Virus record (IMG/VR): IMGVR_UViG_3300046451_001765
Span: 1 to 34,892 of that record
From: a virus
Reading direction: 5' to 3' (one strand)
Length of the DNA stretch: 34,892 nt
The position numbers and the translations under genes are program-made. Under the pieces are notes generated by a model. It was given only the letters and a program-made list of their open reading frames with translations. It did not search any database and was not told the origin of the DNA. Below are positions 1 to 34,892 of the stretch, one piece after another (positions within the stretch are counted from its first letter, which is position 1; every line of letters begins with the position of its first letter).

Positions 1-22
1 AGATGCCTCAACACACTATATG

Positions 23-32
23 TAGTATACTA
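23..32. promoter_or_regulatory. palindrome with -10-like box upstream of the first operon
   Basis: TAGTATACTA is a perfect 10-bp palindrome and contains TATACT (26-31), a good -10 box. No -35 box is visible, partly because the window begins here. It is followed by a leader (AACACCACAGAGAGAAAC) very like those before the genes at 6001 and 10080. This suggests a promoter, possibly with an operator on its -10 box. That is inference from sequence only. Confidence 0.4.
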
Positions 33-49
33 ACACCACAGAGAGAAAC

Positions 50-751
50 GTGATCATGACGCAAAAAAGTTTGCTCTTTGATTTTGTAGAACCATCAAAA
101 AAGATTTGTTGGGACTACGACTTAAGGCGCTGCACAATCGATGAAGTTCGGGATTTATGTTCTATTTATCATCCATACAAATCGGCTGGCGGTACAGGCA
201 CCTACTGTTTTGGGGTGTACGAGAATAATCAAATAGTTGCAGCATATGCTTGGCAACCACCGCCACCTGGTTCAGCTAAGTCTGTTTGTCCTGAGGCTCC
301 GCAAGGTGTGCTATCGCTCTCCCGCATGGTTGCTGTGCCACGAGAACTTCGTCAGCTCAACCATGTCAGCAGACCATTACGCCGACAAATGAAACATGAA
401 ATCGATAGGGGGCGATGGCCCGTTCTCGTGACCTACAGTGACGAAGGCGCAGGCCACACAGGGCATGTGTATAAATGTTCAGGATGGGAAAAGGTACGAC
501 GGACCAAGGCTACAACTTACACAAATCTCAATGGCGACCGAGTGTCGATTTATGCCAACGGAAAGCGCGCAAATATAGATGGTCTTCTAAAGGGTGTCAC
601 ACATATCAATCGTTGGGAACAATGGATCTGCCCGCGAGGTTTGGCTGCGGATCACATGCTCTCCGATGGTTGGACACGGGAACCAATCATTGGCAAAACT
701 TGGGCTTCAGGAAAACAAGCTTATCGTTACATCAACAGAGGAACACCATGA
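50..751 (+). CDS. mom: Mom-like DNA adenine modification protein (GNAT-like fold)
   Basis: This resembles the phage Mu Mom family, which converts adenines in phage DNA to a carbamoylmethyl-type derivative and so protects it from host restriction. Length (233 aa) is close to Mu Mom. Seen in the protein: FGVYEN (residues 54-59), the central LSRM strand (90-93), and the diagnostic YSDEGAGHTGHVY (129-141) followed by KCSGW. The start may be GTG at 50 or ATG at 56. GTG aligns with the start codons in the matching leaders at 6001 and 10080; ATG has a longer gap from the AGAGA ribosome site. The stop overlaps the helicase start (ATGA), so the two are probably translationally coupled. A Mu-type Com translational activator is not visible, though it could lie left of the window. 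Family assignment is from motif recall, not a database search. Confidence 0.8.
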   Translation: MIMTQKSLLFDFVEPSKKICWDYDLRRCTIDEVRDLCSIYHPYKSAGGTGTYCFGVYENNQIVAAYAWQPPPPGSAKSVCPEAPQGVLSLSRMVAVPRELRQLNHVSRPLRRQMKHEIDRGRWPVLVTYSDEGAGHTGHVYKCSGWEKVRRTKATTYTNLNGDRVSIYANGKRANIDGLLKGVTHINRWEQWICPRGLAADHMLSDGWTREPIIGKTWASGKQAYRYINRGTP

Positions 752-2172
752 CTGATAACAGATGCGTAGAGAGCGGAGGGTACTTCATCCCAATCAACAG
801 TCCCGTATTTGGGGGCGTGAAGAAGAAGTACAAGTGCAGAAACCCAGCGTTCGCCCAAGCTCTGGTGCTTCGTGACCGAGGCCGGTGGGTGAATATGCCA
901 GACGAATACGTCTATGCATGCCAGACGATTCCTCTGTGGCACGAGTGGGGCGGCGGCCTGATGATTCCTCGGGGCATTGACCTGGGTGAGTACGGGCTGG
1001 AGAACATCAACCGCACGACCTTTCCCACACTAAGAACAGAAGACGAGCGCCTTGAGTTCGTTCAAGGCATACAACTAAGGGACTACCAAGCCGAGGGTGT
1101 GGACGCATTAGAGCGCAAGGAACAGGGCCTTATCGTTGCACCATGCGGTGCGGGTAAGACGATGATGGGCATGGGTGCCATACTTCGGTACAATACTCGT
1201 GCTGTGATTCTGGTTCACACCAATGATTTGGCAGAGCAGTGGAAGTCTCGCATCGAGGCTCAGGTTAAAACCTGCACGGGTGGAGTTCCAAACGTCACAG
1301 TGTGGGGCGGTGGCAAGAAGGATGACACAGGCCAAGTTGTCATTGCGATGTTCCAGTCACTATCTAAGATGCGCTTTGATGAGATGCTCGAGTTCGGTAA
1401 GCAGTTCGGTGTCTGCATCGTTGACGAGGCTCACCACGTACCAGCGGCGACGTTCAGTGAAGTAATGATGGGCATGCCTGCGAAGATACGGCTGGCGCTC
1501 ACCGCTACACCTGATCGTCCTGACGGCTTGAGTGACATCCTGTACTGGCACTTTGGTGAGACCCTCAAGAGGATCACCACGCCAGAGCTCATCGAGAACG
1601 GAAGCGTCCTTGCTCCTCTGGTAAAGTTCACCGCGACTTACTGGAAGCCCAGCGGGAAGAAGGACTGGATTAAGATGATCAACGACATGTGTTCGGACGT
1701 TGATCGGAACGAGCAGATACTCAGCATGGTTGAGAATATGGTTAGCAACGGTCGCCAGGTTCTGGTGTTGTCCGACCGAGTTCAGCACTGCGTTGACATG
1801 GCAGAACAGACTGCAAGTCGTGGTATCAGTGCTGCTACCTTGGTTGGTAAGATGACCAAGAAGCAGAGGGCAGAGGTGCTCGAGCTCGCCGACAGTCGTG
1901 AGATCAAGGCACTGTTTGCTACTACGGTTGCCGACGAGGGCCTCGACCTGCCGGGTCTGGACACGTTGATACTGACCACGCCGACGAAGTCTATGGGTCG
2001 CATCCAACAGCGCATTGGTCGCATCATGCGTCGGGCAGACAACAAGAAAGATCCCATTGTCATTGACCTTGTGGACGCTGCTCCAGCGCTGTTCTACATG
2101 CACAAGAAGCGATGGAAACTCTATACGGACATTGGATGTACCGTCGAAAGAATAGCGGTAAGAGCGTCATGA
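748..2172 (+). CDS. SF2 DEAD/DEAH-box helicase
   Basis: An ATP-dependent DNA helicase or translocase of superfamily 2 (474 aa). Visible motifs in order: RDYQ Q-like region (111-114), Walker A APCGAGKT (131-138), Walker B DEAHH (226-230), motif III TATP (252-255), motif V-like ATTVADEGLDLP (391-402) and motif VI QQRIGRIMRR (420-429). Helicases of this kind occur in phage replication or recombination modules and resemble XPB/RAD25-type enzymes. The reading frame is open further upstream, but the ATG at 748 is chosen because it has AGAGGA eight bases before it and overlaps the mom stop. The gene ends in an ATGA overlap with the zinc-ribbon gene. The first 100 residues before the helicase core are not recognised. 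Confidence 0.9.
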   Translation: MTDNRCVESGGYFIPINSPVFGGVKKKYKCRNPAFAQALVLRDRGRWVNMPDEYVYACQTIPLWHEWGGGLMIPRGIDLGEYGLENINRTTFPTLRTEDERLEFVQGIQLRDYQAEGVDALERKEQGLIVAPCGAGKTMMGMGAILRYNTRAVILVHTNDLAEQWKSRIEAQVKTCTGGVPNVTVWGGGKKDDTGQVVIAMFQSLSKMRFDEMLEFGKQFGVCIVDEAHHVPAATFSEVMMGMPAKIRLALTATPDRPDGLSDILYWHFGETLKRITTPELIENGSVLAPLVKFTATYWKPSGKKDWIKMINDMCSDVDRNEQILSMVENMVSNGRQVLVLSDRVQHCVDMAEQTASRGISAATLVGKMTKKQRAEVLELADSREIKALFATTVADEGLDLPGLDTLILTTPTKSMGRIQQRIGRIMRRADNKKDPIVIDLVDAAPALFYMHKKRWKLYTDIGCTVERIAVRAS

Positions 2173-2429
2173 TATGTACACAGTGTGGAGAGCAAACGAC
2201 GGTAACGGCTACACGTTGTCCAACAAGACCGGGGAAGGGGTCCGAAGTAAGGAAGGCAGCCAAGGTTGTCGATTGGTACACATCAGATTTCGCGGTTCGA
2301 CTTCGAAGATGTAAGACCTGCAATACAAAGTGTATGACCGTCGAGCTACCGATAGAGGACATCGTTGCGATGATCCGAGAATCGTCCGATGGGCATGCGC
2401 CAGATGAGTTGATACAGAGACAGCAATGA
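2169..2429 (+). CDS. small NrdR-like zinc-ribbon protein
   Basis: An 86-residue protein with a probable zinc site formed by Cys3/Cys6 and Cys48/Cys51 (Cys55 and Cys17 are extra). The layout, CxxC then an Asp and a basic RLRRCKTC segment, resembles the zinc ribbon of NrdR, the repressor of ribonucleotide reductase genes, but the ATP-cone domain of NrdR is absent. It could be a nucleic-acid-binding regulator. The start at 2169 is preferred over one at 2112 because it overlaps the helicase stop in an ATGA junction and follows a GGTAAGAG ribosome site; the upstream extension would lie wholly within the helicase gene. The function is unproven. Confidence 0.6.
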   Translation: MICTQCGEQTTVTATRCPTRPGKGSEVRKAAKVVDWYTSDFAVRLRRCKTCNTKCMTVELPIEDIVAMIRESSDGHAPDELIQRQQ

Positions 2430-2460
2430 GAGAACAACTACTAACAACAAAGGGTGAATA

Positions 2461-2853
2461 ATGAATCGCGTAATGATAGTCGGCAACCTGGGGCAGAAGC
2501 CTGAGGTACGCCAAGCAAAGAGTGGAACGTCTGTGTGTAGCTTCAGTGTTGCAACGACTGAATCTACAAAGAAGGGTGACCAGTGGGAAGAATACACTGA
2601 GTGGCATCGTGTTGTCGTGTTCGGCAGAGTCGCTGAAAACTGCGCCAAGTACCTCGACAAGGGTAAAAAGGTCGCCGTTGACGGTAAACTTCGAACGAGT
2701 TCATATGAGGACAAGCAGGGCAATCCTCGCAAGAGCACAGAGATCATTGCTGACAAGGTAGAGTTCCTGACTAAGGCAGACAAATCAGAGAGCACATCTC
2801 AGGATAGGCCTGCCTCGAGCAACGACTATGGCAACGATGGGATTCCGTTCTAA
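2461..2853 (+). CDS. ssb: single-stranded DNA-binding protein
   Basis: SSB coats single-stranded DNA during replication and recombination. The 130-residue protein begins MNRVMIVGNLGQKPEVR and has the classic OB-fold features: the EWHRVVVFGRVAENCAKYL segment near residues 47-65, and GKLRTSSYEDKQGNPR further on. It ends NDGIPF, a version of the acidic tail (consensus DDDIPF) that bacterial SSBs use to recruit partner proteins. The acidic part is weaker than usual, but the terminal IPF is kept. It follows an AGGGTGA ribosome site, and its stop codon overlaps the next start by one base (TAATG). Confidence 0.97.
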   Translation: MNRVMIVGNLGQKPEVRQAKSGTSVCSFSVATTESTKKGDQWEEYTEWHRVVVFGRVAENCAKYLDKGKKVAVDGKLRTSSYEDKQGNPRKSTEIIADKVEFLTKADKSESTSQDRPASSNDYGNDGIPF

Positions 2854-3833
2854 TGATTGACTACCACGACATCGAAGCAGTCAAAGAGAAAATCGGTGAT
2901 CGCAAGGTTGTCGTGTCAGTCAGTGGCGGAAAGGACTCCACAGCTACGTGTCTATATATGAAGGAGCTTGGTCTCGATTACGAGGCCATCTTCTTCGACA
3001 CGGGCTGGGAGCACGCCAGCACCTATGAATACTTGACTGACTACCTGCCCAGCAAGATCGGACCCATTGATCGACTGATACGCAAGCGGGACATGAGAAC
3101 GCCGGAATTGGAAGCATTGGCCCAAAAATACGAAACCCGGCTTGGGTGGTATTCGCCAATGGTCCGGTGGGTAATATTCAAAGGCATGTTTCCAACCCGT
3201 CAGCGGCGTTGGTGTACCTCAGAATTGAAGGTACACGCGGCACGGGACTACCTAAAAGGCATGGACCCGGAACCGATCAACGTGGTTGGAATACGCGCCG
3301 AGGAGAGCAAAGCACGCGCAAAAATGCCGGAATGGGAATGGTTCGACGCGGGGGACTGCGAGGTGTGGCGCCCGTTGATCCGGTGGACGTTCCAAGATGT
3401 GATCGACATACACCAACGGCACAATGTGAGCCCAAACCCAATGTATCTTGGTGACAATCCGGCGGAGCGGGTCGGCTGTTACCCTTGCATCTATGCCCGC
3501 AAATCAGAGATCAAACGGATAGCCCAAAAGTCACCGGACAGGATCGCATTGCTGGCCGACTTAGAAAAAGACATAAACGAAATACAGATCATACGCTCCG
3601 AAGCAAAGGGGGAAAAACTGCGAAACCCGCCGGCGTGGTTTCAATCACCCGGTAGCGAGATCAACCCGGCAACCGGCAAGCGTTCGGGGCTTTGCTGGCC
3701 GATCGATCGCGTGGTTCAATGGGCAAGGACCAAGCACGGCGGCCGACAGTTTGAGCTATTCGAGGCGCTACCAGGCGAACAAGGCTGTGTTCGTTGGGGA
3801 ATGTGCGACACACAGGGAGAGTCAAAAGAATGA
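2853..3833 (+). CDS. PAPS reductase/PP-loop family enzyme
   Basis: A PP-loop nucleotide enzyme of the phosphoadenosine phosphosulfate reductase superfamily (326 aa). Seen: the PP-loop SGGKDST (24-30), FFDTGWEH (47-54), WCTSELK (120-126), GIRAEES (146-152), and a late cysteine pair GCYPC (208-212). True PAPS reductases carry an ECGLH motif near the C-terminus, which I do not see, so sulfate assimilation is unlikely. The cysteine pair and domain layout are more like DndC-type or other nucleic-acid sulfur/thiolation enzymes. The gene follows ssb with a TAATG overlap and is followed by tRNA-Asn with no gap. From about base 3100 onward it uses CCG proline codons far more than its neighbours do, which hints at a different origin for the distal part. 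Confidence 0.8.
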   Translation: MIDYHDIEAVKEKIGDRKVVVSVSGGKDSTATCLYMKELGLDYEAIFFDTGWEHASTYEYLTDYLPSKIGPIDRLIRKRDMRTPELEALAQKYETRLGWYSPMVRWVIFKGMFPTRQRRWCTSELKVHAARDYLKGMDPEPINVVGIRAEESKARAKMPEWEWFDAGDCEVWRPLIRWTFQDVIDIHQRHNVSPNPMYLGDNPAERVGCYPCIYARKSEIKRIAQKSPDRIALLADLEKDINEIQIIRSEAKGEKLRNPPAWFQSPGSEINPATGKRSGLCWPIDRVVQWARTKHGGRQFELFEALPGEQGCVRWGMCDTQGESKE

Positions 3834-3906
3834 TGGGGTGTAGTTCAATCGGCAGAACGCTTGGTTGTTACCCAGGAAGTTGGTGGTTCGAGTCCATCCG
3901 CCCCAG
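3834..3906 (+). tRNA. trnN: tRNA-Asn (anticodon GTT)
   Basis: A complete 73-nt cloverleaf can be folded by hand. The acceptor stem pairs 3834-3840 with 3899-3905 (one G-T pair), with discriminator G at 3906. The D stem is GTTC/GAAC (3843-3846, 3855-3858). The anticodon stem is CTTGG/CCAGG with loop TTGTTAC, giving anticodon GTT at 3867-3869. The T stem is GGTGG/CCATC with loop TTCGAGT. CCA is not encoded. It starts on the base after the stop codon of the PAPS-family gene, so it is probably cut from that operon's transcript. The opposing gene ends two bases beyond it. Confidence 0.95.
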
Positions 3907-3907
3907 T

Positions 3908-4213
3908 CTATCTTAATGCTTCGACCTTAAGTTTCAGGATCTCGTTCTCACGTTTGACGTAATCAACCTCAACCTTCAAGCCAGCAACCTCCGTCATCAG
4001 TTGAATGATTTGCTCCAAGTGCTCATCGCGTTCTTCCTCCAACTTCTCGACTCTTCTTATGAGGTCATCGCGGTACATCACCTGCTCTGCCTTTTCCTCT
4101 TTCTTTACCTCTCTTTTCTGCCTCGACATGAACTCATAGAACTTGAACGCACCCGCACTGAACGCACCTGTAACGACGGCAACGGCGGCAGCGGTGGCAG
4201 TCGGCTTATCCAT
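3908..4213 (-). CDS. small protein with N-terminal membrane segment and long coiled coil
   Basis: A 101-residue protein of unknown function. Residues 5-28 form an Ala/Val-rich hydrophobic segment (TATAAAVAVVTGAFSAGAFK), followed by a strongly charged heptad-like helix running almost to the end. This layout is seen in phage spanins (Rz-like) and in some holin-associated proteins, but there is no specific family signature. An AAGGA ribosome site precedes the ATG. It overlaps the end of the upstream membrane-protein gene by 8 bases, so the two form a - strand pair inserted in the otherwise + strand left arm. It stops two bases from the tRNA. Confidence 0.6.
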   Translation of the reverse strand: MDKPTATAAAVAVVTGAFSAGAFKFYEFMSRQKREVKKEEKAEQVMYRDDLIRRVEKLEEERDEHLEQIIQLMTEVAGLKVEVDYVKRENEILKLKVEALR

Positions 4214-4643
4214 GGAGATCCTTGTGCATTATTTCCACTCTCATTTTAACGTATATCCAAACCCACAGGGCAAAATACACGCCTGTAACTATAAGGCTGC
4301 GCCCAACTTCGCCAACAGCGAACTCAGGGTCAGCCATTACGCTCATGACAAACTTGGTGGTCGAGAAGATGTACAGCATCAGGTAGACGCCAACGAACCT
4401 AGAGCAGGACCGGATGTTGGGAAGGCTGAACAGCATCCCCAGTGCGACCACGAAGTACAGACAGTACTGGAAGTAGGCCCACTCATTGCCCCCATCAAGG
4501 GCTTCACCGTAGCTCATCCAGAGCACTCGGTTGTTCGCAAGGTCTGCGATGTTCCAGAACAGAAGAAGGGGTCCATAGTCGTGGTAGACCAGGATATCCT
4601 TGTACGGCTGAAAGAACCTATGCATCAAAGACTCCCATGCCAT
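4206..4643 (-). CDS. polytopic membrane protein
   Basis: An unrecognised protein of 145 residues from the ATG at 4643, with three clear and perhaps four membrane segments: around YCLYFVVALGMLFSLP, FVGVYLMLYIFSTTKFVM and LIVTGVYFALWVWIYV, with a weaker one near PLLLFW. The frame is open to a TTG at 4691, but that would overlap the FmdB gene, so the ATG is preferred; its ribosome site (CGGGAT) is weak. It is coupled to the membrane/coiled-coil gene downstream. A role in lysis or in altering the host membrane is possible but not shown. Confidence 0.55.
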   Translation of the reverse strand: MAWESLMHRFFQPYKDILVYHDYGPLLLFWNIADLANNRVLWMSYGEALDGGNEWAYFQYCLYFVVALGMLFSLPNIRSCSRFVGVYLMLYIFSTTKFVMSVMADPEFAVGEVGRSLIVTGVYFALWVWIYVKMRVEIMHKDLHG

Positions 4644-4665
4644 TACTTTATATCCCGGAGAAGCA

Positions 4666-4863
4666 ATGCCACTGTACTTATTTGAATGCAACGCCTGCGG
4701 TGGATTTGCTGAAGTGCTTCAGAGTTTTGCTGATAGATGGCCGAGCTGCACAAAGTGTAAGAAACAGATGAATAAGAAGCCTTCGCTTACAAGCTTTAGC
4801 CTAAAGGGAAATGGCTGGGCGAGGGACAACTACGGACTAAAGGAAAAGAATGAAACCAAATGA
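4666..4863 (+). CDS. FmdB-family zinc-ribbon protein
   Basis: A 65-residue protein matching the FmdB putative regulatory family. It starts MPLYLFECNACG, with zinc ligands Cys8/Cys11 and Cys28/Cys31, the family phrase LQSFAD after the first CxxC, and the conserved end SFSLKGNGWARDNYG. FmdB-like proteins are common in bacteria and phages and are thought to bind nucleic acid or regulate transcription; their role in phages is not known. A GGAG ribosome site lies five bases before the ATG. Only 22 bases separate this start from the divergent membrane gene, so its promoter must sit inside that gene. It overlaps the next gene by 14 bases. Confidence 0.85.
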   Translation: MPLYLFECNACGGFAEVLQSFADRWPSCTKCKKQMNKKPSLTSFSLKGNGWARDNYGLKEKNETK

Positions 4864-5122
4864 CGCTCTAACGACTATCGTGAGTAAGAAATCTTTCCGT
4901 GGTACGGTTCTTTCTTATGTGATTTCGGACCCAGGGAATGAGACAATCAATACGATCACCGATGATTTAAACAATGATGGTGATAGGGCGAAGGTTCACC
5001 GATCTGTTTTGTGTGCAGTGACAAACCTGTCCCAGAGAGGATTGATCACGTTCGGTGCAGGTACGAAAAAATCGAACCAACCACTGCATCCCATTGTAAA
5101 CGTTGCGGACTGTATGGTTTAG
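4850..5122 (+). CDS. hypothetical protein, possible winged-helix regulator
   Basis: A 90-residue protein I do not recognise. Residues 14-70 alternate helices with a possible turn and hairpin (RAKVHRSVLCAVTNLSQRGL followed by ITFGAG), which would suit a small winged-helix DNA-binding fold; this is a guess from pattern only. It has a good AAAGGAAAAGA ribosome site, overlaps the FmdB gene by 14 bases and is probably co-translated with it. Its stop codon overlaps that of the opposing gene (TTAG, 5119-5122). Confidence 0.55.
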   Translation: MKPNDALTTIVSKKSFRGTVLSYVISDPGNETINTITDDLNNDGDRAKVHRSVLCAVTNLSQRGLITFGAGTKKSNQPLHPIVNVADCMV

Positions 5123-5490
5123 CGCGCAGTGTATCCGAACTTAATCTGAACATCACTGGTTGGTGCCAGAGCATTGGCCCCACCACCAGCCGATGTTGTG
5201 CAGTAGCACTGTATTCCCGTACTAGTCAGATACCCAAGTGGAGCGTAGTAATACATCGTCGTGTTTGCTGGGCAGTACAACTGTGTGGTGTGCTGTGTCG
5301 ATGAACTAGACCCGCTGGCAGTGGGTATCATGTGGACATACACGGCTTCATTTGTATTCGGATTAGAAATCTCGACTGCGTATACAGTCTTATTTCCAGC
5401 CGCTATGATTTCGAGAGTAGTGTCAGCATCAATGTCCGTGACAATTGTAGTGACAAGTGGAGCTGATGCAGTGGATGTTGTGACGGCCAT
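5119..5490 (-). CDS. beta-rich paralogue B1 of a duplicated cassette
   Basis: A 123-residue protein rich in Thr, Ser, Ala and aromatic residues with no long helix, so probably an all-beta domain. It shares its plan with the proteins at 5498, 15625 and 16022: a central aliphatic/aromatic strand (TVYAVEISN here), an aromatic strand before a Pro/Gly turn, and a final PTSDVQIKF strand, matching PTSDVIVKL in the protein at 15625. The composition suggests a virion-surface or fibre-associated protein, but its location among replication genes is unusual. It is preceded by TGAGGTAACC, identical to the junction in the second cassette. Confidence 0.65.
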   Translation of the reverse strand: MAVTTSTASAPLVTTIVTDIDADTTLEIIAAGNKTVYAVEISNPNTNEAVYVHMIPTASGSSSSTQHTTQLYCPANTTMYYYAPLGYLTSTGIQCYCTTSAGGGANALAPTSDVQIKFGYTAR

Positions 5491-5500
5491 GGTTACCTCA
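5485..5500. repeat. 16-bp gene-junction repeat, copy 1
   Basis: GGCCATGGTTACCTCA is identical at 16009-16024. Read on the - strand it contains the stop codon of the first cassette gene, the GAGGT ribosome site, and the start codon plus second codon of the next gene. Conservation of this junction, while the flanking coding sequences have diverged widely, supports duplication of the whole two-gene unit or strong selection on coupling. Confidence 0.8.
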
Positions 5501-5860
5501 GGAGCAAAGGAAGGTCAGAAGAACGGTTCCAGGGTCACCTGTATCATCGTATGCCGCAGCATCGGTTACCCAAAAACTCAGCTGATCGAATGCAAGGCCA
5601 GCAGGAAGGTTGATCATTACTGCACCGGACGAAGGAATCTCGAACATAAGATCAGGCTGAGTCGTACCAACAGTAACTGTACCGGTGGTAATCTTTATCT
5701 TGAGATAGGCAATTGCAGCTGTCTGCTGATTGGCATCTATAGCCCAGAGGGTACCTGCTCCGCCCAGCACGTCTGCGCTCACCGCATCACTGGCATTGCT
5801 CTCGTGTACGATCTTGTATGCCAATGCTGAACTTGTAAATCCGGTGACTGTAAGAGCCAT
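5498..5860 (-). CDS. beta-rich paralogue A1 of a duplicated cassette
   Basis: A 120-residue protein, the first gene of the cassette. It resembles the protein at 16022-16393 in length and in ordered features: a Y-K-(I/V)-V-x-E start region (AYKIVHES here, DYKVVRET there), GTLWAI versus GSIYSI, a VTVGTT versus VTMGTT turn, an LPAGLAF versus IPDGLEF turn, an LSF strand and an (L/I)C(S/T) C-terminus. The fold is probably all-beta. A TTGGAGTA ribosome site precedes the ATG. The gene faces away from the HTH gene at 6001 across a 140-base control region. It may be a virion decoration or receptor-interaction protein, or a secreted or cell-surface protein; the sequence does not decide. Confidence 0.65.
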   Translation of the reverse strand: MALTVTGFTSSALAYKIVHESNASDAVSADVLGGAGTLWAIDANQQTAAIAYLKIKITTGTVTVGTTQPDLMFEIPSSGAVMINLPAGLAFDQLSFWVTDAAAYDDTGDPGTVLLTFLCS

Positions 5861-5887
5861 TTCTACTCCAAATAAATGTGCCTACAT

Positions 5888-5909
5888 ATGGTATCAAAGT
5901 CTATACCAT
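5888..5909. promoter_or_regulatory. inverted repeat in divergent control region
   Basis: ATGGTAT (5888-5894) and ATACCAT (5903-5909) are a perfect 7-bp inverted repeat with an 8-bp spacer. It lies in the 140-base gap between the beta-rich cassette (- strand) and the HTH gene (+ strand), close to where a promoter for the - strand pair would be. It may be an operator for one of the Cro-like proteins. Confidence 0.45.
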
Positions 5910-5916
5910 TCGACAC

Positions 5917-5944
5917 GACCACGCACTCGCTAAATGTAGTGGTC
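5917..5944. promoter_or_regulatory. second inverted repeat in divergent control region
   Basis: GACCAC (5917-5922) and GTGGTC (5939-5944) are a perfect 6-bp inverted repeat with a 16-bp gap, directly upstream of the -35 region of the + strand promoter. The half-sites differ from those of the repeat at 5888. Weak evidence for a regulator site. Confidence 0.3.
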
Positions 5945-5960
5945 TTCTTTGACAAGAAGA
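5943..5960. promoter_or_regulatory. hyphenated palindrome over the -35 box
   Basis: TCTTCTT-TGAC-AAGAAGA is a perfect 7-bp inverted repeat with a 4-bp centre, and the TTGACA -35 box (5949-5954) lies across that centre. A dimeric repressor binding here would block RNA polymerase directly. The HTH gene just downstream is the obvious candidate for autoregulation. Confidence 0.5.
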
Positions 5961-5977
5961 GTCGTGTTGACTAACGT
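5949..5977 (+). promoter_or_regulatory. sigma70-type promoter for the HTH/primase operon
   Basis: A perfect TTGACA -35 (5949-5954), a 17-bp spacer and TAACGT (5972-5977) as a weak -10. The transcript would begin near 5984 and carry the leader ACACCAACAGGAGAGAACA before the ATG at 6001, a leader shared with two other operon heads in this window. Confidence 0.55.
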
Positions 5978-6000
5978 AGCAACACCAACAGGAGAGAACA

Positions 6001-6267
6001 ATGACTACCAATGATGACTTCGTCATTAACACCAACCCAGCGCTTCAAGCTTTAGTCGATGAGGTTGCTGATACATATCGCGAGGCCGGGCGAGTATTCG
6101 GGGTATCGCACACGCACATTTGGCACGCACTAAATGGGACAAGGAACCCGATCTCGGTAAACTTGTTAGCGAAGTACGCAAGTCGTTGTCGCACCACCGT
6201 TGGAGTTTCCATGGAGCTCTGGATCAATCAAGAAGGGCTACTTAAGTATAAGATCGAGAGACACTAA
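6001..6267 (+). CDS. small Cro/XRE-like HTH DNA-binding protein
   Basis: An 88-residue protein with a helix-turn-helix of the XRE/Cro kind: TYREAGRVFGVSHTHIWHAL (about residues 25-44) supplies helices 2 and 3, with NLLAKYASR as a following helix. It has no catalytic or oligomerisation domain. It probably binds operators in the control region immediately upstream, where a palindrome covers its own -35 box. It leads the primase/VapE operon and has a strong AGGAGAG ribosome site. Whether it is a repressor or an antirepressor (Cro-like) cannot be told from sequence. Confidence 0.75.
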   Translation: MTTNDDFVINTNPALQALVDEVADTYREAGRVFGVSHTHIWHALNGTRNPISVNLLAKYASRCRTTVGVSMELWINQEGLLKYKIERH

Positions 6268-6288
6268 CCACGCTCCCCCTGTGGCACA

Positions 6289-6328
6289 CTCCTTCCCCCT
6301 TCCCCTTTCCCCAACATCTATATAGATG
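6289..6328. promoter_or_regulatory. polypyrimidine tract followed by a perfect palindrome
   Basis: Between the HTH gene and the primase there are 24 uninterrupted pyrimidines (6289-6312), then CATCTATATAGATG (6315-6328), a perfect 14-bp palindrome. The last base of the palindrome is the first base of the primase GGAG ribosome site (6328-6331). In RNA it could form a hairpin that hides this site; in DNA it could be an operator or part of a replication origin next to the primase gene. It is not a clear terminator because no T run follows. Confidence 0.45.
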
Positions 6329-6339
6329 GAGATTTAATT

Positions 6340-7344
6340 GTGTGGTTGCATATAGCAGAGAACGTAGCAGTATCAGAGATAGCGAACAGGCTTGGACTAC
6401 AGCCTCGCCGCAACAACTCCTTCGCACCATGCCCAAAGTGTGGTGAAGTCAATCGAGGGTCATCGGACAACCGTGGCCCGATCGGACTGAGGGGTGACGA
6501 CAAAGGTTGGAAGTGCCATAAATGTGGGGCCGGTGGGTCTGGCATTGACATGGTCACGTATCGAATATGTGGTAGTAAATTTTCAGAGGCAGACTCCTTC
6601 AACAAAACACGAGTAAGAACTTGGTTCGATGTGAAGATTGAAGAAGGTGCAGAGGTACTCTCAGCGCCGAAAAGGATTCGAGGGAAGCGACCTCCAGTCG
6701 GTGAGGTACACAGTCTCTGGAAAGCATCGCGCAACCTCAACCAGTTGAACAGCGAAGACCAAGCGCTTAAATTTTTAAAGGGAAGGAATCTAAACCTTTC
6801 CGCACTTTCTAAGTCTGGTGTCGTTCGAATCACGCCAGACCGAAAAGACTTTGACTGGCCAGGGTGGTGGCCTGCAGGACGCAGTTCATTGTGGCGAATT
6901 GTTGCGCCCGCATTCACTGAGGATGGGGAGTTCGTAAGCCTTCACAGTAGGGCTGTTGATGTTCCAAAGGCTGGGCCTAAGACGCTCTGGCCGAAAGGAT
7001 TTGAGGCAAAAGGGCTTTTCATGCCGAATAGATATGCCGTCAAGATGTTGCGAGGAGTAGATGTAGAGATCGATGGAGTTCTCTTTGTTGAGGGCATTAC
7101 CGACTTTATGAAGTGTTCTGCAGAGGTTGAAGACCAAAACTTAAAAATCGCAATTCTTGCAGGTACATCCGGGTCTTTTGGGTGTGTCTCAAAACTAAAG
7201 ATACCAAAAGATACAAAGATATATATTGGTACTGACCCGGATGAAGCAGGCAAGGAATACGCCAAGACGATTCAGTTGCAACTTGCCGATAGAATCTCTT
7301 ACAGAATCCCACTACACCAATTCGTAGGGGAAGATAATGCTTGA
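6340..7344 (+). CDS. DNA primase with zinc ribbon and TOPRIM domain
   Basis: Makes RNA primers for phage DNA replication. In 334 residues it has an N-terminal zinc ribbon (CPKC 31-34, CHKC 59-62) and a TOPRIM domain with the catalytic Glu in FVEGITDF (249-256) and the metal-binding DPDEAG (299-304). It is like the primase half of T7 gp4 but has no helicase domain; the ATPase is the separate next gene. Translation seems to start at GTG 6340 with a GGAG ribosome site ten bases upstream. It overlaps the VapE gene by 8 bases. Confidence 0.9.
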   Translation: MWLHIAENVAVSEIANRLGLQPRRNNSFAPCPKCGEVNRGSSDNRGPIGLRGDDKGWKCHKCGAGGSGIDMVTYRICGSKFSEADSFNKTRVRTWFDVKIEEGAEVLSAPKRIRGKRPPVGEVHSLWKASRNLNQLNSEDQALKFLKGRNLNLSALSKSGVVRITPDRKDFDWPGWWPAGRSSLWRIVAPAFTEDGEFVSLHSRAVDVPKAGPKTLWPKGFEAKGLFMPNRYAVKMLRGVDVEIDGVLFVEGITDFMKCSAEVEDQNLKIAILAGTSGSFGCVSKLKIPKDTKIYIGTDPDEAGKEYAKTIQLQLADRISYRIPLHQFVGEDNA

Positions 7345-8674
7345 TATTGATGCGATCATCACAGGCCAACCGGGCGCACCGAGGCTTTCTGACTTGTTGT
7401 CTATGGCTGAGAAGGGGCATGAAGATAGCGCCCAGTCAGGCATGGACTCTAAGGTTGTCAGCCACCTTGAGATGCAGACAAGCAAGGATGGGGTTCAAAA
7501 TATAAAGTCAACGGTTCCAAATATCCTGATCATCATGGAGAAAGACAAGCGTTGGAAGAAGAAGGTTTGGCTTAATGAGTTCAGTAATGCCATCTACCTT
7601 GATGAAAAACCGCTGAAAGACACAGACTACACGCGAATCAAGAGATGGATGTTCAAGCAATACGGTGTGCATTTTAGTACTGACATGATCGTTGAGGCGA
7701 CTAACTTCATTGCAGAACAAAACGGTAAGAACCCACTAACCAATTGGCTCAACAGTAATGTTTGGGATGGCGTCCCACGGATGGATGAGTGGCTTGTTCG
7801 CGGGTGCGGCGCTGAAGACAACAAGCTTAACCGAGAGATTGGTCGCCGATGGCTCATACAATGTGTCGCCAGAGCGATGGAACCAGGCTGTAAGGCCGAT
7901 TGTGTTCTCATACTTGTCGGGCCACAAGGGGCGCGAAAAAGTACAACATTCCGCATCCTCGGCTCTCCTGAGTACTTCTGCGATACACCGATGGATATCG
8001 GTTCAAGCAACGCCTACATGCAGATTCATCGCGCATGGATCTACGAGGTAGCAGAGCTCGACTCTATTCGCAGGGCAAGAAACTCCAGCACTAAGGCGTT
8101 CTTGTCTGCTCAAGAGGACACCTTCCGACTCCCATACGCACGCCAGACAGTGACGCTGAAGAGGCACACAGTGTTCTGTGGAACCACCAACAAGGCCGAG
8201 TTCATCACCGATGAGACTGGGTCTCGACGCTACTGGCCAATACAAGTTGGTAAGATGGATACGGACTGGACCGAACACAACCGTAGTCAGTTGTGGGCAG
8301 AGTCTGCGGTTGCTTACAAAAATGGTGAGAAGTGGTTCTTAGAGGATCAGGCCCAAAATGTTCTTGACGAGCAGTCCTCCGATTTCCGTCAGTTTGACCC
8401 GTGGCATGAAATCGTGGAGCGATACATCAGAGCAAATGGCCTGAACATGTCTACTACTGATTTGATGGAGCAAGGTTTAAAACTCGAGAAGTACCAGATG
8501 ACTCGTGCATCAGAGATGCGCGTTGGCGACATCATGAGACAGCTGGGATTTGATCGAGTTCGAAAACGAGTATTTGGTGATCGGAAATATGTTTGGGTCG
8601 AAGCCAACAAAGACAATGTGATTGAAATTCAAAAGCCAGTAGCGGTAGACAATGAAGACAATGGGAGTTTTTAA
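7337..8674 (+). CDS. VapE-family P-loop ATPase (replicative helicase candidate)
   Basis: A 445-residue protein of the virulence-associated E (VapE)/DUF5906-like AAA-type group, which pairs with primases in phages and mobile elements and probably acts as the replicative helicase. Seen: the family lead-in WDGVPRMDEWL (143-153), Walker A GPQGARKST (195-203), Walker B region WIYEVAEL (234-241), sensor-like CGTTN (281-285) and an arginine-finger-like TGSRRYWPI (294-302). The ATG at 7337 follows GGGGAA and overlaps the primase end, so the two are coupled. The N-terminal 100 residues are not recognised. Confidence 0.88.
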   Translation: MLDIDAIITGQPGAPRLSDLLSMAEKGHEDSAQSGMDSKVVSHLEMQTSKDGVQNIKSTVPNILIIMEKDKRWKKKVWLNEFSNAIYLDEKPLKDTDYTRIKRWMFKQYGVHFSTDMIVEATNFIAEQNGKNPLTNWLNSNVWDGVPRMDEWLVRGCGAEDNKLNREIGRRWLIQCVARAMEPGCKADCVLILVGPQGARKSTTFRILGSPEYFCDTPMDIGSSNAYMQIHRAWIYEVAELDSIRRARNSSTKAFLSAQEDTFRLPYARQTVTLKRHTVFCGTTNKAEFITDETGSRRYWPIQVGKMDTDWTEHNRSQLWAESAVAYKNGEKWFLEDQAQNVLDEQSSDFRQFDPWHEIVERYIRANGLNMSTTDLMEQGLKLEKYQMTRASEMRVGDIMRQLGFDRVRKRVFGDRKYVWVEANKDNVIEIQKPVAVDNEDNGSF

Positions 8675-8675
8675 A

Positions 8676-9257
8676 ATGAAGTCAGCAGAACAAAAAGAGA
8701 TGATGATATTTATCGATCGATACCTGACCGAAGAGGACAAGGACCGTATCTGCTCCAACAGTCCTGCAGGCAAGGTAAGGACATTTCCAGGCAGTGAAAT
8801 GTTCTACATGTATTCAGAGTCGAATCGTGTGAAGTCATTCATTGAAAATGGTCACTACTCCAGCGTTATTGGGTTCGGCATTGACTATCTTATAAATAGG
8901 TCATTTTCTTCAAATTGGATTGACCTTGCAACTTCAGATGATGCCGAAGCTCACGCTAGGAATATGCTTCTGGATTACATAGATGACGGTCATGTGTTTG
9001 ATGAGTCACAGGTCGACAAAATCTATGCATGGTTGAAGATGACACCGTATTCTGCCATGTCGATCACAACTCCGATTCGAGACAAAGTATGCGAAACCGT
9101 AGATTTACTGTGGTCAAGTTGCGTAATGAAGGGAAGAGAGTTTGCCACCCTCAGTCATGAAGTCGCAAACACAATGATGGGTGACATCATAAATCATTGG
9201 TCAGAAACAGTTATCATTCCACATAAGGGTGTCGGTACACGAAATCTTCTGGAGTAG
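8676..9257 (+). CDS. hypothetical protein
   Basis: A 193-residue soluble protein of mixed helix/strand composition that I do not recognise. The start at 8676 is preferred over one at 8652 (inside the VapE gene) because a GGGAG ribosome site lies eight bases before it. It begins one base after the VapE stop. The position suggests an accessory role in replication. No metal-binding or nucleotide-binding motif is visible. Confidence 0.65.
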   Translation: MKSAEQKEMMIFIDRYLTEEDKDRICSNSPAGKVRTFPGSEMFYMYSESNRVKSFIENGHYSSVIGFGIDYLINRSFSSNWIDLATSDDAEAHARNMLLDYIDDGHVFDESQVDKIYAWLKMTPYSAMSITTPIRDKVCETVDLLWSSCVMKGREFATLSHEVANTMMGDIINHWSETVIIPHKGVGTRNLLE

Positions 9258-9261
9258 GATC

Positions 9262-9486
9262 ATGCCAAACATAAATGTGATTTGTGACCAATGGAACAAG
9301 CCAATGCACTGGGTGGTCACCGAAGACGATGAGTCTGCTGAAATATCAGATGAGGATGGAGACTTCGTCGTCAGTTCGATCACTCAAACAAATCTTACCG
9401 AATTAATCGAAGCACATCTCCAAAAGATACGATTGGCGGTCGCAATGAATTTGCTGATGACATCGCCTAAAAACAACGAAAGCTAA
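9262..9486 (+). CDS. small acidic hypothetical protein
   Basis: A 74-residue acidic protein (MPNINVICDQWNKP at the start; an ED/SD-rich middle). A GGAGTAGGATC ribosome site spans the stop codon of the upstream gene, which favours the ATG at 9262 over one at 9229. It is the last gene of the primase operon; its stop codon overlaps that of the opposing Lys/Ala-tailed gene (CTAA, 9483-9486). Not recognised; small acidic phage proteins are sometimes inhibitors of host DNA-binding proteins, but nothing here shows that. Confidence 0.55.
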   Translation: MPNINVICDQWNKPMHWVVTEDDESAEISDEDGDFVVSSITQTNLTELIEAHLQKIRLAVAMNLLMTSPKNNES

Positions 9487-9713
9487 GCTTTCTTTTTCCA
9501 GACTTTCTTTGCCGGTGCTTTCTTTGCCGGTGCTTTCTTTGCTGGGGCCTTACTTGGGGCCAACTTCTCTACCGGTGCTGCAAGCTTTGACTCGAGCTCA
9601 GCGATGTATGAATAGAGTACAGCTATGACACCCGGCAACTGATACCCATGATGACACGCCTTGGCAGATGTCATGACAACTCTCATGGCCTGTACCTGAT
9701 CTTTCAAACTCAT
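9483..9713 (-). CDS. small protein with Lys/Ala/Pro repeat tail
   Basis: A 76-residue protein. The first 45 residues are probably helical (SLKDQVQAMRVVMTSAKACH, then IAVLYSYIAELESKL); the tail is three APAKK repeats ending KVWKKKA, like the nucleic-acid-binding tails of histone H1-like bacterial proteins. It may bind DNA, perhaps with the HTH protein encoded directly upstream. The ATG at 9713 is preferred over a GTG at 9725 because the GGAG ribosome site overlaps the latter. Confidence 0.6.
   Translation of the reverse strand: MSLKDQVQAMRVVMTSAKACHHGYQLPGVIAVLYSYIAELESKLAAPVEKLAPSKAPAKKAPAKKAPAKKVWKKKA
9503..9547. repeat. three 15-bp tandem repeats encoding the Lys/Ala tail
   Basis: CTTTCTTTGCCGGTG occurs at 9503-9517 and exactly again at 9518-9532; a third copy at 9533-9547 differs at two positions. 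They encode the PAKKA units in the opposing gene. Near identity at DNA level suggests recent expansion by slippage, so copy number may vary between relatives. Confidence 0.85.
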
Positions 9714-9725
9714 TTGTGGCTCCAC

Positions 9726-9965
9726 TTATAATCGTAAACGTGGGGATAGACCCGGCCATTCCCTGACCGATACTATACCACTAGTTGCTCTCTCAATGCC
9801 AATCGCCAACGGTAGTGATGGTGTCTTACGACCATACTCAAGGTCTCTCAGGTACCCGATACTGATTTTCATCTCAAAACGAACGAGCTCTCCATTCAAC
9901 CAAGTGACAAAAGCAACACGAGTGCTTCGGCCTGGTAAGCTTTTACGATATTCAGTGACAACCAT
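9726..9965 (-). CDS. Cro/CI-like HTH repressor
   Basis: A 79-residue protein with a lambda-repressor-like helix-turn-helix signature: the ISIGYLRDLEYGRKTPSLPL segment followed by AIGIERATSGIVSV, the usual pattern of recognition helix, GR-x-x-P loop and helix 5 in small Cro-type proteins. It has no C-terminal cleavage domain, so it is not a SOS-cleavable CI. It is transcribed divergently from the exonuclease/RecT operon and probably controls it. ATG 9965 has AAGG eight bases upstream; the GTG at 9974 overlaps that ribosome site. Confidence 0.7.
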   Translation of the reverse strand: MVVTEYRKSLPGRSTRVAFVTWLNGELVRFEMKISIGYLRDLEYGRKTPSLPLAIGIERATSGIVSVREWPGLSPRLRL

Positions 9966-9985
9966 TAGACACACCTTTGATTTGG

Positions 9986-10014
9986 ATACTATCTAAACCG
10001 ATGCCTTTTGTCCA
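9986..10014 (-). promoter_or_regulatory. promoter for the HTH repressor gene
   Basis: On the - strand: TGGACA (10009-10014), a 17-bp spacer, then TAGTAT (9986-9991), a good sigma70-type fit. The start of transcription would be near 9979, so the leader to the ATG at 9965 is very short. Confidence 0.5.
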
Positions 10015-10021
10015 TCTTAGG

Positions 10022-10040
10022 GTGTGGCTCCTTGACACAC
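10022..10040. promoter_or_regulatory. inverted repeat overlapping the -35 box
   Basis: GTGTG (10022-10026) and CACAC (10036-10040) form a 5-bp inverted repeat that covers the TTGACA -35 box at 10032-10037. It lies between the divergent repressor and recombination promoters, a natural operator position. Short, so moderate evidence only. Confidence 0.35.
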
Positions 10041-10060
10041 TTCAGGCTAAGGAGTAGTCT
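10032..10060 (+). promoter_or_regulatory. sigma70-type promoter for the recombination operon
   Basis: A perfect TTGACA -35 (10032-10037), a 17-bp spacer and TAGTCT (10055-10060) as -10. It is followed by the leader CACCAACAAGAGAGGAACG, closely like the leaders at 33-49 and 5981-6000. Spacing and leader match the promoter at 5949, so both are probably read at the same stage of infection. Confidence 0.55.
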
Positions 10061-10079
10061 CACCAACAAGAGAGGAACG

Positions 10080-11033
10080 ATGAACCAACAAGAACGACAA
10101 GCTTGGCTTACCGAGCGTAAAAAAGGCTTAGGTGGAACAGACATCGCCTGCATTATGATGGCGTGCGCTGACGAGTCCGAGAAGATTGGTTCATTTGAAA
10201 ACAGTACTTTCAAATTGTGGTCGGAAAAAACGGGGCTGTTCAATACAGACGACCATGACGATTCAGTCTTGATGCGTGGTCGAGTAATGGAAAAATATGT
10301 CTGTGAGTTTTATGAACTCCACCTAGGGGAAGGGTGTAAACTTTGGGAAGAGGGACTGACATGGAATCCAACTCGACCACGTATCTTTGGTACGCCTGAT
10401 CGGCTTGTAGAGCACAATGGAGTCAGATTCGGAATGGATGCTAAAACCCGCCGCTATCGACGCGGGTGGGGCGACTCTGGAACAACTGATGTTCCACTAG
10501 ATGTAGAGATTCAGATGCGTGTCTACATGGAGATTTTTGATGCTCCATACTGGGACATAGCTACGCTCTTCAGCCTCGATGACTTCCGGGTGTATCGACT
10601 CGAGCGAGACAAAGAACTTGGAGGGTCTATTCTCGACGCAGCAGAGGAGTGGTGGGAAAAGTATGTCGAGAGTGAGGTACCTCCAAGCGTAGACTCCACC
10701 AGCGCATGCACGAAGGTTCTCAGTCAGTTGAACCCAAGGGTAAAAGACGAGCCGCTAAGAACCGCAACCGTCGCCGAGAAAGATCTCTATGAGAAAATTC
10801 TACACGTTAAGGAAGAGCTCAAGTTGAACGATAACAAGAAGCGGGAACTTGAGAACATTTTACGAGCAAAGATAGGAGACTCCCCTGGTATAGAAGGAGT
10901 TGCTACATGGAAGCTTGGGAAGCCTCGAAAAGTGTTCGACAAGAACTCTTTCAGGGAAGCAGAGCCAGAGATGTACCATAAGTTTTTGATTGAACAACCA
11001 GGCATAAGAACACTTCGAGTAAAGGTAAAATAG
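10080..11033 (+). CDS. YqaJ-type phage recombination exonuclease
   Basis: A PD-(D/E)XK nuclease of the YqaJ/lambda-exonuclease type (317 aa), which resects double-stranded ends to give single strands for the RecT-type partner encoded next. Seen: WLTERKKGLGGTDI (N-terminal family motif), IFGTPDRLV (catalytic Asp region), GMDAKTRR (the D/E-x-K element) and VPLDVEIQMRVYME (the family's QVQ-like helix). The ATG at 10080 is favoured by GAGAGGAAC just upstream; the open frame continues to 10008 but crosses the promoter. Confidence 0.88.
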   Translation: MNQQERQAWLTERKKGLGGTDIACIMMACADESEKIGSFENSTFKLWSEKTGLFNTDDHDDSVLMRGRVMEKYVCEFYELHLGEGCKLWEEGLTWNPTRPRIFGTPDRLVEHNGVRFGMDAKTRRYRRGWGDSGTTDVPLDVEIQMRVYMEIFDAPYWDIATLFSLDDFRVYRLERDKELGGSILDAAEEWWEKYVESEVPPSVDSTSACTKVLSQLNPRVKDEPLRTATVAEKDLYEKILHVKEELKLNDNKKRELENILRAKIGDSPGIEGVATWKLGKPRKVFDKNSFREAEPEMYHKFLIEQPGIRTLRVKVK

Positions 11034-11034
11034 A

Positions 11035-11934
11035 ATGACTACAGCACTTAGTACACGGGACAAAGTAACAGCCCTAAACCAATACCTTGAAAGCAAGAAA
11101 AGCAGTCTCGTAAAGATTGCGCCACGGGGAACCGACGTTGATCGGATTATTCGGGTAGCAATGTTTGAGGCCGTGAAGAACGAGAAGATCGTTCAATGCA
11201 GCCCTACTTCCGTATACATGGCCTTAGCTAAAGCTTGCGAGCTGGACTTGGTTGCCGGTGGTGTACTACACAGGGCATCGCTTGTACCTATGTGGAACAA
11301 ACGATCCAAGACCTTCGAGGCTGAGTTGTGGATCGAGTACACCGGATTGATGGACTTAGTTAAACGCTCTGGAGAGGTCGCACACTTTGCTGCCAGAGTC
11401 GTGCATGAGAACGATGAGTTCGAACATTGCTTTGCTTTGGAGGGTGGAGAGGTTCTCAAACACAAGGTCAACTACGATGACCCAGGAGAACTGAAACTCG
11501 CATACGCCGTATGCTTTTTCAAAGACGGACAGCGCCAAGTGGAAGTGATGCGGAAGGATCAAATCAACCGGATTCGCCAAGGTTCTCGCAGCCCAGATTC
11601 TGGCCCCTGGGCCCAGCACACAGAAGAGATGTGGCGCAAAACGGTAATCCGTAGAATCTGTAAGTACCTGCCGCTTACGCCAAAAACTACGGCTGTTCTT
11701 GAACACGACATAAAATCAGACTTCGAAGACAACAGGAACTTTGAAGATTTTACCTCGACCGACGTTGACGCCAAAGGCAACACGGGTAATGAAAATGATG
11801 TTATCGATGTACAGGCATCCAAATCAAAACCAGCCCCGAAGCGTGCTTCCAAGGTTAAAGACCTAGTCGAACGTACAAAAACAAACAACCTTCCAGAGCC
11901 AGAAGAAGATTTCACTTCACAGGAGAATGAATAA
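11035..11934 (+). CDS. recT: RecT-family single-strand annealing protein
   Basis: Anneals complementary single strands during phage recombination and replication, working with the exonuclease upstream. The 299-residue protein shows the RecT core: SVYMALAKACELDL (residues 60-73), LHRASLVPMWN (78-88), WIEYTGLMDLVKRSG and the C-terminal MWRKTVIRRICKYLPLTP. The last 60 residues are charged and low in complexity (KSKPAPKRASK; EPEEDFTSQ), as is common in RecT tails. It begins one base after the exonuclease stop and overlaps the next gene by one base. Confidence 0.95.
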   Translation: MTTALSTRDKVTALNQYLESKKSSLVKIAPRGTDVDRIIRVAMFEAVKNEKIVQCSPTSVYMALAKACELDLVAGGVLHRASLVPMWNKRSKTFEAELWIEYTGLMDLVKRSGEVAHFAARVVHENDEFEHCFALEGGEVLKHKVNYDDPGELKLAYAVCFFKDGQRQVEVMRKDQINRIRQGSRSPDSGPWAQHTEEMWRKTVIRRICKYLPLTPKTTAVLEHDIKSDFEDNRNFEDFTSTDVDAKGNTGNENDVIDVQASKSKPAPKRASKVKDLVERTKTNNLPEPEEDFTSQENE

Positions 11935-12611
11935 TGTCGTTGATTGATCAAGCCTCAAAGAGCATGTCCCCATACAAGGTCATGATGGCAGAGTCTGCCA
12001 GTAAGAATGAAACACAGAAGTTCATCCTTCAACCAAATGTGTTGGTCGATATTCTTAAAAGTGAGATGGATATTCGACTCATTGACAAGAAGATGAAGAA
12101 GGAGTTCTCAGGCTATCGCACTCGCCTGAAGACTGCCGAGTGGCGGCTTGCTGGAATGTTGAACTGCGTTGATGAAGACATCTATCGAGTTCAAATCGGA
12201 AAGACGATTGAAAGCATGCTGAAGCACATCAAGCTTATCCAGCCAAATGGTGACTGGGTAATGTTGGAATACGAAGTCGATATTCGCGCCAACAAGAATG
12301 GTGACCAAGCGGTCATGCTTGCTGCAAACTTTGTTGATGCACGAAACGAACAGGACATGCGATACCAGAACGGTGTTCCCGCTGTCGATGTGAAGGTCGA
12401 TGTGACGGGAAACAACAAAGAGTTGATTGAGGCGATTCAAGCGCAAGGCGGAGGTTCAGACAATTCAGAGCTCATTGCTACGTTGAATCGGTTCGTTGAC
12501 TCTATGATTCCAAAAGATGCGTCGGCTAAAGAAAACAAATCGAAAGTCAAAGAAGATACCGTCGCAAAAGACACATTCGAAGAAGAACTTGGCGCGGACT
12601 TTACTGAATAA
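11934..12611 (+). CDS. unknown protein of the recombination operon
   Basis: A 225-residue protein I do not recognise. The first 125 residues look helical (KNETQKFILQPNVLVDILKS; RLIDKKMKKEFSGYRTRLKT), then comes a short beta-like region, a GGGSD linker and a charged tail ending FEEELGADFTE. The acidic C-terminus could contact DNA-binding partners. It starts in a TAATG overlap with recT, so it is made with it and probably helps recombination or replication, but that is inference from position. Confidence 0.6.
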   Translation: MSLIDQASKSMSPYKVMMAESASKNETQKFILQPNVLVDILKSEMDIRLIDKKMKKEFSGYRTRLKTAEWRLAGMLNCVDEDIYRVQIGKTIESMLKHIKLIQPNGDWVMLEYEVDIRANKNGDQAVMLAANFVDARNEQDMRYQNGVPAVDVKVDVTGNNKELIEAIQAQGGGSDNSELIATLNRFVDSMIPKDASAKENKSKVKEDTVAKDTFEEELGADFTE

Positions 12612-12636
12612 ATGAGATGATAGGGCGAGACTTTTT

Positions 12637-13128
12637 ATGGCTGAGCACTCATTAGATGACATTGTCCACTCTATTCAGTCAGCAGTACTTGCGGCGACCG
12701 ACATAGCCGAGCGGCATGAACTTGACTCGATCATGAAGCAAGAGTTCTGGGAGCTCAAGGTTGACGGCGATGGAGAGCCCATAAGAGACGAGAGTGGCCG
12801 TGACATATACACACCCCGAATGGTTACGATGCGGATACCCAAGTGGGTAGACGGCAAGCTTTTTGACACCGATGTACCCGTGCCTCTCCAGTCCCTTACT
12901 ACAGGGCAAAGCCTCACCGTGGACCGCCTTGAAGTTGAGATGTCAGTAGAAATATCAGGTCTTGAGGAAGGGAAAACTAAGGGCAAACTTATGATACGGC
13001 CCGGTGGCAATTCTTCGTGGTTTAACAAACAGAGCAACACTGCTAAACTCAAGCTGGTTTTCAAGGGCAGTGCGCCCCCAGAAGGTTACGCAAGAATCGA
13101 TGATCAGCTAATCAAGCTGCTTCCATAG
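12637..13128 (+). CDS. DUF2589-like protein, first of a tandem pair
   Basis: A 163-residue protein with the plan of the DUF2589 family (no known function): an N-terminal amphipathic helix region (LDDIVHSIQSAVLAATDIAE), a strand series with a PVPLQSL element where DUF2589 proteins have VPLL, and LTVDRLEVEMSVEI as the following strand pair. It ends with APPEGYARIDDQLIKLL, echoed by GPPEGLMKVLDML in the next gene, which supports the two being paralogues. It lacks the Cys/Gly signature of its partner, so it is the more diverged copy. Confidence 0.6.
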   Translation: MAEHSLDDIVHSIQSAVLAATDIAERHELDSIMKQEFWELKVDGDGEPIRDESGRDIYTPRMVTMRIPKWVDGKLFDTDVPVPLQSLTTGQSLTVDRLEVEMSVEISGLEEGKTKGKLMIRPGGNSSWFNKQSNTAKLKLVFKGSAPPEGYARIDDQLIKLLP

Positions 13129-13137
13129 GAGTCCATC

Positions 13138-13743
13138 ATGGCAGACACTCTCGTAAACATGTCCGATCAGTTCGGTGGCCTTCCAATGGACCAGCTTATC
13201 GGTGGCCCACTCAAGGCTGCTTGTAACGCGCAGACCCTGCTCGCCAAAGCATCGGCTGACTTCATTCAAGAAGTAGGTCTTGATACGGATGCTACCGGCA
13301 AGATAATGTCTGCCCGCACTGTGGACTTCAGCTTTAACAAGCCGGTCCAAGCTCCTGACGGCACGACTACGATGGAGAAGGTGGACTTGCAGGTTCCTCT
13401 GCTTGCCATCATCAACACTCCGAGCCTCTCGATCAAGGAAGCCGAGGTTCGGTTCACCATGGAAGTGAAGTCATCTACCTCCAGTAAGAAGACTTCCGAC
13501 ACCAAGGCTGACCTTACAGCGCACGCCAAGTACAATGCCGGGTTCTTCTCCTGCGATGTCACCATTCACGGCTCTGTGGCCAACCACAGTGAGAACAGCC
13601 GTAAGAGCGACAACAGTGCCAAGTACGACGTTAAGGTCATAGCTCGTGACGACGGACCCCCAGAAGGCCTCATGAAGGTTCTGGACATGCTCAACGATGC
13701 AATCGCGCCGACACAGGGCGTTCCAGCGGCTAAAAAGATATAA
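13138..13743 (+). CDS. DUF2589 family protein, second of a tandem pair
   Basis: A 201-residue protein close to the DUF2589 pattern: MDQLIGGPLKAACNAQTLLA (residues 18-37), ASADFIQEVG, the VDFSF strand, LQVPLLAIINTPSLSIKEAE and RFTMEVKSS. DUF2589 is found in bacteria and some phages and has no established role. The middle is Ser/Lys/Thr rich (SSTSSKKTSDTKADL) and likely flexible. A TAGGAG ribosome site precedes the ATG at 13138. It is the last gene of the + strand arm, facing the lysis genes. Confidence 0.75.
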   Translation: MADTLVNMSDQFGGLPMDQLIGGPLKAACNAQTLLAKASADFIQEVGLDTDATGKIMSARTVDFSFNKPVQAPDGTTTMEKVDLQVPLLAIINTPSLSIKEAEVRFTMEVKSSTSSKKTSDTKADLTAHAKYNAGFFSCDVTIHGSVANHSENSRKSDNSAKYDVKVIARDDGPPEGLMKVLDMLNDAIAPTQGVPAAKKI

Positions 13744-13754
13744 CGGCGGTTATT

Positions 13755-13767
13755 CCCACTGGGTGGG
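13755..13767. terminator. weak hairpin between the convergent arms
   Basis: CCCAC-TGG-GTGGG can form a 5-bp stem between the two converging operons. On the + strand a TCTTTT stretch follows only eight bases later, so it is a poor intrinsic terminator. Given for its position rather than its strength. Confidence 0.25.
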
Positions 13768-13769
13768 GC

Positions 13770-14063
13770 TCAAGTCTTTTCTAGAATACGATCGAGCTTA
13801 GACACAATGTCGTTGTGGATCTTGCTTCTGGTGATCAGAAAGTCTTTAGACTTACTGTCAGCGTCGTCTCTGTACTCGTCAATCACTCGGTCGTAGCGCT
13901 CACGCATCTTTTCAGTGCGCTCGTCGTAGTCTTTTCTAATCTTGTCGAGTTGCTCTTGAAAGGACCCAACGAGACCGTCCAAACGCTTTTGCATTGCGAC
14001 AAACTGATAGACAAGGAACGCAGCGAAGACCCCAAGGTGGCCGTCAGCCAACAGTGACTCCAT
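13770..14063 (-). CDS. BhlA/holin-like small membrane protein
   Basis: A 97-residue protein: an N-terminal membrane segment (HLGVFAAFLVYQFVAMQ, about residues 8-24) followed by a charged coiled coil to the C-terminus. This layout matches BhlA/UviB-type holin-like proteins of phages. It lies directly after the endolysin gene, as expected for a holin or spanin. The ATG at 14063 has a GGAGG ribosome site five bases upstream; a GTG at 14075 overlaps that site. A role in lysis is likely; holin versus spanin is open. Confidence 0.6.
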   Translation of the reverse strand: MESLLADGHLGVFAAFLVYQFVAMQKRLDGLVGSFQEQLDKIRKDYDERTEKMRERYDRVIDEYRDDADSKSKDFLITRSKIHNDIVSKLDRILEKT

Positions 14064-14074
14064 TACGGCCTCCA

Positions 14075-14647
14075 CTACTCAGGCTCGTCAATGAGTGTGT
14101 AGCTGAAGCTGTTGCCCCACTTGGACTTGGCCGCGTAGCAGATGCTCATGAACTCGTCGAAGTCCGCGCTGTGGCTGAACACCTGACAGCCTGCAGACCA
14201 GCGGCCTATCTGCGTTGAGGCTGACCCTGCCTTGTGGATGTTGATACCGAAGTACCCTTGTTCTTCTGTACCGACTTCAGAGTCAATGATGTCGTCTCTG
14301 TTGTCGTCCCTGTAGACTTTAACCGGGCCGTTTCTTTGACAGAGCGCGTCATACTTGCCCTGGTGCTTGTCGATCTTGTACACACCACGATATTGCCCCG
14401 GCACGAGAATGGCGGTGCCGCTCACGTTGGTCGGGTTCTCCAGCCAGTATTTGCCAGGCTCAGTGGTGCATTCCCACGTCCGGGTAACCCAGCCCTGCTC
14501 GTCTCTGAAGACAACACACATGCGGTCATCAAAGCTATTGGGCTTGTGGTTCTTGCTTCGGATTCCGATGATGTTCAGGTTGTACTGGCCTGACTCAAAT
14601 ACGGTGTGACCAAGGGATTCCACCTGGTCTAGTAGCGTCGGTCTCAT
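14075..14647 (-). CDS. putative endolysin, L,D-transpeptidase-like (YkuD-like)
   Basis: A 190-residue protein with a C-terminal motif of His138 in FGINIHKAG and, 16 residues on, Cys154 in RWSAGCQVF. This H-x(n)-S-x-G-C spacing is that of YkuD-type L,D-transpeptidases, whose cysteine attacks peptidoglycan peptide bonds. The N-terminal part (CVVFRDEQGWVTRTWECTTE; YKIDKHQGKYDALCQ) is also typical of phage proteins sharing this tail. With membrane/coiled-coil genes on both sides it is the best endolysin candidate in the window. It has no signal peptide, so it would need a holin. The fold assignment is by motif only. Confidence 0.6.
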   Translation of the reverse strand: MRPTLLDQVESLGHTVFESGQYNLNIIGIRSKNHKPNSFDDRMCVVFRDEQGWVTRTWECTTEPGKYWLENPTNVSGTAILVPGQYRGVYKIDKHQGKYDALCQRNGPVKVYRDDNRDDIIDSEVGTEEQGYFGINIHKAGSASTQIGRWSAGCQVFSHSADFDEFMSICYAAKSKWGNSFSYTLIDEPE

Positions 14648-14934
14648 CAGTCGCAGTCAGCGTTTGTTGCTTGGCAAATCTTAGCTTGTGAGATGGCCTG
14701 CTTTTGCTGTACTTCCAGCATCTTACCCATCATGACTTCCATCTTATCAAGACGAGTCTCTACGCCTTCAATCTTGATATCGACAACCTCTTGCTTACCT
14801 GACTTAGATTCAAGGGCAACGACCCGCTTGCTTAGGTCTTCAGTGTCCTGAGCCGAAGATTCGAGGGATGCGACAGAAATTCCTGCAGCGAATACAATAG
14901 TGATACCTGGGATAAGCCAGTCTTTGATGTTCAT
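14647..14934 (-). CDS. membrane-anchored coiled-coil protein, lysis cassette
   Basis: A 95-residue protein with one N-terminal membrane segment (WLIPGITIVFAAGISVA) and a coiled coil (about residues 30-80), ending in a short Cys-containing tail (KICQATNADCD). It may be an inner-membrane spanin subunit or a holin partner. The gene abuts the endolysin start by one base overlap and follows its upstream gene with an ATGA-type overlap. Confidence 0.6.
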   Translation of the reverse strand: MNIKDWLIPGITIVFAAGISVASLESSAQDTEDLSKRVVALESKSGKQEVVDIKIEGVETRLDKMEVMMGKMLEVQQKQAISQAKICQATNADCD

Positions 14935-15374
14935 CTTGCCGCTCCTGAACTGTAATAATAAGTAGACCCTAACCCGGCAGTGACAATGCCGACGACTACC
15001 ATGGTCTCTATTCTACCAAGCCAGCGTTGAGTTGACGGTTTTTCCAGCCAAGGAAGCGGCTTAGTTTCCTCGTCAAGTTTGGTTTTGTACCAGTCAATCT
15101 CCATTTGCAGCGTTGAAGTCTCTATCTTGTACTGAGACTTAACCGACACGCCCCACTGCTCCGTCTGCAACAAATCAGAGAACTGGGACAGCGGAACTGC
15201 AACGGCGGAGCATTTGGCTATTCCAGATGAATCTACGATTACTTGAGGTAGCGCCTTACCCTTGTTGATCGACAGCACCTTATAGCACTCACCGTCAACG
15301 GGGCTAGTTGTTGCTGGGCGGTCAATCGGGTCCGACGCAAAGGCCGTACCAAGGAAAAGGAGGATCATCGTCAT
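14931..15374 (-). CDS. secreted or membrane protein with signal peptide and C-terminal membrane segment
   Basis: A 147-residue protein. The N-terminus (MTMILLFLGTAFA) is a short hydrophobic signal-like segment, with AFA-SD as a likely signal peptidase I site. A periplasmic domain with two cysteines (ECYKV; AKCSA) follows, then a charged helix and a C-terminal membrane segment (MVVVGIVTAGLGSTYYY). It lies in the lysis region and could be a spanin-like or envelope protein. No family recognised. The start overlaps the upstream stop (ATGA). Confidence 0.55.
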   Translation of the reverse strand: MTMILLFLGTAFASDPIDRPATTSPVDGECYKVLSINKGKALPQVIVDSSGIAKCSAVAVPLSQFSDLLQTEQWGVSVKSQYKIETSTLQMEIDWYKTKLDEETKPLPWLEKPSTQRWLGRIETMVVVGIVTAGLGSTYYYSSGAAR

Positions 15375-15628
15375 CGTCGTTTTCGTGCATTACCAAGATC
15401 AGCAAGATCGTCAGCAGGAGAATCGCCATCAGTAGCAGTTTTGATTCGATCTAGTTCTTCTTTTAGGCTTTCTTGAACATCATCAAGTGCGACATCAGAA
15501 ACTGTATTTTCTGGAGGGGTCTCGATCTCTTTTTTTTCCTTAGACAGTTTCCGTTTTCCTAAAACGAGTGCAAGAATCCCAAAAACGATAGACATAATGA
15601 CGGCAATGGCTTTCTTTACTTTAGTCAC
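15371..15628 (-). CDS. small membrane protein with acidic coiled-coil tail
   Basis: An 85-residue protein with one N-terminal membrane segment (AIAVIMSIVFGILALVLG), a basic stretch just after it (KRKLSKEKKE, indicating a cytoplasmic C-terminus by the positive-inside rule), and a charged tail with helix potential ending NARKRR. It overlaps both neighbours by four bases. A possible holin or antiholin; not recognised. Confidence 0.55.
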   Translation of the reverse strand: MTKVKKAIAVIMSIVFGILALVLGKRKLSKEKKEIETPPENTVSDVALDDVQESLKEELDRIKTATDGDSPADDLADLGNARKRR

Positions 15629-16014
15629 GAGCAGATCAACTTCACAATTACATCTGAAGTTGGATCTGTTTCATTTCCAACTTCAGTTCCAGTCACGCAC
15701 CACATTGACAGGCCTGCAGTAAACGCAGCTCCACCTGGTATGGCATACGTGATCTTAGTGTACTCTGGCGCTTTGAACGAAAAGTGCGGAGTTCCTACAC
15801 CGTTTGCCGTAGTTGTGGCCGGGGTAGCAGCAGTATTATCTCTGATCTTCAAGTAAGAAGGTGTTGAGTTCGCTTCGTTGTTGATTTGAACCATGTAAAT
15901 GATGCCAGCTGCACCAGTCACGTTTGGAGTAGCACCATTCGCCCCAGTACAGTCACGCTCAAGTACGTACTTACCACCGAGCTCAGTGATTGAAGATGTT
16001 GACGTAGCGGCCAT
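15625..16014 (-). CDS. beta-rich paralogue B2 of a duplicated cassette
   Basis: A 129-residue protein, the second gene of the copy of the cassette in the structural arm. It has the plan described for the protein at 5119: IIYMVQINN strand, aromatic strand before AIPGGAAF turn, LSMWC strand, and the ending PTSDVIVKLICS. The ending LICS and the IPGGAAF turn also recall the A genes, so all four probably share one fold and ancestor. It is preceded by TGAGGTAACC, identical to that before the protein at 5119. Its location, next to fibre genes, supports a virion role. Confidence 0.65.
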   Translation of the reverse strand: MAATSTSSITELGGKYVLERDCTGANGATPNVTGAAGIIYMVQINNEANSTPSYLKIRDNTAATPATTTANGVGTPHFSFKAPEYTKITYAIPGGAAFTAGLSMWCVTGTEVGNETDPTSDVIVKLICS

Positions 16015-16024
16015 GGTTACCTCA
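16009..16024. repeat. 16-bp gene-junction repeat, copy 2
   Basis: Identical to 5485-5500 and in the same role: stop codon of gene A, ribosome site and start codon of gene B of the cassette, read on the - strand. The gap between the stop and the next ATG is seven bases in both loci. Confidence 0.8.
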
Positions 16025-16393
16025 AGTGCAAATGATTTTCACATCTACGGTAGCACCACTGGCTGCGGTGAGCGCAGTGTTGTCAAATGGGTTCTGGTTG
16101 ACCGTACAAGCAAAGCTAAGGTACGTGAACTCCAAACCGTCTGGAATGTTGTACACAGTAGTAGTGGCGGCGGCTACTCGAAGCACCATGTCGGCAATTG
16201 TAGTGCCCATAGTGACGGCTTCTGCATCAAAGAACTTGAAGTGTGCCGCTGCCGCCGTCGCATTCGTCAATGAGATTGAGTAAATCGACCCTGGATTTGA
16301 AGTAGCGTTGACGATGGCCGTGTTGTTGCACACAGTTTCACGGACCACCTTGTAGTCAAACGCATCTTCAAACTTGGTAGTCGATGTAGCCAT
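16022..16393 (-). CDS. beta-rich paralogue A2 of a duplicated cassette
   Basis: A 123-residue protein, the counterpart of that at 5498: DYKVVRET near residue 13, GSIYSISL, AVTMGTTIADMVL, NIPDGLEFTYLSF and a VKIICT C-terminus. Probably all-beta. Its ATG follows the stop of the upstream gene with no gap, and the ribosome site is weak (AAGCGAA). A minor virion protein is the simplest guess from its neighbours. Confidence 0.65.
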   Translation of the reverse strand: MATSTTKFEDAFDYKVVRETVCNNTAIVNATSNPGSIYSISLTNATAAAAHFKFFDAEAVTMGTTIADMVLRVAAATTTVYNIPDGLEFTYLSFACTVNQNPFDNTALTAASGATVDVKIICT

Positions 16394-16708
16394 CTATTCG
16401 CTTTCTGCCGCTAGCCTTTGTTTTTCAATATCTGCTTTGATCTCGGCGTCACGTTTATCTTGAGCCGCCTTGCGAGACTTGTCAGCCTGTTGAGCTTCTT
16501 TCGGGAAGGTTTCTTGAATCTTCATTGGGTCAGGAACTGGTGCTGGTGTTTGTTCCGGTTGACCGGTATCACCAGCCATGATGCTCATCATTGAGCCTTT
16601 AGAAACCAAAATGGCCTTCTGAGCTGCCGTCATGGTTATGCCCTTAGCCTTGAGTTTCTCTTCAATAATTGCGAGCTTCTCTTGTTGTTCGTCCGTCAAA
16701 CCTGCCAT
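16394..16708 (-). CDS. hypothetical charged helical protein
   Basis: A 104-residue protein, not recognised. An N-terminal helix (TDEQQEKLAIIEEKLKAKGI) is followed by a proline-rich linker (GQPEQTPAPVPDPMK) and a charged C-terminal helix (KSRKAAQDKRDAEIKADIEK). A clear AGGAA ribosome site precedes the ATG. It may be a virion accessory or chaperone protein. Confidence 0.6.
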   Translation of the reverse strand: MAGLTDEQQEKLAIIEEKLKAKGITMTAAQKAILVSKGSMMSIMAGDTGQPEQTPAPVPDPMKIQETFPKEAQQADKSRKAAQDKRDAEIKADIEKQRLAAESE

Positions 16709-16717
16709 GATAAATTC

Positions 16718-16909
16718 CTATTTCTTCGAGATTGCAGCCATTGCTTTCTCAGCACTGTCACCAGCGATGTAAGCAAGGCCAAGGTAAAGCCACTGAGCGG
16801 ACTCTAGGCGGCCTGCAACGAGCAGAGCAGTACCAAGAGCCAGAACAGCAAGACGACGCCAAGAGACGCGCTTCTGAGAGCAGAAAAGTGCAGTGAGTAA
16901 ATCTTTCAT
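16718..16909 (-). CDS. small membrane protein, possible holin
   Basis: A 63-residue protein: basic N-terminus (CSQKRVSWRR), a hydrophobic segment (LAVLALGTALLVAG) and a second weaker one (WLYLGLAYIAG) ending in a charged SAEKAMAAISKK. The size and two-helix hairpin suit a small holin, and it lies in the same operon as the lysis genes. An AAGGAAG ribosome site precedes the ATG. Confidence 0.6.
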   Translation of the reverse strand: MKDLLTALFCSQKRVSWRRLAVLALGTALLVAGRLESAQWLYLGLAYIAGDSAEKAMAAISKK

Positions 16910-16918
16910 GATTCTTCC

Positions 16919-18169
16919 TTATAGGGGTAGTAATACATCGGCCGCAATACCCTCGACCGTTCGCTGCTGACTAACAATTCCAGTCACGATTAGCGACCAT
17001 GATTCGCCGCCATCGAGAGACCTGCATATGTCACCACCGTCGGCGCCCGTGTTGTCGCCATCCGAACCAGCTAGCCATATGGTCCCATCGGTGGCGATTG
17101 TATTTAGGCTGCCCGCGTCGGGTAGGGTTTGGGTTGTGCCTTCGATGACTGGTGTAGCCTTACCGTTGACCGTGGCAGCCAGCGAACGCGCCGCATCAAC
17201 TGCCACCACTCGACCACCCGCTCCCGCCATTCGCCTTAGCGCGGTGCCCGTAAGTTTTGCCGCAGCCGCTGGGTTAGAATCACTTGGGTCATCCTGCATC
17301 TTCGTATTGCCCCAATCACCTGCGGCGTCCATGTTTGCTGCTGTGCTTCCGGCACAAACATACAGATAGGTCACACCACCCACATTCACTAGAACGCACC
17401 ATGTTCCGTTGGTGTACACAATATCGCGGATCACGTTAGTGCCCGCGCCTGTGGGCTGAATCAGGTATGAGAAACTGACACCTGAATCTGAGCTAAAATA
17501 CAGGTTTCCACGTTGAGCCAGCATCCAATTCCCTGTGCCGTCTCCAGCGAGCGCACGGATATGATAGTCAGCGTCCGAAGCGTTTCCTGCGATATTGGTT
17601 AGCCCAAATAGGTTAAGGTGCGTCCAGTTGGCGCCGCCATCCACAGATCGGTGTATCCAAGCAGCGTTCGTTGATGTCCGGCCACAAGCGATCCAACACC
17701 CGACTCGCGTGACAGAATTCCCCGAGGATGAGTCTGCACTGCCGTCACCACCTGTGTACTGGATTGTCTCTAACCTGTTGTTCCCGTAGTCTGTACTGAC
17801 ATTATGCGTGCTCCACGTTGACTCATCGGTAATATCGTTGTTACCGTCAAATTTAATCTCGTCGCCGTTGGTGTTGTTTACCGTCATCCACTTCGCGCCA
17901 CCGTTGCCATCAAGACCATAGGCTATGTCGTTCGTGTCAGAACTGTTGTTCTCAAGCTGGTACGCGTTTCCTTCCCACTCGAGCACATCTGCGATATTAG
18001 CGGTAGCGGCCCACGAGATCCACATATCTCTAGACGATATTGCCCACATGGTAGCGCCTGCGGCTGCAGGCACCCCGACACTGTTAATACTGGCAATGTT
18101 AGCCTTGGGTACGTTATTTACCTTAGCCAAATTACCGTGCGTGGCGTTGTCGCATTTAGCGTAGGCCAT
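16919..18169 (-). CDS. BNR/Asp-box beta-propeller virion protein
   Basis: A 416-residue protein with at least three Asp-box (S-x-D-x-G-x-x-W/F) repeats: RSVDGGANW near residue 173, SSDSGVSF near 226 and RSLDGGESW near 385. Such repeats fold into the beta-propeller of sialidase-like proteins; in phages they occur in tail spikes and fibre-linked receptor-binding proteins. It sits directly after the long fibre gene with a TGATG overlap and a GAGGT ribosome site, so it is probably a tail-tip or host-recognition protein. Sialidase catalytic residues are not apparent. Confidence 0.7.
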   Translation of the reverse strand: MAYAKCDNATHGNLAKVNNVPKANIASINSVGVPAAAGATMWAISSRDMWISWAATANIADVLEWEGNAYQLENNSSDTNDIAYGLDGNGGAKWMTVNNTNGDEIKFDGNNDITDESTWSTHNVSTDYGNNRLETIQYTGGDGSADSSSGNSVTRVGCWIACGRTSTNAAWIHRSVDGGANWTHLNLFGLTNIAGNASDADYHIRALAGDGTGNWMLAQRGNLYFSSDSGVSFSYLIQPTGAGTNVIRDIVYTNGTWCVLVNVGGVTYLYVCAGSTAANMDAAGDWGNTKMQDDPSDSNPAAAAKLTGTALRRMAGAGGRVVAVDAARSLAATVNGKATPVIEGTTQTLPDAGSLNTIATDGTIWLAGSDGDNTGADGGDICRSLDGGESWSLIVTGIVSQQRTVEGIAADVLLPL

Positions 18170-20835
18170 CAGGCGACCTCAACCAGTGTCAGTGACGGGT
18201 TGAAGTAAACAACATCGGCACTAATGGCGACCCCTAAAGCCTGAACGAATGCACCGCTAGTTGTGGGCGCCGTCTGTGTCATGGCTCCCGCAGTTTCAGA
18301 TGCGTACATGATTCCGCCGATCGTCCAGGTCCAGGTATCATCACGGATGAACCCTTGAAGCATGATTGGCCCCGTCGCAGTATCCGAAATCGCGACCGGA
18401 GCGATACCGATCACAGGCATGGTGGCGATAGCATTCGAATCTGTAATGACCACTTCGCCTGTGGTGGTGTGGGCGCATACAGTCTGGAACGCTGCGATTG
18501 CTCCACCGGCCAGCATTAGAGCAATGATGCCCGACGAGGCGTGGTCGTTTGTCGGTAGTAATGGGGCTATAATCTCAAGCGAGGACGCTTCTTCAAGGGC
18601 CACACCACTCGTGACCGATAGTAGGCCAGCAACCGTGGTCACCGATGCGGCACCGTTAGCGATGAACACATCAATCTCGTCTTCGGCATTACCATCTTGC
18701 AGGGTAAGCCCCGGCTGAAGCTCGCCATCGTGAGACGCCACGCTAATGCTGATGCTGCCGCCTTCCGATCCGGCAGTCATGTCGGAAATAGTGCTTTCGA
18801 TGGTCGCGTAGGTCTGAACAACCGGGTCGGGGCTGGTATCATCCTCACTTACAAACTTGATCGTGCCGACAACATCGTTGTCCGCAACGCTCGCGCCGTC
18901 CTTGACAAATTGAAGCGTTCCGCCGAGCGCGTCGGGGTTTGTACATTCGAGCGACATCAATGGTCTGGCCGAGGTTCCACTGAACATCTGCATGATTGGG
19001 CTGTTAACAATGATTTTGGTCGAGGCATTAAGGTCGATAGTGGGGGCAACCGCGTCCAAAATTGCGCCCGCGTTGACCACCAGAGTACCGCCGGCGTCAG
19101 CCGAAATGTTCTCACCGCCATTTGCGTCGTTAAAGGAAAGCTTAGTGTCGCCGGCAAGAATCATCTCATCTGCAGACACATCAACCGTAACCGAGTGGTT
19201 GGCTGTGGTGACAACAAGGTCCGCCGTAAACGTTTTCTCGCCCGATAGCGTCTGATTAGTCGTCAAGTGTGCCGTATCAGCGTCGAGGTAGGCAGAGGCG
19301 ATCGCGGTTCCTTGCCACGTTCCGGCGGCGACCGTGCCGACCGTCGTGATGCTGGAGCTACCGGCCAGGGCAGACTTGGTGTCCGCGTATGCCTTGATTG
19401 ACTGCTGAGTGGCAAGTGCGGTGGCACTATCGCTCCCCATTGCATCCTCGTCGAGGATATTCGTGACGGTGGCACCGCCGGTTCCCTTGAACGAGTTCAG
19501 GGTCTTGGTGCCGGTAAACGTTTGGGTACCGGACAGATGAGCAGTGTCCGCGTCAAGGTAGGCGCTCGCGACGGCGGTTCCTTGCCAGGTGCCTGTGCCG
19601 ATGGTTCCGACGGTCGTAAGGTTCGAGAGAGTATCAATCGCAGCTTCGATTGTTGCTTCGGTTGTAGCATCCAGCGCATCGATGTTCGATAGCGTCATTG
19701 TGCCGCTACTGTCGGACAGGATTGCTGTGCTGCCTACCTTGTAGGCCTTACTCGCTGCGATACTCATATCGCTTGTAGCAGTGATCGCTCCGGTCACATC
19801 GAGAGGCTTGTTCATTACAAACTTAGTGCCGGTGTGGGCGTAAGTAATCGTAGCGTCTGCACCATCAATAGAGATTCCAGCGCCGTTAGCAGCATTGGAA
19901 TCCGCAGCGCCGGAAGCGACTTCAATAAGTAGGTCGTCTACGGTAAGCGTCGTGGAGTTGATCGTGGTCGTTGTACCATTAACAGTCAAGTCGCCAGTCA
20001 CAGTCAGGTTGTCGTTGACTGTAGTCTCTGACGTTGTGTGGCCAATGCTTACTGCAGTACCGCTGGTTGTTCCAAGCGTGATGCTGGCCACACCAGAGCC
20101 GCTGTTTACTGCATCAATGGTCAACGCCTTGGCGCTGCTGCTGTTTGCAGTCATGGTCAGGTTGGTTGAGTCGGTTCCATCAAGAGATAGAGTAGTTCCG
20201 TCAACTGTTACAACTGCACCATTGATATCTACCGCGCCAGATGTAGTCAGTTCGAGGGTGCCTGACCCAGCATTGATGTCCATGCCAACGGAGTCGATGC
20301 TCGCAACGCCTGTTACATCGACATCGAGGATACCCGCATCGATCTGCACTTCAGATGCAGCGTTTGCGTTTGCGTCAATGTGAAACGCAACACCCGCCGT
20401 GTGGGCCGATGTCAGGGTGATGTGACCATCAACAGATGTAGTCGTGATGGAAATCTCATCAGCGGCACCAACGGTGATGTTGTCGGCTGAATCGATGTCG
20501 ATACTGCCAGCGGTTGTGTCGATGTTAATCGCATCGGCACCCGTACCAGTTGAGCTGATCACAACACTGGAGTCTGTGGCACCAGTAACTGCGATTGTAA
20601 GATCCTCGCCCGCTCCATCGGAAGCAACGGTGAAGTTTGCGGCAACACCTACGGAGTCGATTGAAACACCTGCACCATCAACACTGAAAGTACCGTCCAC
20701 ATCAAGCGTGTGGGTTGGTGTCGCAGTACCAATACCTACACGGTCATTGGTCTCATCGACGACGATTGTAGTGCCATCTACCTCGAGGTCAGTAAGAACA
20801 AGACTACCGCCTCCACGATTGTAAAAGTCACCCAT
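18169..20835 (-). CDS. long repetitive tail fibre protein
   Basis: An 888-residue, Ser/Thr/Asp/Ala-rich, beta-helix-like protein typical of phage fibres. It starts with a short N-terminal region and the fibre phrase VGIGTATPTHTLDVDGT (33-49). The middle is a long run of short strand repeats (TTAGSIDIDSADNITVG and many like it). Two copies of a GTWQGTA...ASAYLDADTAHL module are at about 405-433 and 495-523. The C-terminal 200 residues are less repetitive and likely form the receptor-facing end. No cleavable chaperone domain is recognised. It may trimerise. A GGAG ribosome site precedes the ATG. Confidence 0.8.
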   Translation of the reverse strand: MGDFYNRGGGSLVLTDLEVDGTTIVVDETNDRVGIGTATPTHTLDVDGTFSVDGAGVSIDSVGVAANFTVASDGAGEDLTIAVTGATDSSVVISSTGTGADAINIDTTAGSIDIDSADNITVGAADEISITTTSVDGHITLTSAHTAGVAFHIDANANAASEVQIDAGILDVDVTGVASIDSVGMDINAGSGTLELTTSGAVDINGAVVTVDGTTLSLDGTDSTNLTMTANSSSAKALTIDAVNSGSGVASITLGTTSGTAVSIGHTTSETTVNDNLTVTGDLTVNGTTTTINSTTLTVDDLLIEVASGAADSNAANGAGISIDGADATITYAHTGTKFVMNKPLDVTGAITATSDMSIAASKAYKVGSTAILSDSSGTMTLSNIDALDATTEATIEAAIDTLSNLTTVGTIGTGTWQGTAVASAYLDADTAHLSGTQTFTGTKTLNSFKGTGGATVTNILDEDAMGSDSATALATQQSIKAYADTKSALAGSSSITTVGTVAAGTWQGTAIASAYLDADTAHLTTNQTLSGEKTFTADLVVTTANHSVTVDVSADEMILAGDTKLSFNDANGGENISADAGGTLVVNAGAILDAVAPTIDLNASTKIIVNSPIMQMFSGTSARPLMSLECTNPDALGGTLQFVKDGASVADNDVVGTIKFVSEDDTSPDPVVQTYATIESTISDMTAGSEGGSISISVASHDGELQPGLTLQDGNAEDEIDVFIANGAASVTTVAGLLSVTSGVALEEASSLEIIAPLLPTNDHASSGIIALMLAGGAIAAFQTVCAHTTTGEVVITDSNAIATMPVIGIAPVAISDTATGPIMLQGFIRDDTWTWTIGGIMYASETAGAMTQTAPTTSGAFVQALGVAISADVVYFNPSLTLVEVA
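19267..19350. repeat. 84-bp imperfect repeat in fibre gene, copy 1
   Basis: This encodes the distal copy of the GTWQGTA / ASAYLDADTAHL module. It matches the copy at 19537-19620 in frame and length, with scattered, largely silent differences, so it is an older in-frame duplication. Confidence 0.75.
19537..19620. repeat. 84-bp imperfect repeat in fibre gene, copy 2
   Basis: Exactly 270 bp from the other copy. Both are followed in the protein by a similar (S/T)xxQTxxGxKT stretch, so the repeat unit may be longer than the conserved core. Confidence 0.75.
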
Positions 20836-20853
20836 GTTATCTCCAGAAATTGT

Positions 20854-21285
20854 TTAGACGGTTGCCCGCATCGCCCAGTGCAGCCTGGCCTTCGTACAAG
20901 AGACGACGCCAGCATCAGTCTTCAGCCACAGATAGCACTTACCTTGAGTCGTCTGGCTCGCTGGAGCTGTGACCCATACATCAAGTGCGATTGACGTGTT
21001 TCGCAAATTAGTACCAGTCATACCAGTCCACAATGGATTTCCTGGGGACTCACCAGTCATTGGGTCGTCACCATTCGAATCCCACGCCAAGAACGCTGAA
21101 ACCTTCGTGGCTGTTCCAGTTGTTTCAGTCAACTGCAGATCAAGGTGAGAAAGGTAGCACGCAGACGGCAGTGCCGATGATTTCGCATCGGCAGCGCTAT
21201 CTTCGTGGAGCAGAATCTTCTTGTCTTCAACGTAACCGGTATTGATAGCAGCCACAGTTGCATCATTTACTGCGAACCCTTGCAT
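20854..21285 (-). CDS. beta-rich virion-associated protein
   Basis: A 143-residue protein of strand-rich composition (CYLSHLDLQLTETTG; VSAFLAWDSNGDDPM; KCYLWLKTDAG). Not recognised as a family. It lies between two other probable structural genes and upstream of the fibre gene, so a fibre-connecting or baseplate-like role is plausible. A strong AGGAG ribosome site precedes the ATG. Confidence 0.6.
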   Translation of the reverse strand: MQGFAVNDATVAAINTGYVEDKKILLHEDSAADAKSSALPSACYLSHLDLQLTETTGTATKVSAFLAWDSNGDDPMTGESPGNPLWTGMTGTNLRNTSIALDVWVTAPASQTTQGKCYLWLKTDAGVVSCTKARLHWAMRATV

Positions 21286-21313
21286 GGGAGTCTCCTAAGT
21301 CAGGGGTTCAGGA

Positions 21314-21916
21314 TCAAACGCCAGGGTTGACGATGTCTACGATGAAGCCCTGTGAGGCGCATGTATTGGCGTTACCGTTGCTCCACTTGCCAGTCACAGT
21401 CAAGTAGTTCAAGACGGTTGTGTCTACCGTAAAGGAAGCTTTAAAGTAGCTGACTCCAGCCAGCGTGCCACTGGTGTCTGGGTTCGACAGAGACCCCCAA
21501 GCAACCGCCGTTCCGCTTGTTCCTACTGTGCGAATTTGAATAACAACGTCACCGAGCGAACAGTCGCCAGCGGTATTCACATCAAATACCGCATTGACTA
21601 CAGTAGACTCGTTACCAGATCCAGTCGCGCTTGCACCGAGTGTCAAATCAACAATCAGGTTATCTGTTCCACCAGCAACAGCAGAGGCGACAACAGCGTA
21701 TTGGGCGCGAACCGTAGAGCCAACAACCAATGAATCCGCAGGAATAGCGTATTGAGTCAGATTAGCCTCAGTAGCGGTGTCAGTTAGTGCTGTGCCAGCG
21801 GCAACATCAGCATTTGCCTGGCCACCGACGTACATCTTGCTGCTGCTCTTGCCGACTGCAAGCGGAAGGGGGTGGGAAAGCGAGCGGCCGCCCATAAGTT
21901 CGGGAATCATTGACAT
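21314..21916 (-). CDS. beta-rich virion structural protein
   Basis: A 200-residue Thr/Ala/Gly/Val-rich protein, with strands such as VVGSTVRAQYAVVASA, LIVDLTLGASATG and DVVIQIRTVGTSG. It resembles marine phage fibre-adaptor proteins in composition but shows no named motif. The ATG is preceded by TTGGAGTAAATA. It is the first gene after the giant protein and has its own candidate promoter, so it may begin a separate transcript for the fibre genes. Confidence 0.6.
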   Translation of the reverse strand: MSMIPELMGGRSLSHPLPLAVGKSSSKMYVGGQANADVAAGTALTDTATEANLTQYAIPADSLVVGSTVRAQYAVVASAVAGGTDNLIVDLTLGASATGSGNESTVVNAVFDVNTAGDCSLGDVVIQIRTVGTSGTAVAWGSLSNPDTSGTLAGVSYFKASFTVDTTVLNYLTVTGKWSNGNANTCASQGFIVDIVNPGV

Positions 21917-21959
21917 TATTTACTCCAATTGGGAAGGGGGGGGTAAGTGTTGTTGCTAA

Positions 21960-21989
21960 AGGATAGCACGTTTGGGGGAAGTGTTTGAA
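21960..21989 (-). promoter_or_regulatory. candidate promoter for the fibre and lysis genes
   Basis: On the - strand: TTCAAA (21984-21989), an 18-bp spacer and an extended -10, TGC-TATCCT (21960-21968). It lies in a 107-base gap after the giant protein gene, the largest in the - arm. The gap also holds eight consecutive G on the + strand (21936-21943), which would be C in the leader RNA. Weak to moderate evidence. Confidence 0.35.
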
Positions 21990-22023
21990 TAGTGTATATC
22001 ATTTTCAGCATTACTTTTGGGCG

Positions 22024-25000
22024 TCATTGTTTATTTACTTCAGTCTTACGCTTTCGTGCCTGTTCATTTCTGTTTTGCGACTGAGGGTGTCTTTCTTTAA
22101 ACGTGCGCTGGTTTTCCTTAAGAAGCTCTCGTCGGCGCTGCTCTAGGTTCTTGATCAAAGTGGTTGTGACGCCAAGTATTCTCAAACCCTCGTCTCTTTC
22201 CGTAAACCCAAACCTTGGACTCATCGTATCGCCTTCAACGAATTGATCGGACACAACATCGACAAGTTCGGCTTCTTCCAGAGAGATTCGAATGCTTCTG
22301 AGTGCTTCCGTGATTGTCTCGATTACGCCAAGGTTGGCTCTGTCAGCTTGCTCAAAAATTGTCATTGAACGCCCAAACCCAGGTATTTGGAGTGCGTTTT
22401 TGAAAAACCACCAGAGTTTTCCATTGTTCGCCAACCAAACCTGACGATCTTGGTCGCCCTCAACAAGTCTCGATTTTTGGTTCCTCGATGAGTACGATGT
22501 GACCTTGAGAGCTCTTTTCAGCATGCCTCCAGTTACAGCCAAGTCCCACTCTATGAACCACTGAGGAACCTTATTAAATTCATCCAGGTCTCCCCCGTAG
22601 AATGGATCTACGTTTAGTCCAAGAACGAACGGTGCCTGTACCCATGGGGTCAGCCTTGATAGCAACATGCGCTGGGATTCTTGGTCGCCAGCCAAGCCGT
22701 CGAGCACGTCTATAGCCATACCTGCAGAGTCCATGAGTGGAATCTGTGGAAAGGTATACATGCGCTGGTCATAAGCATGCTCATTTTCAATCGACTTTTT
22801 GAACCCAAACCACAATGGAGTCATTTTTGTCTGCAGATATTCTGGCAGAACGATCTGCGGGTCTTCTTCCAAGTTCGCACGATGAAGGCCATTTGCCAGC
22901 CTAAGTTGGTTCGTTACCCTGCTTGGATTTGTCAGGAGCGTATCGTAAAATAGGTCCATGTTCTTTCGCAGATAGCTGTAGAACATGACCGTATTTCTCA
23001 TGTACTTCTTTTCCCAGTCAGTCAGAGCTCCATAATCAAACGCTGCCTTCTTTGCTAATGAAGCAGCCTGGCCAGGCGATAGGCCGTCCATCAATCCATC
23101 AACGAAGATCGATACCCGATAGAAACTATCCACAGAAGTGGCAACCTCTGCAAGGTAATCATTCCATGCATGCGCGAAATCCGTGACCTTGTTGCTTGTG
23201 AACGTCTGTCGTTTCCGCAAGTGCCTTTTGATATCTTCAGCCAACGATTGCTGAGTCTCAGCCTGAATGAAACTTGAGTTCAATCGGTGCAGTAATGCCA
23301 TATCTGTGACTTGGTCGGCATTATATATCATCCCGTTCTTGCCGACGATGATGTGGTTACCAAACGGCTTGTATGTTCCCTCCCCGAACATTCGAGACAT
23401 CACAGCGCCAACCATCTTGGGATTCTTCGCAAGCATGCTGACCCCAGTCACTGGGTTCACCGCCGTGAACAACTGGAACGCACCACCCAAGAAGTTGGCC
23501 GTATAGTACGCCGGGTTCGGAATGAATAGACCCGTTGTGATACCACGCTTGATATTTTGGAAGGTAATGGGAAACATTCTTAGCAACTGATTGATTCCAT
23601 CCGCAACCATGGCGTAGGACTTGATCTCAATTGTTTTTGGTATGTTTGTATACGGCGACCCAACCGAGACTTGGTCAAGAACTCTTGAAGCATCTGAACC
23701 ATACGCGGAACCAACAGACGCAGCCCGCTGAATCGCTGCATCAAGTTCATCTTTCAGACCTTTCGGGCCGTAAATGATGCTTCCATCAGGGAATACTATA
23801 TCGACCAGTTCGTCACCCGTTACGCCCGTCCTCATCCCAAACCGGACGAGCACTTCTTCGGCTGCAATTCTAGCGTCTAGATCTTGAAATGAGTCTTCGT
23901 TTTTCCATGGCCTCCCCGTAGGCTCATCGTAAGCGCTGAACTTGTATGGCCGATCTGGGTCGATAGATGGCTTATTGGGGGGAATCGTAGTGGTCGTATC
24001 GCCAGTCTTATAGTAGCTTGTGATGTCCTGACTTTCGTTAAAGAACAGGTGCATATACCCTCTCACACGATTGTGAAAGTTGCTAACGGTATCGATTGCG
24101 TACTTTCCTCCGACATTGGTTACTTTGACTGTTGGAATTCTATAGTTTTCAAATGAACCTGGCATGCCGTGCTTGATCATGTCGTCGTACATTCCCATCA
24201 ACTTATCTTCAGCCATGAGCCGAACAATCATCTCTAGGTATGCTTGAGCTGGACTGTATTTATTCACGTCACTTGGGCCGAGACTTAAATCTTTTCCCCT
24301 AATATCTACAAAATCAAGAAGCTTTTTCCAGCCTGTACCACCTTCATGGAAGTACATGTACGCAGAGGCGAAATCTGATGGCGCGAGATTACTTTTCAAC
24401 TTCGCAGTGTCACCGCCCAATGCCGTTAGGATTATTTCGCCTCGACGTATAACGTACCGCTCTTGATCTTTGAGGCGGTGTTGAATCGTGTATAGCGCAT
24501 CCGCAAGTGCCACTCGGTCTACATCTGTAAGCTTGGCCACTCCAGCGGCCCCTAAGCCATCGTCAGTAGAATACCGCTGGAGGATAGCCAGAGCCTGCCC
24601 AACTTTTTCGCTCAACCCATTAAAGCCAGGCTCAGAAGCAAGGTCTTGTAAAAGAGCTACTGTGCTGTTTTTAGTTAAGTATTGGAATCGCGACTCACCT
24701 TCAATCAAACCTTCTGCAGTGAATTTTTCCTTAGGAGAAAGCCCAGGTTCAACAATCTCATCTTGACCAGAGATAATATCTGACTTTCCGCTTTCTAATG
24801 TTGTGGTTCTCCTGTTAGCTTTTGCGGCTTTTTCATTTTTGTACTCAAGTTCGATTCTAGATATCTCAGCACCAGTAAATTCTTCTAATATTGAAAGTAT
24901 TCCCTTCTTCGGCATGCCTTCGCCGACAAGGTCGGACTCTCCCATCAGCAGTCGAATTTGACTACTGCTGAGATTTGTGGCGTCTGCTTCGAGTTGGTTT

Positions 25001-28000
25001 CGCATTCCATCGAAAATCTGTTCGATGGTTGCTTCAGGGTCGGCCTTCCGCGCCGCCGCAGCCAACTTCATCACATCTTTTCTTATGCCCTGAACTTCAG
25101 AAAGATGCTTTCGATACAATATTTTGAATTCCGGTCGAATATTTTTTAGCGGGTCGTCCATTACAAACATTTCGTCAAGAGATCTAACGAGTGGTTTTAT
25201 TACGTCTATACCGCGCCCCCAGTCTACGGTCTTCGACTTGAACGTGTTTAGCATAGAGTAGGCCAGCGATCGCGGGATCACCTCGGTGTACACGGTCCTG
25301 CGGGCATGGACACCGGCCTCGACATCCGTAAGCAGCTCAACAACGCGGTTGTAGTTCACAAACGAGATCTCATCGACCCTGCTGCCCGCTCCCATCAATT
25401 CATCTGGTATTCGTTTACCAACGATTGGCTCAGAAACCAGCCGACGAAGGAATACTTTGAACTGAGCCTGTTGTGGCAAGCTCAACGTAATTGTACTCGT
25501 TGAGGAGTCGGCCATTCCCACCAGTTTCCCGGCGTCAAGAAAAGTCGCGTTTGAAAGCTTACTAGTTTTTTCGATTCCAAGAACAGCCGCCATCCTCGAA
25601 TTCACTGCTTTCCTGATCGATTTGACTTTGTCCCTCCGCGCAAAAGACGCACCCGTAAGGCTTACAAGGTCCATCCCACGAAGAAGCCCAGTTGACTCTT
25701 CTTTTTTCATCGTTTCAGCAATCACATACCCGATAGAGCGCGCATAAAAATCAACGGCATCAACGTGTTTGATATCATCCGTCAGGCCAAGCGCTTGGCG
25801 CACATAGTCTGGATGTGTATCGATATCTGCAAATACGCGCTTGCGGCCTGTTTTCCCTACTCTGCCCTCTGCCAATCTCGTATCGGGGTCTGAAGAAACA
25901 CGTACACGCGCTCCTGGAGATACCGGATTTTTGTAATTGATTTCGATGAGTTCATTTCTGAAGAAACGATCGGGCCGAAGAAGTTGGTCAAGCATTGCCT
26001 TCTTCTGAAGCGGAATCATTGAGTTCTTCAGACGTTCATCCATTCTTGCGTACACTGCAACCAAGTTCCCAAACAACTGGCGTGCATGTGGTGCTTGACT
26101 ACCGATGCTGCCCTCTGCGTGGATCACAGACCTTAGAACCGACTCGACATGGATTTTACCCTTTGTTGTAAGTCGGTTTTTAGGCAGTCTCATATGCCCG
26201 CCAACGTGTGTTTGAGTATCGTAATTTTTAAAGAAGTTCTTTACCCAGCCCTTCCCCATCAACATGACAAGCATCGATGAGTCATTATCTAAAAGCTGCA
26301 TAATGGACGCCACGTCTTGCGATTTAAGCATACCTATGAATTTTGATATGTCAGATCGCTCTGTGTCAAAGATCTTCCCAACCCTGATTCTGACCGTATC
26401 TGGGCCAGGAGACCCGTCGGCAAGCTTTGTCTTCACTTTTTTGGCATTGGCCTTCCGAAAGAAGTCTTCTGGCGTGGCGATAGACTTGATCACATCAACA
26501 CCAGCAGCATTGTGAGCCCTGGTTTCCATTATGTTTAGGAGTACGACCTTCTCCTCGTCGAGTAGGTTTCCATCTCGCACAAGCCTTTCAAGTTGCTTTC
26601 TGAATGTGATGTACTCCGTAGATGCACGCAGTTCTCTTGTGCCTGCATCCGAAGTCTCAGAAAGAACGCGGAGGCCACTCAGGTATGCGTCCTTGTTCTT
26701 CTTTGCTGCATTTTCAACAATCTTTATGACTGCATCTGAATCAACTCCAGCGGCGGTCATGACCCGCCTCATCTGTTGATCTATCGTAAACGGAATGACT
26801 CCATCAGAGTTCGCGCCCATCTTGAATATGGTGCCTGCTTCATCAGTAGCAATGAGGTGCTTAACGACGGCCATTGTTGCATCGGACATTGTATCAAATG
26901 CATCAGGAACATATGTTTTAGCGATCTTATCGACGGAGTCCGTATAGGACAATCCATCGTCCATGTTCTTAAACAGTTGTTCAGCGAACACCCTGTCTTG
27001 CAATGACATCGGAACAACTTCCCCACCAAAGTCGTTCAGTACTGGTGAGGTGTTTGCTGCCTTAGCTACTTGAGCGGCCTCATCTTGGTCAAGCATCGCC
27101 CGCAACTTAGGCTTAGTAGGGTTTCCTGGGAACCGACTATTGATCCTATCAAACGACAACATCGCCCGTTCGTGTACGCGGTATTTGAAGTCATACCACT
27201 TCGGAGAAAAGCCAGACATAAATGCCCGCTGTTTGAATCCTTTGGCACCAACCTTCCTAACCATTGAACTGCCTCGAGCAGTTGCTTTAGTCACATGAGC
27301 AACTGGCCCGATGTGCAACTTCTCCCAAGGCACCAAGAAATCTAAGAGGCCACCAATAAACATAGCAAAATGAAACTCTGGATCGCCTCTCTTTTTATTC
27401 CGCGCCTTTGCCTCATTCGTCGTATGCATCAGCCAACCAACATTTCCGGTATTGACGTTCGCCAACATCCGTGCGAAAAAAGTTGAGTCTTGATCTCTGA
27501 TGCCAAGAGAGTAATAGAAGTCGCGACTTGCTGGAGTGATCGGAATGTCGAACGGGAGACGTGCTTCAGCTACGCCCTCAGTGAAGAACCCCAGCAGTCT
27601 GAACAATTGACCAATGCGATTTTCAACCACTACGATTTCAGAGCCGATCTTTTGGGTCTCGAATAAAGACGAAACCAACGTAGTCTGAAGAGCCCTCGAT
27701 ACCCGTCCTTCCTCTCCCTTTGCCTTAATGACCCTATGTGCAGCCTTAAGCGACTCCGCTAGGACATTCTCCATGGAGCCAGTACTGCCAATCCACACCG
27801 ATGACGGTAGAGCTCCAAAGGGCACAAAGTTGAGTGACTCCTGAATCTCTTTATCAGATGCGTCCTCATCGATAAGCTTGATTGTATTGATCAAGTCTTC
27901 ACTTCGAGACCCCTGAAATAAACTCGGATTGGAATCGATCTCAGCCTTCAGCGTTTTTACTGATGGCTCCTGAAGCCTAAAGTTTGCCGGTAAGTCATCG

Positions 28001-28956
28001 TATGACTGCATCATCAAGAGGCCAGTCAACTCTCCACTAAGCGTCTTTGTGATTTCCAGATCAGTAAGGCCTTTGTCCCCGCTGATTTGGACCATATCTA
28101 CCATGCGCTCAAAACTTTCGGTTGGAACTTCGGTTCTGTATTCCTTGGTGAACGCCTTGATCTCATCATCTTCCAAGAAAAGATTAGCAAACATGTTGGG
28201 TATACCGATCTTTATCGCTGCCCGGCCTGCAAGATTATCGAGGTTTTTCAGACCGTATGGCATGAATATACCTTCTTGATCTTCATCCTCCATGTCACGC
28301 CCGAAGAAGGTTTGGCTGTTGATGCCAATACCCATATTTTCGGCGTCTTCTGGGCTCATCTCTTGGGCTTTCATTGCCTTCCTGACGGCTGGAAAGAGGC
28401 CCTCTTTCTCAATGATCAACTGCATTCTTTGTGCTTCTTTTCTGGTATCCTCAAACCTCTGTTCCGTCGTCGAGACACCTTCCTCTCGTGGCTGAACACT
28501 TGCGATGCGACGACTGAATACTCGACCACCAGCGGCTATTGGGCCATCGCCTGGAGACTCAGATTTCTCGAGGTCGAACTCGCCAAATACGCCCATAAGC
28601 ATTGAAGCGTTTGCCTCTATACGAGATCGAGCCAAGGCCTCTTTCTCGTTTAAACCTTCATTTATAGCGTTATTGTAGAGACTATCCCTGTTTTCCAGCC
28701 ACCTTTCGAATTGATCTGGCGGGTCCGCCGACTCTAAGGGCCGCTCAAATCCCTCACTAAACTCATAAAACATCTTCGACGCTTCGGGCGTTGTAGCACC
28801 CAAGCCAATGTTGTCAGAGATTGGATCAGCCTCTTCGTATATTGGCTCATCCTCTTCATAGACCGGCTCATCATCTATTGGGATGCCCCTAAAGTTGTTC
28901 AATAAAAGTCGATCTTCTGGGGATAGCCCGCCAGGCTTATATACTTCGTCGGCCAC
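22024..28956 (-). CDS. giant internal virion/ejection-type protein
   Basis: A 2310-residue protein, the largest in the window, without a catalytic motif I can name. It starts at GTG 28956 with AGGAGA upstream. Residues 28-45 are an acidic repeat (DDEPVYEEDEPIYEE). Most of the rest is helical and charged. Around residue 1965-2000 is ALTDWEKKYMRNTVMFYSYL followed by RKN, a phrase that recurs near the C-terminus of very large phage virion proteins thought to be carried in the capsid and ejected with DNA. I looked for phage RNA-polymerase motifs and saw none. The gene order (two long helical proteins just upstream, fibres after) matches podovirus internal-protein blocks. A lytic or muralytic domain could be hidden in it. 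Confidence 0.65.
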   Translation of the reverse strand: MADEVYKPGGLSPEDRLLLNNFRGIPIDDEPVYEEDEPIYEEADPISDNIGLGATTPEASKMFYEFSEGFERPLESADPPDQFERWLENRDSLYNNAINEGLNEKEALARSRIEANASMLMGVFGEFDLEKSESPGDGPIAAGGRVFSRRIASVQPREEGVSTTEQRFEDTRKEAQRMQLIIEKEGLFPAVRKAMKAQEMSPEDAENMGIGINSQTFFGRDMEDEDQEGIFMPYGLKNLDNLAGRAAIKIGIPNMFANLFLEDDEIKAFTKEYRTEVPTESFERMVDMVQISGDKGLTDLEITKTLSGELTGLLMMQSYDDLPANFRLQEPSVKTLKAEIDSNPSLFQGSRSEDLINTIKLIDEDASDKEIQESLNFVPFGALPSSVWIGSTGSMENVLAESLKAAHRVIKAKGEEGRVSRALQTTLVSSLFETQKIGSEIVVVENRIGQLFRLLGFFTEGVAEARLPFDIPITPASRDFYYSLGIRDQDSTFFARMLANVNTGNVGWLMHTTNEAKARNKKRGDPEFHFAMFIGGLLDFLVPWEKLHIGPVAHVTKATARGSSMVRKVGAKGFKQRAFMSGFSPKWYDFKYRVHERAMLSFDRINSRFPGNPTKPKLRAMLDQDEAAQVAKAANTSPVLNDFGGEVVPMSLQDRVFAEQLFKNMDDGLSYTDSVDKIAKTYVPDAFDTMSDATMAVVKHLIATDEAGTIFKMGANSDGVIPFTIDQQMRRVMTAAGVDSDAVIKIVENAAKKNKDAYLSGLRVLSETSDAGTRELRASTEYITFRKQLERLVRDGNLLDEEKVVLLNIMETRAHNAAGVDVIKSIATPEDFFRKANAKKVKTKLADGSPGPDTVRIRVGKIFDTERSDISKFIGMLKSQDVASIMQLLDNDSSMLVMLMGKGWVKNFFKNYDTQTHVGGHMRLPKNRLTTKGKIHVESVLRSVIHAEGSIGSQAPHARQLFGNLVAVYARMDERLKNSMIPLQKKAMLDQLLRPDRFFRNELIEINYKNPVSPGARVRVSSDPDTRLAEGRVGKTGRKRVFADIDTHPDYVRQALGLTDDIKHVDAVDFYARSIGYVIAETMKKEESTGLLRGMDLVSLTGASFARRDKVKSIRKAVNSRMAAVLGIEKTSKLSNATFLDAGKLVGMADSSTSTITLSLPQQAQFKVFLRRLVSEPIVGKRIPDELMGAGSRVDEISFVNYNRVVELLTDVEAGVHARRTVYTEVIPRSLAYSMLNTFKSKTVDWGRGIDVIKPLVRSLDEMFVMDDPLKNIRPEFKILYRKHLSEVQGIRKDVMKLAAAARKADPEATIEQIFDGMRNQLEADATNLSSSQIRLLMGESDLVGEGMPKKGILSILEEFTGAEISRIELEYKNEKAAKANRRTTTLESGKSDIISGQDEIVEPGLSPKEKFTAEGLIEGESRFQYLTKNSTVALLQDLASEPGFNGLSEKVGQALAILQRYSTDDGLGAAGVAKLTDVDRVALADALYTIQHRLKDQERYVIRRGEIILTALGGDTAKLKSNLAPSDFASAYMYFHEGGTGWKKLLDFVDIRGKDLSLGPSDVNKYSPAQAYLEMIVRLMAEDKLMGMYDDMIKHGMPGSFENYRIPTVKVTNVGGKYAIDTVSNFHNRVRGYMHLFFNESQDITSYYKTGDTTTTIPPNKPSIDPDRPYKFSAYDEPTGRPWKNEDSFQDLDARIAAEEVLVRFGMRTGVTGDELVDIVFPDGSIIYGPKGLKDELDAAIQRAASVGSAYGSDASRVLDQVSVGSPYTNIPKTIEIKSYAMVADGINQLLRMFPITFQNIKRGITTGLFIPNPAYYTANFLGGAFQLFTAVNPVTGVSMLAKNPKMVGAVMSRMFGEGTYKPFGNHIIVGKNGMIYNADQVTDMALLHRLNSSFIQAETQQSLAEDIKRHLRKRQTFTSNKVTDFAHAWNDYLAEVATSVDSFYRVSIFVDGLMDGLSPGQAASLAKKAAFDYGALTDWEKKYMRNTVMFYSYLRKNMDLFYDTLLTNPSRVTNQLRLANGLHRANLEEDPQIVLPEYLQTKMTPLWFGFKKSIENEHAYDQRMYTFPQIPLMDSAGMAIDVLDGLAGDQESQRMLLSRLTPWVQAPFVLGLNVDPFYGGDLDEFNKVPQWFIEWDLAVTGGMLKRALKVTSYSSRNQKSRLVEGDQDRQVWLANNGKLWWFFKNALQIPGFGRSMTIFEQADRANLGVIETITEALRSIRISLEEAELVDVVSDQFVEGDTMSPRFGFTERDEGLRILGVTTTLIKNLEQRRRELLKENQRTFKERHPQSQNRNEQARKRKTEVNKQ

Positions 28957-28965
28957 GAGGATCTC

Positions 28966-30183
28966 CTAAAGATCTATGCTTCCATCTGGTTTTTCACTAA
29001 TGCCCTTATCTTTCTTTGTTCCGCCAGCCTCTTTTTTCAGTTCATTGAACTCGGCTTCAAGTTCTGCTTTTTCTGCATCATCATCAGAAGTAATAAAATC
29101 GTAAAGCAGGTAAAGAACTGGGAGATTAAACACATTGTCAACAACTACGTCCACAGCAAGATTGGCAAGTTTATTCCTCGACATCCCACCAAAGAAAGCG
29201 ACTGCAGTGGGAGCCAAATAAGCCAACGCGCCTAAACCCGCTACAGCGGCCGTACCAGCAAGGGCAGTGTAAAGTTGAGGCTTGAGTTCACGTCGGTAAA
29301 TCTCATCAAAACGCTGCTTGGCTACCTTGTCTCGCCTGTCTCTAAGAAACACTGCGCGATCAAGTGGGTCTTCGATTTGACTGTACATCTGCTTCAAAGG
29401 CACAGCGGAGGGGGTCAACCAGCGATCCATGTCTTCTTTAGGGTGCTCAAGGTCTTCAGGAAATTCTCCTGATTTTGCCAAATCAAGAATGTCTTGGTTT
29501 GTGATTTGAGATGCGACCTTCATGGAGGCTGTTGCGCGTGGCGGCGTATCTCCTTGTGGCGCAGCGGACCTGCGGAATCGTTCGTCAATACCTTTGTAAT
29601 CACGCAGCTGGGCCTTCTGTTCTCCTGTGGCGCCAAGAGCGAAAGATTCTCCTGACGTAGGCACAGTAGGTGAGCCACCAAGCGTAGGCTCAAATGACCA
29701 CTGATCATCGCCCTCGATCCATGCATGGGTGCCTGCCTTGATCTGGCCGTATTCTTCTTCTACCGTGCTCAGTTCACTCTTTAACTTCCAAAGTTTATCG
29801 TCAGAGACGTTTATACCGCCTTTATTTTTAGTGAAAGCATAAAAGGCCTTTTGAGCCTCTAGCGCATCCATATCGGCTCTGATTGAAGAAATGTTGGAAT
29901 CATACCAATTGTTGGTGGTTTTCGGGTCGCCCACCCAAGCTTCTTCTTTCGCTTTAAAATCAGCTCTCAGCGTATCGGATGTAGCCCATTTTTCTGTCGC
30001 ATCCTCATTAAGTGATAGGGCCGTGACCTTCGTGCCTACACTTTGGCCAGACGTGCCTCCACCTTGGCCAGACGTGCTTGCCATATTGGCAGACAAATCA
30101 CGATTGATTTTTGCTTCTGGCTCTATATACGTTCCATCCAATACTTGTTTCCATTCTGCATCGGTCAAATCTTCTTCAATCAT
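28966..30183 (-). CDS. probable internal virion protein with hydrophobic segment
   Basis: A 405-residue protein. Low-complexity Gly/Ser/Gln near residues 37-51, helical middle, a long hydrophobic stretch at about 305-333 (ALAGTAAVAGLGALAYLAPT) and an acidic/basic C-terminal helix. It sits next to the giant protein (nine bases apart) and has a GGAG ribosome site. Hydrophobic internal proteins of this kind are used by podoviruses to extend the ejection channel across the host membrane; here that is inference from context. Confidence 0.6.
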   Translation of the reverse strand: MIEEDLTDAEWKQVLDGTYIEPEAKINRDLSANMASTSGQGGGTSGQSVGTKVTALSLNEDATEKWATSDTLRADFKAKEEAWVGDPKTTNNWYDSNISSIRADMDALEAQKAFYAFTKNKGGINVSDDKLWKLKSELSTVEEEYGQIKAGTHAWIEGDDQWSFEPTLGGSPTVPTSGESFALGATGEQKAQLRDYKGIDERFRRSAAPQGDTPPRATASMKVASQITNQDILDLAKSGEFPEDLEHPKEDMDRWLTPSAVPLKQMYSQIEDPLDRAVFLRDRRDKVAKQRFDEIYRRELKPQLYTALAGTAAVAGLGALAYLAPTAVAFFGGMSRNKLANLAVDVVVDNVFNLPVLYLLYDFITSDDDAEKAELEAEFNELKKEAGGTKKDKGISEKPDGSIDL

Positions 30184-30185
30184 TT

Positions 30186-31967
30186 TTAGACTCCCCTATT
30201 CGCTTCAGACTCTGTTGATACTCCGCTGTCAGTGCCCTCTCGGTCATCAATCTCAGGAAGTTCGCCTTCGTATCCAGGCTCCATCACACCTCTAGCCCCA
30301 ATAACATCTGCAGACTGAAGTAGGCCCTGAAGTTTGAAGTTCAATTGTTCCGGCAAACGCTCTGAAGGATCAGCAGACTCGTACCGCTCAATCTCACCCA
30401 AGGCTGCGTCACCAACCAGGCCTCGAACCTCTGGAGTTGTCTTGAGAAGATCGTTGTATGTTTTTGCTATATCAGTCCGGTATTCTTCAGCGTTTCTTGT
30501 CTTCAAAAACTTATCGTATGCAACTTGAGATTGACGAATCGAATCAGCCACTCGAAATTCAGGCTGGTCCTTTTTGCTCATTTTGATCAAATCGTCTTGG
30601 TTCAAAGAGCCTTCCCAGCCGTCCATAGAATCAGCAAGGATTTCCGAAGCTTGGATTCTTCGTGATTCATTTCCTCCAGCAAGACGGAACATATCTTTTG
30701 ATCGTTCAAGTATGTCTCGAGCTCCATCATAGGAGTCGTCTTCGTACAGTGGTGACTCCAAGGCTGAAAGCATTTGAGACAAACTATCCTCTACAAGGTC
30801 TGCATCTTTTGCATTTAGGGGATTTAGTGTTCTTGGTTCGATGCTGCCATCGCCCTCTTTCAAGCCGAGACCCCTTATTTTTCGCAGCATGTCAGTAGCA
30901 TCTACGATGACATTCAAAGGAGACTGACCACCAGCACCCTCGATATCTACCAATCCAGCGTATGGATCTGGAACAGTGAACTCACCCTCTTCATCCGACA
31001 CAGTCAGCACATCTCGAGCAAAGGTCGGATCAACCTCATGAAGTCTTCTGAAACTATCAATGATGTGGCCGACGGGAGATGGCTTGATCGAGGTTGGAGA
31101 CAGTGCCCGGTTGTACGACGGGCCACGAATCAAGTCCGAATACCCAGCTTTCGCCCCCTCATAATCATCTTGGGCATTTTTGATTTCGACATCCAAGTCT
31201 TGAATCTGCTTTGTATAGAATGCGATTAGCCCCTTATTGTCTGGGAGAGCGCTACCCCTCGAGCCTTTGCCTGAAGTTCTTCTCTGCTGAGTAGGCGTTT
31301 TGAGTCCCATAAGAACTGACCGCTTAAGTAGATTGATTGAGGGGCCTTCAACGCTAAACTGTCGCGTGGTACCAGTGGCGTTGTCGTACAACTCATTAGT
31401 GCGAGCATTTGGGCCTACCCCGGCGCCGTTCACCACGTTTAAGGCCAAGTCCCCTTTGCCCATTTCTTTAGCCATCTTTACTACTGCTATACCGAAACCG
31501 ACTTTCTCCATCTCGCTCATATTTGCGGTTTCCATCGATTTCATAAAAGATGTTTTAAAGTCATCTGGCGCTTGAACCCAACTGTCAACATCGCTTGATT
31601 TAGCCTGCTTCATACCAGCCCTCAGTTGACCTGCGTCCTTGAAGTGCTCATCCCGGTACTCTTCCATTTGTTTAGCCCATGCCACATTGTCGGCACCTTT
31701 TTCAGTTGTGGACCAAGATACGCCGGAACCGGAACTTCGATTAAGAGATGCTAAGAGCTTGGCTAATTCTCCATGCATATTTCGCTGCTCTTGTTTCAAC
31801 TTGTAAACCCAAGATAGCTTCGCCTTTGGGTCTGCATCCTTCAGCTCACGCTGGTATCGCTCCTCACTTCTTTTTTCGCGCGTACCAAGGTATTGACCAA
31901 GAAGATTGTCGAAGGCAGACTCACCTCGATTAAAATCGACGTTGTACTTTCCTGTTACTCGAGCCAT
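30186..31967 (-). CDS. long helical probable internal virion protein
   Basis: A 593-residue, mostly helical, highly charged protein with no known motif. The ATG at 31967 (MARVTGKYNVDFNRGES) has AGGA six bases upstream; an in-frame start at 32009 would extend it but lacks such a site and overlaps the upstream gene. Lysine/Glu-rich helices (EKRSEERYQRELKDADPKAK) dominate the first 100 residues. It is one of the block of proteins upstream of the giant protein and is probably co-ejected or scaffolding. Confidence 0.6.
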   Translation of the reverse strand: MARVTGKYNVDFNRGESAFDNLLGQYLGTREKRSEERYQRELKDADPKAKLSWVYKLKQEQRNMHGELAKLLASLNRSSGSGVSWSTTEKGADNVAWAKQMEEYRDEHFKDAGQLRAGMKQAKSSDVDSWVQAPDDFKTSFMKSMETANMSEMEKVGFGIAVVKMAKEMGKGDLALNVVNGAGVGPNARTNELYDNATGTTRQFSVEGPSINLLKRSVLMGLKTPTQQRRTSGKGSRGSALPDNKGLIAFYTKQIQDLDVEIKNAQDDYEGAKAGYSDLIRGPSYNRALSPTSIKPSPVGHIIDSFRRLHEVDPTFARDVLTVSDEEGEFTVPDPYAGLVDIEGAGGQSPLNVIVDATDMLRKIRGLGLKEGDGSIEPRTLNPLNAKDADLVEDSLSQMLSALESPLYEDDSYDGARDILERSKDMFRLAGGNESRRIQASEILADSMDGWEGSLNQDDLIKMSKKDQPEFRVADSIRQSQVAYDKFLKTRNAEEYRTDIAKTYNDLLKTTPEVRGLVGDAALGEIERYESADPSERLPEQLNFKLQGLLQSADVIGARGVMEPGYEGELPEIDDREGTDSGVSTESEANRGV

Positions 31968-31975
31968 GGTGAATC

Positions 31976-32527
31976 CTAAAGTTTGAAGTCTAATGAGAAG
32001 ACGTGCCACTGAGTGAATGATGCGATCAGAATAACAGATTCTTGGACGTTGAGTTCGACCCCATCCGTACCATCAAGTTTGCCTGCCACAGTGGTTAAAA
32101 CTCGGCAGAGATTTGTTTGATCCTTATCTACCCGCTTAACGTAGATTTTTCGACCGATGTTTTTTGAGGCTATCGGTAATATCAAAGTGACCGTCTGCTT
32201 CAAGGCATTCATGAAATAGATGTCTGCTGTTCCAACGTTAGCCCTACCGTTCACCTCAACGACTTCATTTACCGTATTTGAAGCGTTCTTAACCTCTGGC
32301 CCTGCATCTGCTTGGGTACTGAGATTGTTAAGTACTGTGCCGCCAGCGCTTACAGTTCCCCTGAAGTTCCAAGTCGCATCGAGCTTACAGTTATTTGGCC
32401 GAATAGCGCCAGGTACAATGTTGTTCGTATCGACAATGCCAGACGGAAGACGGATTTCAAGCAAGGCCTGTTCCAGCATCTGCTTGAACTCCCCGTACTC
32501 GCGACGATTTAGCGAGCGGGAGGGCAT
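31976..32527 (-). CDS. probable minor tail/virion protein
   Basis: A 183-residue protein with a helical start (REYGEFKQMLEQALLEIR) and a beta-rich remainder (ATWNFRGTVSAGGTV; ADIYFMNALKQTVTLILP; GRKIYVKRVDKD). The C-terminal part (SVILIASFTQWHVFS) looks like the end of short fibre or trimeric tail proteins. Its start overlaps the upstream stop (TAATG). Confidence 0.55.
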   Translation of the reverse strand: MPSRSLNRREYGEFKQMLEQALLEIRLPSGIVDTNNIVPGAIRPNNCKLDATWNFRGTVSAGGTVLNNLSTQADAGPEVKNASNTVNEVVEVNGRANVGTADIYFMNALKQTVTLILPIASKNIGRKIYVKRVDKDQTNLCRVLTTVAGKLDGTDGVELNVQESVILIASFTQWHVFSLDFKL

Positions 32528-33906
32528 TACACCATACCAGCACTAAGTTCTCGGTCAATCAGTAGCCCCTCTCTCAAGGCTAAATCATAGAGCTCCCTGA
32601 CATTAGGATCATCAGAGGCTTCTGCTTCATCTATTGTCACTTCAAAATCGAGCTTTTTGTTGTCTTTGTATGTAGTCCAAACATTTTTTTCTCGATCATA
32701 GACGTATGTATAATCTCCCTTGTTCCAAGCTTGCGCTACTCGTAATCCGTGAACACGCGGGTCCATGTCAGATTTGCTGTATGGGGCCAGTCTAGCTTGT
32801 CTGGTTTTTTTCAAATCAGCTTCTTTTTTCCATTTATCCGGTTCAGATTCAGGCCCACTTGTAGCTAATGCTTTGGCTTTGGCTTCAGCACGAGTCATCT
32901 CATTGATGGATTTGCCTTGCTCAGAAGTCCCAGTACCAGCTGGACCCTTACCTACAGACAGGTCACGAGTCATGCCTGCTGCTTCCTTGGCCTCTCGTAG
33001 ACCCTTCCGCACGGATGATTTCGTCCCCTCACCATCAATCTCTGGACTACCACCAGTAGGTTTGGCTGGCATGGATACGCCCATTTCCTTCATGTAGTTT
33101 TTAACTCTGCGTCTAGCGAATGGTCCCCCAGAGAGTTCAAGCAAGCGTTCAATTTGCTCAGAGGTTAGCCCAGCTTCTCGGGCAGCGTTGACCTCGGCTG
33201 CAAACGATTCCCCTGGTTGATTAGCCAGGATCACACCAACGCCCTTTGCAACACTACCTAAGAACCTATGAATCGGTTCAGTGAGATGTGTTTTCCTAAT
33301 ATCAAACATCATCGCATCAACTTCGTTCATTCCTGCTCTGGCCTTTTCGTCAGAGACCTTTTTCACTTCTCCTCTGCGAACATCCTCTCCAGCTATGTCA
33401 GCCTTCAACGCAAGAGTTGCGTCAGAAATATCCTTTCGGGAGCCCTGAGTGGCGGCCATAAAGTTCCGTGCCCCAGTGTTCCCAGTAGATGCTGCAACCT
33501 TAAGAGCGGTGTCTTCAGCACGCTCTGCAGCCCGTTCAGCAGGCGCTAACCCGGCGTCGAGATAGTCTGCCTTTTCTCCCCGTGTGAGCAAGTCAGGGCC
33601 TTTTCTGATTTGAGCCGCAAGTCGCGCTTTATCTCGAAGTGCCGCCTTGACCGAGGGGTCATTCAGCGTTGTTAAGCCAACGAAGAACTGAGCCAACTCA
33701 CCCGCAGCACCAGCGCCAGCGGCAACTGCGAGTTGCTTATTGTCAGCGGCCTGCATTTTTTTGTACAGGCCTGCCGAGATTGTCTTCTTGACGTAGTCCC
33801 CTTTCCCCCCTTTCGAATTCAAGGCATTAGGATCCCAGACCATGTCATCTTGGCCAAGAGTGTCGTCTTTTGGTTCTAGTGTTGGTTCTAGTGTTGGATC
33901 AGCCAT
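32527..33906 (-). CDS. probable internal virion protein, helical
   Basis: A 459-residue protein. It starts with a PTLEPTLEPK repeat, has an Ala/Gly-rich hydrophobic helix (LAVAAGAGAAGELAQFFVGL) around residues 58-77, then long charged helices and a Lys/Glu/Ala-rich linker (about residues 280-360). The ribosome site before the ATG is weak (AGGG is 14 bases upstream). A virion or ejection protein is suggested by neighbours and by its resemblance in composition to the next two large proteins. Confidence 0.55.
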   Translation of the reverse strand: MADPTLEPTLEPKDDTLGQDDMVWDPNALNSKGGKGDYVKKTISAGLYKKMQAADNKQLAVAAGAGAAGELAQFFVGLTTLNDPSVKAALRDKARLAAQIRKGPDLLTRGEKADYLDAGLAPAERAAERAEDTALKVAASTGNTGARNFMAATQGSRKDISDATLALKADIAGEDVRRGEVKKVSDEKARAGMNEVDAMMFDIRKTHLTEPIHRFLGSVAKGVGVILANQPGESFAAEVNAAREAGLTSEQIERLLELSGGPFARRRVKNYMKEMGVSMPAKPTGGSPEIDGEGTKSSVRKGLREAKEAAGMTRDLSVGKGPAGTGTSEQGKSINEMTRAEAKAKALATSGPESEPDKWKKEADLKKTRQARLAPYSKSDMDPRVHGLRVAQAWNKGDYTYVYDREKNVWTTYKDNKKLDFEVTIDEAEASDDPNVRELYDLALREGLLIDRELSAGMV

Positions 33907-33926
33907 GGCTATTAATACCCTAAGTT

Positions 33927-34412
33927 TTAGTTCTTATATCGTTGTGATCTGCTTCCGCCACGCGCGGTTCTTGGTGCGGGCAATGTTGCTTCTGCAAGCA
34001 ATTGATCGTCCGTCATTCGTGCCTTGCTGTTGGCATCCTCTATGGCCGACCGAGCCTTTAAACCAGCAGCCAACTTTTTGGCCTTGTTGGCCTTGTAATC
34101 TCTTTGAAATTCCCGCCTACCGGCACGGATTCCCCGGTTAGCTCCGGTCACAGCGCCTTTTTTGGCTCCAGACTTACCGCCAAAGTAAGCGCCAGCCGCA
34201 CCACCCACAGCAGCACCCGCCTTGGCACCCTTAAAGGCGCCAGTAGGACCACCCAAGAAAAACCCGCCAACCCCGCCAAGAATAGCCCCACCGGCTGTAC
34301 CCCAGCCTCCGCCCTTAGCGGCCCCAGTTGCCCTGCCACCAGCAGCACCACTAGCTCGACCAGCTCGCTTTGCGGCCTCCTCATTTTTGGTAAAGCTATC
34401 TTTGTAGGCCAT
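33927..34412 (-). CDS. glycine-zipper basic protein
   Basis: A 161-residue basic protein with a central glycine-zipper region (about residues 33-90) of GxxxG-type repeats (GGAILGGVGGFFLGGPTGAF; AAVGGAAGAYFGG). Such segments pack as membrane-inserting helices. The Arg/Lys-rich C-terminus (RRRE-like stretches) may bind DNA or lipids. It is likely a virion protein acting during ejection. GGAG is present before the ATG. Confidence 0.6.
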   Translation of the reverse strand: MAYKDSFTKNEEAAKRAGRASGAAGGRATGAAKGGGWGTAGGAILGGVGGFFLGGPTGAFKGAKAGAAVGGAAGAYFGGKSGAKKGAVTGANRGIRAGRREFQRDYKANKAKKLAAGLKARSAIEDANSKARMTDDQLLAEATLPAPRTARGGSRSQRYKN

Positions 34413-34465
34413 CTCTTACTCCAGTAAAACCATTATCGCATCATAACGCAAAAGCATACTACGCA

Positions 34466-34892
34466 TCACTCTGGGTCAGAGTCCGTATAGTAGATATCGA
34501 CAACCAAGTTTCGAGCCAAAAAGAAAATGTTCTTATTCATTTTTAGATTCAAAGTATCCGACAACCCATAGGGTTGAATAGAACCAGTCTGGAGATTCGG
34601 AAAGAAGTACGTCGTTAAAGCGATTTCATCGTTTTGATGGTAAGGCTTGCAGACAATACCAATATCGTGAGTTCCCTCGTTCAGTCTGTATTGCGCGCAG
34701 ATGGTATGCTGGTGTCTGCCGATCATATTCGAGAACAAAAAACCGTTCACCTGTATATCACCCGTTCCGGTACCATCTGAGCTGTATGGGAACACACTCG
34801 ACGTAAAAATGGGTCGAAGCGTTGAGCCTTTGACTGAATCATCTATTTTCAGATAGACGGCTCCAGCAGAGTATCGTTCGTACCCACCACTT
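34466..34892 (-). CDS. C-terminal part of a beta-rich virion protein (runs off the window)
   Basis: The frame is open from the right edge through a GTG at 34795, so the gene starts beyond the window and at least 141 residues are present. They include AGAVYLKIDDSVKGSTLRP, VFPYSSDGTGTGDIQVNG, an ICAQYRLNEGTHDIGIVCK stretch and a final FFLARNLVVDIYYTDSDPE. Tyr/Thr/Asp-rich strands suggest a tail or tail-tube protein. No family named. Confidence 0.55.
   Translation of the reverse strand, partial: SGGYERYSAGAVYLKIDDSVKGSTLRPIFTSSVFPYSSDGTGTGDIQVNGFLFSNMIGRHQHTICAQYRLNEGTHDIGIVCKPYHQNDEIALTTYFFPNLQTGSIQPYGLSDTLNLKMNKNIFFLARNLVVDIYYTDSDPE

Follow-up and report, generated by a model that had tools for sequence, protein, structure and literature searches.

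A paired family of small, predicted jelly-roll-like proteins with a probable virion-surface role in an uncultivated tailed-phage lineage

Why should a tailed phage carry two similar pairs of small genes, one amid its replication genes and the other next to its tail-fibre genes? The question is raised by a 34,892-bp virus record from an uncultivated tailed-phage lineage, which was analyzed over its whole length and is referred to below as the window. A sequence-only reading had described a two-gene, beta-rich cassette at two distant loci and had proposed a family of interchangeable surface or virion proteins expressed at two stages, or a novel secreted or decoration system. The open reading frames confirm two minus-strand pairs, A (5119-5860) and B (15625-16393), equal in gene order, size and 7-bp gap (Table 1).

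Table 1 Features of the two gene pairs and of the region upstream of pair A (window coordinates)
Feature	Position (nt)	Strand	Description and basis
A2, second gene of pair A	5119-5490	minus	123-aa ORF, most divergent paralogue
A1-A2 junction	5491-5497	minus	7-bp gap; TGA stop overlaps GAGG ribosome site
A1, first gene of pair A	5498-5860	minus	120-aa ORF
Divergent intergenic region with conserved blocks	5861-6000		between A1 and HTH-like gene; alignment of 13 relatives
Promoter-like block AATGGTATAGACTTTGATACCATAT, extended -10 type	5886-5910	minus	upstream of A1; alignment of relatives
TTGACA-17-TAACGT, candidate promoter of divergent replication operon	5949-5977	plus	sequence and alignment
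B2, second gene of pair B	15625-16014	minus	129-aa ORF
B1-B2 junction	16015-16021	minus	7-bp gap and 16-bp motif as in pair A
B1, first gene of pair B	16022-16393	minus	123-aa ORF

The settings ascribed to the two pairs are borne out as well. Plus-strand replication genes lie to either side of pair A: a primase/helicase operon precedes or follows it at one end, and genes for a helicase and for nucleotide metabolism adjoin the opposite end. The pair forms an antisense island in the early region and is on the late strand. Pair B is part of a minus-strand operon of the fibre region, between tail-fibre-like genes, which it directly follows, and an endolysin-like gene, just upstream of the lysis genes. 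The base composition of both pairs is that of the window. All four proteins begin with MAxT... and, read by eye, show no hydrophobic leader; the suggestion that they are secreted is thus unsupported. Two other parts of the window deserve a remark. A PAPS-reductase-like gene (phrog_424, 2853-3833) lies beside pair A, and in two relatives (G011 and G013) it is replaced by genes resembling, by eye, QueC-type and MT-A70-type enzymes (L072, 1304-3483); the locus is thus variable and possibly concerned with DNA modification. A 2310-aa protein encoded at 22024-28956 is kept in relatives (about 30-45% identity) and has no Pfam or PHROG match.

Sequence comparisons indicate that A1, A2, B1 and B2 are all homologous and share one common ancestor. 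BLAST aligns A1 with B1 (29% identity, E 9e-14), A1 with B2 (24%, E 3e-9) and B1 with B2 (28%, E 9e-6). In direct BLAST comparison of A2 with B2 the similarity is below significance; an A2 orthologue from a relative (L021) matches B2 at E 8e-8, and a profile of the A2 family matches that of the A1/B1/B2 family with 97.3% probability (E 2.4e-11). Chance or low-complexity resemblance is ruled out by the E value of 9e-14, the full-length similarity and the same predicted fold. The conserved turns that had been noted, V-T-x-G-T-T and P-x-G-x-x-F, are present in A1, B1 and partly B2 but absent from A2, and the shared protein ending (LCS/ICT/ICS) likewise holds for A1, B1 and B2 but not for A2.

By the same kind of evidence A2 appears to be a divergent relative with B2 as its best counterpart: once A2 itself is set aside, the A2 profile matches B2 best in nearly all of the nine genomes examined, the scores listed for B2 and for A1 or B2 being close in G018 and G001. 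In the tree A1 and B1 are sisters (support 98/95); a sister relation of B1 and B2 is rejected (p 0.023), and one of A2 and B2 is not (p 0.31). When the third (C) pair described below is added, the first-position genes form one clade (100/98), the second-position genes group with 61/41 support only, and the test matching the B1+B2 one gives p 0.063. The sisterhood of A1 and B1, the closeness of A2 to B2 and the rejection of a B1+B2 clade fit the duplication of a two-gene unit; a separate tandem duplication at each locus was discarded on that rejection, at the two p values given. The four proteins each form their own long-separated orthologue group, which does not agree with their being interchangeable.

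The junction between the genes of a pair was also claimed to be identical at the two loci, and TGAGGTAACCATGGCC is indeed found exactly twice in the window, at both pair junctions. It joins the TGA stop of the first gene with the GAGG ribosome site of the second, followed by the ATG-GC start, and its absence from any other site of the window speaks against a common ribosome-site motif. Relatives mostly retain only TGAGG...ATG, and even in a single genome the junction of pair A is unlike that of pair B. As the junctions drift in this way, the exact 16-bp identity is mostly a matter of function and chance and carries little weight; a recent gene conversion at the junction is unsupported, given that the junctions of A and B differ in relatives.

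The pairing itself is stable within the lineage. A1 lies directly upstream of A2 in 27 of 28 A2-family loci, and both pairs are present, 9-12 kb apart and on the same strand, in 13 of 13 related records long enough to reach both loci, the expected second locus falling off the contig elsewhere. A search for further copies in related phages yielded a third pair, carried by two lineages (G011, G013 and G015) in the fibre/lysis region, and a tandem pair in a phage of another lineage (L109). One relative, G002 (contig of L015), is 70,768 bp long and encodes a major head protein, a terminase and, judging by gene position, a portal-like protein. Its ends, 1 and 70768, fall between two genes that lie next to each other in G001 (16352-16981 and 16992-17609), and because the two ends are neighbours there, G002 appears to be an almost complete genome, circularly permuted and about 70.7 kb in length.

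Between G002 and its relative G003, identity is 97-100% for the flanking replication genes, against 88% for A1 and 80% for A2; it is 94% for B1 and 92% for B2, and 52% and 65% for two fibre-region genes (40707 and 41852). Judged from these sequences, the divergence of pair A is far more rapid than that of the replication genes around it and resembles that of an adsorption or surface protein. For all four genes dN/dS is 0.06-0.26, which indicates purifying selection.

Upstream of A1 the intergenic region shared with the divergent genes contains a conserved block, AATGGTATAGACTTTGATACCATAT, whose sequence suggests that it would serve as a promoter. The block was sought elsewhere in the window and in G001 and none was found. 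No other late promoter convincingly carries it, and it therefore does not show shared late control. On the plus strand, TTGACA-17-TAACGT likely serves the divergent replication operon as its promoter; 13 relatives retain the -35 part of this sequence, and a consensus promoter scan did not report it. A palindrome in the same region (5910-5919/5961-5970) was taken as chance, its arms falling where the relatives' alignment varies. The gene at 6001-6267, divergent from pair A, encodes a small HTH-like protein (under the Pfam cut-off) whose counterparts in relatives are about 60-73% identical to it; this protein may regulate the intergenic region that the two share. The proposal that the two pairs are expressed at two stages is plausible only, in that a conserved promoter-like block of its own precedes pair A, and pair B forms part of a late-strand operon.

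No protein library names this family: Pfam, PHROG and NCBIfam searches gave no match of note, a PDB sequence search with both subfamily profiles gave none at E up to 1, and a near-identity DNA search of a phage collection gave none. With the patterns used, no relative was found in bacterial and archaeal species genomes, and no paper naming the family was found in the literature search. The sole relative in the annotated phage collection is Rctr197k_171 of Virus Rctr197k (KX853510), 33-40% identical, a hypothetical protein encoded on the strand opposite to its neighbours and present as a single copy in a 197-kb record, in contrast to the four paralogues of the window. The name Rctr197k does not occur in the paper on the Methylomirabilis enrichment phages, which contains no proteomics (PMC5099504).

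Relatives are nevertheless spread over podovirus-like, T4-like and jumbo phage contigs. Outside the window's lineage the family is single-copy, the exception being L109, whose own tandem pair has the same 7-bp gap and lies upstream of lysis genes. In 24 contigs, near-duplicates included and hence not 24 independent cases, a T4-gp23-like major head protein is in reach, and the family gene is the very next gene behind it in 19 and within about 1.1 kb in the other 5. The capsid-linked genes are on the same strand as the head gene and ahead of neck and sheath genes where those were seen; the gp23-like protein was identified as the PHROG major head protein in two of the contigs (E about 1e-73). In L102/L103, of podovirus-type lineage, the capsid protein is 31% identical to that of G002 (E 1e-33); behind it come first a 152-aa gene, next the family gene and then homologues of the next G002 genes. 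Two exceptions are a family gene among replication genes (L089) and one about 162 kb from the capsid gene on a 267-kb contig (L099). The latter gene lies inside an array (6416-10180) of eight reading frames that start with nearly the same peptide, MKITKRQLRRIIKEE, which may be a targeting tag common to their N-termini.

In the window's own lineage the gene behind the capsid gene is not a member of pair A or B; it encodes another, unnamed protein of 160-169 aa (G001 19781-20290; G002 about 67400-67900, minus strand), in the same slot as the 152-aa gene of L102. The two proteins show a faint likeness in a two-sequence comparison (E 0.014), and the 160-169-aa protein is perhaps the main cement protein of this lineage.

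Structure prediction gave an all-beta model of eight strands for A1 (pLDDT 94.8) and an all-beta eight-strand sandwich of closely similar strand order for A2 (pLDDT 89.6). The predicted fold of both is a jelly-roll-like eight-strand beta sandwich, and by their sequence relationship B1 and B2 should share it. These two models, the ones that were made, agree in strand order, so that different folds, which would have spoken against one family, were not found, and both retrieve one and the same set of viral proteins without a name, at TM values of about 0.75-0.9. When solved structures are ranked, the trimeric cement protein of Helicobacter phage KHP40 comes first for A2 (Z 8.0, rmsd 3.8, 101 aligned residues) and twelfth for A1 (Z 6.6, rmsd 3.1, 96 aligned). 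In the structure comparison nucleoplasmins, Bacillus endospore fibres and cupins score like the cement protein; since Z 6.6-8.0 is the range of common arrangements and unrelated jelly-rolls equal it, fold alone decides nothing.

Accessory head proteins of the decoration type are small and, in most cases, trimeric (PMC7602432). The four proteins are small, single-domain and beta-rich, as such proteins are. A position in the head gene cluster, common but not obligatory for decoration proteins, is found for the single-copy relatives and not for the four genes of the window's lineage. We favour, with modest confidence, the explanation that A1, A2, B1 and B2 are accessory decoration-type proteins on the outside of the virion, B belonging to the late fibre/lysis operon and A to an island in the early region; most likely they work like decoration proteins, without being proven members of that class. 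An ancestral single gene of the capsid-adjacent kind would have become a tandem pair in the podovirus-type lineage with its genome of about 70 kb, and the two-gene unit would then have been copied whole. Pair B would be made with the late fibre/lysis operon and pair A behind its own conserved promoter-like element, evolving like an adsorption or surface protein, and the single-domain jelly-roll-like proteins would assemble on the particle exterior. Virion location, binding to the head rather than the tail, oligomerisation, promoter activity and timing are what we infer here. Of the earlier idea of a duplicated cassette of virion surface proteins, the core is upheld by homology, a common predicted fold, the capsid linkage of single-copy relatives and fast divergence; interchangeability and secretion are not.

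The exterior might also be that of the tail. The proteins could be small receptor-binding or fibre-attached beta-sandwich subunits, pairs A and B being two sets of an adsorption module, and the place of pair B directly after tail-fibre-like genes, that of the third pair in the same fibre region of G011, G013 and G015, and the divergence of pair A ahead of its neighbours, towards that of exterior proteins, all suit this. We consider it somewhat unlikely, as the single-copy relatives belong to head operons, where neck and sheath genes come after them, and are not found with tail fibres. It is also unlikely, though conceivable, that two or three separately controlled paired sets, early and late, make coats or host-cell surfaces differ by stage or condition, each pair forming a hetero-oligomer.

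Proteins acting in the cell rather than in the virion, such as a lysis or membrane-acting beta-sandwich, form a further alternative. XepA and YomS of Bacillus prophages are pentameric beta-sandwich proteins of lytic cassettes (PMC6834076) with a jelly-roll-like sandwich in common with the fold predicted here, pentameric folds of the nucleoplasmin type equal cement proteins in score, and both pair B and the independent pair of L109 immediately precede lysis genes. Most single-copy relatives and pair A, however, are remote from any lysis genes, the solved structures have no sequence match, and XepA and YomS are not among the fold matches listed; a lysis role is accordingly quite improbable. That pair A is an early surface or host-interaction set (e.g. 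for second-phage exclusion) co-opted from virion proteins, with pair B structural, is very unlikely: its promoter-like block, conserved, its own and absent elsewhere in the window and G001, and its place beside replication genes are countered by its position on the late strand and by the lack of an evident leader peptide or membrane segment.

For the decoration-type reading that we prefer, the nearest known systems differ in instructive ways. The trimeric cement protein of KHP30/KHP40 (PDB 7dn2, 7dou) is likewise a small single-domain beta protein, and the relatives of our family lie beside the capsid gene; the fold match is weak (A2 Z 8.0 to 7dou and 7.0 to 7dn2; A1 Z 6.6 to 7dou), no sequence relation to the four proteins is detectable, and here, unlike in those phages, four paralogues form two distant two-gene units, and the capsid gene has none of the four next to it. 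In T4 the accessory head proteins are Soc, a beta-tadpole, and Hoc, an Ig-like chain (PMC7602432), which differ from the jelly-roll-like single domain predicted here; the genomic position of the relatives suggests that they have a comparable role on T4-like heads. In the literature search, decoration-type genes organized as paired units at two to three loci, one of them amid early genes and preceded by a conserved control region of its own, were not found described.

The analysis ties an unnamed protein family to a probable role at the virion surface. If confirmed, it would give a name to a family that is missing from Pfam, PHROGs and NCBIfam, and would raise the question why one phage keeps several sets of coat proteins.
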